Assembly: GCF_008641065.1 (NCBI RefSeq)
Contig: NZ_VTRS01000011.1
Location: 1-58,601 of the forward strand
Source of the DNA: Rhabdaerophilum calidifontis
GTDB taxonomy: Bacteria; Pseudomonadota; Alphaproteobacteria; Rhizobiales; Beijerinckiaceae
Direction of reading: 5' to 3'
Length of the DNA: 58,601 bases
The position numbers and the translations under genes are program-made. The notes below the pieces were generated by a model. It saw only the letters and a program-made list of their open reading frames with translations, ran no database searches and had not been told where the DNA came from. The number at the start of each line of letters is the position of its first letter. Position 1 is the first letter of the stretch. This document shows positions 1 to 58,601 of the stretch, one piece after another.

Positions 1-740
1 GCGGCCGGGCGATGGTCGAGGCCGGGCTGATGACGCGCTGGAACATCGCCGAGATCTACGGCATGCACAACATGCCCGGCCTCCCGCCGGGGCATTTCGC
101 GCTCCGCCCCGGCCCCATCATGGCGGCAACGGCCTATTTCGAGATCGTCGTCGAGGGGCGCGGCTGCCATGCGGCGAAACCGCATGAGGGGGTCGATCCG
201 GTTGTCGTCGGCGCCCATCTCGTCGCGGCGCTCCAGACGATCGCCTCGCGCAATGTCGACCCGATCAAATCCGTGATCGTCTCGATCCCGATCTTCCAGG
301 CGGGCGAGGCCGCGAATGTCATCCCGCAGCGCGCGCTGCTGCGCGGCACGGTTCGGACGCTCGATCCCGATATCCGCGAGACGGTGGAGGCGCGCTTCCG
401 GGCGATCGTCGACGGCGCGGCGCGGATGTTCGGCGCCGAGATCCGGCTCGATTACCAGCGGCGTTACCCGGCGACCGTCAACCACCCGCGCGAGACCGGC
501 ATCGCGACGGACATCGCGCGCGGCGTCGCCGGCGCGGCGGCGGTGAACGCCGATGCCGAGCCGAGCATGGGCGGGGAGGATTTCTCCTACATGCTGCTGG
601 AGCGGCCCGGCGCCTTCATCTTCATCGGCAATGGCGACAGCGCCGGGCTCCACCACCCGGCCTATGATTTCAACGACGAGATCCTCCCCGTCGGCATGCA
701 ATACTGGACCGAGATCGTGAAGGCGCGCAGCGCGGCGTAG
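1..740 (+). CDS. M20-family amidohydrolase/peptidase, C-terminal part (5' partial)
   Basis: The frame is already open at the left edge (first full codon at 3), so the N-terminus lies outside the window and the ATG at 12 is internal. About 245 residues remain of a family that is usually 380-400 long. The segment GMHNMPGLPPG, the dimerisation-domain GRGCHAAKPHEG and the C-terminal SMGGEDFSYMLLERPGAF...LHHPAYDFND match hippurate hydrolase/N-acyl-amino-acid amidohydrolases, which use a dinuclear metal site to cleave N-acyl amino acids or short peptides in the cytoplasm. The gene is convergent with an oligopeptide ABC operon, and this pairing suggests uptake followed by hydrolysis of acylated amino acids or peptides. 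The exact substrate cannot be read from the sequence. Confidence 0.9.
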   Translation, partial: GRAMVEAGLMTRWNIAEIYGMHNMPGLPPGHFALRPGPIMAATAYFEIVVEGRGCHAAKPHEGVDPVVVGAHLVAALQTIASRNVDPIKSVIVSIPIFQAGEAANVIPQRALLRGTVRTLDPDIRETVEARFRAIVDGAARMFGAEIRLDYQRRYPATVNHPRETGIATDIARGVAGAAAVNADAEPSMGGEDFSYMLLERPGAFIFIGNGDSAGLHHPAYDFNDEILPVGMQYWTEIVKARSAA

Positions 741-762
741 GGCGGAACCGGTCTGCCTGAAA

Positions 763-1775
<1,013 letters not shown>

Positions 1776-1779
<4 letters not shown>

Positions 1780-2801
1780 TGTGGCGCCTCCGCGAGATGG
1801 CAGGCGACGCGGTGGCCGGGCTCGACATGCTCCCGCCGCGCGATCGCCGGATGCGGCGCGATCGGCTCCGGCCGCTCGGTGCGGCAGCGCGCGATCGCCA
1901 GCGCGCAGCGCGGGTTGAAGGCGCAGCCGGGCGGAATCCGGTCGAGACGCGGCATCGCGCCGGGGATCTGGACGAGCTCCTCCGCCTCGCTGGCAAGGGT
2001 CGGGATCGCGCCCATCAACCCCTTGGCATAGGGATGGAGCGGATGCTTGACCACGTCGCGGACCGGGCCGATCTCGGCGATGCGCCCGGCATACATCACC
2101 GCAACCCGGTCCGCCGTCTCGGCGATCACGCCCATGTCATGCGTCACCAGCATCACCGCGGTGCCGCGCTCGCGGCACAAGCGGCGGATCAGCGCGATGA
2201 TCTGCGCCTGCACGGAAACATCGAGCGCGGTTGTGGGTTCGTCGGCGATGATGAAATCCGGCTCGGCGCAGAGCGCGAGCGCGATCACCACCCGCTGGCG
2301 CATGCCGCCGGAGAATTCGTGCGGATAGCCGTCGATCCGCCGCTCCGGCGCCGGGATCCCGACCTCGGCGAGCAGATCGATGGCGCGCGCCCGCGCCGCG
2401 CGCGGCGAAAGCCCGGTATGGGTGAGGATGGTCTCGACGAGCTGGTCGCCGACCCGGTAGAGCGGGTTGAGCGAGGTCAGCGGGTCCTGGAAGATCATGC
2501 CGATCCGCCGGCCGCGGATCCTGCGCATCGCCTCCGCCGGAAGATTGTCGATGCGCGCGCCCTCGAGCCGGATCTCGCCGCCGGCGATGCGGCCGGGCGG
2601 CTCGATCAGCCCTATGATCGCCGCGCCGGTGACGGATTTGCCCGCCCCGCTCTCGCCGACGACGCCGAGCACCTCGCCCTTCGCGATCTCGAAGGAGACG
2701 CCGTCGATGGCGCGCAGCACGCCGCGCCGGGTGACGAATTCCACGACGAGATCGCGGACGGAAATGACGGGCTCTGCCATGCCGGGGCCTTGCAGGTTCA
2801 T
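1776..2801 (-). CDS. Oligopeptide/dipeptide ABC transporter ATP-binding protein (DppD/OppD type)
   Basis: A 341-residue ATPase, partner of the downstream DppF-like subunit. It has Walker A GESGAGKSV (about 49-57), FQDPLTSLNP, signature FSGGMRQRVVIALAL, Walker B FIIADEPTTALD and a C-terminal oligo/HPY domain with GCAFNPRCALA. I place the start at 2801 because the ATG there overlaps the TGA of the upstream permease (ATGA, 2798-2801). A second in-frame ATG at 2780 is possible and would remove seven residues. A longer open frame extends upstream to 2903 but lies wholly inside the permease gene and is not credible. Confidence 0.92.
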
Positions 2802-3760
2802 CGCAGCTTCGGGTTGAGCGCGTCGCGCAGCCAATCGCCCAGCAGGTTCACGGCCAGGACGAGGATGGCGAGCGTCGCGCCCGGAAAGGCGACGATCCAC
2901 CAATCCCCCGAGAACAGATATTTGTTGCCGATCGAGATCAGCGTTCCGAGCGAGGGCTGGGTCGGCGGCAGCCCGACCCCGAGGAAGGACAATGTCGCCT
3001 CGGTGATGATCGCCAGGCCGAGATTGATGGTCAGGATCACCAGAACCGGGCCGATCACGTTCGGCAGCACGTGGCGGATCATAATCACCGGCGCCGGCAA
3101 GCCAACGAGCCGGGCGGCGGCGACGTAATCCTTGCTCTTCTCGACCAGCGTCGAGCCGCGGATGGTGCGCGCATATTGCACCCAGAACGACAGGCCGATC
3201 GAGATCACCAGCACCGGGACCGCCGTCTCCTCGCGCGCATGGCCGCGCAGCAGCGCCTGGACGACGCCGTCGATCAGCAACGCGATCAGGATCGCCGGGA
3301 AGGTCAACTGCACATCCGCGATGCGCATGATGATCGCATCGACCCGGCCGCCGAGATAGCCGGCGACGAGCCCGAGCGTGATGCCGATCGCCGCCGCGAG
3401 CAGCACGCCGAGCCCGCCCACCACGAGACTGACCCGCAGGCCGTAGAGGATCGCGGAATAGAGATCGCGCCCCTGATCGTCGGTGCCGAAGAGGAAGCGC
3501 GGGTCGCCGCCTTCCTGCCAGCGCGGCGGGATCGAGGCATCGGACAGGAAGATCTTGGCGGGGTCGAACGGATCGAAGGGCGCGATCAGCGGCGCGAAAG
3601 CCGCGCCGAGGAACATCGCGACCACGATCACGGCCGCAACCATGGTCAAGCCCGAGGCGCGCAGGCTCAGCAGGATATCGGAGTCAATCAGCCGCGCGAC
3701 GCGCCCGCCATGGCCCCCGCCGACCAGCCCCTTGCCCTCCTCCGATGTCGGATGCGGCAT
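2798..3760 (-). CDS. Peptide ABC transporter permease (DppC/OppC type)
   Basis: A 320-residue inner-membrane permease. It has an N-terminal cytoplasmic tail, a first membrane helix around residues 35-58 and then a periplasmic loop (FDPFDPAKIFL). The loop ends in the GTDDQGRDLYSAILYGLRVSL segment, the N-terminal mark of the DppC family. The EAA loop reads EKSKDYVAAARLVGLPAPVI followed by HVLPN, and the region GPVLVILTINLGLAIITEATLSFLGVG is typical. It forms the translocation pore with the DppB-like subunit encoded six bases upstream, and its stop overlaps the start of the ATPase gene. Confidence 0.93.
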   Translation of the reverse strand: MPHPTSEEGKGLVGGGHGGRVARLIDSDILLSLRASGLTMVAAVIVVAMFLGAAFAPLIAPFDPFDPAKIFLSDASIPPRWQEGGDPRFLFGTDDQGRDLYSAILYGLRVSLVVGGLGVLLAAAIGITLGLVAGYLGGRVDAIIMRIADVQLTFPAILIALLIDGVVQALLRGHAREETAVPVLVISIGLSFWVQYARTIRGSTLVEKSKDYVAAARLVGLPAPVIMIRHVLPNVIGPVLVILTINLGLAIITEATLSFLGVGLPPTQPSLGTLISIGNKYLFSGDWWIVAFPGATLAILVLAVNLLGDWLRDALNPKLR

Positions 3761-3766
3761 GGCGTG

Positions 3767-4744
3767 TCAGCTCCTGAGCGCGATCCGCAGCCGCGGATCG
3801 ACAAGGCCATAGGCGAGATCGACGATCAGGTTGATCGTCACGAACAGGAAGCCGATCAGCATCAGATAGGCCGCCATGATCGGGATATCGACATTGTGCA
3901 CCGCCTTGAGGAACAGCAGCCCCATGCCGGGCCAGTTGAACACGGTCTCGGTGATGATCGCGAAGGCGATGATCGAGCCGAGTTGGAGGCCGGCGATGGT
4001 GATGACCGGCACGAGCGTGTTCTTCAGCGCGTGTCCGAAATGGATCACCCGCGTCCGCAGGCCGCGCGCCCGCGCGAACTTGATGTAATCCGTCCGCATC
4101 ACCTCCAGCATCTCGGCGCGCACCAGCCGCATGATCAGCGTCATCTGGAACAGGCCGAGCGTGATCGCCGGCAGGATCAGCGCCCTGAGGCCGGAGCGGG
4201 TGAGCAAGCCCGTCGTCCACCAGCCGCCGAGCGTCACCGTCTCGCCGCGGCCGTTGGAGGGCAGCCAGCCGAGCTGCACCGCGAAAAGATAGATCAGCAG
4301 TATGCCGATCAGGAAGGTCGGCAGCGACACCCCGACGAGGCTCACCGCCTGGAATACGCGCGCGAGCACGGAATCGCGCCTGAGCGCCGAATAGACGCCC
4401 ATCAGCACGCCGACGACCAGCGCGAACCCGGCCGCGGTGAAGGCGAGTTCGAGCGTCGCCGGCGCGCGTTCGGCGAGCAGCCGGGTCACGGGCTGGCGGA
4501 ACTGGTAGGAAATGCCGAAATCGAGCTGCGCCGCGTTGAGGATGAAGCGGCCGAACTGAACCAGCATCGGATCGTTGAGGCCGAGCGCGGCGCGCAGCCG
4601 CTCGACCTCGGCCTGCGGCGTGTCGACGCCGACCATCTGGTTCACCGGGTCGCCGACGAACCGGAACATGGCGAAGGCGATCAGGCCGACCGCCAGCATG
4701 ACGACGACCGACTGCAGAAAGCGCCGGATGACGAAGGCGAGCAT
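3767..4744 (-). CDS. Peptide ABC transporter permease (DppB/OppB type)
   Basis: A 325-residue inner-membrane permease starting MLAFVIRRFLQSVVVMLAVG, the characteristic N-terminal helix of DppB/OppB. The conserved periplasmic segment FRFVGDPVNQMVG and the EAA loop (VMRTDYIKFARARGLRTRVIHFGHALKN) are present, as is PGMGLLFLKAVHNVDIP before the last helices. It pairs with the DppC-like permease downstream. The 67-base gap to the upstream binding-protein gene holds a strong hairpin (4764-4800) that may reduce permease expression relative to the binding protein. Confidence 0.93.
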   Translation of the reverse strand: MLAFVIRRFLQSVVVMLAVGLIAFAMFRFVGDPVNQMVGVDTPQAEVERLRAALGLNDPMLVQFGRFILNAAQLDFGISYQFRQPVTRLLAERAPATLELAFTAAGFALVVGVLMGVYSALRRDSVLARVFQAVSLVGVSLPTFLIGILLIYLFAVQLGWLPSNGRGETVTLGGWWTTGLLTRSGLRALILPAITLGLFQMTLIMRLVRAEMLEVMRTDYIKFARARGLRTRVIHFGHALKNTLVPVITIAGLQLGSIIAFAIITETVFNWPGMGLLFLKAVHNVDIPIMAAYLMLIGFLFVTINLIVDLAYGLVDPRLRIALRS

Positions 4745-4763
4745 GGTCGAGGTTCCCGCTCGG

Positions 4764-4800
4764 CCGGCCGGCGGCGGCGCGGCTCAGCCCCGCCGGCCGG
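4764..4800 (-). terminator. Stem-loop between binding-protein and permease genes
   Basis: A perfect 11-base inverted repeat (CCGGCCGGCGG at 4764-4774 with its complement at 4790-4800) and a 15-base loop lie in the gap after the binding-protein stop codon. There is no clear U-run on either strand. In ABC operons such hairpins commonly protect the binding-protein message or partly terminate transcription, so that the periplasmic protein is in excess. That role is inferred here. Confidence 0.45.
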
Positions 4801-4811
4801 TCCGGCATTCC

Positions 4812-6398
4812 CTATTTCTTGGTCGCCCAGTAGAGCAGCACGGAATTGTCGGCGCGCTGCGAGAGGGTGACATTCAAATTCACGCCCCAGCTCAGCGCCT
4901 GCTGGTGGAGCGGCACATAGGCGAATTCCTTCGTCGTGATCTCGAAGGCCTGCTTGATCAGCGCGTCGCGCTTGGCCGGATCCGCCTCGACGAGGATCCT
5001 GTCGGTGAGCGCGTCGACCTCCTTGTTGCAATAGCCGCCGAGATTGCTCTCGCCGCGCGGCGATCCCTCGGCCCGGCAGCCATGGATGTCGTGCAGCACG
5101 TTATGGCTGTCGAAGGTGCCGGGCGTCCAGCCGAGCAGGTAGAACGAGGTCTTGTAGCCGCCGGCCTTCAGTACCTTGGCGAAATACTGCGCCTTGGGCT
5201 GGGCATTGAGGTTCACCTTCACGCCGATGCGGGCCAGCATGCCGACGATCGACTGGCAGATCGGGCCGTCATTGACGTAACGATCGTTCGGGCAATCCAT
5301 CCCCACTTCGAAGCCATTCGGGTAGCCCGCCTCCGCGAGCAGCTTCTTCGCCCCCTCGGGATCGAATTTCGGGCTCGCGAAATCCTTCGAATGCGTGAAC
5401 AGCGAGGGCGCGATCATCAGCGCCGAAGGCGTCGAGAGCCCGCGCATCACCGAGCGCTGGATCGCGGCCTTGTCGATCGCCATGTTGAAGGCCTGCCGGA
5501 CCCGGACATCCTTGAACGGGTTCTTGCCCTTGACGTTCGATTCGAGCAGCTCGTCGCGCGTCTGGTCATAGCCGAGGAAAATCGTGCGCAGTTCCGGCCC
5601 GGCGAGAACCTTGGCATTGGCCGAGGAATTGACGCGCGGAATGTCCTGCACCGGCACCGGCTCGATCACGTCCACCTCGCCCGAAAGCAGCGCCGCGACG
5701 CGGGTCGCGTCGTTCGGGATCGGGGTGAAGATGATCTCGTCGAGATTGTGCTCCTTCTTGCCCCACCAGGCGGGGTTGACCTTGAACACGGTCTTGACGC
5801 CGGGCTGGTGGCTCTCGATCCGGAACGGGCCGGTGCCGTTGGTGTTGAGCGAGGCATGGCTCGGCGTCGTCGCCGAGGCCGGGGTCGGCGCGGCGGCGTT
5901 GTTCGCCTCCGCCCATTTCTTCGACATGATGTACCAGGTATCCCATTGCGCGTTCAGGATCGGGTTCGGGCTTTCGAGCAGAACCTCTACCGTGTGGTCG
6001 TCGATCTTGGTGAACTTGGCGCCTTTGGGCACGCGGGTCTGGAAATTCGAGCCCGTGGCCCGCACACGGTCGGCCGAGAAGATCACGTCATCGGCGGTGA
6101 AATCCTCGCCGTTGTGGAACTTCACGCCCTTGCGGAGATGAAACACCCAGCGCTTGGCGCCGTCGAGAACCTCCCAGCGCTCGGCGAGGCCGGGGCCGAT
6201 CCTGAGATCCTTGCCGCGCGAGGTCAGCCCCTCGTAGACATGGCCGAGATGGGCATTCGCGGTCGTCTCGTTGAGCGTATACGGATCGAGCGATTTGAGA
6301 TCGCCCTGGTTCGCGTAGCGCAGGGTGACAGCCTCGGCGGAAACGCCTGAAAGCGCGAATGCGGCGAGGGCCGCGAGCCAATGACGTCGGATGGACAT
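4812..6398 (-). CDS. Peptide ABC transporter substrate-binding protein (family 5)
   Basis: A 528-residue periplasmic protein of the DppA/OppA class. The start at 6398 is chosen because it gives a clean signal peptide (MSIRRHWLAALAAFALSGVSAEA, cleavage probably after AEA) and has GGGAGA about eight bases upstream. The open frame continues to 6557 without signal-like content. The mature part begins VTLRYANQGDLKSLDPY, followed by AHLGHVYEGLTSRGKDLRIGPGLAERWE and LRKGVKFHNGEDFTADDVIFS, the standard family-5 signature. It delivers peptides or related ligands to the permeases encoded downstream. The gene is first in the operon and divergent from the nucleotide cyclase gene. Confidence 0.93.
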   Translation of the reverse strand: MSIRRHWLAALAAFALSGVSAEAVTLRYANQGDLKSLDPYTLNETTANAHLGHVYEGLTSRGKDLRIGPGLAERWEVLDGAKRWVFHLRKGVKFHNGEDFTADDVIFSADRVRATGSNFQTRVPKGAKFTKIDDHTVEVLLESPNPILNAQWDTWYIMSKKWAEANNAAAPTPASATTPSHASLNTNGTGPFRIESHQPGVKTVFKVNPAWWGKKEHNLDEIIFTPIPNDATRVAALLSGEVDVIEPVPVQDIPRVNSSANAKVLAGPELRTIFLGYDQTRDELLESNVKGKNPFKDVRVRQAFNMAIDKAAIQRSVMRGLSTPSALMIAPSLFTHSKDFASPKFDPEGAKKLLAEAGYPNGFEVGMDCPNDRYVNDGPICQSIVGMLARIGVKVNLNAQPKAQYFAKVLKAGGYKTSFYLLGWTPGTFDSHNVLHDIHGCRAEGSPRGESNLGGYCNKEVDALTDRILVEADPAKRDALIKQAFEITTKEFAYVPLHQQALSWGVNLNVTLSQRADNSVLLYWATKK

Positions 6399-6716
6399 TT
6401 TCCAGCTCTCCCGGTGGAAACCATATGATTTTTCTGCCACGGCAGCCATATGTGGGAACCTATTCTGCAATATGAATATTCCCGCGCTCTGCCGGCCTGA
6501 CCCCGAGCCTAGACGGGTTCTTCTCCGGCGGTCAACGGTCCGACGCATTTTTGCCATCGCCGCGTCACGTGCCGGGACTTGGCGCCCGGGTGGCTGCCCT
6601 GTCCCTGGCCGTCATCCCGGCCCCTGCCCGCCTGTGCGCCAGCGCACAGCGCGTGCTTGGCCGCACATGCGAGCCGTGCGATCCTCGCCGCGTCGAGCCG
6701 AAAGAGAGACAGGGCC
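6399..6716. promoter_or_regulatory. Divergent control region between peptide transporter and cyclase genes
   Basis: This 318-base gap holds the promoters of both divergent genes. The part next to the transporter is clearly more AT-rich than its surroundings (6420-6485). In it a direct repeat CCATATG occurs at 6421-6427 and 6446-6452, flanking a short inverted repeat CTGCC-AC-GGCAG (6434-6445). An AATAT-G-AATATT element follows near 6470-6480. These look like an operator, but I cannot name the regulator. The remainder (about 6490-6716) is ordinary GC-rich sequence in which I see no gene. Confidence 0.4.
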
Positions 6717-8699
6717 GTGAAACGCAAGATCACCGCGATCCTCGCGGCGGATATCGCCGAATATACCCGCCTGATCGCCGAGGATGAGGAGGAGACCCTC
6801 GCCCGGCTCGAAGCCTGGCGGCAGGTTTTCGACGATTTCATCCACAAGGCCGGCGGGCGCATCTTCAACACCGCCGGGGATGGCGTGATGTGCGAGTTCG
6901 CGAGCGCCGTCGAGGCGACCCGCGCCGCGATCGACATCCAGGAATCGCTGCGGACGCGCAATCTCGCCTATCCGTCGAGCCGGCAGATGCATTTCCGCAT
7001 CGGCATCTCGATCGGCGACGTGGTCGAGCGCGACGGCGACCTGCTCGGTGACGGCGTCAATGTCGCCGCGCGGCTCCAGGCCATGGCGGAGCCAGGCGGA
7101 ATCTGCGTCTCCCGCAACGTGCAGGAGGCGGTGCAGAACAAGATCTCGGTGCCGTTCCGCGATCTCGGCGAGCGCGAGGTCAAGAACCTGCCGCATCCGG
7201 TGCATGCCTATCGGGTCGAGATCAATCCGCGCGCCCGGATCGCGCAGCTGGCGGCGCCGCATCCGCGCACCGAGGCGGGGCGCGGGCTGCCGCTGCGCTG
7301 GGTGGCGGCGGCGCTGGTGCTCGCCGCCTCCGCCGCCGGCGGCGCCCTGCTCGTGAGCCGGACGAGCCCGCCGCCGCGCGAGGCGGCGGACCAGGCCGGG
7401 TCAGGCCGCGACGCGGCGGGGCGCACGGAGGCTTCCCGCATCGAGGCGACGCGGCCGCCGGCCACCGGCCAGACCGCGCCGCCGCGCCAACAGGCGTCGA
7501 TCATCGTGACCGAGGCGCTCTCGCCGGCCCAGGCATTCGAGAAGCTCGCCAAGAGCGGCGGCCTCGTGAAGGATCCGGCGAGCGCACCGGAACTCTATCA
7601 CAATGCCCGTTCCTTCGAGGCGCGCGGGGAATCCGCCGCCGCGCGGCGCGATTACCTCGCGCTCATGCGGCTCGGCGGCGAACAGATCGACCCCGTGCTG
7701 CGCTTCGCGGCGCTGCTGCGCGCGCAGGATGGCCGCGCCGGCGCCCGCGAACTCCTCGGCGAGATCGCGCAGGGCGGCGGCCGCGCCGTCGCGCTCGGGC
7801 AGATCCTGCAATTCGAGGGCGCCGAGCGGCAATCGCGGCTCGTCGCTTTCGCCGAGGCCAACCCGGATTATGCGCCGGTGCATGCGCTGTTGGCGCGCGA
7901 ATTCGGCGAGGCGCGCCAGAACGGCCAGACGATCGACGAGCGGCGGCGCGAACTCGCGGCGTTGCGGCGCTTCCTCGCCGCCGAGCGCGAGGGGCGGCTC
8001 GTGCCCTTCTTCCTCGATCAGAGCGTGCTCGCAGGCTGGCTTGACGAGGCCCGCCGGCGCGAGGCGGCGGCGGCCGGCTTCTTCGCGGCGAACCGCGACC
8101 GGATCGATGCGCAATTCATGCGCTCCAATGCCGGCTGGCTCGTCTCGGTGATCGTGCCGGAAGCCGCGGGCCGGATCGAATACCGGCTTGGCGATGGCCG
8201 GTTCCGGGCGACCGGGACGCTGCAGGTCGCCGATCCGCGCACCGGCCGGCCGATGGCGAACCCCACCTTCGAGCTGCCTGACGCCCAGAACCCGGCCGAG
8301 ATCGCCATCCGCTATCAGGATCAGAACGGCGTCGACAGCGCGGTGACGACGATCAGCTTCGATCCGCGCGCGGTGCTGATCCGCGGCCAGCGCGACATTC
8401 TCGAGCGCTTCACGCAGAGCTGGCTCGCCTTCGGCCAGGGCCACAATGCCGGCTTCCTCTATTTCACCCATCTCCTTTCCTATCGCTGCGCGATCGAGAA
8501 GGCCGAGATCGGCTTCAACGGCGCCGCGCCCGCCGAGCGCCTGCCCATGCCGCCCTGCGACGAGGCCAATCCCCACGCCATTCCGGCGAATGCCCTGCCC
8601 TATCTGCGCCTGAAGCCGGAGATCGAGAGCGCGACGATCCGGATCACCTTCGTCGGCGGCGAGGTTTCCGAGACCAAGACGTTCCTGCGGCCGAAATGA
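6717..8699 (+). CDS. Class III adenylate/guanylate cyclase with one membrane anchor and uncharacterised C-terminal region
   Basis: I choose the GTG at 6717 (preceded by GAGAGACAGG), which gives 660 residues beginning VKRKITAILAADIAEYTRLI, the usual opening of this cyclase group. Asp12 (AADIAEYT) and Asp55 (NTAGDGVMCEF) correspond to the metal-binding pair, and GDGVNVAARLQAMAEPGGI is the catalytic-core signature, so the N-terminal ~170 residues should make a cyclic nucleotide from a nucleoside triphosphate. A single hydrophobic segment (about 189-212) is followed by a Pro/Ala-rich stretch and about 430 residues I do not recognise, probably on the other side of the membrane. The gene appears monocistronic. 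It may sense an envelope or periplasmic signal, but that is inference. Confidence 0.85.
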   Translation: MKRKITAILAADIAEYTRLIAEDEEETLARLEAWRQVFDDFIHKAGGRIFNTAGDGVMCEFASAVEATRAAIDIQESLRTRNLAYPSSRQMHFRIGISIGDVVERDGDLLGDGVNVAARLQAMAEPGGICVSRNVQEAVQNKISVPFRDLGEREVKNLPHPVHAYRVEINPRARIAQLAAPHPRTEAGRGLPLRWVAAALVLAASAAGGALLVSRTSPPPREAADQAGSGRDAAGRTEASRIEATRPPATGQTAPPRQQASIIVTEALSPAQAFEKLAKSGGLVKDPASAPELYHNARSFEARGESAAARRDYLALMRLGGEQIDPVLRFAALLRAQDGRAGARELLGEIAQGGGRAVALGQILQFEGAERQSRLVAFAEANPDYAPVHALLAREFGEARQNGQTIDERRRELAALRRFLAAEREGRLVPFFLDQSVLAGWLDEARRREAAAAGFFAANRDRIDAQFMRSNAGWLVSVIVPEAAGRIEYRLGDGRFRATGTLQVADPRTGRPMANPTFELPDAQNPAEIAIRYQDQNGVDSAVTTISFDPRAVLIRGQRDILERFTQSWLAFGQGHNAGFLYFTHLLSYRCAIEKAEIGFNGAAPAERLPMPPCDEANPHAIPANALPYLRLKPEIESATIRITFVGGEVSETKTFLRPK

Positions 8700-8765
8700 G
8701 CCGCGCCGCCGGCTTGCGCAGCCGGCGGCGATCCGCTTCCATGGCGGGACAGGACGGGAAACGCC

Positions 8766-9899
8766 ATGCTGCCGACAGAAGAACAGCTCATGATCCGCGA
8801 CGCCGCCCGGGACTTCGCGCGCGGGCGGCTGAAACCGCATTCCGCCGAATGGGACCGGGAGCGCCGCTTCCCCGCCGAGGCGCTGCGCGAAATGGGCGCG
8901 CTCGGCTTTCTCGGCATGACGGTTCCCGCGGAATGGGACGGATCGGAGACCGGGGATGTCGCCTATGCCATGGCGCTCGAGGAGATCGCAGCGGGGGACG
9001 GCGCGGTCTCGACCATCATGAGCGTGCACAATTCGGTCGGCTGCAAGCCGATCGCCGCCTTCGGCACGCCGGAGCAGAAGGAGCGTTTCCTGAAGCCGCT
9101 GGCGCGCGGCGAATGGATCGGCGGCTTCGCGCTGACCGAGCCGCAGGCCGGCTCGGATGCCGCGGCGCTCAGGACGCGCGCCCGCGCCGACGGCAACGCG
9201 CATTACATCCTCACCGGCACGAAGCAGTTCATCACCAGCGGGCGCAACGCCGATCTCGTGATCGTGTTCGCTGTCACCGATCCCGAGGCCGGCAAGAAGG
9301 GGATCTCGGCCTTCCTCGTCCCCACCGACACGCCGGGCTATGTCGTCGGCAGGGTCGAGGACAAGCTCGGCCAGCACGCCTCCGATACATGCCAGATCGT
9401 CTTCGAGGAGATGCGCATCCCGGCCGAATTCCGGCTCGGCGCCGAGGGCGAGGGCTACAGGATCGCGCTCGCCAATCTCGAAGGCGGGCGGATCGGGATT
9501 GCGGCGCAATCGGTCGGCATGGCGCAGGCGGCCTTCGAGGCGGCGCGCGATTACGCCCGCGAGCGCGAGAGCTTCGGCCGGAAACTGCGCGACCATCAGG
9601 CGATCGCGTTCCGGCTCGCCGACATGGCGACCGAGATCCACGCCGCGCGGCAGATGGTGCTGCACGCCGCCGCCCTGCGCGAGGCCGGGCGCCCGGCGCT
9701 GACCGAAGCCTCGATGGCCAAGCTCTTCGCCTCCGAGATGGCCGAGCGCGTCTGTTCGAAAGCGATCCAGATCCATGGCGGCTATGGCTATCTCGCCGAT
9801 TACCCGGTCGAGAAGATCTATCGCGATGTCCGCGTCTGCCAGATCTACGAGGGCACGAGCGACATCCAGCGCCTCGTGATCGCGCGGGCCGTGGCGTGA
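8766..9899 (+). CDS. Acyl-CoA dehydrogenase
   Basis: A 377-residue FAD-dependent flavoenzyme that introduces a 2,3-double bond into an acyl-CoA. The N-terminal helical domain ([19 protein letters not shown]) is followed by the FAD/substrate segments [17 protein letters not shown] and [17 protein letters not shown]. The C-terminal family signature is [21 protein letters not shown] and [14 protein letters not shown], in which the Glu of YEGTSD is the expected catalytic base. The length is normal. Its stop overlaps the GTG start of the next gene (GTGA, 9896-9899), so the pair is coupled and probably acts in branched-chain or fatty acid catabolism. Chain-length specificity is not evident. Confidence 0.93.
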
Positions 9900-10981
9900 G
9901 CGCGCCGCTCGCGGGGGTCCGGATCGTCGAATTCGCCGGGATCGGCCCCGCCCCGTTCGCGGCCATGATGCTCGCCGATCTCGGCGCCGACATCCTCCGC
10001 ATCGACCGGCCGGGCGGGGCCGATCCCTGGACGGGGCCGATCATCCGGCGCGGCCGCCGGACTTTGACATGTAACCTCAAAGACAGCGCGCATCTTGCTG
10101 ATGTAATTTCACTCTGTTCGGCTGCGGACGCGGTCGTCGAAGGGTTCCGGCCGGGCGTGATGGAGCGGCTCGGGCTCGGGCCGGCGGTTCTGATGGCGCG
10201 CAACCCGCGCCTCGTATATGCCCGGATGACGGGCTGGGGGCAGGACGGCCCCCTCGCACGCACCGCCGGGCACGACATCACCTATATCGCGCTGAGCGGG
10301 GCGCTGCACGCCATCGGGCCGCGCGAGCGGCCGATCCCGCCGCTCAACCTGCTCGGCGACATGGGGGGCGGCGCGCTCTATCTCGTGGCGGGCCTGCTCG
10401 CGGCGATCCTCTCCGCCCGCGCGACCGGGCATGGCCGGATCGTCGATTGCGCGATCACCGATTGCACCGCGCATCTGATGGCGATGATCGCCGATCTCGC
10501 GGCGCAGGGGCGCTGGGATCCCGCCCGGCGCGAGAACAACATGCTCGACGGTGCCGCGCCGTTCTATCGCAGCTATCCGTGCGCGGACGGCCGGTTCCTC
10601 GCCGTCGGGGCGCTGGAACCGGTCTTCTTCGCGGAATTCTGCCGGCGGATCGGGCTCGACCCGATTTCCGAGGCGGAGCGTCTCGACCGCACGAACTGGC
10701 CGGCGCTGACAGAACGGATCGCCGCGCGCCTCGCCACGCGGACGCGCGACGAATGGGCTGCGATCCTCGGTGATTCCGATGCCTGCGCGGCGCCGGTGCT
10801 GACGCTCGACGAAGCGGCCGGCCATCCCCACAACCGGGCGCGCGGCGTGTTCGCGACGCGCGACGGAATCAGCCAGCCGGCGCCGGCACCGCGATTCGAC
10901 GGCGTCGTGCCGGTGCCCCCGCCCCTGCTTCCCGATTTCCCGGATGCCCGGGCGGCGCTGGCCGCCTGGGGCGCGGGCTGA
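9896..10981 (+). CDS. CaiB/BaiF-family protein, probable alpha-methylacyl-CoA racemase
   Basis: A 361-residue class III CoA-transferase-fold protein starting at a GTG that overlaps the acyl-CoA dehydrogenase stop. It opens [19 protein letters not shown] and contains [11 protein letters not shown]. His126 ([12 protein letters not shown]) and Asp155 ([13 protein letters not shown]) fall where the catalytic His and Asp of mycobacterial alpha-methylacyl-CoA racemase (MCR) are found, which favours racemase over CoA transfer. Coupled to the dehydrogenase, it could set the stereochemistry of 2-methyl-branched acyl-CoAs before oxidation. Codons between about 10064 and 10125 are noticeably AT-richer than the rest of the gene. 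It ends six bases from the convergent aldo/keto reductase. Confidence 0.85.
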
Positions 10982-10987
10982 GCCCGA

Positions 10988-12043
10988 TCAGGGCGCGGGA
11001 TTGCCACGGAGCTGGTGCACGGCATCGATCCGCGCGAGAAGATCGTCCGGCAGCCTGACCGCGATCGACCCCACGGCCAGCCGCAGCTGCTCCAGGCTCG
11101 TCGCGCCGATGATGTTCGCGGTGACGAAGGAACGGCTGTTGACGAAGGCATGCGCCATCACCGCCGGGTCAAGCCCCGCCTCCCGCGCCAGCGCGACGTA
11201 ATCGCGGATCGCCTCCTCGGCGCCCGGCTTCTGGTAGCGCTGGCCGCGCCGGAACAGCGTCTCGCGCGCGCCGGGCGGGCGGGCACCGTCGAGATATTTG
11301 CCGGTGAGGAAGCCCTGCGCCAGCGGCGAATAGGCAAGCAGCCCGACCTCCTCGCGCAGGGTGATCTCGGCAAGCGCGGTCTCGTAGGTGCGGTTGAGAA
11401 GGTTGTAGGCGTTCTGGATCGATTGCATGCGCGGCAGGCCATGCACCTCGCTCTCGAACAGGAAGCGCATGGTGCCCCAGGCGCTCTCGTTGGAAAGCCC
11501 GACATGCCGGACCTTGCCGGCCCTGACGAAGCCGTCGAGCGTCTCGAGAATGTTGCGAAAGCTCTCGCCGTCATCGGGGCTCGTGTAATCGGCGGCCTTG
11601 AACCGCGTCGGGTTCGAACCCCAGGGCATCGGCCTGTCCGGGAAATGGAGCTGGTAGAGGTCGATGTAATCGGTGCCGAGCCGGGCGAGGCTGCCCTCGA
11701 GCGCCTCGGTCATCTGGGCGCGGGTCAGGCGGGATTTCGCGCCGTCCTTGCGGAACCAGGTCATGTCCGAGCGGCCGACGACCTTGGTGGCGAGGATGAC
11801 ACGGTCGCGGTTCTTCCGGGCGCGCAGCCAGGATCCGATGATCCGCTCGGTCGAACCCTGGGTCTCGGGACGAGGCGGGATCGCGTAGAGTTCGGCGGTA
11901 TCGAGGACGTTCACGCCCTGCTCGAAGGCGTAATCCATCTGCGCATGGCCCTCGGCCTCGCTGTTCTGTTCGCCCCAGGTCATGGTGCCGAGGCAGATGA
12001 CGGAGACATCGAGGCCGGTGCGGCCAAGCTTGCGGTATTCCAT
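10988..12043 (-). CDS. Aldo/keto reductase
   Basis: A 351-residue NADPH-dependent (beta/alpha)8-barrel oxidoreductase starting MEYRKLGRTGLDVSVICLGT. AAGGA sits about eight bases upstream of the ATG at 12043. The catalytic tetrad is visible in order: Asp and Tyr in VNVLDTAELYAIPP, Lys in VILATKVVG, His in DLYQLHFPDR. The tail ITLREEVGLLAYSPLAQGFLTGKYL and ANIIGATSLEQLRLAV matches the Tas-like/AKR12-14 groups. It reduces carbonyl compounds; the physiological substrate is unknown. It stands alone, separated by about 55 bases from the yacG gene upstream on the same strand. Confidence 0.9.
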   Translation of the reverse strand: MEYRKLGRTGLDVSVICLGTMTWGEQNSEAEGHAQMDYAFEQGVNVLDTAELYAIPPRPETQGSTERIIGSWLRARKNRDRVILATKVVGRSDMTWFRKDGAKSRLTRAQMTEALEGSLARLGTDYIDLYQLHFPDRPMPWGSNPTRFKAADYTSPDDGESFRNILETLDGFVRAGKVRHVGLSNESAWGTMRFLFESEVHGLPRMQSIQNAYNLLNRTYETALAEITLREEVGLLAYSPLAQGFLTGKYLDGARPPGARETLFRRGQRYQKPGAEEAIRDYVALAREAGLDPAVMAHAFVNSRSFVTANIIGATSLEQLRLAVGSIAVRLPDDLLARIDAVHQLRGNPAP

Positions 12044-12098
12044 GGCGGGATCCTTGGATGACGGTCGGACAGGATGGGATGGCCGCAGGCGGCCGCCC

Positions 12099-12326
12099 TC
12101 AGGAGAATGGCGTCCCGCGCGAACGTGCCGGCAGGGCGACGGGCGCGGCGGGCTCGGCCTCCGCCTCATCCTCGCGCACCGGCACGGCGTAGACACCATT
12201 GAACCAGCGCGCGAGATCGAGATCGGCGCAGCGCTTCGAGCAGAAGGGGCGGAAGCGCTCGACCGTCAGCTTGCGGCAGATCGGGCAGCGTTGCGCGCGG
12301 ATGGGTTCGGCGGCGGGATCGGGCAT
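12099..12326 (-). CDS. yacG: DNA gyrase inhibitor YacG
   Basis: A 75-residue zinc-finger protein. The four ligands are clear: Cys14 and Cys17 in RCPICRK, and Cys29 and Cys33 in FCSKRCADLDLARWF, the hallmark of YacG, which binds GyrB and inhibits gyrase in E. coli. The start is fixed by the TGATG junction at 12324-12328, where the stop of the upstream SDR gene shares one base with this ATG, so translation is coupled. The C-terminal ~25 residues are acidic then Ala/Pro-rich and poorly conserved. In many alphaproteobacteria yacG lies close to maf; here an SDR gene sits between them. Confidence 0.9.
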   Translation of the reverse strand: MPDPAAEPIRAQRCPICRKLTVERFRPFCSKRCADLDLARWFNGVYAVPVREDEAEAEPAAPVALPARSRGTPFS

Positions 12327-13168
12327 CAGGTGATTTTCAGCGTCAGGCCGCCATCGACGGGCAGTTCGACCCCCGTGATGTAGCGGCTTTCGTCGGAGGC
12401 GAGGAAGAGCGCGGCGCTCGCGACGTCGAACGCATCGCCCATATGCCCCATCGGCACCTGCGCGTCGCGCGCGCGCCACATCGCCTCCACATCGCCAGCG
12501 GCATAGGCGGCGGCGAGCCCGGCCGAACGCTCGACCATCGGCGTCTTCATCAGGCCGGGGAGGATCGCGTTCACGCGGATCTTCTGCGGGGCGTATTGGG
12601 CTGCGGTCACGCGCGTTAGATGGTTGAGGGCGGCTTTGCTCGCGGCATAGCTCGCATAGGCGACACCCGTGTAACGGATCGAGGCGACCGAGGAGATATT
12701 GATGATCGAGCCCCCGATCGCGGTGCGCGGGTCCGGCGCGGCCGCGAATTGCCGCGCCATGACCGGGATGACATGCTTCATCGTCAGGAAGCAGGAGGTG
12801 AGGTTCACATCCATGACCCGGCGCCATTCCGCCTCCGGCAGCTCGACGACGCCGCCGGTCTCGGCGATGCCGACATTGTTGTCGAGCACGTCAATCCGGC
12901 CGTGTCGGGCGACGATATCGGCAACGAGCGCGGCGATCTCCTCGGATTTCGTGACATCGCAGCGCCGGGCCTCGGCCCGCCCGCCGGCATTACGGATCAA
13001 TTCGGCGCATTCCTCGGCGGCGGCGGGGTTGTAATCGGCGCAGATGACGAGGGCGCCCTCCTCGGCAAAGCGGAAGGCGGTCGCCTTGCCATTGCCCCAG
13101 CCGGGGCCAGACGAGCCGGCGCCCATCACGATCGCGACCTTGCCTGCGAGACGATCCGCCACGGCCAT
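12326..13168 (-). CDS. Short-chain dehydrogenase/reductase (SDR)
   Basis: A 280-residue NAD(P)-dependent oxidoreductase of the classical SDR fold, starting MAVADRLAGKVAIVMGAG. The nucleotide-binding loop is longer than usual (GAGSSGPGWGNGKATA rather than the compact TGxxxGxG). NNVG replaces the common NNAG. The Ser (INISSVASIRYTG) and the Tyr-x3-Lys (YASYAASKAAL) catalytic residues are present, and the C-terminus has the usual ITGVELPVDGG. The substrate is unknown. It is coupled to yacG through a one-base stop/start overlap and lies 31 bases after maf on the same strand, so these three may be co-transcribed. Confidence 0.9.
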   Translation of the reverse strand: MAVADRLAGKVAIVMGAGSSGPGWGNGKATAFRFAEEGALVICADYNPAAAEECAELIRNAGGRAEARRCDVTKSEEIAALVADIVARHGRIDVLDNNVGIAETGGVVELPEAEWRRVMDVNLTSCFLTMKHVIPVMARQFAAAPDPRTAIGGSIINISSVASIRYTGVAYASYAASKAALNHLTRVTAAQYAPQKIRVNAILPGLMKTPMVERSAGLAAAYAAGDVEAMWRARDAQVPMGHMGDAFDVASAALFLASDESRYITGVELPVDGGLTLKIT

Positions 13169-13199
13169 GCCTTTCTCAAGAAGCGGGAATCCGGCCGGG

Positions 13200-13829
13200 T
13201 CAGCCGGCGCGAGTCCAGCGAAGATGGACCGGGAAACCGGTTCCGGCAAGCAGCGCCGCGGTTTCATAGAGCGGCAGCCCGACGATTGCGCTGTAAGACC
13301 CGATCAGCCTGGTGACGAAGGCGCCGGCGATGCCCTGCACCGCATAGCCCCCGGCCTTGCCCTGCCATTCGCCGCTCGCGAGATAGGCGTCGATCTCGTC
13401 GAAGGACAGGCGCTTGAACCGCACCCGCGCCTCGACGAGGCGCTGGGATTGCCGCCCGGAGGGCAGCATCACCACGACGCTGGTATAGACGCGGTGCGCG
13501 CGGCCCGAGAGCAAGCGCAGGCATTGCGCCGCCTCCTCGGCGAGTTCGGTCTTGGGCAGGATGCGCGAACCGAGCGCGACGACGGTATCCGCCGCAAGGA
13601 TATGGGCGGCGGCGCGGGCGGGCTCGTGGCGCGTCGCGCGATGCGCCGCCTCGGCCTTCTCCCGCGCCATGCGCTCGACATAGACGCGCGGGCGCTCGCG
13701 GATGCGCGGGGTCTCGTCGATCGAAGCGGCGATGACGTCATCCGGCGTGACGCCGATCTGCTCGAGGAGCTGGTAGCGGCGCGGGGAAGCCGAGGCGAGG
13801 ATAAGCCGACCCAGACCCTCGACCGCCAT
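13200..13829 (-). CDS. maf: Maf-family nucleoside triphosphate pyrophosphatase
   Basis: A 209-residue house-cleaning enzyme that hydrolyses non-canonical nucleotides to the monophosphate and pyrophosphate. The N-terminal LILASASPRRYQLLEQIG is the Maf signature (SASPRR phosphate-binding loop). HILAADTVVALGSRILPK supplies the conserved Asp-Thr, and FDEIDAYLASGEWQGKAGGYAVQG is the C-terminal core motif. The start at 13829 matches the family; the frame is open much further upstream (to 14246) but there it runs antisense across the riboswitch and is not coding. It is the first gene of a minus-strand group with the SDR and yacG. Confidence 0.93.
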   Translation of the reverse strand: MAVEGLGRLILASASPRRYQLLEQIGVTPDDVIAASIDETPRIRERPRVYVERMAREKAEAAHRATRHEPARAAAHILAADTVVALGSRILPKTELAEEAAQCLRLLSGRAHRVYTSVVVMLPSGRQSQRLVEARVRFKRLSFDEIDAYLASGEWQGKAGGYAVQGIAGAFVTRLIGSYSAIVGLPLYETAALLAGTGFPVHLRWTRAG

Positions 13830-14007
13830 GTCCGCCCTCCCCGCGCATCGCGCGCACCCTTCGCCGGCGCCGGTTCTAGCCCCGACGCCGCGCGAGAACA
13901 ACAGGGCGTGCGGGCCCGGCATCGGTGTGACCGATCGCGCTCCGCGATTGTCGACAGGCAAAACAAGCCTTGCGTCGGCGGAAGAACTCGGATTTGCTTC
14001 GCGGGCT

Positions 14008-14195
14008 TCCGGTGCCTCCCCCAGGGGAGGTGAAACGGGAACGCCGTGCGGGCCGGGAATTTCGCTTTCCTGCCCAATTCGGCGGCTGCCCCCGCAACTG
14101 TGAGCGGCGAGCCCCACGCGAATCCACTGGCTCCGCCATGGCGGAGCCGGGAAGGCGCGCCGGGGCGTTCGAGCCGCGAGCCAGGAGACCGGCCG
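14008..14195 (+). ncRNA. Cobalamin (B12) riboswitch
   Basis: The leader of btuB carries the conserved cobalamin aptamer elements in order: GGTGCC at 14011-14016, the central CTGCCCCCGCAACTGTGAG (14086-14104), then CCACTGG-like and GGGAAGGCGC (14122-14158), and the B12 box AGCCAGGAGACCGGCC (14179-14194). In this RNA class, adenosyl- or methylcobalamin binding shuts off translation or transcription of uptake and synthesis genes. The gap between maf and btuB (13830-14244) otherwise holds the divergent promoters, which I cannot place, and the expression platform described separately. Confidence 0.93.
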
Positions 14196-14216
14196 GAAGT
14201 TGAACGCAACCCCAAG

Positions 14217-14244
14217 CCTGGCGGTGGGCCAGGAAAGGTCTCCC
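14217..14244 (+). promoter_or_regulatory. Riboswitch expression platform / Shine-Dalgarno sequestering element of btuB
   Basis: CCTGG (14217-14221) can pair with CCAGG (14229-14233), which overlaps the purine-rich ribosome-binding segment AGGAAAGG (14231-14238). In addition GGTCTCC (14237-14243), immediately before the ATG, is the exact complement of GGAGACC (14184-14190) inside the B12 box. The sequence therefore allows either a short SD hairpin or a pairing between the aptamer core and the start region. This points to translational control, although which fold is ligand-bound cannot be decided by eye. Confidence 0.5.
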
Positions 14245-16206
14245 ATGTCTGATCAACGCACAGCTTCGTGCCGTGCGGCCTTTTTGGCCGTCGCGGCTTT
14301 CGTCACCGCTCCCGCTTTCGCCGAGGATGCAGCCCCCTCGCCGGCATCCGGCCTCGAGATCACCATCTTCGCCGAGCGCATTCCGACTGCCATCCAGCGG
14401 ACGGGCAGCGCCGTCACGATCCTGAAGGCCGAGGACATCGCGCGCGCCAACCCGCTCTCGCTCGCGGATGCGCTGCGCCAGGTGCCCGGCCTCGACATCA
14501 CCGAGACGGGCGGCCCCGGCAGCAGCGCGGTGATCCGGCTGCGCGGCGCCAATGCCGGGCAGACGCTGGTGCTGATCGATGGCATCCGGATCAACGACCC
14601 CGCGAGCGCCAGCGGCGAGTTCAACGCCTCGCTGATCGCGCCGGCCTTGATCGAGCGGATCGAGGTCCTGCGCGGACCGCAATCCGCGCTCCATGGCTCG
14701 GATGCGATGGGCGGCGTCATCAACATCGTCACCCGCCACGGCGGCGGCGCGCCGCGCTACAGCCTGACGACCGAGGGCGGTTCCTATGGCTCGCTCTCGA
14801 CCAGCGGCGCCGCCAGCGGCAGTGCCGGTGCCTGGTCCTATGCGGCATCCGGCCTTGCGCAGAAGAGCAACGGCTTCTCGCGCTACGGCTACCGGATCGG
14901 ACGGCTGACGCCGGCCCATGGCGGCTACGAATCCGACGGGCTCTCGCGTCTCGCCGGGTTCGGGCGGCTCGGCTACGATCCCGGAACCGGGTTCCGCCTC
15001 GATCTCTCGGCGACCGCGCATCAGACCCGCGCCGATTACGATGCCGCCTTCGGCTCGACGCCGGATTCCTCGAGCCGCCTGCGGCAAACCTTCAGCCAGG
15101 TGGCCGCCAAGGCCGAACTCGACACGCTCGATGGCCGGCTGACGCATGGCCTCCAGATCTTCGCGAATCGCACCGACCGCCGCTATTTCGACGTCCATCC
15201 CGGCTTCGGCAGTTCCTCGCGCAGCGATTTCGTCGGCGACAGGCTTGGCGCCGAGTATCAGGGCCTGATCCGCCTCGCGCCGTTCGGCACGCTGATCCTC
15301 GGCGGGCGCTACGAGCAGGAACGCGTGGCGCTGTTCAGCCAGAATTACGCGCCGACGGCCTCGGCCCGCGCCAAGACGCTCGGCGCCGAGCAGCAGACGC
15401 GCGCGCTCTTCGCGCTCTGGCAGGTGCCGGTCGGCGAGCGGCTCACCGTCTCGCTCGGTGGCCGCTACGATTCCGTTGCGGGAATCGACGCCTTTCCGAC
15501 CTGGCGCACGACGCTCGCCTACCGGATCCTCGAGACCGGGACCAAGCTCCGCGCCAGTGCCGGGACCGGCGCGAAGGCCCCGACGCTCTATCAGCTCCGC
15601 TCACCGGATTACGGCACGCCGACGCTGGCGCCGGAGCATTCCTTCGGCGTCGATGCCGGGTTCGACCAGAGCCTGTTCGAGGGCCGGGCGACGGGTTCGG
15701 TGACGGTCTTCGCCAACCGGTTCCGCAACATGATCGATTTCGCCGCCGGCTCGCATTGCCGGCCGAGCCAGACTTTCGGCTGCTACCTCAATGTCGCGCG
15801 CGCCTCGACGAGCGGCATCGAGACGGCGCTCGACATCGACATCGCCCCGGAGAGGCTGCGCCTGCGCACGACCTATACCTATCTCCACGCCAAGGACCGC
15901 AAGACCAACCTCACCCTCGCGCGCCGCGCGCCGCATTTTGGGCGGGTGGCGCTCCAGATCACGCCCTTCACCGGGCTGCTGATCGAGCCGGCGCTGCTGC
16001 TGTCCTCGGAGCGCTTCTCCAGCACCGGCGAACGCAACCGGCTCGCGCCCTATGCGCGGCTCGATATCCGCGCCGAATACGCGCTCTCGACGACCTATCG
16101 GCTGCATGGCCGGATCGAGAACCTCACCAATGCACGCTATCAGGAGGTCTTCAATTACGGCACGACCGGCCGCGCCTATTACGCCGGTCTCAACGCGACC
16201 TGGTAG
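14245..16206 (+). CDS. btuB: TonB-dependent vitamin B12 receptor BtuB
   Basis: A 653-residue outer-membrane receptor. The ATG at 14245 follows AGGAAAGG and starts a signal peptide (RTASCRAAFLAVAAFVTAPAFA). The mature N-terminus ASGLEITIFAERIP is the likely TonB-box region, followed by the plug domain (LADALRQVPGLDITETGG, VLIDGIRINDPASASGEF, IEVLRGPQSALHGSDAMGGV) and the beta-barrel ending in aromatic GRAYYAGLNATW. The length is near E. coli BtuB (about 600-620 residues). The upstream cobalamin riboswitch strongly supports B12 or corrinoid uptake as the function. The BtuF-like gene follows after 20 bases and should be in the same transcript. Confidence 0.93.
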   Translation: MSDQRTASCRAAFLAVAAFVTAPAFAEDAAPSPASGLEITIFAERIPTAIQRTGSAVTILKAEDIARANPLSLADALRQVPGLDITETGGPGSSAVIRLRGANAGQTLVLIDGIRINDPASASGEFNASLIAPALIERIEVLRGPQSALHGSDAMGGVINIVTRHGGGAPRYSLTTEGGSYGSLSTSGAASGSAGAWSYAASGLAQKSNGFSRYGYRIGRLTPAHGGYESDGLSRLAGFGRLGYDPGTGFRLDLSATAHQTRADYDAAFGSTPDSSSRLRQTFSQVAAKAELDTLDGRLTHGLQIFANRTDRRYFDVHPGFGSSSRSDFVGDRLGAEYQGLIRLAPFGTLILGGRYEQERVALFSQNYAPTASARAKTLGAEQQTRALFALWQVPVGERLTVSLGGRYDSVAGIDAFPTWRTTLAYRILETGTKLRASAGTGAKAPTLYQLRSPDYGTPTLAPEHSFGVDAGFDQSLFEGRATGSVTVFANRFRNMIDFAAGSHCRPSQTFGCYLNVARASTSGIETALDIDIAPERLRLRTTYTYLHAKDRKTNLTLARRAPHFGRVALQITPFTGLLIEPALLLSSERFSSTGERNRLAPYARLDIRAEYALSTTYRLHGRIENLTNARYQEVFNYGTTGRAYYAGLNATW

Positions 16207-16226
16207 GAGAGCCACCCCGAGCCGTC

Positions 16227-17141
16227 ATGATCCGCCTTATCCCGCCCCGCCGCGCCAGCCAATGCCGCGCCAGACACCGCCTGGCCTTGCCCCTCGCGGC
16301 CGCGCTGCTGGCCTGGATGCCGGGCCCGACGGGCGCACAGGACGCGGCGGCCGCGGGCGGGATCGCGTCGCTCAACATGTGCACGGATCAGCTGCTGCTC
16401 GATCTCGTGCCCCGCGCGCGGATCGTCGGGCTCAGCCCCTATGCCCGCGACGCCGACCGCTCCTGGGCGGCGGCCAAGGCCGAGGGCCTGCCGCTGCTCT
16501 CCGGCGGCGCCGAGGAGATCATGGTGCTGCGCCCGTCCCTGGTGGTCGGCGGGCGGTTCGGCGCCCGCGCCACGCGCGCGTTTCTCAAGGCGCGCGGGGT
16601 GCGGGTCGCCGAGTTCGATTTCGCCCGCTCGATCGCCGATGTCCGGGGGCAGCTTCGGGCCTTCGGCGCGCTGACCGGCACCGGAGACGCGGCGGCAGAG
16701 CGCATCGCCGCAATCGATTCCGCGCTGGAGCGGCTCAGGGCCGTGGCGGCGCAGCGGCCGCTGCGCGTGCTGCCGCTCGCCCGGCGCGGCTGGGTTTCCG
16801 GGCAGGAGACGCTGATGTCGGATCTGCTGGCCCAGGCCGGGCTCGTCAACGCCGCGGGCGAACTCGGCATCGGCCAGGGCGGGTTCGTGGCGCTGGAAGC
16901 GGTGATCCGGCTGCGGCCGGACGCGATCCTGATCGCCACCGACACGGTCGTCCCCGAGGATCAGGGCAGCGCGCTGCTCGAACATCCGGCGCTGACGCGG
17001 CTGTTCCCGCCAGAGCGCCGCATCCATCTGCCCGAGCGGCTGACCGTCTGCGGCGGCGCGATGCTGGCCGAGGCGATGGACCATCTCGCCCGCGAGATCG
17101 GGCGGCTCAGCCCGCGTCGGGACGCGCCCCGCGCCGATTGA
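16227..17141 (+). CDS. BtuF-like periplasmic corrinoid-binding protein
   Basis: A 304-residue binding protein of the cobalamin/ferric-siderophore class (helical backbone). An N-terminal signal (ALPLAAALLAWMPGPTGAQ) is followed by GGIASLNMCTDQLLLDLVPRARIVGLSPYA, the usual start of BtuF-type domains, and by ILRP-like EEIMVLRPSLVVGG. Its position directly behind riboswitch-controlled btuB argues for corrinoid binding. The inner-membrane permease and ATPase (btuC, btuD) are not adjacent, so they must be elsewhere or outside the window. A siderophore-binding role is the alternative from fold alone. It ends 18 bases from the convergent LysR gene. Confidence 0.82.
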   Translation: MIRLIPPRRASQCRARHRLALPLAAALLAWMPGPTGAQDAAAAGGIASLNMCTDQLLLDLVPRARIVGLSPYARDADRSWAAAKAEGLPLLSGGAEEIMVLRPSLVVGGRFGARATRAFLKARGVRVAEFDFARSIADVRGQLRAFGALTGTGDAAAERIAAIDSALERLRAVAAQRPLRVLPLARRGWVSGQETLMSDLLAQAGLVNAAGELGIGQGGFVALEAVIRLRPDAILIATDTVVPEDQGSALLEHPALTRLFPPERRIHLPERLTVCGGAMLAEAMDHLAREIGRLSPRRDAPRAD

Positions 17142-17159
17142 GCGGGATCGGCCGCCGCC

Positions 17160-18023
17160 TCAGCCGGACGCGACCTCGATGAAGGCGCGGACGAAATGCA
17201 GGTCGCGCTTGTCCTCCGGCGTCGCGAGATCGGTGCGGAACGGCATCGCCAGCTCGACGATCGGGCGCAGGACGAGATCCTCGGTCGGGAACACGCTGTC
17301 CTCGAGCAGGATGCCGATGCCGATGCCATGCAGCACCGCCTCCTTCACCACCGGGAAGGCGGTCATCTCCACCACGCGCTCCAGCCGCAGGCCGTGCTCG
17401 CCGAGGGCGCGATGCACGACGCGCTGGGTGAGCGAGCCCTCTTCCGGCAACACGACCGGCTCGCGGGCGAGATCCGCGAGGCTCAGGGCCGGGCGCGCGG
17501 CCAGGAGATGCCCGCGCGGCAGGAAGGCGGCGTAGCGGCTCGTCGTCAGCGGCCGGCGGAACAGCCCCGCCCCCTCGTCCGGCTCGGTGATGATCGCGAT
17601 ATCGACCTCGCGCGCCGCCAGGCGCTGCATGGCGAGCGTCCAGCTCAGCAGCGAGAAGGCGATCCGCACGCCGGGATAGCGGCGGGTGAAGGTCGCCACC
17701 AGCGGCATGGCCGGGCGCGGCGCGTTGGCGATGATCGTCAGATGCCCGCTCTCCAGCGCGCCATAGGCGTCGATCCGCTCCGCGACGAGCTGGTCGAGGA
17801 TGCGCATGCGGTCGGTCAGCGCGAAGAGTTCGAGCGCCGGCTTCGTCGGTTCGAGGCCCGTGCGGTGGCGCAGGAACAGCCGGGTGCCCATCCGCCGTTC
17901 GAGATTGGCGAGATGCTGCGTCACCGCCGATTGCGTGATGCCGAGCGCTGCGGCGGCACGCGAGATCGAGCGCTGGCGGAAGATCTCGGTGAAGGCCGCA
18001 ATCTGGTGCGGGCTGATCTTCAT
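17160..18023 (-). CDS. LysR-family transcriptional regulator
   Basis: A 287-residue regulator. The N-terminal winged helix-turn-helix reads ISPHQIAAFTEIFRQRSISRAAAALGITQSAVTQHLANLERRMG, followed by the periplasmic-binding-like effector domain from about residue 75. I choose MKISPHQ at 18023; an alternative in-frame start at 18071 would add 16 residues and would run close to the presumed operator. It is transcribed divergently from the CUT1-type ABC operon, the classic arrangement for a LysR activator of its neighbour with the imported substrate or a metabolite as effector. The effector is unknown. Confidence 0.9.
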   Translation of the reverse strand: MKISPHQIAAFTEIFRQRSISRAAAALGITQSAVTQHLANLERRMGTRLFLRHRTGLEPTKPALELFALTDRMRILDQLVAERIDAYGALESGHLTIIANAPRPAMPLVATFTRRYPGVRIAFSLLSWTLAMQRLAAREVDIAIITEPDEGAGLFRRPLTTSRYAAFLPRGHLLAARPALSLADLAREPVVLPEEGSLTQRVVHRALGEHGLRLERVVEMTAFPVVKEAVLHGIGIGILLEDSVFPTEDLVLRPIVELAMPFRTDLATPEDKRDLHFVRAFIEVASG

Positions 18024-18074
18024 GCGCCCCCGATCCGCCAGTGCGGGCCAGCGCGGCCGCTTCCGGCTCATTGA

Positions 18075-18087
18075 TCCATCGGTTGGA
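18075..18087. promoter_or_regulatory. Candidate LysR box (T-N11-A)
   Basis: In the divergent intergenic region, TCCA-TCGGT-TGGA forms a small inverted repeat that satisfies the T-N11-A rule of LysR-type sites (T at 18075, A at 18087). It lies about 52 bases before the regulator's chosen start and 65 bases before the ATPase gene. A second, wider repeat GTTGG (18082-18086)/CCAAC (18104-18108) overlaps it. The assignment is based on position and motif only. Confidence 0.4.
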
Positions 18088-18151
18088 CTAATATTCCGTC
18101 ATGCCAACGTCAATGCGACTTGATAACGACGCCGGGACGGGAGGCGCAGCC

Positions 18152-19312
18152 ATGGCCGAGATCGCGCTGGGCGAAATCCACAAGCGGTTCGGAGAGACGA
18201 TCGTGCTTAACGGCGTCTCGCTCGAAATCGGCGAAGGCGAGTTCGTCGCGCTGCTCGGGCCGTCGGGCTGCGGAAAATCGACGCTGCTGCGCATCATCGC
18301 CGGGCTGGAACAGGCCGATTCCGGCACGGTCCGCATCGGCGGGCGCGACATGGCCGACCTGCCGCCCGCCGCGCGCAACCTCGCGATGGTGTTCCAGTCC
18401 TACGCGCTCTATCCGCATCTGAGCGTGCGCGCGAACATGATGGTGCCGCTGCGGATGCGCGATCTCACCGGGTTCGAACGCCTGCCCCTGATCGGCGCGC
18501 TGGCGCCAGGCCGGCGGGAGAAGCTCGCCGTCATGGCGGCCCGTGTCGAGATGGCGGCGGAAACGCTGAAGATCGGCCATCTGCTCGACCGCAAGCCGGG
18601 TCAGCTTTCCGGCGGCCAGCGCCAGCGCGTGGCGCTCGGCCGGGCGATGGTGCGCGAGCCGGCCGCCTTCCTGATGGACGAGCCGCTCTCCAATCTCGAC
18701 GCGGCTTTGCGCGTGCACATGCGCACGGAGATCGCCGAGCTTCACCGCGCGCTCGGCGCCACCTTCGTCTACGTGACGCATGACCAGGTCGAGGCGATGA
18801 CGATGTCGAGCCGGATCGCGGTAATGCTCGACGGCGAGATCGTGCAGATCGGCGCGCCGGCCGAGATCTACGAGGATCCGCGCGACCTGCGCGTCGCGGA
18901 ATTCATCGGCAGCCCGCGCATCAACGTGATCGAAGCCGTCGCCGACGCGGCGGGAGCGCCGGTCGCCGGCCATGGCGCGACGCTCGGCGGCAGGTTCGCG
19001 GCAGCGCCCGGCGCGGCATTGCGGGTCGGGATCCGGCCCGAGCATCTCGCGCTCGCCGAACCGGCGCGGGCGCCGCTCGCGGGCCGGGTGCGGCATCGCG
19101 AAAATCTCGGCGCCGAGATGCTTCTGCATGTGGCGGTGCCGGGGATTGCGACGCCGGTCGTCGCGCGCGTGGCGCCGCAGGCGGCGCGGGCGCTCGGCCC
19201 CGAGGCGCAGGTCGGGCTCGTGTTCGATCCCGCCGATCTGCGCGTCTTCGACGCCAATGGCCGGCGGGTCGCGGCGCTGGCACGGCCGGAACGGAGCCGC
19301 GCCTATGGCTGA
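18152..19312 (+). CDS. CUT1-type ABC transporter ATP-binding protein (UgpC/MalK-like)
   Basis: A 386-residue ATPase with Walker A GPSGCGKST, MVFQSYALYPHLSV (Q-loop), signature LSGGQRQRVALGRAM, Walker B FLMDEPLSNLD and the H-loop YVTHDQVEAM. A C-terminal TOBE/OB regulatory region follows (RVGIRPEHLALAEPARAPL). This is the UgpC/MsmK/MalK architecture used by importers of sugars, polyols and glycerol phosphates. It has a segment slightly longer than usual between FVQ-like MRDLTGFERLPL and the helical domain. The start follows GGGAGG by seven bases. The next gene begins inside its last codons (overlap 19305-19312). Confidence 0.92.
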   Translation: MAEIALGEIHKRFGETIVLNGVSLEIGEGEFVALLGPSGCGKSTLLRIIAGLEQADSGTVRIGGRDMADLPPAARNLAMVFQSYALYPHLSVRANMMVPLRMRDLTGFERLPLIGALAPGRREKLAVMAARVEMAAETLKIGHLLDRKPGQLSGGQRQRVALGRAMVREPAAFLMDEPLSNLDAALRVHMRTEIAELHRALGATFVYVTHDQVEAMTMSSRIAVMLDGEIVQIGAPAEIYEDPRDLRVAEFIGSPRINVIEAVADAAGAPVAGHGATLGGRFAAAPGAALRVGIRPEHLALAEPARAPLAGRVRHRENLGAEMLLHVAVPGIATPVVARVAPQAARALGPEAQVGLVFDPADLRVFDANGRRVAALARPERSRAYG

Positions 19313-20237
19313 GATCGCGCTCGCCGCCCTGCCCGCCACAAAGGCGCCGGCGCGGCGGGCAGGCCGCCGGCGGCTCGGCCGGACCGGCTTTCTGCTGACC
19401 CTGCCCGCCCTACTGCTGATGCTCGCGCTGCTGATCGGCCCGGTTCTCGCCGTCATCATCATGTCGCTGACCGATTACCAGCTCGGCGCGGCGGAATTCG
19501 CGTTCATCGGCCTGCGGAACTACGCGGAATTGTTCGCCGACAAGGTGTTCTGGAAATCGCTCGGCAACACGCTCGCCTATGCCGCGATCGTCGTGCCGGG
19601 TTCGGTCGCGCTCGGGCTCGGCATAGCGCTGCTGATCCAGGCCGGGCCGGGGCTGCGCGCTTTCTACCGGGCGGTGTTCTTCGTCCCGGTCATGGCGACG
19701 CTGATCGCCATGGCGATCTCGTGGGAATTCATGCTCCATGCCCAGTTCGGGCTGATCAACCTCACGCTGAAAGCGCTGGGGCTGACGCCGCGCGCCTGGC
19801 TGGCGGAGCCGGATCTGGTGCTGCCGACGCTGGCCGTGATCGGCATCTGGCAGCTCTTCGGCTTCAACATGGTGCTGTTTCTCGCCGGGCTGGTCTCGAT
19901 CCCGCGCACGCTCTACGACGCGGCGGCGATGGACGGGGCGCGCTCGGCCCTGGCGCGGTTCCGGCTCGTCACCTGGCCGATGCTCGGGCCGGTGACGATG
20001 TTCGTCGTCATCATCTCGGCGATCCGCTCGTTCCAGGTCTTCGACACGGTGCATGTCCTGACCAAGGGCGGCCCCAGCAAATCCTCCGAGGTGCTGCTCT
20101 ATTCGATGTATTCGGAAGGGTTCGAGTTCTTCCGCTCCGGCCTCGCGGCGGCGATCGCGGTCGTCTTCCTCGGCTTCGTGCTGGTGCTGACGCTGGTGAA
20201 GGCGCGGGTCATCGAGAAGAAGGTGCACTATTCATGA
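19305..20237 (+). CDS. CUT1-type ABC transporter permease (UgpA/MalF-like)
   Basis: A 310-residue inner-membrane permease with six predicted helices, the first at about residues 27-50 (FLLTLPALLLMLALLIGPV). SLTDYQLGAAEFAFIGLRNY is the family's periplasmic motif, and the EAA loop reads LYDAAAMDGARSALARFRLVTWPML. VHVLTKGGPSKSSEVLLYSMY is a typical CUT1 segment. It overlaps the ATPase gene by eight bases and the next permease gene by four (ATGA), so the three are tightly coupled. The transported substrate is probably a carbohydrate or a related polyol or phosphodiester, but the sequence does not decide. Confidence 0.92.
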   Translation: MAEIALAALPATKAPARRAGRRRLGRTGFLLTLPALLLMLALLIGPVLAVIIMSLTDYQLGAAEFAFIGLRNYAELFADKVFWKSLGNTLAYAAIVVPGSVALGLGIALLIQAGPGLRAFYRAVFFVPVMATLIAMAISWEFMLHAQFGLINLTLKALGLTPRAWLAEPDLVLPTLAVIGIWQLFGFNMVLFLAGLVSIPRTLYDAAAMDGARSALARFRLVTWPMLGPVTMFVVIISAIRSFQVFDTVHVLTKGGPSKSSEVLLYSMYSEGFEFFRSGLAAAIAVVFLGFVLVLTLVKARVIEKKVHYS

Positions 20238-21070
20238 GCGGCGCGCGGATCGGGCCTGTCGGCGCGGTGCTGCGCCACGCGGTGCTGCTCGGCGCGGCGG
20301 CTTTGGCGCTGATGCCGTTCCTGTGGATGCTCGCGACATCGCTGAAGCCGCAGAACGAGATCTTCCTTTCCGAAATCCGCTGGTGGCCGCAGCGACTGCA
20401 CGCCGCCGAGAACTACGCCAAGGCCTTCGAGCGGGCGCCGCTCGCGCGATTCCTGCTCAACGGGGTGATCGTCACCGGCACGATCTTCCTCGCCCAGATC
20501 GCGGTGGCGCTGCCGGCGGCCTATGCGCTGGCCAAGATCCGCTTCCTCGGTCGCGAACTGGTCTTCGCGCTCGTGCTCTTCGCGATCCTGATCCCGCCGC
20601 AGGCGATCGCGGTGCCGCTCTTCCTGCTGTTCCACCAGCTCGGCATCCTCGACACCTACGCGGCGCTGATCGCGCCGTTCACGATTTCGGTCTTCGGCAT
20701 CTTCCTGATGCGGCAATTCTTCATGACCGTGCCGGACGATCTCGTCGATGCGGCGCGGATGGACGGGATCAGCGAGTTCGGGATCGTCTGGCGCGTGATG
20801 CTGCCGACCGCGATCCCCGCCGTGACGGCCTTCGGCATCTTCTCGGTCGTCGCGCATTGGAACGATTATTTCTGGCCGCTGATCGCGGTGAATTCCCGCG
20901 AATTGTTCACGCCGCCGCTCGGCGTCGTCGCCTTCCGCAACGAGGAGGCCGGCACCGATTACGGGCCGCTGATGGCGGCGGCCACCGTGATCATCGCGCC
21001 GCTGATCCTCGCCTTCCTCATCGCGCAGCGCCGCTTCATCGAGGGTATCACGCTCACCGGCATGAAATAG
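20234..21070 (+). CDS. CUT1-type ABC transporter permease (UgpE/MalG-like)
   Basis: A 278-residue permease, partner of the preceding one. FLWMLATSLKPQNEIF is the canonical MalG/UgpE N-terminal motif, the EAA loop is DLVDAARMDGISEFGIVWRVMLPTAIPA, and the C-terminus RRFIEGITLTGMK matches the family end (F-x-x-G-x-T-x-G-x-x-K). It starts within the stop of the preceding gene (ATGA). A gap of 76 bases, containing a small hairpin (CGGGCG-GCCAA-CGCCCG, 21099-21115), separates it from the binding-protein gene. Confidence 0.92.
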   Translation: MSGARIGPVGAVLRHAVLLGAAALALMPFLWMLATSLKPQNEIFLSEIRWWPQRLHAAENYAKAFERAPLARFLLNGVIVTGTIFLAQIAVALPAAYALAKIRFLGRELVFALVLFAILIPPQAIAVPLFLLFHQLGILDTYAALIAPFTISVFGIFLMRQFFMTVPDDLVDAARMDGISEFGIVWRVMLPTAIPAVTAFGIFSVVAHWNDYFWPLIAVNSRELFTPPLGVVAFRNEEAGTDYGPLMAAATVIIAPLILAFLIAQRRFIEGITLTGMK

Positions 21071-21146
21071 CGGCGACGCCCCGGAAACCAGAACGAGACG
21101 GGCGGCCAACGCCCGCGCCGAGCCGAAATCACAACAGGAGAGAGAC

Positions 21147-22415
21147 ATGCTGAAGCACAGCCTGCTTTCGGCCGCGCTGGCGCTTTGCGCCATCCCGGCC
21201 CTCGCGCAGCAGACCGAAATCGTCATCCAGTACCCTTACGGCGAACTCTTCAACGAGACGCACAAGCAGATCGCCGAGGAATTCGCGAAGCGCAACAAGG
21301 ACATCAAGGTCACGTTCCGCGCGCCTTACGAATCCTACGAGGAAGGCACGCAGAAGGTCCTGCGCGAGGCGATCACCCGCCAGATGCCGGACATCACCTT
21401 CCAGGGGCTGAACCGCATCCGCATCTTCGTCGATCGCGGCATCGCCCAGCCGCTCGACGGCTATATCCAGGCCGACAAGACCATGGAGGCCGACGGCTTT
21501 CATGCCGCGATGTATGATATCGGCACGATGAACGGCAAGGTCTACGCCCTGCCCTTCGCGATCTCGCTGCCGGTCATGTATGTCAATCTCGACCTGGTGA
21601 AGAAGGCCGGCGGCGACGTCAACGCGCTGCCCAGGACTTGGGACGAGGTGCTCGCCCTCGCGAAGAAGGTCAAGGCGCTCGGCGGGGACACCAACGGGGT
21701 CACCTATGCCTGGGACATCACCGGCAACTGGCTCTGGCAGGCGCCGGTCTTCGCGCTCGGCGGCGCGATGCTGACCCCCGACGAGCGGAAGGTCGCCTTC
21801 GACGGCCCGGAAGGCCAGGCGGCGATCCGCACCATCGCCCGCCTCGTCACCGAAGGCGGCATGCCGAACCTCAACCAGCCCGACATGCGCGCCGCCTTCG
21901 CCGCCGGCAAGACGGGCATCCATTTCACCTCGACCTCCGACCTCGCCAAGATCACCGAGATGATCGGCGGCAAGTTCGCGCTCAAGACCGTGACCTTCCC
22001 CGGTGTCGCCGCCGACAAGGGCCGGCTGCCGGCCGGCGGCAATGTCGGCATCATCCTGACCCAGGACGCCAAGAAGCGCGAGGCCGCCTGGACGGTGCTG
22101 AAATTCTGGCACGGGCCGGAAGCGGCGGCGATCGTCGCCCGGACGACAGGCTACATGCCGCCGAACAAGAAGGCCAACGAGGTCTACCTCAAGGATTTCT
22201 ACGTGCAGAACCCGAACAACTATACCGCCGTGAGCCAGCTCGCGCTGCTCACCAAATGGTATGCCTTCCCCGGTGAGAACGGTCTCAAGATCACCGATGT
22301 GATCAAAGACCATCTCAACTCGATCATCATCGGCAAGCGCGCCAACGAGCCCGAGAAGGTGCTCGCCGACATGGCCGCGGACGTGCAGAAGCTCTTGCCG
22401 CACAAGACCAACTGA
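21147..22415 (+). CDS. CUT1-type ABC transporter substrate-binding protein (UgpB-like)
   Basis: A 422-residue periplasmic protein with a clear signal peptide (MLKHSLLSAALALCAIPALAQ) and a strong ribosome-binding site (AGGAGAGAG). The mature part begins QTEIVIQYPYGELFNETHKQ and has the family-1 binding-protein pattern, with PDITFQGLNRIRIFVDRGI, MNGKVYALPFAISLPVMYVN and TYAWDITGNWLWQAPVFALGG. It is the last gene of the operon and supplies the ligand to the two permeases. The resemblance to UgpB-type proteins suggests a sugar or glycerol-phosphate-type substrate. A strong hairpin follows its stop codon. Confidence 0.92.
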   Translation: MLKHSLLSAALALCAIPALAQQTEIVIQYPYGELFNETHKQIAEEFAKRNKDIKVTFRAPYESYEEGTQKVLREAITRQMPDITFQGLNRIRIFVDRGIAQPLDGYIQADKTMEADGFHAAMYDIGTMNGKVYALPFAISLPVMYVNLDLVKKAGGDVNALPRTWDEVLALAKKVKALGGDTNGVTYAWDITGNWLWQAPVFALGGAMLTPDERKVAFDGPEGQAAIRTIARLVTEGGMPNLNQPDMRAAFAAGKTGIHFTSTSDLAKITEMIGGKFALKTVTFPGVAADKGRLPAGGNVGIILTQDAKKREAAWTVLKFWHGPEAAAIVARTTGYMPPNKKANEVYLKDFYVQNPNNYTAVSQLALLTKWYAFPGENGLKITDVIKDHLNSIIIGKRANEPEKVLADMAADVQKLLPHKTN

Positions 22416-22433
22416 CATCCGGCCACCAACCCC

Positions 22434-22463
22434 GGAACGGCCGGCCCCGCGGCCGGCCGTTCC
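22434..22463. terminator. Strong bidirectional terminator-type hairpin
   Basis: A perfect 13-base inverted repeat (GGAACGGCCGGCC at 22434-22446, its complement at 22451-22463) with a CCGC loop lies between two convergent genes (stops at 22415 and 22485). The inner GC stem and the lack of other content in this gap make it a likely terminator for both operons. A short C/T tract follows on the plus strand. Confidence 0.75.
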
Positions 22464-22484
22464 CCCTGCCGCCGGGCCGCCCGC

Positions 22485-24203
22485 TCAGCGGCGCGCCGAC
22501 GCGATCGACCAGGGGATGGCCCCCTCGGGCAGCAGCGCGGCGAGCCGCTCGATCGCCAGCATCAAACCCAGCACCACCGCGAGCGTCGCGATGCCGAGCG
22601 CCGCCGCCTCGTTGGCGAGCCCGGCCTCGTCGAGGCTGAACAGCACCACGCCGAGCGTCCGCGTGCCGGCGCTCCACAGCAGGGCCGAGACCGTCAGCTC
22701 GTTGAAGGCGGTGAGGAAGACCAGCAGCATCCCGGCGGTGAGCGCCGGCAGCACCGCCGGCAGCAGCAGCATCCCGAGCCGCCGCGCGAAGCGGGCCCCG
22801 TCGAGCGCGCCGGCCTCCTCGATGGCGCCGTCGATCTGGCGCATCGCCGCCCCGACCGGCTTCAGCCCGAGCGCAAGGAAGCGCGCGACATAGGCGAGGA
22901 TGATGATCCAGGCCGTGCCGTAGAGGCTGACATGCAGCAGCGGCAGCGGGCGGAGGAAGAGCAGGATCATCGCGATCGCCACCACCACCCCCGGCAATGC
23001 GTAAGGCAGGTCGATCGCGAAGCGCAGGACGACATCGAGCGGGCCCTGCCGCCGCTCCAGCCGATAGGCGAGCGGCAGCGCGATGAGTCCGATCGCCAGC
23101 GCCGCGATCCCGGCGAAGAGGAAGGAATTGGCGAGCGCGTCGAGCGTCACGCGCTGGCGCAGCAGCACCTCCTCGAAGGCGCGCAGCGTGATCGTCTCCG
23201 CCCGCAGCGGCACGCCGAGCGCCGGCACGAGCGCCGTTGCGAGCAGCGAGAGCACGGGCAGCACGAAACCGATGCCGATCACCAGGACCGCCGCGACCTC
23301 GACCAGCGGTCGCGCGCGGCCGAGCGGCCAGAACGGCTCGAGCCGGCGCCCGAACTCGATCGGCACCGCCTGCCGGGCGAGGATCCGCCCCGAAACCAGC
23401 ATGGCCGCGCCGGCGATCAGCCCGAGCAGCAGCGAGAACAGCGCCGCATCGCCGATCGCATCCGGGCCGAAGCTCGTCATGCGGCGGTAGATCAGCGTCG
23501 GGATGGTGAGGTAATTCACCGGCAGGCCGAGCAGCGCCGGGATGCCGAAATTGCCGATCGCCGCTACGAAGGCCAGCAGCCAGGCCGCGGAGAGATGGCC
23601 GCCGAGCACCGGCAGCAGCATGTCGCGCAGGATCCGCCCCGGCCGGGCGCCGTCGACCCGCGCGGCCTCGACGATCTCGCGCGGCACCGTGCGCAGGCCC
23701 GCGAGCACGACCAGCATCACCAGCGGCGCGTGGTGAAGCCCGAGCACGAGAATGATGCCACCGCGCCCGAGCATCGGGTTCGGCGCGCCGGGCGCCGGAG
23801 CGAGGCCGAGCGCGCCGAGCACCGGCGAGGCCGGGCCGGCAAGCGTCTTGAAGGCCAGCGCGATGACCTGGGGCGCGACGAGCATCGACATCGCGAACAG
23901 GAAGGCGAAGACGCGCTTTCCGCGCATGTCGGTGATCGCCAGGGCCAGGGCGGCGGCGGTGCCGAGCAGCATCGCGATCGCCGAGGAGACGAGCCCGGTC
24001 TCGAGCGTGTTGAAGCTCGCGCGCAGCGCCGCGGGGCGGAGAAGCTCGGCGAGGATCGCCGCGCTGCCGGCGCGGAACGGCTCCGTGAAGAGCCGCAGCA
24101 TCGGCAGCGCGCAGAGCAGCAGCGCGAGCGCGGCGCCGGCGCGGAGGAGCCAGCGCCCCTCCCCGGCGAGCGGCGCCTCCCGCGCCGGAAGGCGGCCGCT
24201 CAC
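22485..24203 (-). CDS. Fused two-domain ABC transporter permease (FbpB/iron type)
   Basis: A 572-residue permease with two copies of the binding-protein-dependent transport domain (roughly residues 50-270 and 330-550), as in FbpB/SfuB. The EAA-like loops are visible as EIVEAARVDGARPGRILRDMLLPVL in the first half and IEEAGALDGARFARRLGMLLLPAVLPA in the second. The start is GTG, overlapping the stop of the binding-protein gene (GTGA, 24200-24203). It should form the whole membrane channel of the transporter as a single chain. No ATP-binding subunit follows; the operon ends here against a convergent terminator. Confidence 0.88.
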   Translation of the reverse strand: MSGRLPAREAPLAGEGRWLLRAGAALALLLCALPMLRLFTEPFRAGSAAILAELLRPAALRASFNTLETGLVSSAIAMLLGTAAALALAITDMRGKRVFAFLFAMSMLVAPQVIALAFKTLAGPASPVLGALGLAPAPGAPNPMLGRGGIILVLGLHHAPLVMLVVLAGLRTVPREIVEAARVDGARPGRILRDMLLPVLGGHLSAAWLLAFVAAIGNFGIPALLGLPVNYLTIPTLIYRRMTSFGPDAIGDAALFSLLLGLIAGAAMLVSGRILARQAVPIEFGRRLEPFWPLGRARPLVEVAAVLVIGIGFVLPVLSLLATALVPALGVPLRAETITLRAFEEVLLRQRVTLDALANSFLFAGIAALAIGLIALPLAYRLERRQGPLDVVLRFAIDLPYALPGVVVAIAMILLFLRPLPLLHVSLYGTAWIIILAYVARFLALGLKPVGAAMRQIDGAIEEAGALDGARFARRLGMLLLPAVLPALTAGMLLVFLTAFNELTVSALLWSAGTRTLGVVLFSLDEAGLANEAAALGIATLAVVLGLMLAIERLAALLPEGAIPWSIASARR

Positions 24204-25177
24204 TGGCCGAAGATGTCCGCGAAGTCCTTGCGGACGCGATCCTGCTCCTTGAGGAGCTTGCCGGCGTCGAAAGGCATGAGGCGGATCGCGTTGCGCGCGG
24301 GATAGCCCGCCGGCAGCGCCACAGCCGGATGCGCCGGGACATAGCCCTGCTTCAGCGCCAGTTCCTGACCTTCACGCGAGAGCATGAAATCGATGAAGGC
24401 CTTGGCCGCAACGGGGTTCTTCGCGGTGCTGAGGATCGCGACCGGCTCCGAGACCGCCGAGACGCCCTCCTTCGGGAACACGAACTCGACCGGCGCGCCC
24501 TTGGCCTTCTCGCGGATCGGCATGAAATCGACGATCATGCCGAACAGCTTCTCGCCGGTCGCCACCGCGCGCAGCACATCGCCATTGGCGCCGCCGGCCT
24601 GGGCAGCGTTGTCCTTGAGCTTGCGGTAATAATCCCAGCCGCCCGGCAGCGTGCCGGTCAGCGTCGCGGCATGGATCAGCGCCGCGCCGGAATTGAGCGG
24701 GCTCGGCATCACGAGCTGGCCCTTCGCCTCCGGCTTGAGGAGATCGGCCCAGCTCTCCGGCTTGAACGGCGCCTTGGTATTGTAGACGATGCCGGTGGTG
24801 ATCAGCTTGGTCGCGAACCAGAATTTCTGGGGGTCGTGGATCCCGGCCGGATAGGCGGAGAGATCGGCGCCGGCATGGCTCATCAGCCGCCCCTCGGCCT
24901 TGAGCGCCTCCATCGTCACGCTGTCGGCGATCAGCAGCAGATCCGGCTGCGGGGCGCCCGCCGCGATCTCGGCGCGGAGCTTCGCCATCACGCGCGGCGT
25001 GCCGTCGCGGACGAAGGTGATGTCGACCTTCGGATATTTCGCCTTGAAGGCGTCGATCGTCTGCTGCGCGTCGGTATTGGGCTGGCTGGTATAGAGCAGC
25101 AGCGGCCCCTCCTGCGCGAGAACCGGCAGGCCGGCGAGCAGCGAGAGCGTGAGGGCGGTGAGGCGGCGACCCAGCAT
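24200..25177 (-). CDS. ABC transporter substrate-binding protein (AfuA/FbpA-like, COG1840 type)
   Basis: A 325-residue periplasmic protein. The start at 25177 gives a signal peptide (RRLTALTLSLLAGLPVLAQ); the open frame runs upstream to 25384 without signal content. The mature domain begins GPLLLYTSQPNTDAQQTIDAF, and KAEGRLMSHAG and IVYNTKAPFKPESWADLL follow the class II pattern of ferric-iron binding proteins. However, at the place where FbpA proteins carry the iron-binding Tyr-Tyr pair it has GMIVDFMPIREKAKG, so direct ferric ion binding is doubtful; a chelate, phosphonate or other ligand is possible. The divergent irr gene makes iron the first hypothesis. Confidence 0.8.
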   Translation of the reverse strand: MLGRRLTALTLSLLAGLPVLAQEGPLLLYTSQPNTDAQQTIDAFKAKYPKVDITFVRDGTPRVMAKLRAEIAAGAPQPDLLLIADSVTMEALKAEGRLMSHAGADLSAYPAGIHDPQKFWFATKLITTGIVYNTKAPFKPESWADLLKPEAKGQLVMPSPLNSGAALIHAATLTGTLPGGWDYYRKLKDNAAQAGGANGDVLRAVATGEKLFGMIVDFMPIREKAKGAPVEFVFPKEGVSAVSEPVAILSTAKNPVAAKAFIDFMLSREGQELALKQGYVPAHPAVALPAGYPARNAIRLMPFDAGKLLKEQDRVRKDFADIFGQ

Positions 25178-25396
25178 GGCAAGCTCCGGAATGGAATGAA
25201 TGCCGCCTCTTGCGCGCCCTGCGTGACAGCGTTGTGACAATCTGCCGGCGCATCTGCACCCATGACGCAGACCGGCCTTGCAGGATGCCGGGCGCGGACC
25301 GAACAGATTGTCGCAGTCGCAATAACAGCGCATTCCACGCAACCACCAAACTTGACATATCTGGTCGAATTTTTCTAACATCATGAAAAGTAAGAG

Positions 25397-25413
25397 TTTT
25401 TAATCGTTCTAAA
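25397..25413. promoter_or_regulatory. ICE-like Irr box upstream of irr
   Basis: TTTTTAA-TCG-TTCTAAA matches the Irr-binding ICE pattern (TTTAGAA-N3-TTCTAAA, from memory) at 12 of 14 arm positions, with a perfect right half. It lies nine bases before the irr ATG, in a conspicuously AT-rich part of the divergent region (25350-25420) that also drives the FbpA-like gene. It could mediate autoregulation and control of the transporter. The rest of the 25178-25422 gap shows no gene. Confidence 0.5.
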
Positions 25414-25422
25414 GTAGCCCCT

Positions 25423-25929
25423 ATGGATCTGACCCTCGAAACCGAACGCCCCCGCCTTCCCGCGACGCTGCACCCGGCGCGCGGAGTCGAGTTGCCCGAG
25501 AGCGCCTGCCCGGTCGCGCGGCTGCGGATGAAGCTGCGCAAGGCGGGGCTAAGGCCGACGCGCCAGCGCATGCAACTCGGCTGGCTGCTCTTCGCCAAGG
25601 GCCATCGCCATATCTCGGCGGAGGACTTGTTCCACGAGGCGAACAAGGTCCAGGCGCCGCTGGCACTGGCGACCGTCTACAACACCCTCAACCAGTTCCG
25701 TGAAGCCGGGCTGATCCGCCAGGTCAATATCGGCGGCGACCGCGCGGTGTTCGACACCGATACCGGCGATCACCACCATTTCCTGTTCGAGGATGACGGC
25801 GCCATCGCCGATATCCCGCCCGAGATGGTGGCGATCTCGTCGCTGCCCGAACCGCCACCCGGCTACCGGATCGCGGGGCTCGACCTCGTGGTGCGGCTGG
25901 AGCGCATCCCGGAGAGCGGGGCGGCATGA
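25423..25929 (+). CDS. irr: Fur-family iron response regulator Irr
   Basis: A 168-residue Fur-superfamily DNA-binding protein. The winged helix is RMKLRKAGLRPTRQRMQLGWLLF...ISAEDLFHEANKVQAPLALATVYNTLNQF, and the dimerisation domain contains TDTGDHHHFLFEDDG, with the His triplet that binds haem in rhizobial Irr. Cys29-Pro30 (ESACPVARL) falls where Bradyrhizobium Irr has its haem regulatory Cys-Pro. Canonical Fur C-terminal CxxC zinc sites are absent. Irr accumulates under iron limitation, repressing haem synthesis and iron storage and activating uptake. It is followed with a four-base overlap by bfd and then by bfr, a coherent iron-storage cluster. Confidence 0.9.
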   Translation: MDLTLETERPRLPATLHPARGVELPESACPVARLRMKLRKAGLRPTRQRMQLGWLLFAKGHRHISAEDLFHEANKVQAPLALATVYNTLNQFREAGLIRQVNIGGDRAVFDTDTGDHHHFLFEDDGAIADIPPEMVAISSLPEPPPGYRIAGLDLVVRLERIPESGAA

Positions 25930-26198
25930 TCATCTGCTCCTGCAACGCGCTGACCAGGGCGCAGATCCTCGAAGCCGCGGCGTCCGAGCCGCCGCACGCG
26001 CCGCGCTCGCCGGCGCAGACCTATCGCTGCCTCGGCTGCGCGCCGGATTGCGGGCGCTGCCTCGTCACCGTCCGGCGGATTCTCGGCGAGGCGCGCGCCG
26101 GCGCCTGCGCCGTCAGCTGCCCCGCCTGTCCGGGCCATGCCGCGGCCGAAACCGAGGATTCCGATGCGGTTCCGGCCTTCGCCATCGCGGCGGAATGA
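25926..26198 (+). CDS. bfd: Bacterioferritin-associated ferredoxin-like protein (Bfd)
   Basis: A 90-residue small [2Fe-2S] protein of the BFD family. The ligand pattern is CxC at Cys4/Cys6 (MIICSCNALT) and Cx2C at Cys42/Cys45 within CLGCAPDCGRC, with an extra Cys38. Bfd donates electrons to the haem of bacterioferritin to release stored iron, which fits the bfr gene 85 bases downstream. The C-terminal tail, with two more cysteines (SCPACPG), is longer than in E. coli Bfd (64 residues). The ATG overlaps the irr stop (ATGA, 25926-25929), so it is co-translated with irr. Confidence 0.85.
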   Translation: MIICSCNALTRAQILEAAASEPPHAPRSPAQTYRCLGCAPDCGRCLVTVRRILGEARAGACAVSCPACPGHAAAETEDSDAVPAFAIAAE

Positions 26199-26242
26199 GC
26201 GGAGAGCCGATTCCGGCTGGACTTTCGCTCGCATGCACCTAG

Positions 26243-26259
26243 TTTAGAATTGCTCCAAT
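26243..26259. promoter_or_regulatory. ICE-like Irr box upstream of bfr
   Basis: TTTAGAA-TTG-CTCCAAT has a perfect left half and a 4/7 right half of the Irr ICE pattern, 23 bases before the bfr ATG. It overlaps a second element, the inverted repeat ATTGCTCC-AATCC-GGAGCAAT (26249-26269). Irr is known to repress bfr in rhizobia under low iron, so an operator here is expected. The second repeat could be part of the same site or an mRNA leader hairpin. Confidence 0.5.
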
Positions 26260-26282
26260 CCGGAGCAATCCAGAGAGGTGCC

Positions 26283-26789
26283 ATGAAGGGCGACAATAAA
26301 GTTCTCGACTATCTGAACAAGGGCCTGCGCAGCGAACTGACGGCCATCAGCCAATATTGGCTGCATTACCGTCTGCTCGACAATTGGGGGCTCAACGAGC
26401 TTGCAAAGAAATGGCGGGAGGAATCCATCGAGGAAATGCAGCATGCCGACCGGTTCGTGGACCGGATCCTGTTTCTCGAAGGCTTCCCGAACATGCAGGT
26501 GCTCGATCCGCTCCAGATCGGCCAGAACGTCCAGGAAGTGATGGAGGCCGATCTCGCGGCGGAGATCGGTGCGCGCGCGCTCTACCAGGAAGCCGCCGCC
26601 TATTGCGAGAGCGTGAAGGATTTCCCCTCGCGCGAGCTTTTCCAGGAACTGATGGCCGATGAGGAAGGCCATATCGACTTCCTCGAAACGCAGCTTGAAC
26701 TCGTCAAGAAGCTCGGCGAGGCCATGTATATGCAGGCCCATCTCGGCGGACTCGGCGAAGGCGGCACGCCCGGCCTGCGCGGCGAATGA
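26283..26789 (+). CDS. bfr: Bacterioferritin
   Basis: A 168-residue haem-containing ferritin that oxidises Fe(II) and stores it as ferric mineral in a 24-subunit cage. All diagnostic residues are in register: ferroxidase ligands Glu18, Glu51, His54, Glu94, Glu127 and His130, and the haem ligand Met52 (EEMQHADR). The start at 26283 follows GAGAGG. An in-frame ATT/TTG region further upstream is not used, because the conserved N-terminus begins [12 protein letters not shown]. It lies in the irr-bfd-bfr group but has its own ICE-like operator, so it probably also has its own promoter. Confidence 0.96.
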
Positions 26790-26936
26790 CCAGGACCGTC
26801 CCGGCGTGACGTCCGCTCCGGCGGAGACGCGCGCCTCCTCCTCATGATCCGACCCGCGCCCGTGAGGTGACCTCGGCCAGCCGAGATGGCAGCGCGCCGC
26901 CGGAACCGTCATGAGATCGTCACCTCGCCAAGATAC

Positions 26937-26960
26937 GTCGATATCCGTCGACATATCGAC
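26937..26960. promoter_or_regulatory. Palindromic operator of the arsenic operon
   Basis: A perfect 8-base inverted repeat GTCGATAT...ATATCGAC (26937-26944 and 26953-26960) with the 8-base spacer CCGTCGAC lies 17-20 bases before the ArsR-ArsC start. This has the size and position of an ArsR/SmtB-type operator. The rest of the 26790-26977 gap contains a few short GC-rich repeats (for example CTCGG-CCAG-CCGAG at 26872-26885) that may terminate bfr transcription, and no gene. Confidence 0.6.
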
Positions 26961-26977
26961 CGATAGGCGGGTCCGGC

Positions 26978-27862
26978 GTGATGACGGGTGGCTTCGATCC
27001 CGAACGACTGGTGCGGCAATTCCAGGCGCTGGGCCAATCCTCGCGTCTCGCAGTGGTGCGGCTGCTGGCGCGCTACCGGCCCTTCGGCCTCGGCGCGGGC
27101 GAGATCGCCCGGCTCGTGGCGGTGCCGCACAATACGCTCTCGACCCATCTGGCCGAGTTGGAACGCGCCGGGCTGATCCGCTCGCGGCGCGACGGCCGCT
27201 CGATCGTCTACGCGCTCGACCCCGAAACCGCGGAGGCGATCCCGGCCCAGCTCGCCGAAATCCTGCGTCCGCCCGGCCGTGCCCCCGGGGCGACAACCGT
27301 CTTCCTTCCCATCCGGAGAACCCCGATCGTGACCGACAGGACCTACAACGTGCTGGTGTTGTGCACCGGCAATTCCGCACGCTCGATCCTCGCCGAGGCG
27401 CTGATCAACCGCGAGGGCAAGGGCAAGTTTCGCGCCTTCTCGGCCGGCTCGCATCCCAAGGGCACGCCCAATCCCGTCGGGCTGAAGCTTCTCGCCGAAC
27501 TCGGCTACGACATTTCCGGCTTCCGCTCGAAAAGCTGGGACGAATTCGCCGGGCCCGAGGCGCCGAAGATGGATTTCATCGTCACGGTCTGCGATTCGGC
27601 CGCCGGCGAAGCCTGCCCCTATTGGCCCGGCCATCCCTTGACGGCGCATTGGGGCATTCCAGACCCCGCCGATGTCGGCGAGACCGAGGAGGAGCGGCGC
27701 GCCGCCTTCCTCGACGCCTATCGGCGGCTGGCGGCGCGGGTGACGGCCTTCGTCAATCTGCCGGTCGAGACGATGGATCTCGGCGCGCTGAAGGCGGCGC
27801 TGGCCGAGATCGGCCGCCTCGAAGGCGCGACCGAGCTCGCGCTTGCCGGCAAGGTGGCGTGA
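26978..27862 (+). CDS. ArsR-family regulator fused to thioredoxin-type arsenate reductase (ArsR-ArsC)
   Basis: A 294-residue fusion starting GTG-ATG (the ATG at 26981 is an equally good start). Residues 1-100 are an ArsR winged helix (QALGQSSRLAVVRLLARY, VAVPHNTLSTHLAELERAGLI, SRRDGRSIVYALD). Residues about 120-265 are a low-molecular-weight-phosphatase-fold arsenate reductase with the C-x5-R loop VLCTGNSARS and the second Cys region VTVCDSAAGEACPYWPG, followed by HWGIPDPADV. It reduces As(V) to As(III). The ArsR half has no cysteine, so the usual As(III)-binding thiols are missing and arsenic may be sensed through the reductase half. It is coupled to the aquaporin gene (TGATG). Confidence 0.92.
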   Translation: MMTGGFDPERLVRQFQALGQSSRLAVVRLLARYRPFGLGAGEIARLVAVPHNTLSTHLAELERAGLIRSRRDGRSIVYALDPETAEAIPAQLAEILRPPGRAPGATTVFLPIRRTPIVTDRTYNVLVLCTGNSARSILAEALINREGKGKFRAFSAGSHPKGTPNPVGLKLLAELGYDISGFRSKSWDEFAGPEAPKMDFIVTVCDSAAGEACPYWPGHPLTAHWGIPDPADVGETEEERRAAFLDAYRRLAARVTAFVNLPVETMDLGALKAALAEIGRLEGATELALAGKVA

Positions 27863-28527
27863 TGCCCGCCCCCCTCGCCCGCCGCCTGGCCGCCGAGGCG
27901 CTCGGCACCGGCCTGCTCGTCGCCACCGTCGTCGGATCAGGGATCATGGCGACGCAGCTCACCCGTGACGTCGCGCTCCAGCTTCTCGGCAACACCGTGC
28001 CGACCGGCGCAATCCTCGTCGTGCTGATCACGATCCTCGGCCCGGTCTCCGGCGCGCATTTCAACCCTGCGGTGAGCCTCATCTTCGCGCTGCGCCGCGA
28101 ACTCGCCGCGGCGGACCTGCTCCCCTATATCGTCGCGCAATGCCTCGGCGGCATCGCGGGAACGGCGGTCGCGCATCTGATGTTCGGGCTCGCACCGCTC
28201 GAGATCGGCACCACGGCGCGCGCCGGGGCCGGGCTCTGGTTCGCGGAGGGCGTCGCGACCTTCACGCTCGTCCTCGCGATCCTCGGCACGCTGCGGGCGC
28301 GGCCGGAGGCGGTGCCGATGGTGGTGGGGCTGACGATCACCGCCGCCTATTGGTTCACCGCCTCGACCTCCTTCGCCAATCCGGCGGTGACGCTCGCGCG
28401 CGGCTTCACGACCAGCTTCGCCGGGATCGCGTTGCATCATGTGCCGCTTTTCGTGCTGATGCAGGGGCTCGGCGCGCTGGCGGGGCTCGCGGTGGCCGGC
28501 TATGTGTTCCGCGCCAGGGCGGATTGA
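27862..28527 (+). CDS. aqpS: MIP-family channel, AqpS-like (arsenite efflux)
   Basis: A 221-residue six-helix aquaglyceroporin. Both pore boxes are present: HFNPAVS (first) and FANPAVTLARGF (second). The N-terminal helix EALGTGLLVATVVGSGIMA is typical of the AqpS group. In Sinorhizobium meliloti AqpS lets arsenite made by ArsC leave the cell by diffusion, replacing the ArsB pump; the same role is inferred here from coupling to the ArsR-ArsC gene through a one-base overlap and from the absence of arsB or acr3. Its last 28 bases overlap the 3' end of the convergent Rrf2 gene. Confidence 0.88.
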   Translation: MPAPLARRLAAEALGTGLLVATVVGSGIMATQLTRDVALQLLGNTVPTGAILVVLITILGPVSGAHFNPAVSLIFALRRELAAADLLPYIVAQCLGGIAGTAVAHLMFGLAPLEIGTTARAGAGLWFAEGVATFTLVLAILGTLRARPEAVPMVVGLTITAAYWFTASTSFANPAVTLARGFTTSFAGIALHHVPLFVLMQGLGALAGLAVAGYVFRARAD

Positions 28528-28943
28528 GCGATCTCGCGCGGCGCCCCCAGGGCCTCGGCGATCGACACCTCGTCCAGCGCCTCGAGAAAGGCACGCATGC
28601 CGCGGCCGAGCACCTCGTCGGTGCGCCGCTCCAACCGCGTCGGCGGCGTCGCGGCGGCGAGCCGGTCGGCCGGGCCGCAGGCCTGGAAACGCGGCTCGAC
28701 CCGACGCAACACCTGCCCGACGCTGATGTCTCCGGGCGCCATTGCGAGCCGCACCCCGCCGCCGCGCCCCCGCGCCGAGGCGACAAAGCCGCATTTGGCG
28801 ATGATCTTCATCAGCTTGAACAGGTTGAACTCGGTGATCCCCGTCGCGCGCGCGATCTCCGCAACCGTGATGGCGTTCGGATAATGCTCGGCGAGCACGC
28901 CGAGTGTCAGCAGGGCATAGCGCGATTGCTCCGTGAGGCGCAT
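28500..28943 (-). CDS. Rrf2-family transcriptional regulator (NsrR-like, cysteine-poor)
   Basis: A 147-residue Rrf2 regulator starting MRLTEQSRYALLTLGVLAEH, with the helix-turn-helix ITVAEIARATGITEFNLFKLMKIIAKCGFV and wing GRGGGVRLAM. Overall it resembles NsrR (including DISVGQVLRRVEP and MRAFLEALDEVSIAEAL). The three C-terminal cysteines that bind the Fe-S cluster in NsrR/IscR are not conserved: only Cys89 remains (FQACGPADR), plus Cys51 in the HTH. It is divergent from nnrS, which supports a nitric-oxide or nitrogen-oxide role, but sensing must differ from classical NsrR or require another mechanism. An upstream frame extends to 29009; the chosen start fits the family. Confidence 0.88.
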   Translation of the reverse strand: MRLTEQSRYALLTLGVLAEHYPNAITVAEIARATGITEFNLFKLMKIIAKCGFVASARGRGGGVRLAMAPGDISVGQVLRRVEPRFQACGPADRLAAATPPTRLERRTDEVLGRGMRAFLEALDEVSIAEALGAPREIAQSALARNT

Positions 28944-29014
28944 CCATCCATCCCTTTCGAAGATCGCGGCCCGGAGATCCTTCCGCCCTTTTTTCGCATA
29001 GCATGCCATGCGCC

Positions 29015-29028
29015 TTGCGCCAGATCAA
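29015..29028. promoter_or_regulatory. FNR/NnrR-type box upstream of nnrS
   Basis: TTGCG-CCAG-ATCAA fits the 14-base FNR/Dnr/NnrR consensus (TTGAT-N4-ATCAA) in spacing, with a perfect right half. It lies 85 bases before the nnrS ATG and 72 bases before the Rrf2 gene start. The cysteine-free Crp/Fnr-family regulator encoded at 44312 carries the E-x2-S-R recognition motif expected for such sites and is the obvious candidate to bind it. Confidence 0.5.
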
Positions 29029-29052
29029 AGCCACGCCGAAGGCGCCTTGTTC

Positions 29053-29073
29053 AATAGACCTTCATGGTCTATT
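29053..29073. promoter_or_regulatory. Palindromic operator upstream of nnrS
   Basis: AATAGACC-TTCAT-GGTCTATT is a perfect 8-base inverted repeat with a five-base spacer, centred about 50 bases before the nnrS start and unusually AT-rich for this genome. Its size and position suit a dimeric regulator; the divergently encoded Rrf2 protein is the nearest candidate. It could act as a roadblock repressor site at the nnrS promoter. Confidence 0.5.
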
Positions 29074-29112
29074 TTACGGGTTCAAAGTCGGATATTCAGA
29101 ATCGGGGCGAGG

Positions 29113-30312
29113 ATGGCGACGACGATGGAGCAGATGCGCGCCTGGCAGGGGCCGGCGGTGCTGTCCTACGGATTTCGGCCGTTCTTCTTCGGCGCGGGGC
29201 TGCTCGCGGCGTTGCTGATCGCGCTCTGGGTGCCGTGGTATCTCGGCTTCATTCGGGTGCCGAGCGCCTTCGCGCCGCTCAACTGGCATATCCACGAATT
29301 GCTGTTCGGCTATGTTCCGGGCGTGATCGCGGGGTTCCTGCTGACGGCGGTGCCGAACTGGACCGGGCGGCTGCCGGTGGTCGGCTGGCCACTCGGGGCG
29401 CTGTTCGCGCTGTGGCTCGGCGGCCGGGCGATCGTGGCGTTCTCGGCCGGGCTTGCGCCGGACCTTGTCGCCGGCGTGACGATCGCCTTCCCGCTGGCGC
29501 TCGGCCTGCTGCTGGCGCGCGAGGTCATGGCGGGGCGAAACTGGCGCAACCTCAAGGTTCTCGTCGCGCTCGGCGCGCTGATTCTGGCGCAGGGCTTCTT
29601 CCATTACGAGATCGCGGTGTTCGGCCGGGCCGAGACCAGCACCCGGCTCGGCATCGCCGCGACGATGATGCTGATCATGATCATCGGCGGCCGCATCGTG
29701 CCGAGCTTCACCCGCAACTGGATCAAGCGCGCCAATCCGGGCCGCGAGCCACGCGAATTCGGCCGCTATGATCTTGCCGCCATGCTGCTCGGCGGCATCG
29801 CCCTCGCCGGCTGGATCCTTGCGACGCACCTGCCCGGCCTCGCCGCGCCGATCGGCGCGGCGCTGGCGGTGGCGGCGCTGGTGCATCTCTGGCGGCTCCT
29901 GCGCTGGGCCCCGGACCGGACCTGGCGCGAGCCGCTGGTGATGGTGCTGCATGTCGCCTATGCCTTCGTGCCGCTCGGCTTCGGCCTCGCCGCCATCGCG
30001 GTGCTCGGCGAGGATCCCGGCTGGCACCAGGCAGCGATCCATGCCTGGACCTCGGGCGGGATCGGGCTGATGACCCTCGCCGTCATGACCCGCGCGAGCC
30101 GCGGCCATTCCGGCCGGCCGCTGACCGCGCCGCTCGGCACGGTGCTCGTCTATGCCGCGATCACCGCCGCGGCGTTGCTGCGGATCGCCGCGGCGCTGCT
30201 GCCGGAGGCGATGCTGGTGCTGCTCGGCCTTTCCGGGCTGTCGTGGTGTCTCGGCTTCCTCGGCTTCGCGTTGCTCTACGCGCGCATCCTGCTCTGGCCG
30301 CCGCTGCGCTGA
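29113..30312 (+). CDS. nnrS: NnrS family protein
   Basis: A 399-residue integral membrane protein with about 12 predicted helices. Family marks include the N-terminal VLSYGFRPFFFGAGLLAAL, then NWHIHELLFGYVPGVIAGFLLTAVPNW with conserved His residues, MMLIMIIGGRIVPSFTRNW, and WTSGGIGLMTLAVMTRASRGHSG near the C-terminus. NnrS is a haem- and copper-containing protein that protects cells during nitrosative stress in denitrifiers. The ATG at 29113 follows GGGGCGAGG; the open frame from 29008 crosses the operator region and is not used. It ends four bases from the stop of the convergent small gene of the nar operon. Confidence 0.92.
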   Translation: MATTMEQMRAWQGPAVLSYGFRPFFFGAGLLAALLIALWVPWYLGFIRVPSAFAPLNWHIHELLFGYVPGVIAGFLLTAVPNWTGRLPVVGWPLGALFALWLGGRAIVAFSAGLAPDLVAGVTIAFPLALGLLLAREVMAGRNWRNLKVLVALGALILAQGFFHYEIAVFGRAETSTRLGIAATMMLIMIIGGRIVPSFTRNWIKRANPGREPREFGRYDLAAMLLGGIALAGWILATHLPGLAAPIGAALAVAALVHLWRLLRWAPDRTWREPLVMVLHVAYAFVPLGFGLAAIAVLGEDPGWHQAAIHAWTSGGIGLMTLAVMTRASRGHSGRPLTAPLGTVLVYAAITAAALLRIAAALLPEAMLVLLGLSGLSWCLGFLGFALLYARILLWPPLR

Positions 30313-30315
30313 GCC

Positions 30316-30702
30316 TCAGGGCGCGGCGGCAAGTGCCTCGAACCGGCGCAGATCCTCGCCCCCCCTGCGGGCCGCCTCGCCGATCGTGTCGAAGAGCAGC
30401 GCCAGTTCGGTGAAGACCGTGATGTCCGGCTCCTCGACCGGCAATTCGTCCAGCTCGCGCAGCAGGTCGAGCATGGCCGCAATGCGCTCGCATTGCTGGC
30501 GCGCGTCGTGGATCAGCCCGCGCAAGGCGCGACGCCGCTCCAGCGTCTCGAACCGGGCCAGTGCGACATCGAGCTTCTCGCGGCAGGCACAATCGAGTTC
30601 GACCATGCCGATGATGGCCCGGATTCTGTCCAGCGAGACATCGGGATTGCCGGCCTTCCCGGAGCCCCCGGCCTTTCGGCCCCTGTCGCCGTCCTGACCC
30701 AT
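30316..30702 (-). CDS. Small helical protein of unknown function at the end of the nar operon
   Basis: A 128-residue protein, mostly charged helices (about 30-95), with a Cys pair in VELDCACREKLD and further Cys in ARQQCERIAAML. The pattern VSLDRIRAIIGMVELDCACREKLDVALA... is reminiscent of the C-terminal dimerisation/effector helix of MerR-family regulators, but there is no helix-turn-helix, so it may be a remnant or a distinct small protein. It starts 11 bases after the DUF2478 gene with GGAGA in front, which supports translation. It is the last gene of the long nar transcript. I assign no function. Confidence 0.6.
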   Translation of the reverse strand: MGQDGDRGRKAGGSGKAGNPDVSLDRIRAIIGMVELDCACREKLDVALARFETLERRRALRGLIHDARQQCERIAAMLDLLRELDELPVEEPDITVFTELALLFDTIGEAARRGGEDLRRFEALAAAP

Positions 30703-30713
30703 GGGCGTCTCCG

Positions 30714-31289
30714 TCAGGGCCTCGCCAGGCCCGGAATGCCGGCGGCGGGCCGGCCGATTCCGCCTTCGACCGCATCAAGGAGCGTCTCGAACACGCCCGG
30801 CGCGTCGCCGGGCTCGATCGCGATCTCGCGCGCCAGCGGCCCCGCGAAAAGCCGCCAGCTCTCGATGTTGCGCCATGGCACGCCGATGATCAGCGGCAGG
30901 CCGGCCTCGGCGATCTCGGCGATCAGCGGCCGGAAGCCGCCGCCCTCGCTCTCGGTCTTGCCGAACTTGTTGAGGATCACGAGGTCCGGCCCCTCCGCCA
31001 GCGCACGGGAGACATGCGCCATCGCCTCGCCGAGCTGCGCGAGATCGAGCATGCAGCCGCGGGCATGCGGCCCGCGATCCTCGGAGATGCCGACCCGCTC
31101 GCCGGTCGCGAGATCCTCGAGCAGCATGTCGCAGCGCGAGCGGCCCGGCCGGGAATCGTTGTGCTGCACGAGGCCGGCAAGGCGGAAACCGCGCGCGGCG
31201 AGCGCGCGCGCCAGGGCGCCGAGCAGGCGGTCGGCGGCGGCGCTGTCGGAATAGACCAGGGCGGTGATCGGGGTTGCTGCGGCCGACAT
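30714..31289 (-). CDS. DUF2478-family protein
   Basis: A 191-residue protein beginning with a beta strand and helix in ITALVYSDSAAADRLLGALARALAARGFRLAGLVQHN. The middle segments SRCDMLLEDLATGERVGISEDRG and CMLDLAQLGEAM, followed by DLVILNKFGKTESEGGGFRPL, match the DUF2478 family. That family is often found with molybdenum uptake or cofactor genes and resembles NTP-binding folds. Here it follows mog in the nitrate reductase operon, consistent with a role in molybdenum supply to NarG. The activity is unproven for the family, as far as I know. Confidence 0.8.
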   Translation of the reverse strand: MSAAATPITALVYSDSAAADRLLGALARALAARGFRLAGLVQHNDSRPGRSRCDMLLEDLATGERVGISEDRGPHARGCMLDLAQLGEAMAHVSRALAEGPDLVILNKFGKTESEGGGFRPLIAEIAEAGLPLIIGVPWRNIESWRLFAGPLAREIAIEPGDAPGVFETLLDAVEGGIGRPAAGIPGLARP

Positions 31290-31308
31290 GATGCATCCTT
31301 CGTCTGGT

Positions 31309-31863
31309 TCAGGCGCCCGGCCGGCAGGCCGCGCAGAAGGCCGGATCGGTTTCGAGCCGGTCGCCGCCGATCAGGTCGAGGCAATAGGGCACCGCCGGGA
31401 AGACGGCGGCGAGACAGGTCGCGATCGAGGCCGGCTTGCCCGGCAGGTTGATGATCAGGCTGCGCCCGCGCGTGCCCGCGAGCTGGCGCGACAGGATCGC
31501 CGTCGGCACCTCGCGCAGGCTCGCCTGGCGCATCGCCTCGCCGAACCCTGCCAATTCGCGGGCGATGACATCGCGGGTCGCCTCCGGCGTCACGTCGCGC
31601 GGCGCGGGGCCGGTGCCGCCGGTGGTGAGGATCAGCGTGCAGCGCTCGCGATCGGCGAGATCCGCCAGCGCGGCGGCGATCGCGGCGCGATCGTCCGGCA
31701 CGAGCCGGTAGACGCTGCGGAACGGCGTGACGAGCGCGCGGCCGAGCCATTCCTCGATCGCCGGGCCGCCGCGATCGACGTAGAGCCCGGCGCTGGCGCG
31801 GTCGGAGGCCACGAGGACTCCGATGGGCACCGGCATCGCGGGCTCGGATGCGGATGGGGGCAT
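31309..31863 (-). CDS. mog: Molybdopterin adenylyltransferase (MoaB/Mog family)
   Basis: A 184-residue cofactor-synthesis enzyme that adenylates molybdopterin before molybdenum insertion. The active-site motifs are plain: GVLVASDRASAGLYVDRGGP at the N-terminus, LILTTGGTGPAPRDVTPEAT in the middle, and SLIINLPGKPASIATCL near the end. I use the start at 31863, which has GGGAGA in front; MPVPIG at 31836 is an alternative and an upstream ATG at 31911 would overlap the carbonic anhydrase gene. Its presence in the nar operon couples cofactor production to the appearance of NarG. Confidence 0.9.
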   Translation of the reverse strand: MPPSASEPAMPVPIGVLVASDRASAGLYVDRGGPAIEEWLGRALVTPFRSVYRLVPDDRAAIAAALADLADRERCTLILTTGGTGPAPRDVTPEATRDVIARELAGFGEAMRQASLREVPTAILSRQLAGTRGRSLIINLPGKPASIATCLAAVFPAVPYCLDLIGGDRLETDPAFCAACRPGA

Positions 31864-31880
31864 GGATGTCTCCCGCTCGC

Positions 31881-32663
31881 TCACGGCTTCGGGCCTCCCT
31901 GCCCATTGCAACAGACGCAGCCTGCCGGATCATGGCCCGGTTGCGGCTCCTCCTCAAGCGCCAGCGCCGAGAAGGCCGCAATGGCCTGCCGGCGCTTGGC
32001 GCTCTGCGGCTCGACCGGATCGAGCACGCATTGGTCGATCGAGGACAGCGCGTCCCGCTCGGCGACAGAGGTAAGATGCGGCCCGAGATCGCGGAGGATG
32101 CCGTCATCGACCGCATAGATCCAGCCGTGGAGATTGAGGCTCTGGCCGCGTCCCCAGGCATTCTCGATGATCGGCGTCGCCGCGAGGCGCCGCACCTGCA
32201 TCTCGACATTGATCTCGCAGAGGCGGTTCAGTCGTCGGACCGGATCCTCGATGGCATCGAACACGGCCCGATGCTTGCGGTAGAACATGGTGAGCGGCTG
32301 GAGCCAATGGTCGAGCATCGCGCCGCGCCGCTCGGTGATGGCGCGGCTCACGCCGCCGCAGCCATAATGGCCACAGACGATGATGTGCTGCACCTCGAGA
32401 TGCTCGACCGCGTATTCGAGCACCGAGAGAAGGTTGAGATCGCTAGTATGGACGATATTGGCGATGTTCCTGTGCACGAAAACCTCGCCGGGATCGAGGC
32501 CGAGCACATCGTTGGCGGTGACGCGGCTGTCGGAACAGCCCACCCAGAGATAATGGGGCGCCTGCTGCTCGGCCATGCGCCGGAAGAAATCCGGATCCTC
32601 GCGCGTCTTCGCGTCGGCCCAGGCGACGTTGCGGTCGAAGAGGTGATCGAGTGTGCGGCTCAT
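31881..32663 (-). CDS. Beta-class carbonic anhydrase
   Basis: A 260-residue zinc enzyme interconverting CO2 and bicarbonate. Zn ligands Cys43, His99 and Cys102 are in place (VGCSDSRVTAND; IIVCGHYGCGGV), with the Asp45-Arg47 dyad, and the family motif VFVHRNIANIV follows. The C-terminus has an unusual Cys-rich tail (AGCVCCNGQGG) not needed for catalysis. Its ATG overlaps the stop of the hemerythrin gene (ATGA, 32660-32663), so it is translated as part of the nitrate reductase operon. That could reflect CO2/bicarbonate or pH balance during anaerobic respiration. Confidence 0.93.
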   Translation of the reverse strand: MSRTLDHLFDRNVAWADAKTREDPDFFRRMAEQQAPHYLWVGCSDSRVTANDVLGLDPGEVFVHRNIANIVHTSDLNLLSVLEYAVEHLEVQHIIVCGHYGCGGVSRAITERRGAMLDHWLQPLTMFYRKHRAVFDAIEDPVRRLNRLCEINVEMQVRRLAATPIIENAWGRGQSLNLHGWIYAVDDGILRDLGPHLTSVAERDALSSIDQCVLDPVEPQSAKRRQAIAAFSALALEEEPQPGHDPAGCVCCNGQGGPKP

Positions 32664-33235
32664 CCGGCCGCCACGCCGCGGCGTGCCTTCATGTTCTGGC
32701 TGATGCGGCGCAGATCGCCGCGCGTGAGGCGGGCGCGGGCCAGCGCCAGCACGATGCCGTTCTCGATCGCCAGATGCCGGTGCTCGCCTTGCGCGAAATC
32801 CTGCATCGCGGCGCAGGTGCCGGCATCAAGCCGGACCGGATCTGCCGTCTCGGCTGCGCGCAGCGCCGAAACGAGCTTGGCGATCAGCGGCTCGGCGTGG
32901 CGGTGATCCTCCAGGAGCCGGGAAAGCGCGGCATCGAGCGCGTCTTCCGGCAGTGCCCTCCGGCGCAGCGCCGGGAAGAGATCCAGTTCCTCATCCTGAT
33001 GATGCAGGGTGTAATCGCCGGTGAGGAAGGTCAGCAGCGCATCAGCCTCGCGGCGGCCCACCAAGCCGCTCTCGGCGATGCAGCGCAGCGCGGCAAGCAG
33101 GCTGCGCTGGCGGAAATGATCCGCCAGAATGAAATCCAGCGGCGTATCGAGCAGCGCGACCGGCGGCGAGACGAGCGCCAGCACGTCGCGGGCCGGCGCG
33201 CTGGCGTTCTGCGGCGACCGCTCAGGCAGGCGCAT
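32660..33235 (-). CDS. Hemerythrin HHE-domain protein
   Basis: A 191-residue helical protein with the spaced His/Glu pattern of a di-iron HHE cation-binding domain: PLDFILADHFRQRSLL, GDYTLHHQDEELDLFPAL, LEDHRHAEPLIAKL and FAQGEHRHLAIENGIVLALA. Such proteins bind O2, NO or iron, or help repair Fe-S centres under nitrosative stress. In a nar operon a role in handling NO or oxygen near the reductase is plausible. I start at 33235; a frame to 33295 would overlap the upstream gene more. The start overlaps the 3' end of that gene by 14 bases. Confidence 0.87.
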   Translation of the reverse strand: MRLPERSPQNASAPARDVLALVSPPVALLDTPLDFILADHFRQRSLLAALRCIAESGLVGRREADALLTFLTGDYTLHHQDEELDLFPALRRRALPEDALDAALSRLLEDHRHAEPLIAKLVSALRAAETADPVRLDAGTCAAMQDFAQGEHRHLAIENGIVLALARARLTRGDLRRISQNMKARRGVAAG

Positions 33236-33587
33236 GGCAGGATCCTCCGCCCCCGCAGCCGCATGTTCCACCCTCGCCGTGCTCCCTGGCGGCATGCGCC
33301 GCCTCGGCGGCGTCGCGCGCGAGCGCCCAGCGCAGCATGCGCGCCAGCACGGCGCGGCCGGGATCCTCGGCGCGCTCGATGGCGTTCATCAGCGCGAGCC
33401 AATCCTCGTCGCTCGCGAGCCGGGCGAAACGCTGCACGGCGCCGGAAACGTATTCGCCCGGGCTCTCGTCATGGGCGACGCGCGCCGCGTCGATCTCGGC
33501 CGCGAGCACGATGTCGCCCAAAGCCGCAAGCGCCGCGGCGGCGCTGTCCTCGTCCCGTAATTCACCGATGAGCGTTCCGAGCAGCAC
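33222..33587 (-). CDS. Hypothetical protein with Cys/Gly-rich C-terminus
   Basis: A 121-residue protein with an acidic helical body (about 1-100; LRDEDSAAAALAALGDIVLAAE, ESPGEYVSGAVQRFARLASDEDWLALM) and a short tail GGTCGCGGGGSCHAPA that could bind metal. It lies 11 bases after ppiC and overlaps the hemerythrin gene, so it is part of the nar transcript. I do not recognise its family with certainty. Its location points to a role in NarGHI maturation or in Fe-S or metal handling, but this is inference. Confidence 0.7.
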   Translation of the reverse strand: MLLGTLIGELRDEDSAAAALAALGDIVLAAEIDAARVAHDESPGEYVSGAVQRFARLASDEDWLALMNAIERAEDPGRAVLARMLRWALARDAAEAAHAAREHGEGGTCGCGGGGSCHAPA

Positions 33588-33598
33588 GGGCGCCTCCC

Positions 33599-34459
33599 CT
33601 ATTGCACGAGCGGCGTCGCGGCGCCGTCGAGTTCGATCCCCTCGATCACCGCGCGCCCGGCGAGCAGCGTCAGGTATTGCCGCTCGGCGATGCGGGCGAC
33701 GCGATCACCGAGATAGCGGACGATGATCGGCTCGGCCGCCTCGAAGGGCAGCGCCCGGCCCTCCATCCGCCGTTCGAGCCGCACGATGTGGTAGCCGTAG
33801 CGGGTCTCGACCAATTCGGGATGCACGGCGCCGGGTCTCATCCGCGCCAGCGCCGCCTCGAATTCCGGAACTGTCTGGCCGGGGCCGATCTGGCCGAGCG
33901 CGCCGCCCTGCTCCCGCGAGGGGCAGGCCGAATGCAGCCTGGCGAGACCCTCGAACGCCGCCGGATCGGTGGCCAGCGCCGCAAGGATCGCCGCCGCCTT
34001 GTCCCGCGCCGCCGCATCGGCGGCGGCATCGGCGCCGCGCGGGATGAGGATATGCGAGACGGCGTGGAGATCCGGCATGCGGAACCGCGCCCGGTTCTGC
34101 TCGAAATAGCGGCGGCAGGTCTCGGTATCCGGCGCCGGAACCGCGACCTCGCGCGCGATGAGCGCGCGGATCTGCGCCTCCTCGTCGGTCTCGCGACGGC
34201 CCTCCTCGTCCCTGAGCGGCACGGCCTCGATGCCGAGGCGGCGCGCCTCCTGGAGCAGCAATTCACGGATTGCGAGCGCCCGCGCCGCAGCCTTCCAGGC
34301 ATCGATCGGCCTGGCGGCCGGGTGGTGCTGGGTCTCCCGCGCGATCGCCTCGCGCGGGATCTCCGTGCCGTTGACGCGAATGGTCTTCGGCTTACGGTCG
34401 ATGGCCGGGCGGATCGCGCAGCCGGCGGCTTCCGGCGCAGGCCGTTTTTCGGCGGTCAT
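33599..34459 (-). CDS. Peptidyl-prolyl cis-trans isomerase, parvulin/PpiC (NifM-like)
   Basis: A 286-residue protein with a C-terminal parvulin domain (about 145-245): LHAVSHILIPRG, then CPSREQGGALGQIGPGQTVPEFEAAL and ELVETRYGYHIVRLERR. The N-terminal part begins with a region (IRVNGTEIPREAIARE) typical of NifM/SurA-type chaperones. There is no signal peptide, so it is likely cytoplasmic. A ppiC gene after narI is a recurrent arrangement (also in Pseudomonas), suggesting help in folding or assembly of the nitrate reductase. Five bases separate it from narI. Confidence 0.88.
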   Translation of the reverse strand: MTAEKRPAPEAAGCAIRPAIDRKPKTIRVNGTEIPREAIARETQHHPAARPIDAWKAAARALAIRELLLQEARRLGIEAVPLRDEEGRRETDEEAQIRALIAREVAVPAPDTETCRRYFEQNRARFRMPDLHAVSHILIPRGADAAADAAARDKAAAILAALATDPAAFEGLARLHSACPSREQGGALGQIGPGQTVPEFEAALARMRPGAVHPELVETRYGYHIVRLERRMEGRALPFEAAEPIIVRYLGDRVARIAERQYLTLLAGRAVIEGIELDGAATPLVQ

Positions 34460-34464
34460 GGCGC

Positions 34465-35178
34465 TCACTCCGCCGGCTGGCGGGGCGCGGCGAGATCGCG
34501 CCGCGTCCGCACGACCTGATAGCCGCGCCGGCCGAGATACCAGATCGGCGCCGACCAGATATGCACGAGCCGCGAGAACGGGAAGATCAGGAAGATCGTC
34601 ATCCCGAGCACGAGATGGACGAGATAGGGCCAATCCAGCCCCTGGAGCGTCCTGGCGTCGACCGGCTGCACGGTGAGGATGCCCTGCGCCCAGTGCGAGA
34701 GCTGGATCATCACCGAGCCGTCGGTGTGCTGGAGCGAAAAGGGCAGCGTGATGAGCCCGAGGCTCAGCTGCACCCACAGGATGATCAGCACCGCAAGATC
34801 CATATAGGTCGAGGTCTGCCGGATGCGGCTGTCGGTCAGGCGGCGATGGAGCAGGATCGTCAGGCCGATGAAGCACACGGTTCCGGCGATGCCGCCGGCG
34901 ATGATCGCGATCAGCTGCTTCTCCGCCGGGGTCAGCAGCAGCGAATACACCGCCTTCGGCGTCAGCAGCCCGACCGTATGGCCGAGGAACAGGAACAGGA
35001 TGCCGAAATGGAACAGGTTCGAGCCGAGGCGGAGCTGCTTCGCGCGCAGGATCTGGCTCGACCCGGCGCGCCAGGTATAGGGCTCGCGGTCGAACCGGAT
35101 CAGCGATCCGAACACGAAGGAGGACAGGCAGACGTAAGGATACCAGACGAAGAGGATGTGGAAGATCGTGTCGCGCAT
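34465..35178 (-). CDS. narI: Respiratory nitrate reductase gamma subunit NarI
   Basis: A 237-residue five-helix cytochrome b subunit that takes electrons from quinol and passes them to NarH. The four haem-ligand histidines occur at His57, His67, His188 and His206, one residue offset from E. coli (56, 66, 187, 205). The length is close to the E. coli protein (225). PFSRLVHIWSAPIWYLGRRGYQ is the usual C-terminal segment. It is located between narJ and ppiC in the same orientation. Confidence 0.96.
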   Translation of the reverse strand: MRDTIFHILFVWYPYVCLSSFVFGSLIRFDREPYTWRAGSSQILRAKQLRLGSNLFHFGILFLFLGHTVGLLTPKAVYSLLLTPAEKQLIAIIAGGIAGTVCFIGLTILLHRRLTDSRIRQTSTYMDLAVLIILWVQLSLGLITLPFSLQHTDGSVMIQLSHWAQGILTVQPVDARTLQGLDWPYLVHLVLGMTIFLIFPFSRLVHIWSAPIWYLGRRGYQVVRTRRDLAAPRQPAE

Positions 35179-35189
35179 GGTAGGCCTCC

Positions 35190-35936
35190 TCAGGAGCGGA
35201 GCTGGTGCGAAATGATGGTGCGGGGCCCGGCGCCGGGCGGCGCCTCCAGGCCGGGCGCCGGGCGGCGCGCCTGCCGGAGCTTGGCGGCGAGCCCGTCCTT
35301 GCCGCAGGATTCGGCCGCGGCGCCGGGACCGAACAGCACCTCCTCCTCCTCCCAGGCCGCGTCGAGGGCGGCGAGGTCATCCGGCTCCGGATCGGGCTCG
35401 GCGAGGAGCCGATCGAGGATCTCGGCATCCGGCCGGACCTTTGCCAGCGCCAGCAGGGCTGCGAAGACCGCCTCATACGGCGACTTGCGCTTGGCGAGCC
35501 GCTCGCGCAGCGCCGCGAGCACATGGGCCGGCTGGCCGATGAGCTCGAGCGCCTCGGCCGGCGGGCGGGTGGCGGCATATTCGAGAAACAGCGGCAGGAA
35601 ATCCGGCAATTCCTTTTCGGTGGGCGTATAGCCGCCCTCCTCGTAGAGCTTGAGGAGATCGACCATCGCCTGGCCGCGGTCGCGGCTCTCGCCGTGGACA
35701 TGCTCGAAGAGATGCAGCGAGAGCGCGCGCGTGCGGTCGAAGAGCAGGATGAAGCGCTCCTGCGCGTCGTAGAGATCGGCGGCGGCGATATCGTCGATCA
35801 GCGCCCGCAGCGCCGCGCGCTCGCCGTTCGGCAGCAGCCCTTCCGCATCGAGCGCCGCCGCCAGTTCCCCGGCCGCCGCCTGCATCTCGGCGGTCGGGTA
35901 GGTCAGGAGCGCCGAGAGAACCTTGAGGGTCTTCAT
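35190..35936 (-). CDS. narJ: Nitrate reductase molybdenum cofactor assembly chaperone NarJ
   Basis: A 248-residue cytoplasmic chaperone that binds apo-NarG and allows molybdenum cofactor insertion. It starts MKTLKVLSALLTYPTAEMQAA, and the core RALSLHLFEHVHGESRDRGQAMVDLLKLYEEGGY is the TorD/NarJ signature, followed by LPDFLPLFLEYAATRPPAEA. The start at 35936 is one base from the narH stop region; a longer frame upstream lies inside narH and is rejected. The C-terminus is acidic then Pro/Gly-rich. Confidence 0.94.
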   Translation of the reverse strand: MKTLKVLSALLTYPTAEMQAAAGELAAALDAEGLLPNGERAALRALIDDIAAADLYDAQERFILLFDRTRALSLHLFEHVHGESRDRGQAMVDLLKLYEEGGYTPTEKELPDFLPLFLEYAATRPPAEALELIGQPAHVLAALRERLAKRKSPYEAVFAALLALAKVRPDAEILDRLLAEPDPEPDDLAALDAAWEEEEVLFGPGAAAESCGKDGLAAKLRQARRPAPGLEAPPGAGPRTIISHQLRS

Positions 35937-35937
35937 C

Positions 35938-37464
35938 TCAATAGGCTCCCACCCGCGGCTTGTCGTTCTTGAGCTTGACGCCGCCGAACAGGTTGGTGTC
36001 CCGGTCCGAGGGCAGGCAGCCATCGCCGAACGAGAAGCCGCATTGGCCGCGCAGCTCGTAGGCATCCTCCGTCACCTCGCGATGCGTGGTGGGGATGACG
36101 AAGCGGTCCTCGTAATTGGCGATCGCCATCACGTGATACATCGCCTCGATCTGTTCGGGCGTCAGGCCGACGCGGTTCGCAACCGCCTCGTCGATCACGC
36201 CGTCGATCGTCTTGGCGCGCATATAGGCGCGCATGGCGAGCATGCGCTCGAGGCCGCGCGCGATCGGCGCCTCGTCGCCGGCGGTGAGGAGGTTGGCGAG
36301 ATAGCGCAGCGGAATGCGCAGCGACTTCACATCCGGCATCCCGCCATCCATCCCCATCTTGCCAGCCTCGGCGGCCGCGGTGATCGGGGAGAGCGGCGGC
36401 ACATACCAAACCATCGGCAGCGTGCGGTATTCCGGGTGCAGCGGGAAGGCGACGCGCCATTCCATCGCCATCTTCCAGATCGGCGAGTTGCGTGCGCCTT
36501 CGAGCCAGGATTCCGGCACGCCGTCGCGGCGCGCCTGCGCGATCACCTTCGGATCATTGGGATCGAGGAAGATCGACATCTGCGCCTCGTAGAGCGCCTT
36601 CTCGGAAGGCACGCTCGCGGCCTCCTCGATCCGGTCGGCGTCATAGAGCATCACGCCGAGATAGCGGATGCGTCCGACGCAGGTCTCCGAGCACACGGTC
36701 GGCTGGCCGGCCTCGATGCGCGGATAGCAGAAGATGCACTTCTCGCTCTTGCCGCTCGACCAGTTGAAATAGATCTTCTTGTAGGGGCAGCCCGAGACGC
36801 ACATGCGCCAGCCGCGGCACTTGTCCTGATCGATCAGGACGATGCCGTCCTCCTCGCGCTTGTAGATCGCGCCCGAGGGGCACGAGGCGACGCAGGCGGG
36901 ATTGAGGCAATGCTCGCAGAGCCGCGGCAGATACATCATGAAGGTGTTTTCGAACTGGCCGTACATCTCCTTCTGCACGCCCTCGAAATTGTAATCCGCC
37001 GAGCGCTTGGAGAATTCGCCGCCGAGGATCTCCTCCCAGTTCGGGCCCCACTCGATCTTCTCCATCCGCTCGCCGGTGATCAGCGAGCGCGGGCGTGCGG
37101 TGGGGAACGCCTCGAGTTCCGGCGCCTTCTGAAGATGCTCGTAATCGAAGGTGAAGGGCTCGTAGTAATCGTCGATCTCGGGAAGATCCGGATTGGCGAA
37201 GATATTGGCGAGGATACGCCATTTTCCGCCGATCCGGGGCTCGATCCGGCCGTTCGACTTCCGGGTCCAGCCGCCCTTCCAGCGCTTCTGGTTTTCCCAA
37301 TCCTTCGGATAGCCGATGCCGGGCTTGGTCTCGACATTGTTGAACCAGGCGTATTCCATGCCTTCCCGGTTCGTCCAGACGTTCTTGCAGGTGACGGAAC
37401 AGGTGTGACACCCGATGCATTTATCGAGGTTCAGCACCATCGCGATTTGCGCGCGGACCTTCAT
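35938..37464 (-). CDS. narH: Respiratory nitrate reductase beta subunit NarH
   Basis: A 508-residue iron-sulfur subunit that carries electrons from NarI to NarG. The first cluster motif is KCIGCHTCSVTC (Cys16, Cys19, Cys22, plus Cys26). A second group is LCEHCLNPACVASCPSGAIY, a third is DKCRGWRMCVSGCPYKKIY with the Trp that marks the [3Fe-4S] centre, and the fourth is KCIFCYPRIEAGQPTVCSETC. This is the standard set of three [4Fe-4S] and one [3Fe-4S] clusters. The length matches E. coli NarH (512). Eleven bases separate it from narG. Confidence 0.97.
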   Translation of the reverse strand: MKVRAQIAMVLNLDKCIGCHTCSVTCKNVWTNREGMEYAWFNNVETKPGIGYPKDWENQKRWKGGWTRKSNGRIEPRIGGKWRILANIFANPDLPEIDDYYEPFTFDYEHLQKAPELEAFPTARPRSLITGERMEKIEWGPNWEEILGGEFSKRSADYNFEGVQKEMYGQFENTFMMYLPRLCEHCLNPACVASCPSGAIYKREEDGIVLIDQDKCRGWRMCVSGCPYKKIYFNWSSGKSEKCIFCYPRIEAGQPTVCSETCVGRIRYLGVMLYDADRIEEAASVPSEKALYEAQMSIFLDPNDPKVIAQARRDGVPESWLEGARNSPIWKMAMEWRVAFPLHPEYRTLPMVWYVPPLSPITAAAEAGKMGMDGGMPDVKSLRIPLRYLANLLTAGDEAPIARGLERMLAMRAYMRAKTIDGVIDEAVANRVGLTPEQIEAMYHVMAIANYEDRFVIPTTHREVTEDAYELRGQCGFSFGDGCLPSDRDTNLFGGVKLKNDKPRVGAY

Positions 37465-37475
37465 GGGATGTCTCC

Positions 37476-40400
37476 TTACTCGGCAGCGACGGCGGAGGCG
37501 GCGCCGGGCGCGCCCTGGACGGGTTCGGCATCGGCGGCCGGCCTTTCGAGCCAGTCGACATTCTTCATCTTCCGGACGATCACGAATTCGTCGCGGTTGG
37601 TTCCGATCGTGCCGTAATAGTTGAAATCATAGGCGAACTGGGCATAGCCGCCGATCATGTGCGTGGGCTTGAGCACGGTGCGGGTCACCGAGTTGTGGAT
37701 GCCGCCGCGCTGCCCGGTCATCTCCGAGCCCGGCACGTTCACGATCTTCTCCTGCGCGTGATACATCAGGCACATGCCTTCATTCACGCGCTGGGAGACG
37801 ACCGCGCGGGCCACGAGGGCGCCGTTCGAATTGTAGGCCTCGATCCAGTCGTTATCGACGATGCCCGCCTTGGCGGCGTCCTTCTCCGAGATCCAGACGA
37901 TCGGCCCGCCGCGCGAGAGCGTGAGCATCAGCAGGTTGTCGGTATAGGTCGAGTGGATGCCCCATTTCTGGTGCGGCGTGATGAAGTTCAGCACCACGTC
38001 CTTCTCGCCGTTCGGCTTCATGCCCCGGACGGGCGCGATCGTGCGCAGATCCACGGGCGGGCGATAGACGCAGAAGCCCTCGCCGAAGGCCCGCATCCAG
38101 AGATGATCCTGGTAGAGCTGCTGGCGCCCGGTGAGCGTGCGCCACGGGATCAGTTCGTGGACATTGGTGTAGCCGGCATTGTAGCAGACCTTCTCGCTCT
38201 CGAGCCCCGACCAGGTCGGCGCCGAGATGATCTTGCGCGGCTGGGCGACGACGTCGCGGAAGCGGATCTTCTCGTCCTCCTTCGGCAATGCGAGATGGGC
38301 GTGCTCGCGGCCGGTGGTCTTGCCGAGCGCCTCCCAGGCCTTGACCGCCACCTCGCCGTTGGTCTCCGGCGCCATCATCAGGATGACCTCGGTGGCGTCG
38401 ATATCGGTGACGATCTTCGCGAGCCCCTTGTTGGCGCCCGAGAGATGCACCCCGTTCAGCGCCTTGAGATGCTCGACCTCATGGCCCGTCTTCCAGGTCA
38501 TGCCCTTGATGCCGTTGCCGATGTTTTCCATCAGCGGGCCGAGGGCGGTGAAACGCTCGTAGACATGCGGGTAATCGCGCCCCACCGGCATCACGACCGG
38601 CATGGTCTTGCCGGGGATCGGCTCGCATTCGCCCTTCTTCCAGTCTTTCGGCTCGAAGGGCTGCGCGATCTCCATCGCGGTATCGTGCTTGATCGGGTTG
38701 AGGACGATGTCCGTCTCTTCACCGAGCACTTCCGGCGCGACCCGCGAGAACGCCTTGGCGATGCCCTTGTAGATCTCCCAGTCCGAACGCGCCTCCCAGG
38801 CCGGATCCACCGCGCCGGTCAGCGGATGGATGAAGGGATGCATGTCGGAGGTGTTGAGATCGTTCTTCTCGTACCAGGTCGCGGTCGGCAGCACGATGTC
38901 GGAATAGACGCAGGTCGTCGACATGCGGAAATCGAGCGTCACGAGCAGGTCGAGCTTGCCTTCGGGCGCCTCGTCCCGCCACACGACCTCCCTCGTCCCG
39001 GCCTTCTCGGCCGAGCCGAGATCCTTGCCGAGCACGCCATGCGAGGCGCCGAGCAGGTGCTTGAGGAAATATTCGTGGCCCTTGCCCGAGGAGCCGAGCA
39101 GGTTCGAACGCCAGACGAACAGGTTGCGCGGCCAGTTCTTCGGATTGTCCGGATCTTCCCAGGCGAATTTCAGCTCACCCGATTTCAGCCCGCGCGCAAC
39201 GTAATCCTTGGCCTCGAGCCCGGCCTCCTTCGCCTTCTTCGCGATGTCGAGCGGGTTCTGTTCGAGCGTCGGGTAGGCCGGCAGCCAGCCCATGCGCACG
39301 GCGCGGAGATTGTAATCGAGGATCGCGCCGTCCCACGGATTTTCACCATCCTTGCCCTTCGGCGCGATCGGGGAGACGATGTCGCCGGTGGTGATGGTCT
39401 CGTAGCGCCATTGGTCGGTATGGACATACCAGGCCGAGGTCGAGTTCTGCTGGCGCGGCGGCCGCCCCCAATCCAGCGCGAAGGCGAGCGGCGCCCAGCC
39501 GGCCTGCGGGCGGAGCTTCTCCTGCCCGACATAATGCGACCAGCCGCCGCCGGACTGGCCGACGCAACCGCACATGACCAGCATGTTGATCACGCCGCGA
39601 TAATTCATGTCGGCGTGATACCAATGGTTCATGGCGGCACCGATGATCACCATCGAGCGGCCGTTGGTCTTCTCGGCATTGGTTGCGAATTCGCGCGCGA
39701 CCTGGATGATCTTGTCGCGTGAAACGCCGGTGATCTTCTCGGCCCAGGCCGGGGTATAGGGCACGTCCTCGTCGTAGGAGGTCGCGACATTCGCGCCGCC
39801 GAAGCCCTGATCGACGCCGTAATTGGCGACGAACAGGTCATGCACGGAGGCGACCAGCGCCTCGCCGTCGGCGAGCTTCAGCGTCTTGACCGGCACGTTG
39901 CGCACCAGCACGCTCGCATGGTCCGAATGCTGGAAATGCTCGTTGCGGATATTGCCGAAATACGGGAAGGCGACCTCGGCGAGGCGGTCCTTGATGTCGG
40001 CGAGAGAGAGGCGCAGCTTCGTCTCGGCGCCGGCGGCCTTCTCCTCGAGGTTCCACTTGCCCTGCTCGCCCCAGCGGAAGCCGATCGTGCCGTTCGGCAC
40101 GACGATGCCGCCGGAGATCTCGTCATAGGCGACGGTCTTCCATTCCGGATTATTGGCCTCGCCGAGATTCCTGTCGAAATCCGAGGCGCGCAGGAAGCGC
40201 TCCGGCACCAGCTTGCCGTCCTGCTCCACCAGCCGGACGAGCATCGGCATGTCGGTGTATTTCCGGACATAATCCTGGAAATACGGCACCTGCCGCTTCA
40301 CGTGATATTCGGTGAGGATCACGTGGCCCATCGCCATGGCGAGGGCGGAATCCGTGCCCTGCTTCACCGGCAGCCAGATATCGCCGAATTTCGAGGCTTC

Positions 40401-41255
40401 CGAATAATCCGGGCAGATCACCGCGCTCTTGGTGCCGCGATAGCGCGCCTCGGTATAGAAATGCGCGTCCGGCGTGCGGGTCTGGGGCACGTTGGAGCCC
40501 CAGAGGATGATGAAGCCGGCATTGTACCAATCCGCGCTTTCCGGCACGTCGGTCTGCTCGCCCCAGGTCTGCGGCGAAGCCGGCGGCAGGTCGCAATACC
40601 AATCGTAGAACGACATGCAGACACCGCCGATCAGGCTCAGATAGCGCGAGCCGGCGGCGTAGCTGACCATCGACATTGCCGGGATCGGCGAGAAGCCGAA
40701 GATGCGGTCCGGCCCGTAGGTCTTGGCGGTATAGGCATTCGCGGCCGCGACGATCTCGGTCACCTCGTCCCAGGAGCCGCGCACGAAGCCGCCCGCGCCG
40801 CGCTTCTTGACATAGGATGCACGCTTCGCCGGATCCTCGACGATCGATTTCCAGGCCGCGACCGGCGGCAGGGTGCGCCGCGCCTCACGCCAGAGGCGGA
40901 TCAGCCGCGAGCGGACGAGCGGATATTTCACCCGGTTGCCGGAATAGAGATACCAGCTGTAGGAGGCGCCGCGCGAGCAGCCGCGCGGCTCGTGGTTCGG
41001 CAGATCCGGCCGCGTCCGCGGGTAATCGGTCTGCTGGGTTTCCCAGGTCACGATCCCGCCCTTGACATAGATCTTCCAGGAGCAGGAGCCGGTGCAGTTC
41101 GCGCCATGGGTCGAGCGCACGATCTTGTCGTGCTGCCAGCGCTTGCGGTAGCCGTCCTCCCAGCGCCGGTCCTCATCGGTCGTGATGCCGTGGCCATCGG
41201 CAAACGGCTCGCGGACCTTGGTGAAGAAGGTGAGACGATCGAGAAAATTGCTCAT
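37476..41255 (-). CDS. narG: Respiratory nitrate reductase alpha subunit NarG
   Basis: A 1,259-residue molybdopterin enzyme that reduces nitrate to nitrite on the cytoplasmic side of the membrane. The N-terminal [4Fe-4S] ligands are His50, Cys54, Cys58 and Cys93 (STHGANCTGSCSW; HEPRGCSRGASYSWYLYS), one residue offset from E. coli. The Mo-site region includes ADWYNAGFIILWGSNVPQTR, in which the Asp ligand is expected upstream. There is no twin-arginine signal peptide, as expected for membrane-bound Nar rather than periplasmic Nap. It lies 27 bases after narK and heads the structural genes narGHJI. Confidence 0.97.
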   Translation of the reverse strand: MSNFLDRLTFFTKVREPFADGHGITTDEDRRWEDGYRKRWQHDKIVRSTHGANCTGSCSWKIYVKGGIVTWETQQTDYPRTRPDLPNHEPRGCSRGASYSWYLYSGNRVKYPLVRSRLIRLWREARRTLPPVAAWKSIVEDPAKRASYVKKRGAGGFVRGSWDEVTEIVAAANAYTAKTYGPDRIFGFSPIPAMSMVSYAAGSRYLSLIGGVCMSFYDWYCDLPPASPQTWGEQTDVPESADWYNAGFIILWGSNVPQTRTPDAHFYTEARYRGTKSAVICPDYSEASKFGDIWLPVKQGTDSALAMAMGHVILTEYHVKRQVPYFQDYVRKYTDMPMLVRLVEQDGKLVPERFLRASDFDRNLGEANNPEWKTVAYDEISGGIVVPNGTIGFRWGEQGKWNLEEKAAGAETKLRLSLADIKDRLAEVAFPYFGNIRNEHFQHSDHASVLVRNVPVKTLKLADGEALVASVHDLFVANYGVDQGFGGANVATSYDEDVPYTPAWAEKITGVSRDKIIQVAREFATNAEKTNGRSMVIIGAAMNHWYHADMNYRGVINMLVMCGCVGQSGGGWSHYVGQEKLRPQAGWAPLAFALDWGRPPRQQNSTSAWYVHTDQWRYETITTGDIVSPIAPKGKDGENPWDGAILDYNLRAVRMGWLPAYPTLEQNPLDIAKKAKEAGLEAKDYVARGLKSGELKFAWEDPDNPKNWPRNLFVWRSNLLGSSGKGHEYFLKHLLGASHGVLGKDLGSAEKAGTREVVWRDEAPEGKLDLLVTLDFRMSTTCVYSDIVLPTATWYEKNDLNTSDMHPFIHPLTGAVDPAWEARSDWEIYKGIAKAFSRVAPEVLGEETDIVLNPIKHDTAMEIAQPFEPKDWKKGECEPIPGKTMPVVMPVGRDYPHVYERFTALGPLMENIGNGIKGMTWKTGHEVEHLKALNGVHLSGANKGLAKIVTDIDATEVILMMAPETNGEVAVKAWEALGKTTGREHAHLALPKEDEKIRFRDVVAQPRKIISAPTWSGLESEKVCYNAGYTNVHELIPWRTLTGRQQLYQDHLWMRAFGEGFCVYRPPVDLRTIAPVRGMKPNGEKDVVLNFITPHQKWGIHSTYTDNLLMLTLSRGGPIVWISEKDAAKAGIVDNDWIEAYNSNGALVARAVVSQRVNEGMCLMYHAQEKIVNVPGSEMTGQRGGIHNSVTRTVLKPTHMIGGYAQFAYDFNYYGTIGTNRDEFVIVRKMKNVDWLERPAADAEPVQGAPGAASAVAAE

Positions 41256-41282
41256 GGTCGTTGTTCCTGTCCGGAGAACCGT

Positions 41283-44042
41283 TCACTGGGCCGGCCGCAT
41301 GGCGGGGCCGGCCGACGCGGCGGGACCACCGCCGTGCTCGATGTCGTAGAGAAGTCCGCCCTTGCGGGTGTAGAACCACCAGGTCACCGCGATGGAGATC
41401 AGGTAGAAGCCGAGGAAGGCGTAGAGCGCACCGGCCGCAGACCCGGTCATGGCGATCGAGGTCCCGAAGGTCTTCGGGATGAAGAAGGCGCCGTAGGCAG
41501 CAACCGCCGACGTGAAGCCGATGATCGCGGCCGCCTCCTTGTCGGATTGCCGGGTCAGCTCCACGCCCTTGAGACCGGGCTCGAGCCGCGCGACTTCCTT
41601 GCGCATGATCGCGGGGATCATCTGGAAGGTGGAGGCGTTCCCCACCCCGGTCATTGCGAACAGGAACATGAAGCTCGCGAAGAAGACCGGGAAGGCGGTC
41701 GGGCTGCCCTTCATGCCGATGGCATAGAGGATCCCGGCAACACCCACGCACATCAGGATGAAGGTCCAGAACGTGATGCGGCCGCCGCCGATCCTGTCGC
41801 AGGCCTTGCCGGCCGCGACACGGGCGAGCGCGCCGACGAGCGGGCCGAGGAAGGCGTATTGCAACGCGTTGACCTCCGGGAACAGCACCTTCGTCAGCAG
41901 CGGGAACCCGGCCGAATAGCCGATGAACGATCCGAAGGTGCCGGTATAGAGCCAGCACATGATCCAGTTGTGCCGGCGCCGGAAGATCACGGCCTGATCG
42001 GCAAAGCTCGCCTTCATCGACGCGATGTCGTTCATCCCGAACCAGGCCGCGAACGCGGAGGCGATGATGAACGGAACGAAGACGAAGCCCGCGTTCTGGA
42101 GCCAGAGCGTCGAGGTCACGCCGTTGATGGTCGCGGTCTGGGGCATCCCGCCGAGCCAGCCGAAGACCCCGCTCGTGATCACCAGCGGCACGACGAACTG
42201 CACCACGCTCACGCCCAGATTGCCGAGGCCGGCATTGATGGCGAGCGCATTGCCCTTCTCCGCCTTCGGGAAGAAGAAGGAGATATTGGCCATCGACGAG
42301 GCGAAATTGCCGCCGCCGAAGCCGCAGAGCAGCGCCAGCAGCAGGAAGACCCAATAGGGCGTATTCGGGTTCTGCACCGCCATGCCCATGCCGAGCGCCG
42401 GAATGAGCAGCGACCATGTGGCAAGCGTCGTCCACAGCCGGCCGCCGAACATCGCCGGCATGAAGCTGTAGAAGATGCGCAGCGTCGCGCCCGAAAGGCC
42501 GGGCAGCGCCGCGAGCCAGAAGAGCTGCTCGGTGGCAAAGGCGAAGCCGACGCTGGGCAGCCGCGCAACCACGACCGACCACACCATCCACACCGCGAAG
42601 GAGAGCAGCAGGCACGGCACCGAGATCCAGAGATTGCGCCGCGCAATGGCCCGCCCCTCCTGCTCCCAGAAGACGGGGTCCTCCGGCCGCCAATCCTGGA
42701 TCGCGCCGCGCCCGGCCAGCGCGCCCTCGTGCTTCGCTTCGTGGATCGGCTGCATTTCGGGGAGCTGCGGCAGCTTCGTCAGCTCTGGCCCTATCGCCTG
42801 CTTCTCCATCGACCGGATCGCGGCGTGCATCCAGATCAGGGAGATCGCGACGATGGCGAAGAGCAGCCAGAAGCAGGATTGCCAGACCCCCGTCAGGTCG
42901 TTGAGCGCGCCGAAGGCGATCGGGAGCAGGAACCCCCCGAGGCCGCCGACAAGACCGACGACACCGCCCACCGCGCCGACGCGGTCCGGGTAATAGACCG
43001 GGATGTGCTTGTAGACCGCCGCCTTGCCGAGGCTCATGAAGAAGCCGAGCACGAAGGCCGTCACGATGAAGCCGATGATCCCCATCCGGGTCGAGAATTC
43101 GACCGGCCCGCGAATACCCTCGACGACATAATGCGTCGGCGGATAGGAGAGGATGAAGGTGCACACCACCGAGACGATGAACGTCCAGTACATGATGGTG
43201 CGCGCGCCATATTTGTCCGACAGATGACCGCCATAGGCGCGGAAGATCGAGGCGGGGATCGAATACATCGCGCCGATCATGCCGGCGGTGGCGATGTCGA
43301 GCCCGTAGACGCCGATCAGATAACGCGGCAGCCACAGCGCCAGGGCGACGAAGGCGCCGAACACGAAGAAGTAATAGAGCGAGAAGCGCCAGACCTGGAT
43401 GTTCTTCAGCGGCTCCATCATCGCCGAGAGCGGCTCGGGCTTTGCGCCGCTCGCGCGGCGGCGGGCCAGATCCGGATCATCCTTGGTGAAGAGGAAGAAC
43501 AGCACCGCCGTCACGGCCAGCGCCGCCGCCCAGATGAGCGCAACGCTCTTCCAGCCATAGGCGACCATCACCACGGGCGCGGCGAACTTCGTCACCGCCG
43601 CGCCGACATTGCCGGCGCCGAAGATCCCGAGCGCGGTGCCCTGCTTCTCCTTGGGATACCATTTCGCGACATAGGCGATGCCGACCGAGAAGGACCCGCC
43701 AGCAATGCCGACGCCGAGCGCTGCGATCAGGAAGGTCAGGTAATCATAGGCGTAGGTGAGGAAGAAGGTCATCACCGCCGCAGTCAGCATCGTGAAAGTA
43801 TAGACGATGCGGCCGCCATATTGGTCGGACCAGATACCGAGGATCAATCGGATCAGCGAGCCTGTCAGGATCGGTGTTCCGACCAGCAGGCCGAACTGCG
43901 TGTCGTTGAGTCCAAGATCCTTCTTGATCTGGATTCCGATGATCGCGAAGATCGTCCAGACGGCGAAACAAACCGTGAAGGCGATCGTGGACAGCCAGAG
44001 TGCACGGCTCTGGTCGGACGGATTGACAGTGGCACTGGACAT
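41283..44042 (-). CDS. narK: Fused nitrate/nitrite transporter NarK1-NarK2
   Basis: A 919-residue membrane protein with two complete 12-helix major-facilitator domains. Residues about 15-410 form the NarK1-type half (nitrate/H+ symport) with GIQIKKDLGLNDTQFGLLVG. A soluble linker (about 410-467) leads to the NarK2-type half (nitrate/nitrite exchange, about 468-900) with FGGGNFASSMANISFFFPKAEKG. Each half carries the nitrate-signature glycine-rich motif (GIAGGSFSVGIAYVAKW in the first). The start at 44042 is preferred to an upstream one at 44090 because the conserved sequence begins there. The fusion is known in Paracoccus and relatives. It is first in the nar operon, downstream of FNR-type boxes. 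Confidence 0.95.
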   Translation of the reverse strand: MSSATVNPSDQSRALWLSTIAFTVCFAVWTIFAIIGIQIKKDLGLNDTQFGLLVGTPILTGSLIRLILGIWSDQYGGRIVYTFTMLTAAVMTFFLTYAYDYLTFLIAALGVGIAGGSFSVGIAYVAKWYPKEKQGTALGIFGAGNVGAAVTKFAAPVVMVAYGWKSVALIWAAALAVTAVLFFLFTKDDPDLARRRASGAKPEPLSAMMEPLKNIQVWRFSLYYFFVFGAFVALALWLPRYLIGVYGLDIATAGMIGAMYSIPASIFRAYGGHLSDKYGARTIMYWTFIVSVVCTFILSYPPTHYVVEGIRGPVEFSTRMGIIGFIVTAFVLGFFMSLGKAAVYKHIPVYYPDRVGAVGGVVGLVGGLGGFLLPIAFGALNDLTGVWQSCFWLLFAIVAISLIWMHAAIRSMEKQAIGPELTKLPQLPEMQPIHEAKHEGALAGRGAIQDWRPEDPVFWEQEGRAIARRNLWISVPCLLLSFAVWMVWSVVVARLPSVGFAFATEQLFWLAALPGLSGATLRIFYSFMPAMFGGRLWTTLATWSLLIPALGMGMAVQNPNTPYWVFLLLALLCGFGGGNFASSMANISFFFPKAEKGNALAINAGLGNLGVSVVQFVVPLVITSGVFGWLGGMPQTATINGVTSTLWLQNAGFVFVPFIIASAFAAWFGMNDIASMKASFADQAVIFRRRHNWIMCWLYTGTFGSFIGYSAGFPLLTKVLFPEVNALQYAFLGPLVGALARVAAGKACDRIGGGRITFWTFILMCVGVAGILYAIGMKGSPTAFPVFFASFMFLFAMTGVGNASTFQMIPAIMRKEVARLEPGLKGVELTRQSDKEAAAIIGFTSAVAAYGAFFIPKTFGTSIAMTGSAAGALYAFLGFYLISIAVTWWFYTRKGGLLYDIEHGGGPAASAGPAMRPAQ

Positions 44043-44116
44043 GACCGGGCCCGATGAATCGACACATCGCGGATTGGATGCGTGGAGCATCAGGGCGATC
44101 CGCGGCCATGGGAACC

Positions 44117-44130
44117 TTGACGTGGATCAA
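44117..44130. promoter_or_regulatory. FNR-type box in the narK control region
   Basis: TTGAC-GTGG-ATCAA matches the FNR/Dnr consensus TTGAT-N4-ATCAA at nine of ten arm positions. Its centre is about 81 bases before the narK start codon, a suitable distance for an activator site near -41.5 of a promoter with a short leader. Confidence 0.65.
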
Positions 44131-44231
44131 CAGCTTCAAGCCATTCCAAACTTTCAAGATCGGAGGAAAATTCTGTCAAATACAGCGATCTATTCCGTCA
44201 ATACTGATCGTCAATGTTATCAATTTTATTC

Positions 44232-44245
44232 TTGACTAAAGTCAA
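44232..44245. promoter_or_regulatory. Perfectly palindromic FNR-type box between narK and the Crp/Fnr gene
   Basis: TTGAC-TAAA-GTCAA is a perfect inverted repeat with FNR/Dnr spacing, in the most AT-rich stretch of the 44043-44311 gap (44165-44265). It lies about 74 bases before the regulator gene and 197 before narK, so it is better placed for autoregulation of the regulator, or as a second distal site. No other gene is visible in the gap. Confidence 0.6.
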
Positions 44246-44311
44246 TGATGGAATTGAATAGCCCGCACAGGTTCGAGGCAGCCATCGTTCCGGAATGTGG
44301 GAGCATATGCC

Positions 44312-45010
44312 ATGCGGGCTGAAGAGCTGGCCGAGATGGGGCGACTGCCCCTGTTCGTCGACGTCACGGAGGCACATGTCGCCGCCATGCTGCGCGGTGC
44401 CTTCCTCCAGCGCTTTCCCGCCCATGTCGAACTCGTGCGCGAGGGCGAGCCGGCGGATTTCCTGCACGTCATCGTCGACGGCCAGGTCGAGGTCTTCGCC
44501 GCCTATCGCGACCGCGAGACCACGGTCTCGGTCCTCGGCACGGGACACAGCTTCATCGTCGCGGCGGTGCTGCTCGATCGGGTCTATCTGAAATCGGCGC
44601 GGACTCTGTCGCCCGCGCGTATCCTGCTGGTGCCGGCGGAGACCGTGCGCGCGTATTTCGCGATCGACGCCACCTTCGCCCGCGCGCTGGCGGTGGAACT
44701 TGCGCTCGCCTATCGCGGGGTCGTCAAGGAGCTGAAAAACCAGAAGCTGCGCTCGAGCCTCGAAAGGCTCGCCAACTGGCTGCTGATCCGTGATGCCGAG
44801 ACCGGCGGGACCGGGCGCTTCGACCTGCCCTTCGACAAGAAGATCCTTGCCTCGCGGCTCGGCATGGCGCCGGAAGTGCTCTCGCGCGCCTTCGCCTCGC
44901 TGGCCCCCTACCATGTCCGTGTCGAGGGGCCGCAGGTCCGGATCGGCGACCCCGCGGCGCTGGCGGGCCTGGCCCAGCCGAAGCCGACGATCGACGACCC
45001 GAACACCTGA
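44312..45010 (+). CDS. Crp/Fnr-family transcriptional regulator (Dnr/NnrR-like, cysteine-free)
   Basis: A 232-residue regulator with an N-terminal cyclic-nucleotide-binding-like beta-roll (LVREGEPADFLHVIVDGQVEVFA) and dimer helix. The C-terminal helix-turn-helix FDKKILASRLGMAPEVLSRAFASL has a recognition helix containing Glu188-x2-Ser191-Arg192, the FNR/Dnr specificity motif. There are no cysteines at all, so it cannot carry the FNR [4Fe-4S] cluster; a haem- or NO-based Dnr/NnrR mode or another signal is likely. The start at 44312 follows GGGAG; a GTG at 44297 would add five residues. It is divergent from narK, with FNR-type boxes between. Confidence 0.88.
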   Translation: MRAEELAEMGRLPLFVDVTEAHVAAMLRGAFLQRFPAHVELVREGEPADFLHVIVDGQVEVFAAYRDRETTVSVLGTGHSFIVAAVLLDRVYLKSARTLSPARILLVPAETVRAYFAIDATFARALAVELALAYRGVVKELKNQKLRSSLERLANWLLIRDAETGGTGRFDLPFDKKILASRLGMAPEVLSRAFASLAPYHVRVEGPQVRIGDPAALAGLAQPKPTIDDPNT

Positions 45011-45014
45011 CGCG

Positions 45015-45881
45015 TCACGGATCCCGCGAGGGCGCGCCGGGTGTTTCGGCTTCGGGTGGCAGGAAGCGGATGCGGCAGCGGAGACCGGCCGGCAGCCGAT
45101 ATTCGGGATTGGGCAGCCTGAGCCGGATGCCGAACGTGCTGCTCGCGGCATCGATAACCGGATCGATGACGATGACGGTGGCGATGTGGCGGCCGCCGAT
45201 CGGCTCCTCCGGCCGGATCTCGGCCCGGGCTCCGAGCGCGGTCTGACCGAAGAACGCGACCGGCACGAAAACCTCGACATGGAGCGGGTCGATGCGCGCC
45301 AGCGTCATCAGCGAGGCCTGATCGTGGCGATATTCGCCGGCGGCCATGGTCCGCTCGATCACCACGCCGTCAAGCGGGCTCAGCACGCGGCGCTGCGCGA
45401 GGCTCGCCTCGCTGCGCCGCGCTTCGAGACGCGCGGATTCCATCGCGAATTCGGCGTCGCGGATCAGGATTCCGGCGACCTTGGCCTCCGTCAGCGCTTC
45501 GTCGAGCTGGGATTCCGTCACGGCACCGGCATTGATCTGCTTCAGCCGCTGCAACCGCTCCGCCGTGCGGCGCGCGCGCTCGAAGCGCGCCCGCGCCGCC
45601 TCGATGGGCTGGTCATTGGCCGCGCGGGACCGCGCGAGATCGAGATTGGCGCGCTCGACGCTGGAATCGAGTTCGACCAGCAACTGCCCTGCCCGGACGC
45701 GGTCGCCCCGATCGACATGGACGCGCTCGATCAGCCCCGCCGCGCCGGCCGCGACCTTGACGCGGGAATGCGCGTCCATCAGGCAATCGAATTCGGCCTG
45801 ATCGAGCGGCGGCGCCGCTCGCGGCGCCCCGGCGAGCCCCATCGCCAGCAGACCGGAAACAACCAGAACGCGCATCGCCAT
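45015..45881 (-). CDS. HlyD/RND-type periplasmic adaptor protein
   Basis: A 288-residue secreted or membrane-anchored adaptor. A signal-like N-terminus (MAMRVLVVSGLLAMGLAGAPRA) is followed by half of a biotin/lipoyl domain (VAAGAAGLIERVHVDRGDRVRAGQLLVELDS), a coiled-coil hairpin (about 65-165, rich in Arg/Ala/Glu heptads), the second lipoyl half (RRVLSPLDGVVIERTMAAGEY) and a beta-barrel (DPLHVEVFVPVAFFGQTAL). Such adaptors bridge inner- and outer-membrane parts of exporters. It is divergent from the cluster at 46103-52425, which contains two further HlyD-type domains, and it ends five bases from the convergent regulator gene. Confidence 0.85.
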   Translation of the reverse strand: MAMRVLVVSGLLAMGLAGAPRAAPPLDQAEFDCLMDAHSRVKVAAGAAGLIERVHVDRGDRVRAGQLLVELDSSVERANLDLARSRAANDQPIEAARARFERARRTAERLQRLKQINAGAVTESQLDEALTEAKVAGILIRDAEFAMESARLEARRSEASLAQRRVLSPLDGVVIERTMAAGEYRHDQASLMTLARIDPLHVEVFVPVAFFGQTALGARAEIRPEEPIGGRHIATVIVIDPVIDAASSTFGIRLRLPNPEYRLPAGLRCRIRFLPPEAETPGAPSRDP

Positions 45882-46102
45882 GATGATCCGCCGCAAACCG
45901 GGAAGCCACAAGGAATATCGCGGCCGAAAACGCCATGGAACCGCGCTGCGATCAAGTCCTCGCACGCATTCCGCCGCGACACAATTGCCCTCTCCCGTCC
46001 TGTCATGCCAGTGTCATCTTGCTCTGGGACACGGCGGAGCTCGACCATCGACGGTCCGGGCCGTTTCCACGGTACTTTAAGTCAGAAACAGGGTCAGCAC
46101 GC

Positions 46103-46426
46103 ATGACGACGGCACAATCGGGGCAGGAACAGAAGACGGAAGCGGCCGAGGCGCCGGACGGCGCGGTGCCGGTCGTGTGGGACGACAGCAAGATGACGAC
46201 CCAGTTCGCCAATGTCGTCAACATCCAGAGCACCCTGGAGCAGATCGACCTGTTCTTCGGCACCAACAAGACCTGGAACGTCTCGAACGAGCGCCAGGTC
46301 AAGGTTGATCTCACCAACCGCGTCATCCTGAGCCCGCATGCCGCCAAGCGGCTCTGGGCGGCGCTCGGCGGCGTGCTCAAGGAATACGAGAGCCGGCACG
46401 GCGCGCTGAAGATCGACGGACGCTGA
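46103..46426 (+). CDS. DUF3467-family small protein
   Basis: A 107-residue protein with a disordered acidic N-terminus (about 1-27) and a compact domain TTQFANVVNIQSTLEQIDLFFG...VKVDLTNRVILSPHAAKRLWAALGGVLKEYE, which matches the DUF3467 pattern. No enzymatic motif or signal peptide is visible. It lies 16 bases before the GAF-HlyD gene and is first in the putative export operon, so it may be a cytoplasmic accessory or regulatory factor. The start at 46103 follows AGGGTCAGCACGC, a weak ribosome-binding site. Confidence 0.78.
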   Translation: MTTAQSGQEQKTEAAEAPDGAVPVVWDDSKMTTQFANVVNIQSTLEQIDLFFGTNKTWNVSNERQVKVDLTNRVILSPHAAKRLWAALGGVLKEYESRHGALKIDGR

Positions 46427-46442
46427 GCGGAGCGCGCCCGCC

Positions 46443-48281
46443 ATGGGGAGCGCCCGGGATGCTCCCGCGCCGATGATCCCGCCGCCGGCGGCGGAAGCCG
46501 GCGGAATCCACGATCCGGCGCTCTGGAAACGGCTCGCCGAGACGGCCGATGACGGTGAATTCGCCGCTTCCTGGCTCGCGCTCCAGGCCGGCTTCATCGC
46601 CGGCACGCGGCGGGCCCTGGTGCTGCTGCCGGCCTCGGATGGCGCGCCGGCACCCGTCCTCTGGCCCGACGGCGCCGCGATCGCGGATCTCCTTCCGGTC
46701 GCGGCCCAGGCGATCGCGGCGGCCAAGGGCGTCGCACAGCCCGATCCGGACGCGGCGCTGTGCCGGCTGGCCTTTCCCGTCCCGACCCGGTCCGGCGCGA
46801 CCGGCGCGGTCGCGCTCGAATGCGCGGCGCGCGACGAGCAGGCGATCCGCCGCGCGATGCGGGACTTGCAATGGGGCACGGGCTGGCTGCGGGCCCGGTT
46901 CGGGAGCGCAGGCGATCCCGGACGGCTCGGTGCGATCGTCGACCTGATGACCGCCGCCGCCGAGGCGGAAAGCCATCGCGCGGCCTGTCTCGCGGTCGCG
47001 ACCGAGGCGGCGCAGATCCATGGCTGCGATCGCGTCTCCATCGGCTTCGTGCGCGGCAATCGCTGCCGGATCGCGGCGATCTCGCACAGTGCGCTGTTCG
47101 GCCAGCAGATGAACCTCGTCCGGATGCTCGAAGCGGCGATGGACGAGGCGATCGACCAGCAGGCGATCCTCGTTCATCCGGCACCGCCCGATGAAACCAA
47201 TGTCACCCATGCGCATGCGGAATTCGCGGCACGGCAAGGGTCGGCGATTGTGCTCACCTGCCCGCTCGTGCTGCATGACCGCTTCACCGGCGCCATCACG
47301 CTCGAACGCCCCGCCGGGCGGCCCTTCGATTCCGCCACCATCGCCGCGATCGACGCGCTCGCCGGGGCGCTGGCGCCGATCCTGGAGGACAAGCGGCGGG
47401 GCGACCGCTGGGCGATCACCGTGGCGGGCGCGGCGCTGGCGCGCGGCGCGCGGGCGCTGCTCGGGCCGGGCCATGCCGCCGCCAAGCTCGCGCTGCTGAC
47501 CACCGCCGGGCTTGCGGCGCTCTTCGCGTTCTGGACCGCGCCCTACCGCGTGACGGCCGAGGCCGTGATCGAGGGCAGCGTCCAGCATGCCGTCGTCGCC
47601 TCGTTCAACGGCTTCATCCGCGAGGCGCCGGTGCGGCCGGGCGATGTGGTCGCGGCGGGGCAGCTCGTCGTCGCGCTCGACGACCGCGAACTGGCGCTCG
47701 AACGGCTGCGCTGGGTGACGGAGCGCCAGCGTCGGGTCATCGAATACGACCGCGCGCTCAGCGACCGCAACCGCGCCGAGACGCGGGCGCTGGCGAGCAT
47801 GATCGAGCAGGCCGAGGCGCAGATCCGGCTCGTCGACGAACAGCTCGGACGCACCCGGCTCACCGCGCCCTTCGCCGGGCTCGTGGTCAGCGGTGATCTC
47901 ACGCAATCGATCGGCGCCGCCGTGCAGCGCGGCCAGACCCTGCTCGAGATCGCGCCGGTCGACGATTACCGCGTGGTGCTCCAGGTCGATGAGAGCCAGA
48001 TCGGTGATATCCGCGCCGGCAGCGCGGGGGCGCTGGTCGCAGCCTCGCTGCCGCACCAGGCCTATCCGGTCTCGATCGCCCGCATCACCCCGGTCTCGAC
48101 CGCGCGCGAGGGCCGCAACACCTTCCGCGTCGAGGCCCGGCTCGAACGGCCGGTGCCGGAGCTGCGCCCCGGCATGCGGGGCGTCGCCAAGATCGAGATC
48201 GACACGCGGCGTGTGCTCTGGATCTGGACGCGCGCCGCGCAGAACTGGGCGCGGCTGGCGCTCTGGCGCTGGTTCGGCTGA
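46443..48281 (+). CDS. GAF domain-membrane anchor-HlyD adaptor protein
   Basis: A 612-residue protein with an unusual order: a helical N-terminal region (about 20-150), a GAF-like domain (about 158-315; CLAVATEAAQIHGCDRVSIGFVRG, VLTCPLVLHDRFTGAITLER), one membrane helix (about 343-365; LALLTTAGLAALFAFWTAPYRV), then a HlyD module with lipoyl halves (FNGFIREAPVRPGDVVAAGQLVVALDD and LTAPFAGLVVSGDLTQSIGAAVQRGQTLLEIAP), a coiled coil between them, and a barrel. The cytoplasmic GAF part could bind a small ligand or partner and signal to the periplasmic adaptor. Three bases separate it from the M50 gene. Confidence 0.85.
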   Translation: MGSARDAPAPMIPPPAAEAGGIHDPALWKRLAETADDGEFAASWLALQAGFIAGTRRALVLLPASDGAPAPVLWPDGAAIADLLPVAAQAIAAAKGVAQPDPDAALCRLAFPVPTRSGATGAVALECAARDEQAIRRAMRDLQWGTGWLRARFGSAGDPGRLGAIVDLMTAAAEAESHRAACLAVATEAAQIHGCDRVSIGFVRGNRCRIAAISHSALFGQQMNLVRMLEAAMDEAIDQQAILVHPAPPDETNVTHAHAEFAARQGSAIVLTCPLVLHDRFTGAITLERPAGRPFDSATIAAIDALAGALAPILEDKRRGDRWAITVAGAALARGARALLGPGHAAAKLALLTTAGLAALFAFWTAPYRVTAEAVIEGSVQHAVVASFNGFIREAPVRPGDVVAAGQLVVALDDRELALERLRWVTERQRRVIEYDRALSDRNRAETRALASMIEQAEAQIRLVDEQLGRTRLTAPFAGLVVSGDLTQSIGAAVQRGQTLLEIAPVDDYRVVLQVDESQIGDIRAGSAGALVAASLPHQAYPVSIARITPVSTAREGRNTFRVEARLERPVPELRPGMRGVAKIEIDTRRVLWIWTRAAQNWARLALWRWFG

Positions 48282-48284
48282 GCC

Positions 48285-50432
48285 ATGGCCGGGCCGCTCT
48301 ACAGCCCCTCCTGGTATCGCGTCGCCGAGTTGCGGCCAAGGCTGCGGCCGCATGTCGAGATCCACCGGCAATCGCTGCGCGGCGATGTCTGGTATGTCGT
48401 CCAGGATCATCAGACCGGGCAGTTCCACCGGCTGTCGCCGGCCGGTTATTTCGTCCTCGGGCAGATGGACGGGCGGCGCAGCGTCGACGAGATCTGGCGG
48501 CGCGCCTGCGCGCGACTCGGCGACGAACAGCCGACGCAGCAGGAACTCGTCGAGTTGCTAGCCCAGCTCCACGGCGCCGACCTGATCCTCGGCGACGTGA
48601 CGCCGGATCTCGCCGAGATGGATCTCCGCGCCGCCCGCCACCAGAAACGCACGCTGCTCTCGCGGCTGCGCAACCCGCTGGCGCTGCGGCTGCCACTGCT
48701 TGACCCCGACCGTTTCCTCGCCGCGACCCTGCCGCTTGTGCGGCCGCTCTTCACGCATGCGGGCTTCGCCGCCTGGCTTCTGCTGGTCCTCGCCGGGATC
48801 GTCGTCGGCGCCGTCAATTTCGAGGCGTTCGGCGCCGGCATCGCCGACCAGGCACTCACGGCCGAGAACGTGCTGCTGATCCTGCTGCTCTACCCCGCGG
48901 TCAAATGCATCCACGAACTCGGGCATGCCTATGCCACCAAGGTCTGGGGCGGCGAGGTGCACGAGATGGGCGTGATGGTGCTGGTCTTGATGCCGGTCCC
49001 CTATCTCGACGCCTCGGCCTCGACCGGCTTCCGCGACCGCCGGCAGCGCATGATCGTCGGCGGGGCGGGCATCCTTGTCGAACTGGCGCTGGCGGCGCTG
49101 GCGATGATCGTATGGGCGCTCGCGGAGCCGGGGCTCCTGCGCGCCGTGGCATTCAACGTGGTGCTGATCTGCGGCGTCTCGACCCTGGTGTTCAACGCCA
49201 ATCCGCTTTTGCGTTTCGACGGCTATTACGTACTCTCCGATCTCCTGGAGATCCCCAATCTCGCGAGCCGCGCCAACAAATACGTGCTCTACCTCATCGA
49301 GCGTCACGGGTTCGGGGTCAGCGAGGCCATTTCCCCCGTCACCGCGCCAAGCGAGCGCGGCTGGCTGCTCGCCTATGCGATCGCCTCCTTCCTCTACCGG
49401 TTCGCGATCATGCTGACGATCGCGCTCTATATCGCGACGCAGCTGTTCTTCGTCGGCGTCGGGCTGGCGCTGATCTCGGTGTTCGGGGCGGTGGTCTGGC
49501 CGCTGCTCAAGGGCATCCGGCATCTTGCAACCGGCGCGAGCCTGCGCGGCCGGCGCCGGCGCGCCCTTGCGGTCAGCGCCGCCGCCGCAGGGGCGATGAT
49601 CCTGCCGCTGCTCGCGCTGCCCCTGCCCCATGCCACCATGGCCCAGGGAATCGTCTGGGTCGGCGAACAGGCGGCATTGCGCGCCGAGGCCGACGGGATC
49701 GTGACCGCGATCATCGCCCATAGCGGCGCGCGCGTGGCCGCCGAGGCGCCGATCCTCGTCGCGGAGGACCGCGTCCTCGCCGCGATGCTCGCGGTGCAGG
49801 GGCATCAGCTCGCGGAATTGCAGGCGCGGCTGGAGGCGGTGCGGCTCACCGATCTCGTCCAGGCCAACCTGCTGCGCGAACAGGTGCGCAACCTCGAGGG
49901 CCAGATCGCCGAGAGCCGCCGCCGGCTCGCGGGGCTGGAGCTGCGGAGCGCGCGCGCCGGCCTGTTCCTCGCCTCCGACATGACCGACCTGCCCGGCCGG
50001 CTGCTGCGGCGCGGCGACGTGGTCGGCTATGTGCTCGGCGAGGAGGATCCGGTGGTCCGCGTCGTCGTCACGCAGGCCGATGTCGATCTCGTCCGCCGCA
50101 GCACGCGGGCGATCACGATCCGCTTCAGCGAGCGCATCGAGGAGGCGCTGCCCGCGACGTTGCTCCGCGAAGTGCCCGCGGCGCAGGCGGAATTGCCGCA
50201 TCTCGCGCTTGCCACCAGCGGCGGCGGCACGATCCTCCTCGATCCGATGGCGCAGGATCGGCCGCGCGCGCTCGAACCGATCTACCAGTTCGACCTGCGC
50301 CTGCCGCCCGGCGCGGCACCGCCCCGGCTCGGCGGGCGCGTCCATGTCCGGTTCGCGCATCCCGACGAACCCGCCGGGCCGCGCCTGCTGCGCGCCGCGC
50401 GCCAGGTGTTCCTGAGGCAGTTCGGTGTCTGA
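48285..50432 (+). CDS. PqqD-like / M50 site-2 metalloprotease / HlyD-like membrane protein
   Basis: A 715-residue polytopic protein. The N-terminus (about 25-105; YVVQDHQTGQFHRLSPAGYFVLGQMDGRRSVDEIW) is PqqD-like, the fold that binds leader peptides in RiPP systems. The membrane core holds the M50 zinc site His210-Glu-x2-His214 (CIHELGHAYATKVWGGEVHEMG), with the third ligand probably Asp312 in LLRFDGYYVLSDLLEIPNL. The C-terminal third (from about 455) has a lipoyl-like half domain (AEADGIVTAIIAHSGARVAAEAPILVAED), a coiled coil and a barrel. It probably recognises and cleaves or guides an exported protein. It overlaps the SecA-like gene by eight bases. Confidence 0.87.
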   Translation: MAGPLYSPSWYRVAELRPRLRPHVEIHRQSLRGDVWYVVQDHQTGQFHRLSPAGYFVLGQMDGRRSVDEIWRRACARLGDEQPTQQELVELLAQLHGADLILGDVTPDLAEMDLRAARHQKRTLLSRLRNPLALRLPLLDPDRFLAATLPLVRPLFTHAGFAAWLLLVLAGIVVGAVNFEAFGAGIADQALTAENVLLILLLYPAVKCIHELGHAYATKVWGGEVHEMGVMVLVLMPVPYLDASASTGFRDRRQRMIVGGAGILVELALAALAMIVWALAEPGLLRAVAFNVVLICGVSTLVFNANPLLRFDGYYVLSDLLEIPNLASRANKYVLYLIERHGFGVSEAISPVTAPSERGWLLAYAIASFLYRFAIMLTIALYIATQLFFVGVGLALISVFGAVVWPLLKGIRHLATGASLRGRRRRALAVSAAAAGAMILPLLALPLPHATMAQGIVWVGEQAALRAEADGIVTAIIAHSGARVAAEAPILVAEDRVLAAMLAVQGHQLAELQARLEAVRLTDLVQANLLREQVRNLEGQIAESRRRLAGLELRSARAGLFLASDMTDLPGRLLRRGDVVGYVLGEEDPVVRVVVTQADVDLVRRSTRAITIRFSERIEEALPATLLREVPAAQAELPHLALATSGGGTILLDPMAQDRPRALEPIYQFDLRLPPGAAPPRLGGRVHVRFAHPDEPAGPRLLRAARQVFLRQFGV

Positions 50433-52425
50433 AGCGGCACTCCCCGCGCGGCACAACCTGCCCAATCCCCGCCGCCGCGCCGAGCGCGAGATCCGGCACG
50501 AGACCCTGCTCGACCGCTGGCTTGCGGAGGCGGAAGCCGCGATCGTCGCCGCCATCGCGCCGCTGCGCCGGCACGGGCTCGCGCGGATCGTTGCGGAAGT
50601 CCGCCGCCGCGAGGCCGCGCTCGCCAGGCTCTCCGATGCGGAGATCCGCGCCGCGGCACGGGATTGCGGGCGGCGCATGCGCGGCGGAGCGCTGACCGCG
50701 CCGGCCCTCGCGGGCGAGGCGTTCGCGCTGGTGCGCGAGGCGTCCGGCCGGGTGCTCGGCAAGCGGCATCACGATGTGCAGCTCATCGGCGGCTACGCCC
50801 TGCTCCGCGGCATGCTCGCCGAGATGAATACCGGCGAGGGCAAGACGCTGACCGGCACCCTCGCCGCGATCAGCGCCGCGCTGGCCGGGATCCCGGTGCA
50901 TGTGGTCTCGGTCAACGATTATCTCGTGCGCCGTGACGCCGAGGCGCTGGGGCCGCTCTATGCCTTTTTCGGCCTGCGGGTCGGGATCGTGGTCCATGGC
51001 CAGAGCCCGGCCGAGCGCCGCGCGGCCTATGCCTGCGACGTCACCTATTGCTCGAACAAGGAGCTGGCCTTCGATTACCTGCGCGACCGGCTGGCGCTCG
51101 GTCGCACGCGCGGCGCCAACCGCGCGCGGCTCGCGGCGCTCGCCGGCGGCGAGGCCGCCGAGGCCGCCCTGCCGGTGATGCGGGGGCTGCATTTCGCGAT
51201 CATCGACGAGGCGGACAGCGTGCTGGTCGACGAGGCGCGCACGCCGCTGATCCTGTCGCGCAACCTCTCCTCCGAGGAGGAGGCGCGGCTCTATGCCGAG
51301 GCGCTGGCGCTCGCGGGCGCACTCCGCGAGCCGGAGGAATACCGCCTCCACCGCGCCGAACGGCGCATCGAGCTGACCCCGGCCGGCAAGGCGGCGCTGG
51401 CCGAACGCGCCCGGAAGCTCGGCGGCCCCTGGCTCAGCCGTCCGCAGCGCGAGGAGCTGATCCACCAGGCGCTGACGGCGCGGCACCTGATGATCCGCGA
51501 CGAGCATTACATCCTGCGCGACGGCAAGGTGCAGATCGTCGATGAATATACCGGGCGCATCATGGCCGACCGGTTCTGGACCGACGGCCTGCACCAGCTG
51601 GTCGAGATCAAGGAGGGTTGCGCGCTCTCCCAGCGGCGGGCGAGCCTCGCGCGCCTCACCTACCAGCGCTTCTTCCGCCGCTATCTTCGCCTCGCCGGCA
51701 TGAGCGGCACCGCGACCGAGGTCGCGGCCGAGCTCTGGCGCGTCTACCGGCTGGCGGTGGCGCGCGTGCCGCCGCACCGCCCGTCGCGACGGCGGCTGGC
51801 GCCCGACCGCATCTTCGCAACCGAAGCCGAGAAATGGGCGGCCCTGGCCGCCACCTGCGCCCGGTTGCGCGCGCAGGGCGTGCCGATCCTGATCGGCACG
51901 CGCTCGGTCGGCGCGTCGAACGCCGCCGCGGCGCGGCTCGCCGACGCCGGCATTCCCCATCAGGTGCTCAACGCCGCGCAGGATGCCGAGGAGGCCGCGA
52001 TCATCGCCGGAGCCGGCGCGCCCGGCCGCGTCACCATCGCCACCAACATGGCCGGGCGCGGCACCGACATCCTGCTCGCCGGTGCCGCCGCGGAAGCGGG
52101 CGGGCTGCATGTGCTGCTGACCGAACGCCACGATTCGCGCCGGATCGACCGTCAGCTCATCGGCCGCTCGGCGCGGCAGGGCGATCCCGGCTGGGCGCAG
52201 GCGCTGCTCTCGCTCGAAGATCCGCTGCTCGAGGCCGTGAAGGGCGAATTGGGCCTGCGGCTCGCGCGGCTGGCGCTCGCTTCCGGATGGGAATGGCCGG
52301 CAAGGCGGATCATCCGCCGCGCACAGCGGCTCGCCGAGCGCCAGAACGCGCGGATCCGCGCCGAATTGCTGCTGCGCGAGGACGGCCTCGATCAGGCGCT
52401 GGCCTTCTCCGGCCGGCCGGAATGA
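50425..52425 (+). CDS. Short divergent SecA-like translocation ATPase
   Basis: A 666-residue DEAD-type motor related to SecA (usually 850-900 residues), starting at GTG inside the end of the M50 gene. Walker A is EMNTGEGKTLTGTLAA, Walker B is IIDEADSVLVDEARTPLIL, then VQIVDEYTGRIMADRFWTDGLHQLVEIKEG, LAGMSGTATEVAAEL, IATNMAGRGTDILLAG and the final arginine-finger region IDRQLIGRSARQGDPG. Most of the region after residue 620, including the zinc-binding SecB-interaction tail, is missing. The cross-linking domain seems reduced. It is therefore an accessory SecA, presumably dedicated to the giant protein encoded next to it, not the housekeeping translocase. Confidence 0.9.
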   Translation: MSEAALPARHNLPNPRRRAEREIRHETLLDRWLAEAEAAIVAAIAPLRRHGLARIVAEVRRREAALARLSDAEIRAAARDCGRRMRGGALTAPALAGEAFALVREASGRVLGKRHHDVQLIGGYALLRGMLAEMNTGEGKTLTGTLAAISAALAGIPVHVVSVNDYLVRRDAEALGPLYAFFGLRVGIVVHGQSPAERRAAYACDVTYCSNKELAFDYLRDRLALGRTRGANRARLAALAGGEAAEAALPVMRGLHFAIIDEADSVLVDEARTPLILSRNLSSEEEARLYAEALALAGALREPEEYRLHRAERRIELTPAGKAALAERARKLGGPWLSRPQREELIHQALTARHLMIRDEHYILRDGKVQIVDEYTGRIMADRFWTDGLHQLVEIKEGCALSQRRASLARLTYQRFFRRYLRLAGMSGTATEVAAELWRVYRLAVARVPPHRPSRRRLAPDRIFATEAEKWAALAATCARLRAQGVPILIGTRSVGASNAAAARLADAGIPHQVLNAAQDAEEAAIIAGAGAPGRVTIATNMAGRGTDILLAGAAAEAGGLHVLLTERHDSRRIDRQLIGRSARQGDPGWAQALLSLEDPLLEAVKGELGLRLARLALASGWEWPARRIIRRAQRLAERQNARIRAELLLREDGLDQALAFSGRPE

Positions 52426-52428
52426 TCC

Positions 52429-55400
52429 TCAGCGGCGCGGCAGCGTGAGCCAATCCTCGCCGGATGCGGCAAGGAAGGCGGTGGGCACCGTCTCCGTCGC
52501 CTCGATCCAGAGCCAATCCGGATCCGGCTCCGCAAGGCCCGGGCCGGCGGCATCGGGCCGCGCCTCGGCGAGCAGGTCGAGCCTGGCGGCGAGCACACGG
52601 TCGAAGCTGGTGACGCGGCGCGGCGCCCCGGCGCCGAGAACGAGCGCCGCGCCGGCCATCAACCCCGGCGTCAGGACCATGTCCGCACCCGCATCCGGCA
52701 TGCTCCCGCGCGCGCGGCGCGCCGCATCCGGGGCGGCCCCGTGCCGGGGCTCCGGCTCGGGCGCGAGACCGGGCGCGTCCTGCCCGGAACCGCGGCCGGC
52801 GGTCGCACCGGACATGCCGCCGGCGGAGGGAAGCGCGCGCCGGACGCGATCCTCGGCATCGGTGCCGGCCGCCGCCACGGCCGAGCCGGGCGCATCGGGC
52901 GCGCGGCCAAGCGGATCATAGGGCACGAGATACGGCGCGCCCTCGTCGGAATAGGCGTCGGGATCGACCGAGGCGGTCTTCGGCGGCACCTTGCCGCCCC
53001 CGAGGATCAGTTCGCTCGGCGCGCCGTAATCCGGCGCGAAGAACCCCGCGGCGCCGGGGCCGGTGCTCGTCATGACCGGCAGCAGGGCGGGCGCCAGCCG
53101 CTCCGGATCGGCCTCGATGGGCGGCGTCACCTGGATCGCGAACGTGACGAGGGCGATATCGGTATCGTCATCCGCCACGGCGAGCCGGATCTGGAACCCG
53201 CCGAGCGCGCGATAGGCGTGATCGACGCGGAAGCCGCGCGTGACCGGATCGACCGCGATCCGCTCGACCGTGCCGTCGCCCCAGTCGATGGTCACGACAT
53301 GGGTATCGAGCGTCCCGGTCTCGGTGAAGAAACCCTCGACGAAGGTGCGCTCGCCCGGCACCAGCCCCTGCCGGGTGATCGTCGCCGTCAGGACCGGCGC
53401 CGCATTGGCGACGCGGATCTGCGCGAGCGCCTCGGTGCTGGCGCCGTCCTTGTCGGTCACGCGCAGGCGGATCTGGTAATCGTCGCCGGAGGTCGCGGTG
53501 GGATCGTCGTCGAGATAGCTGTGCTCGGCCGAGAAGCGGTAGAGCCCGGCCTGCGCGTCATAGGTGATGCCGCCGCCCGGCGCGGTGGTCAGCGTCAGGC
53601 GATGCGGCCGCGTCACGCCGCCCGCCGCCTTCTCGCCGAAGCTGATCTCGAGCGTATAGGGCGCATCCGCCGCGCCGCCGGCATCGGAGAACGCGCCTTC
53701 GAGCCGCAGCCGCCCGTTCTCGAGCAGGGTCAGCGTCACGGGCGGCAACGCGCCGGAAATCCCGCCGGAAACGTCGCGCCAGATCGCCGGGCGCCGGATC
53801 CCGTCGGCGAGGTCGGTCAGCGCGATCGCGCGGAAGACCGGCGGCGCGTTGAGCACGCTTACGTCGACCGTCTCGCGATCGCTGTCGCCGCGCTCGTCCG
53901 TGACCGTGACACCGATCGTGTAGGGCGCATTGCCGGGGCGGTTGTCGGCGTAGACATGGCGGACCATGAAGCTGCGGTTGACCGGATCGACGACGATATC
54001 CGCGCCGATGCCGGCCGAGCGCGAGAGGGTGCCGTCGCCCCAATCGATGACGATCGCATGCGTGTCGAGCGGGCCGGGATCGGTGAAGGTGCCGGTCAGC
54101 ACCACCGCGCTGCCCTCCTCGGCAGGGCTCGGCGCCACGTTGAGCGCGGTGATCGCCGGCGGCAGGTTGAGCACGGCGAAGCCATGCGTCACCTGCGTCG
54201 CGCCGCCGTCATCGTCGGCGATCGCGACCGTAACGCGGTAATTGCCGTCCTGCGCGAATTGCCGCGCCAGGCTGAAATCGCGGGTGCCGGTGACGAAAGT
54301 CAGCCCCGAGGCATCCGGATCGACCGCGAACACGCTCCAGAGCCCCGGCGCATGCTCGACCTCCCAGGTCACGACCATCCGATGCACATCGAGCGTGCCC
54401 GGATCGGCGAAGCGGCCCGACACGATTGCGAAGCCGTTCTCGAACACTGGCAGCGCGCCGCCCGCGCCTGCCACCGCCGAGGCGGTGATCACCGGCGCGA
54501 CATTGTCGACCACCAGTTCATGGGCGCCGAAATCGTATTGGCCGCTGCCATCCACGGCCCAGATCCGGGCCTGATAGGTGCCGTTGTCGAGATAGCGATG
54601 CGTGAAGCGCGCCGCGGTGATCGTCTCGCCGTTCGGCGCGAGCGTCCGCGTGCCGCCGGGGAAGGTTTCGCGCGTGCCGTCGCCCCAATCGACGATCCAG
54701 TCGCGGATCACGTCGGCGCCGGGATCGCGGACCGTGATCGTGAGCGTGCTGAGCACACCTTCCGGCTGTGCATCGCGCGTCACGCCGACCAGAACCGGCG
54801 GCACCTCGTTGATCCGGATTGTCGTCAGCCCCTCGGCGACGCCGCCATCCTTGTCGATGATCTGGCCGCGCACCGTCAGGGAGCCGGATTCCCGCAGCCA
54901 TTGCGCCGGGATGGTGCCGGTGAAGCCTCCGGAATGCGGCGTGACAATCTGGTTTAAGATCTCAATCCATGACGCGGATGCCGCATCGAAAACATCGATC
55001 CGATACCGCAATCGATCCTGATCCGGCGCCGCAGGGTCGCCGGTACCCGCGAAGGCGACGGAGGCGCTCGCGGCGCCCTCGTCCACCGTGCTGCCGGTGA
55101 ATGCCAGGAACGACGGCGCGACATTGGAGACGGTGAGCGCCGTCGCCCCGCCCTGCTGGAGAAGCGCGCCGTAGCGGACCTGGAGCGACACGGCATAGGT
55201 GCCGGAATCGACCACCCCGTTCTGGCCCCAGGCGAAATCGAGAACCGGCGCCGCGCCGCTGCTGATCGTGACCGCCGAGGGGCCGGTGCCGATCGTCCAG
55301 AGATATTCCGTCGGCGCCCCCGGCGCGGTCGCGGTCAGGGTCACGCGGCCGCCCTCGCGGATCGCGTAAGGCCCGCCCGGCGACAGGTCCTGCTGCCGGA

Positions 55401-58400
55401 CGCGGATCTCATAGGCATAGGCGGCCGACCAGGTCGGCACCGGATCACCGGCGGCATCGCGCGTCGCAGGATCGTCGTCGATCACGCCGACCCGCAGCGT
55501 GAAGCGGCCGGGCTGCGCGAAGACGCGCGTCGCCGCGGCGCTCGTCGAGCCGAAGATCTCGTCGACCGTGCCGTCGCCGTCCCAGTCGATCACCCAGTTC
55601 ACCGCCCGGTCGACGGCGGAGGCGTCGATGGCGAGGAAATCGCGGATCTCGAAGGGCTGGCCGACATAGCCCACCGGCGGCACCGTGGCCGTCACTGCCG
55701 GGCGGCGGTCGGCCAGCGCGACGCGCGCGGCGGCCGAGCCCGTCAGCGGCACATTGTTGGTGGCGCGGGCGGCGATGGCGAACGGCGAGAACCGGCTCTC
55801 GCGCAGGCCGAGTTCCACGAGCCGCGCCCAGGACAGGGTGACATCATAGAAATTGGAGGCCGGCCCCTGGCGGATTCCGGTGACATCGCCGAACAGCCCG
55901 TCGCCGTCGATGTCGAACACCACGCCCGGCGGCGCGACGCTGCCATCGCCGAAGGGGATGACCTCGACGCGGATCGTCAGGTCCTGCCCCTCGATTGCCG
56001 ACAATTGCGTCTGCTCAAGCCCGGTCGCGGGGTCGATGAAGCGGATCACAGGCGCGGCCGCGATCGCGTAGCCCTCGAAGCTCGTATAGACGAGGCGGCC
56101 GCGGCCGGGCAGTTCCAGCGCGCCGTCCGGCAGGAGCGGACCGGGAACCGGGCTGCCGGATGCGTCGAAGGCCGAGATCGTGGCGGCAGGCGGCACCACG
56201 AAGCGCAGCCGGTCGCCCGTCGCGCCGCCCGTCGGGTCGTCGCCATGGGCGATCGTCATCGCATCGGCCGGGAGATTCTCGGCGAACACGATCACCTCGT
56301 CATCGCCGGAACCGGCGAAGACCCGCGTCACCGCGCCGGGGCCGACGCGCTCGATCGTGATGATGTCGGCGCCGCCGCCGGGGCTCGTCCGGTCGTCGTC
56401 GCCGTAGATCTCGGTCACGGCGCGGGCGCCGGTCGAGACGATGGTGATGCGGTCGTCGCCGCGCCCGCCGAACAGGGTGAGGGCGCGGTCGGCACTCTGC
56501 GCGCGCAATTCGGCCGTATCATCCCCCGCGCCGAGTTCGATGCGGGTCGAGGCGCCGAAATCGGCGACGACAACCCCGTCTGCGCCGCCATTCGTGCGCA
56601 CGAGGGTCGATTCGACGATGGCGGGCGGCGCGAGCGCGATCTGGACCCGGTCGTCGCCGTCGCCGGTGACAAGCCCGATCGCCTCGACATGGTGATGCTC
56701 GGTCACGAAGCGCGATGGCGGCGCCTGCGGCGAGAGATCGGCGACGAAGCGCGCGAAACCGCCGATCTCGACCGGCATGCCGAGGCTGCCGACGAACACC
56801 TCCAGCGTGTTGGCGACGGGATCGTATTGCCCCAGCGCCAGCGCCGCCGGGGTTTCGAGGCCGCGGATGCCGGCGACATCCTCGCGCAGCACCTGCGCGA
56901 ATTGCAAAGCCGGCAGCAGGGTTCCGTCCTGTCGCTCGCGCACGAACACCGCGAGCGTGTTGCCGGCGCCGCCGGTGACGAGGACATAGCGCCCGTCCGG
57001 CGTCACCGCGATATCGCTCGGCGCCGCGAGGCCACGCACCCCGTCCTGGCCGTTGCGCAGCGTCTGGACATGCTCCAGCGGATCGCCCGGCCGGCCGGTG
57101 GCGCGGAAGACCGCCAGCGTGTCGGAGGCGCCTCCGGTCACGAACAGGAAGCCGCCATTGGCATCCTGGTGATAGGCGAGGTCGGCGGCGCCGGCGAGGC
57201 CGAGGCCGAAGCCCGCGAAGCTCTGCACCACGGCCCCGCTTGCGAGATCGACGACGCGGAGCGCGTCGCCCGCCGCGTCGGCGATGAAGGCGAGATTGCC
57301 GTGGGTCACGATCTCGGTGCCGGGCGCGGCGGTCACAAGGGTCGCGGCGCCGAGCGCGCCGGAGGCATCGAGCGTCAGCCGGATCGTGCCGCCGGCGCCG
57401 CTCGCGAACACGGTCGTGCCTTCGATCCGCAGCGCGTCGTGGAACTGGCCGGCGACCTGGGTCGCGCCGAGGAACCGGAGATTGGCGCCGACGCGCTCGA
57501 ACACCGCGATCTTCTGCTCGCTCTGGCTGGCGACGAGCACGAAGCCGCCGGCGGCATCCCCGCCGACGGCCAGCGCCGAGGCGCCGTCCAGCCCATCGAT
57601 CACCCGACCGTTCATGGCGTCGGTCTGGCCGTCCTTGAACAATTGCCGCTGCGAGCCATCCGCGAGGTTGATCACCACCAGCGCGTCCTGCCCTGATGCG
57701 AGGCCGTAGGCATGGCTCGGCGCGGCGCCGGCCGCAGCCGGACGCAGCGCGACCGCGTCGAATCCCTGAATGTCCGCAACCTGCGGCGCCGCCGCGCGCT
57801 GGGCCGCGATGTAGCGCACGCCGTTATCGGCGATCGAGACGCCGGAGAGCATCGACACCGAGCCGGCAATCTCGGTCGCGATCGACGCATAGAGCCCGTT
57901 GGTCACCGTGCTGCCGTTGAACAGCGCGTCGTCCTCGCGGACCAGAACCGCCCAGACCGCATCGTCCGGCAGGCTCGTGAGCGCGGTATCGGCCTGCAGG
58001 CCGCCGGTCATCAGAGCCTGCGCGGCGATGCCGAAGCCGATCGCTGGGCTGGCGATCGCCAGGCCGGAGACATTGGCGAACAGGATCAGGTCGTAGCCGG
58101 GAAAGACCTCGCGGAACGGGTTGTCGGTCGCGAGCGCGAGATCGTAGCGCAGGATCCCGACCAGCGCATTGGCCTGCGGACCGTCAATATCGGCGTCGGA
58201 GAGGTCGTAATCGAGCGAGCGGGCGCTGAGCCCTGCGACGATGCCGAACACCTCGGCGCCGCCGGCGATCCCCGGCAGGTTGGCCGTCTGCGGCGCGCCG
58301 AGGATATAGGGGTTGAGGCCCGTCGGCCCGGCATAGCGCTCGATCCCGGTCAAGGCGATGCCTGCGAGATTGCCGGCCTGCGGCTCGACCGCCTGCGTGT

Positions 58401-58601
58401 TCGAGGCGATGATGAACCGCCCGCCCTCGCCGCTGCCCGCGCGCCCGCCCTCGAAGCGGACGCCGCCGAGGCCGCCCTGGACGTCGATGATGGCACCGCC
58501 GGCGTTCACGTCGGTGGCATAGAGCTTGATCGTGCCGCCGGCGCCGCCGCCGCCCGCGCCGCCCGCGCCGCCCACCCGGCCGTCACCGCCGCGCGCGCCG
58601 C
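52429..58601 (-). CDS. Giant surface/secreted protein with beta-propeller, GDD-repeat and PKD-like domains (N-terminus outside window)
   Basis: The frame is open through the right edge, so over 2,050 residues are visible and the start is missing. From the edge: a Gly-rich stretch (RVGGAGGAGGGGAGGTIKLY), a beta-propeller (about 265-600; VTPDGRYVLVTGGAGNTLAV), acidic GDD repeats resembling RTX/haemolysin motifs (TGDGDDRVQ, GAGDDTAEL, GGRGDDRIT, GSGDDEVIV; about 640-755), then a series of PKD/cadherin-like domains with DWDGDGT or DWGDGT turns near 1003, 1298, 1515 and 1766. The last 230 residues are Pro/Ala/Gly-rich with a hydrophobic patch LMAGAALVLGAGA near 1975. It should be an extracellular adhesin or matrix protein. 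Its stop lies three bases from that of the SecA-like gene. Confidence 0.85.
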   Translation of the reverse strand, partial: GARGGDGRVGGAGGAGGGGAGGTIKLYATDVNAGGAIIDVQGGLGGVRFEGGRAGSGEGGRFIIASNTQAVEPQAGNLAGIALTGIERYAGPTGLNPYILGAPQTANLPGIAGGAEVFGIVAGLSARSLDYDLSDADIDGPQANALVGILRYDLALATDNPFREVFPGYDLILFANVSGLAIASPAIGFGIAAQALMTGGLQADTALTSLPDDAVWAVLVREDDALFNGSTVTNGLYASIATEIAGSVSMLSGVSIADNGVRYIAAQRAAAPQVADIQGFDAVALRPAAAGAAPSHAYGLASGQDALVVINLADGSQRQLFKDGQTDAMNGRVIDGLDGASALAVGGDAAGGFVLVASQSEQKIAVFERVGANLRFLGATQVAGQFHDALRIEGTTVFASGAGGTIRLTLDASGALGAATLVTAAPGTEIVTHGNLAFIADAAGDALRVVDLASGAVVQSFAGFGLGLAGAADLAYHQDANGGFLFVTGGASDTLAVFRATGRPGDPLEHVQTLRNGQDGVRGLAAPSDIAVTPDGRYVLVTGGAGNTLAVFVRERQDGTLLPALQFAQVLREDVAGIRGLETPAALALGQYDPVANTLEVFVGSLGMPVEIGGFARFVADLSPQAPPSRFVTEHHHVEAIGLVTGDGDDRVQIALAPPAIVESTLVRTNGGADGVVVADFGASTRIELGAGDDTAELRAQSADRALTLFGGRGDDRITIVSTGARAVTEIYGDDDRTSPGGGADIITIERVGPGAVTRVFAGSGDDEVIVFAENLPADAMTIAHGDDPTGGATGDRLRFVVPPAATISAFDASGSPVPGPLLPDGALELPGRGRLVYTSFEGYAIAAAPVIRFIDPATGLEQTQLSAIEGQDLTIRVEVIPFGDGSVAPPGVVFDIDGDGLFGDVTGIRQGPASNFYDVTLSWARLVELGLRESRFSPFAIAARATNNVPLTGSAAARVALADRRPAVTATVPPVGYVGQPFEIRDFLAIDASAVDRAVNWVIDWDGDGTVDEIFGSTSAAATRVFAQPGRFTLRVGVIDDDPATRDAAGDPVPTWSAAYAYEIRVRQQDLSPGGPYAIREGGRVTLTATAPGAPTEYLWTIGTGPSAVTISSGAAPVLDFAWGQNGVVDSGTYAVSLQVRYGALLQQGGATALTVSNVAPSFLAFTGSTVDEGAASASVAFAGTGDPAAPDQDRLRYRIDVFDAASASWIEILNQIVTPHSGGFTGTIPAQWLRESGSLTVRGQIIDKDGGVAEGLTTIRINEVPPVLVGVTRDAQPEGVLSTLTITVRDPGADVIRDWIVDWGDGTRETFPGGTRTLAPNGETITAARFTHRYLDNGTYQARIWAVDGSGQYDFGAHELVVDNVAPVITASAVAGAGGALPVFENGFAIVSGRFADPGTLDVHRMVVTWEVEHAPGLWSVFAVDPDASGLTFVTGTRDFSLARQFAQDGNYRVTVAIADDDGGATQVTHGFAVLNLPPAITALNVAPSPAEEGSAVVLTGTFTDPGPLDTHAIVIDWGDGTLSRSAGIGADIVVDPVNRSFMVRHVYADNRPGNAPYTIGVTVTDERGDSDRETVDVSVLNAPPVFRAIALTDLADGIRRPAIWRDVSGGISGALPPVTLTLLENGRLRLEGAFSDAGGAADAPYTLEISFGEKAAGGVTRPHRLTLTTAPGGGITYDAQAGLYRFSAEHSYLDDDPTATSGDDYQIRLRVTDKDGASTEALAQIRVANAAPVLTATITRQGLVPGERTFVEGFFTETGTLDTHVVTIDWGDGTVERIAVDPVTRGFRVDHAYRALGGFQIRLAVADDDTDIALVTFAIQVTPPIEADPERLAPALLPVMTSTGPGAAGFFAPDYGAPSELILGGGKVPPKTASVDPDAYSDEGAPYLVPYDPLGRAPDAPGSAVAAAGTDAEDRVRRALPSAGGMSGATAGRGSGQDAPGLAPEPEPRHGAAPDAARRARGSMPDAGADMVLTPGLMAGAALVLGAGAPRRVTSFDRVLAARLDLLAEARPDAAGPGLAEPDPDWLWIEATETVPTAFLAASGEDWLTLPRR

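What the first reader, a model, noticed from the sequence alone, without database searches (positions are those of the whole stretch)
45015..58601. Candidate dedicated export system: SecA-like motor + HlyD adaptors + PqqD/M50 protease for a giant surface protein
Seen: a HlyD adaptor, a DUF3467 protein, a GAF-TM-HlyD protein, a PqqD-like/M50/HlyD protein and a short SecA-like ATPase are packed with 3-17 base gaps or overlaps (46103-52425). Three bases from the last stop is the stop of a >2,050-residue repeat protein. Known: HlyD adaptors normally work with ABC or RND pumps, and PqqD domains bind leader peptides; neither an ABC exporter nor a TolC-like channel is here. Inferred: the giant protein's N-terminal leader is bound by the PqqD-like domain, a SecA-like motor pushes it through the inner membrane, M50 cleaves or releases it, and adaptors guide it outward. 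This would be a hybrid between Sec and type I logic. From memory, very large LEPR-XLL-type proteins in other bacteria may share such neighbours, but their N-terminal motif would lie beyond this window.
Basis: partly seen in the sequence, partly recalled or inferred. Interest (0 to 1): 0.92.

Follow-up and report, generated by a model that had tools for sequence, protein, structure and literature searches.

The report
SecA-linked exporter for giant surface proteins
A small gene cluster that recurs in many Gram-negative bacteria beside enormous proteins looks like an undescribed machine for moving those proteins out of the cell, combining a cut-down copy of the cell's standard export motor with a membrane protease and tube-building parts known from other export systems.

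Summary
In detail: DUF3467, GAF-TM-HlyD, PqqD-M50-HlyD and a 666-aa SecA paralogue are packed at 46103-52425; a HlyD adaptor diverges at 45015-45965; a giant ORF converges 3 bases from the secA stop. The contig end cuts the giant. Its LEPR-XLL leader half is on contig C12, and both halves map colinearly onto one homologue. In 149 family genomes M50, short SecA and LEPR-XLL occur in the same 13. In 398 phylum genomes M50 (36) and LEPR-XLL (40) share 31. SecA follows M50 in 78 of 80 loci from several phyla. The short SecAs are one clade apart from housekeeping SecA and end before the region of the helical wing and two-helix finger. Some relatives add TolC. A sister system without SecA pairs M50-HlyD, HlyD and TolC with giants bearing a different LEPR leader. 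Against: three cassettes lack the SecA, five copies are degenerate, several LEPR giants lie far from any cassette. I infer a leader-reading, SecA-powered export route through HlyD/TolC. Every functional step is inferred, the inner-membrane pore is unknown, and ten searches of the held papers found no description.

The parts
45015..45965 (-). RND-type HlyD periplasmic adaptor; divergent here, in most relatives on the same strand after secA
   Evidence: HlyD_D23 3e-21 and RND_mfp 1.8e-37, 129 bits against cut-off 94.9; a homologue in 62 of 80 loci, three of them on the opposite strand
46103..46426 (+). DUF3467 protein, a small partner that tracks the giant gene
   Evidence: PF11950 1.4e-16; in 11 of 13 cassette genomes and 0 of 25 others tested of the family
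46443..48281 (+). GAF-TM-HlyD protein, 612 aa; predicted helix 345-363 lies between the cytoplasmic-type part and the HlyD part
   Evidence: Pfam GAF and HlyD_3; model pLDDT 88.8, pTM 0.57; fold matches to MacA/MexA-type adaptors; in 75 of 80 loci
48285..50432 (+). PqqD-M50-HlyD protein, 715 aa: candidate leader receptor and site-2-type protease
   Evidence: PqqD 9.5e-9; HExxH in 80 of 80 and NxNPxxRxD in 79 of 80 relatives
50425..52425 (+). Short SecA paralogue, 666 aa, without the C-terminal third of SecA
   Evidence: profile matches B. subtilis SecA to residue 605-608; model pLDDT 89.2; one clade
52429..58601 (-). C-terminal part (2,056 aa) of the LEPR-XLL giant protein; the N-terminal part is on contig C12 of the same genome, from about 375000 to its end at 391809

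Best explanation
The cluster encodes a dedicated export machine for LEPR-XLL giant proteins. Proposed order: the giant's basic, weakly hydrophobic N-terminal leader (LEPRxLLSAD and variants) is recognised in the cytoplasm by the PqqD-like domain of the M50 protein. The short SecA threads the unfolded chain across the inner membrane by ATP hydrolysis. The M50 site cuts or releases the leader. The chain is led outward through a conduit of the HlyD-type proteins and a TolC-family channel, which some relatives encode in the locus and the others presumably share with other pumps. DUF3467 is a partner that travels with the giant. Shown here: gene content, order, co-occurrence, the leader, the SecA truncation, conserved catalytic residues. 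Inferred: every functional step. Unknown: whether the inner-membrane pore is SecYEG or the membrane parts of the M50 and GAF-HlyD proteins.
For: M50, short SecA and LEPR-XLL in the same 13 of 149 family genomes. 31 genomes with both among 36 with M50 and 40 with LEPR of 398 (odds ratio 243). All 16 testable genomes of these 31 have an M50 within 20 kb of a LEPR giant. SecA follows M50 in 78 of 80 loci and in 27 of 30 phylum loci. Control: 0 of 18 group-B regions have the short SecA. One SecA clade, motor motifs kept in 45 of 46 aligned copies, M50 residues kept. G160 has four LEPR giants and a SecA-like gene near each. Leaders lack the hydrophobic core of HlyD-type N-termini. A complete annotated row giant-DUF3467-adaptor-PqqD-SecA-adaptor-TolC in Methylosinus.
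Against: No functional data. Short SecA absent in L123, G327 and G470 and degenerate in L131, L155, L156, G150 and G160:C17. Some LEPR giants lie far from any group-A cassette: both in G019, the second ones of G165 and G153. TolC is in only 3 of 80 cassette flanks. PqqD was not detected by Pfam in the two group-B M50 proteins scanned. Genomes are related, so the p-values overstate.
Confidence: 0.6

Rival explanations
1. A targeting module in front of the ordinary Sec pathway: the short SecA is a cytosolic pilot or unfoldase that hands the giant to SecYEG and housekeeping SecA, and the M50 and HlyD proteins act only afterwards on release and outward passage.
For: The short SecA lacks the region of helical wing and two-helix finger (domain limits recalled), and complete cassettes exist without it while housekeeping SecA is present (G327, G470).
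Against: NTPase motifs are conserved in nearly all copies and the model superposes best on SecY-engaged SecA (6itc, TMq 0.81), as expected of a motor; leaders lack a Sec-like hydrophobic core.
Confidence: 0.25
2. The M50-HlyD, GAF-HlyD and TolC parts alone are the exporter, as in the sister group B; the short SecA is an auxiliary quality-control or regulatory factor that is being lost in some lines.
For: Group B works, if it works, without a SecA in the locus; SecA is missing or degenerate in eight group-A cases.
Against: SecA is kept in 78 of 80 loci and copy numbers follow the giants in G160.
Confidence: 0.1
3. A peptide-modification or efflux cassette unrelated to the giant, which is only a frequent neighbour.
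For: The closest curated model of the M50 protein is the daptide protease (166 bits, cut-off 300); public annotation calls it a PqqD family peptide modification chaperone.
Against: Identical genome sets, also where giant and cassette are far apart (G019), and recurrence across phyla.
Confidence: 0.03

Closest known systems
Accessory Sec system (SecA2/SecY2/Asp) of Gram-positive bacteria, dedicated to large adhesins (recalled)
   Same: A second SecA used for one large surface protein with a special leader.
   Different: Gram-negative; scores under the SecA2 cut-offs; no SecY or Asp protein among the seven locus proteins scanned; PqqD-M50 and HlyD partners; SecA shortened at the C-terminus.
Type I secretion (ABC exporter-HlyD-TolC), as for LapA- or RTX-type giants (recalled)
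   Same: HlyD-type adaptors, a TolC-family channel in some relatives, giant substrate.
   Different: No ABC exporter among the locus proteins; N-terminal leader in place of a C-terminal signal; SecA and M50 present.
Daptide (NF041824) and epipeptide (NF058609) maturation proteases
   Same: PqqD-like plus intramembrane HExxH architecture.
   Different: Below both curated cut-offs (166 against 300; 37 against 225); C-terminal HlyD-like part; linked to giant proteins, not peptides.
LEPR-XLL proteins (NF012209), a named N-terminal domain; one paper mentions such a giant in Vibrio (PMC10868602, passage seen)
   Same: The giant belongs here (28.9 bits, cut-off 17).
   Different: The domain is named without an export system in what I saw; the SecA/M50/HlyD cassette is the addition.

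Membership tests
LEPR-XLL giant proteins (NF012209) | N-terminal LEPR-XLL motif over the curated cut-off | tested here: met
   G000:C12:375136, 28.9 bits against 17; same protein as the window's ORF by colinearity with G078
Housekeeping SecA (TIGR00963, NF009538) | Full-length match over the cut-off | tested here: not met
   577 against 800 and 589 against 814 bits; separate clade
Accessory Sec SecA2 | Match to a SecA2 model over its cut-off | tested here: not met
   532/1085, 458/725, 441/930, 385/1100 bits
Accessory Sec system | SecY2 and Asp partners in the locus | tested here: not met
   None among the seven locus proteins scanned with Pfam; no genome-wide search was made
Type I secretion system | ABC exporter in the locus | tested here: not met
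   None among the seven locus proteins scanned; no genome-wide search was made
Type I secretion system | HlyD-type adaptor | tested here: met
   HlyD families in three proteins; the RND_mfp model is over its cut-off only in the 45015-45965 protein
Type I secretion system | TolC-family outer membrane channel | tested here: inconclusive
   Not in the window; in the locus in some relatives; elsewhere in the genome at C12:230428
Daptide protease NF041824 | Match over the cut-off | tested here: not met
   166 against 300 bits
PqqD / leader-recognition domain | PqqD fold in sequence | tested here: met
   PF05402 9.5e-9, 35.9 bits against 23.4
PqqD / leader-recognition domain | Binds a leader peptide | not testable with these tools
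   Needs a binding experiment
M50 site-2-type protease | HExxH and the second zinc-ligand motif | tested here: met
   HELGH and NANPLLRFDG here; 80 of 80 and 79 of 80 relatives; proteolysis itself not tested

The most novel reading that the evidence does not exclude
An undescribed class of Gram-negative secretion system: a dedicated SecA without the finger region drives single chains of thousands of residues through a pore that is not SecYEG but is built from the M50 and HlyD membrane proteins, after PqqD-type reading of a LEPR leader; a sister class uses the same leader logic without SecA.
Probability: 0.3. Interest if true: 0.95.

Novelty: categorically new. Interest (0 to 1): 0.86.

Why it matters
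How bacteria export single chains of thousands of residues without an ABC exporter beside them is open; the open frames here run from about 2,800 to 19,400 codons. This names a candidate machine with a leader, a possible receptor, a motor and a conduit, each testable, found in Alpha-, Beta- and Gammaproteobacteria, Desulfobulbus and MAGs labelled Nitrospira and Myxococcota. A SecA that lacks the parts thought to push substrate into SecY would also be a natural experiment on how SecA works. The sister system gives a built-in comparison for leader specificity.

Tried and rejected
DUF3467 as a SecB-like chaperone: profile comparison gave nothing and no solved structure matched at E up to 1. Leader of the giant in this window: impossible, the contig ends. 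Overlap between the ends of C12 and C2: no exact terminal overlap above 10 bases, so colinearity with G078 was used. TolC as a constant member of the cassette: rejected, 3 of 80 flanks. SapC as a constant member: rejected, 24 of 80 loci (one representative confirmed), sometimes between M50 and secA (L153).

Papers: ten searches found no description of the system. I saw passages of PMC10868602 and PMC8277102; of all others only search listings. The library holds no bioRxiv and few subscription papers, so this is weak evidence of absence.

Limits: ORFs in scripts are simple stop-bounded frames from the first ATG/GTG/TTG; some long ORFs are antisense shadows. The 80 loci are the best 80 of at least 507. 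One search scored two candidates per genome; three intermediate M50 matches (337-361 bits, without the PqqD part) were not counted as group A. The lists were cut; two of four OEP matches of the window genome were not shown. The 25 cassette-less genomes were picked by me from 136. The tables were copied by hand. The tree used the quick method and left out L131; L155 and L156 were not in it. Fisher values ignore relatedness. Start codons of the leaders are not determined.
Full report
Observation. ORF and family scans confirm the described genes and spacing: DUF3467 46103-46426, GAF-TM-HlyD 46443-48281, PqqD-M50-HlyD 48285-50432 and SecA-like 50425-52425 on the plus strand, then the convergent giant ORF whose stop is at 52429. 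The HlyD adaptor at 45015-45965 is on the minus strand. The genome also has a housekeeping SecA on contig C11, 45% identical to the short one over residues 38-509.

The giant. The window is the complete contig C2. LEPR-XLL (NF012209) has one match in the genome, at C12:375136, 28.9 bits against a cut-off of 17, and the frame stays open to the end of C12. In relative G078 the giant is one 8,870-codon open frame. The C12 half aligns to it up to residue 5544 (41-46% identity in the main pieces), and the C2 half aligns from residue 5878 (38%), colinear, which leaves about 280 residues missing between the two contigs.

Co-occurrence in the family. Among 149 genomes, M50 homologues of 41% identity or more are in 13 (575 bits or more; the next is 196). 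LEPR-XLL is in the same 13. The short SecA is in 12 of them at 699 bits or more and in the 13th, G050, as a piece cut by its contig (493 bits); the next listed matches, 572 bits and less, are mostly in frames of housekeeping length (list cut). One 831-aa second SecA, in G120, falls on the housekeeping side of the tree. The chance of identical sets of 13 is 6e-19 if genomes were independent, which they are not; the 13 lie in 8 of 43 genera.

Co-occurrence in the phylum. Among 398 genomes (a few shared with the family sample), group-A M50 (483 bits or more; then 361, 360, 337, then 302 and less) is in 36, LEPR-XLL in 40, both in 31; Fisher odds ratio 243, p 6e-33, not corrected for kinship. Nine have LEPR only. 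Eight of these carry the distant group-B M50, and the one leader read in each of the eight is of the form LEPRxxxD(A/G)A; the ninth, G351, reads LEPRVLLYGDP and had no M50 match at the limit used. Five have M50 only. G327 among them has a LEPRLLFSAT giant beside its cassette that the 24-position model missed; in the other four no LEPR motif was found on the 7-19 kb read.

Linkage. In 16 of the 31 genomes M50 and LEPR share a contig, and in all 16 the nearest pair lies within 20 kb, in 11 within 3 kb; in the other 15, the window's genome included, they are on different contigs. Against simple linkage: both LEPR giants of G019 lie far from its cassette, and the second LEPR giants of G165 and G153 lie 0.6 and more than 1 Mb from their cassettes. 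G160 has four LEPR giants on four contigs and a SecA-like gene on each of the four, within about 9 kb of the giant's frame; one of the four, on C17, is degenerate.

Breadth. SecA is on the same strand after M50 in 78 of 80; L102 has 39 bases of room, L123 lacks it with 9,994 bases of room. GAF-HlyD precedes M50 in 75 of 80; in the other five the M50 match starts at base 6-418 of the contig. DUF3467 scores in 33 of 80 (L123 in an odd frame on the other strand) and the RND-type adaptor in 62 of 80, three on the opposite strand. An ORF of 1,500 aa or more is in 46 of 80 flanks. Of 30 phylum loci, 27 have SecA beside M50; G229 is cut by its contig, G327 and G470 lack it. As a control, none of 18 group-B regions has a short-SecA hit.

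Named records. Thirteen plasmid records carry the M50 homologue at 35-52% identity, five typed as conjugative. pMSC49a of Methylosinus sp. C49 shows in one row a giant (CDS 26,544 bases), DUF3467, adaptor, PqqD family protein, a gene labelled prepilin peptidase at the place of the short SecA, adaptor and TolC. pDSM107133_a of Pseudosulfitobacter shows a giant of about 12,700 aa, DUF3467, adaptor, PqqD protein and 'translocase', without a second adaptor or TolC. In a Rhodobacteraceae plasmid the adaptor, M50 and 'SecA' are adjacent, and no giant is annotated in the stretch shown.

The motor. The profile of 46 short SecAs matches B. subtilis SecA to residue 605-608 and stops. By domain limits that I recall, this keeps NBD1, PPXD, NBD2 and the start of the long scaffold helix and loses the helical wing, two-helix finger and C-tail. 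The predicted structure is confident (pLDDT 89.2, pTM 0.88). By Foldseek its best E-value is to B. subtilis SecA (1tf5) and its best TM-score among the rows shown is to SecA engaged with SecY and substrate (6itc, TMq 0.81, rmsd 3.1). Walker A reads GEGKT or GEGKS in 45 of 46 aligned copies and DEAD/DEVD in 45 of 46. On all 71 complete copies in the loci, strict patterns fail more often: Walker A in seven, of which three (L131, L155, L156) lack all four motifs. In the family set, G123 lacks the strict Walker A pattern and G071 the DEAD pattern. The 48 short SecAs in the tree are one side of a branch with support 100 against 22 longer SecAs.

Exceptions. L123, G327 and G470 have the cassette without the short SecA; for G327 and G470 the whole-genome search shows only housekeeping SecA. 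L131, L155, L156, G150 and G160:C17 carry degenerate copies of 182-228 bits. So the motor is usual, not universal, and the machine either borrows housekeeping SecA or can do without.

Leader. Group-A leaders are preceded by basic stretches and read LEPRxLLSAD or variants (NAD, SGE, NSD; G130 reads LEPRVLLDGT, closer to group B). Their hydrophobicity is weak: 29 of 31 reach at most 1.74 in the best 12-residue window, against 1 of 51 HlyD-adaptor N-termini below 1.75 (median 2.27). Group B has M50-HlyD and HlyD without SecA; a TolC-family gene was confirmed in the two loci scanned with Pfam, and giants with LEPR-like leaders lie beside M50 in several (G049, G130, G022, G226, G332; G130's reads LELR). 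Two systems that share M50-HlyD, HlyD and a LEPR-type leader but differ in the leader's second half suggest that this core reads the leader. Against: PqqD is clear in the window's protein but was not found by Pfam in the two group-B proteins scanned.

Outer membrane. OEP/TolC genes follow the adaptor in G078 and G042 and lie within 1.5 kb of the LEPR start in 8 of 41 loci, seven of group A; the two scanned carry AMIN domains. They are in only 3 of 80 cassette flanks. With the same small profile none is found in the window or in the 10 kb before the leader; the genome has one at C12:230428.

DUF3467. It is in 11 of 13 cassette genomes (not G014, G123) and in 0 of 25 others tested. In G019 its two copies lie 2-3 kb beyond the ends of the two giant frames and not at the cassette, and in G108 it lies just before the giant, so it tracks the substrate. 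A SecB relationship was not found.

Conclusion. The best reading is a dedicated export route for LEPR-XLL giants, usually with its own SecA, with HlyD/TolC-type conduit parts and a PqqD-M50 receptor-protease. It fails tested defining features of type I secretion (no ABC exporter in the locus) and of accessory Sec (under the SecA2 cut-offs, no SecY2 in the locus), though it may work like a mixture of both. All functional steps are inferred.

Noticed in passing
L061-L078, L229, L232, L241: A sister system without SecA: PqqD/M50-HlyD, HlyD, TolC-family protein and giants with LEPRxxxD(A/G)A leaders; G049 and G130 carry both systems.
   Followed up: partly
L153:12185-12979 and 23 other loci of L092-L171: A SapC-family gene recurs in 24 of 80 cassette loci, in L153 between M50 and secA.
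   Followed up: partly
L284:2255-4867, L285:1774-4395: AMIN-domain TolC-family proteins of about 870 aa directly before LEPR giants in two genomes; an unusual domain pairing.
   Followed up: partly
L037:1042-8565 (contig C12 of the window's genome): A 2,507-aa frame upstream of and divergent from the giant ends in GGDGND-type repeats and reads by eye like an extracellular nuclease/nucleotidase; a second candidate for secretion. Not searched.
   Followed up: no
plasmid records; locus L303: The cassette sits on plasmids of Methylosinus, Rhizobium, Mesorhizobium and roseobacters; 5 of 13 records are typed conjugative. The short SecA is labelled prepilin peptidase in one record.
   Followed up: partly
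44297-45010: A Crp/Fnr-type regulator lies 4 bases from the end of the HlyD adaptor gene, between it and a 935-aa frame (41283-44090) that reads by eye like a fused NarK-type transporter; it may regulate either side.
   Followed up: no
G160 contigs C1, C17, C25, C29: One genome with four LEPR giants, each with its own SecA-like gene nearby.
   Followed up: partly
G205:C115:112865: A LEPR giant with an open frame of 19,427 codons.
   Followed up: no
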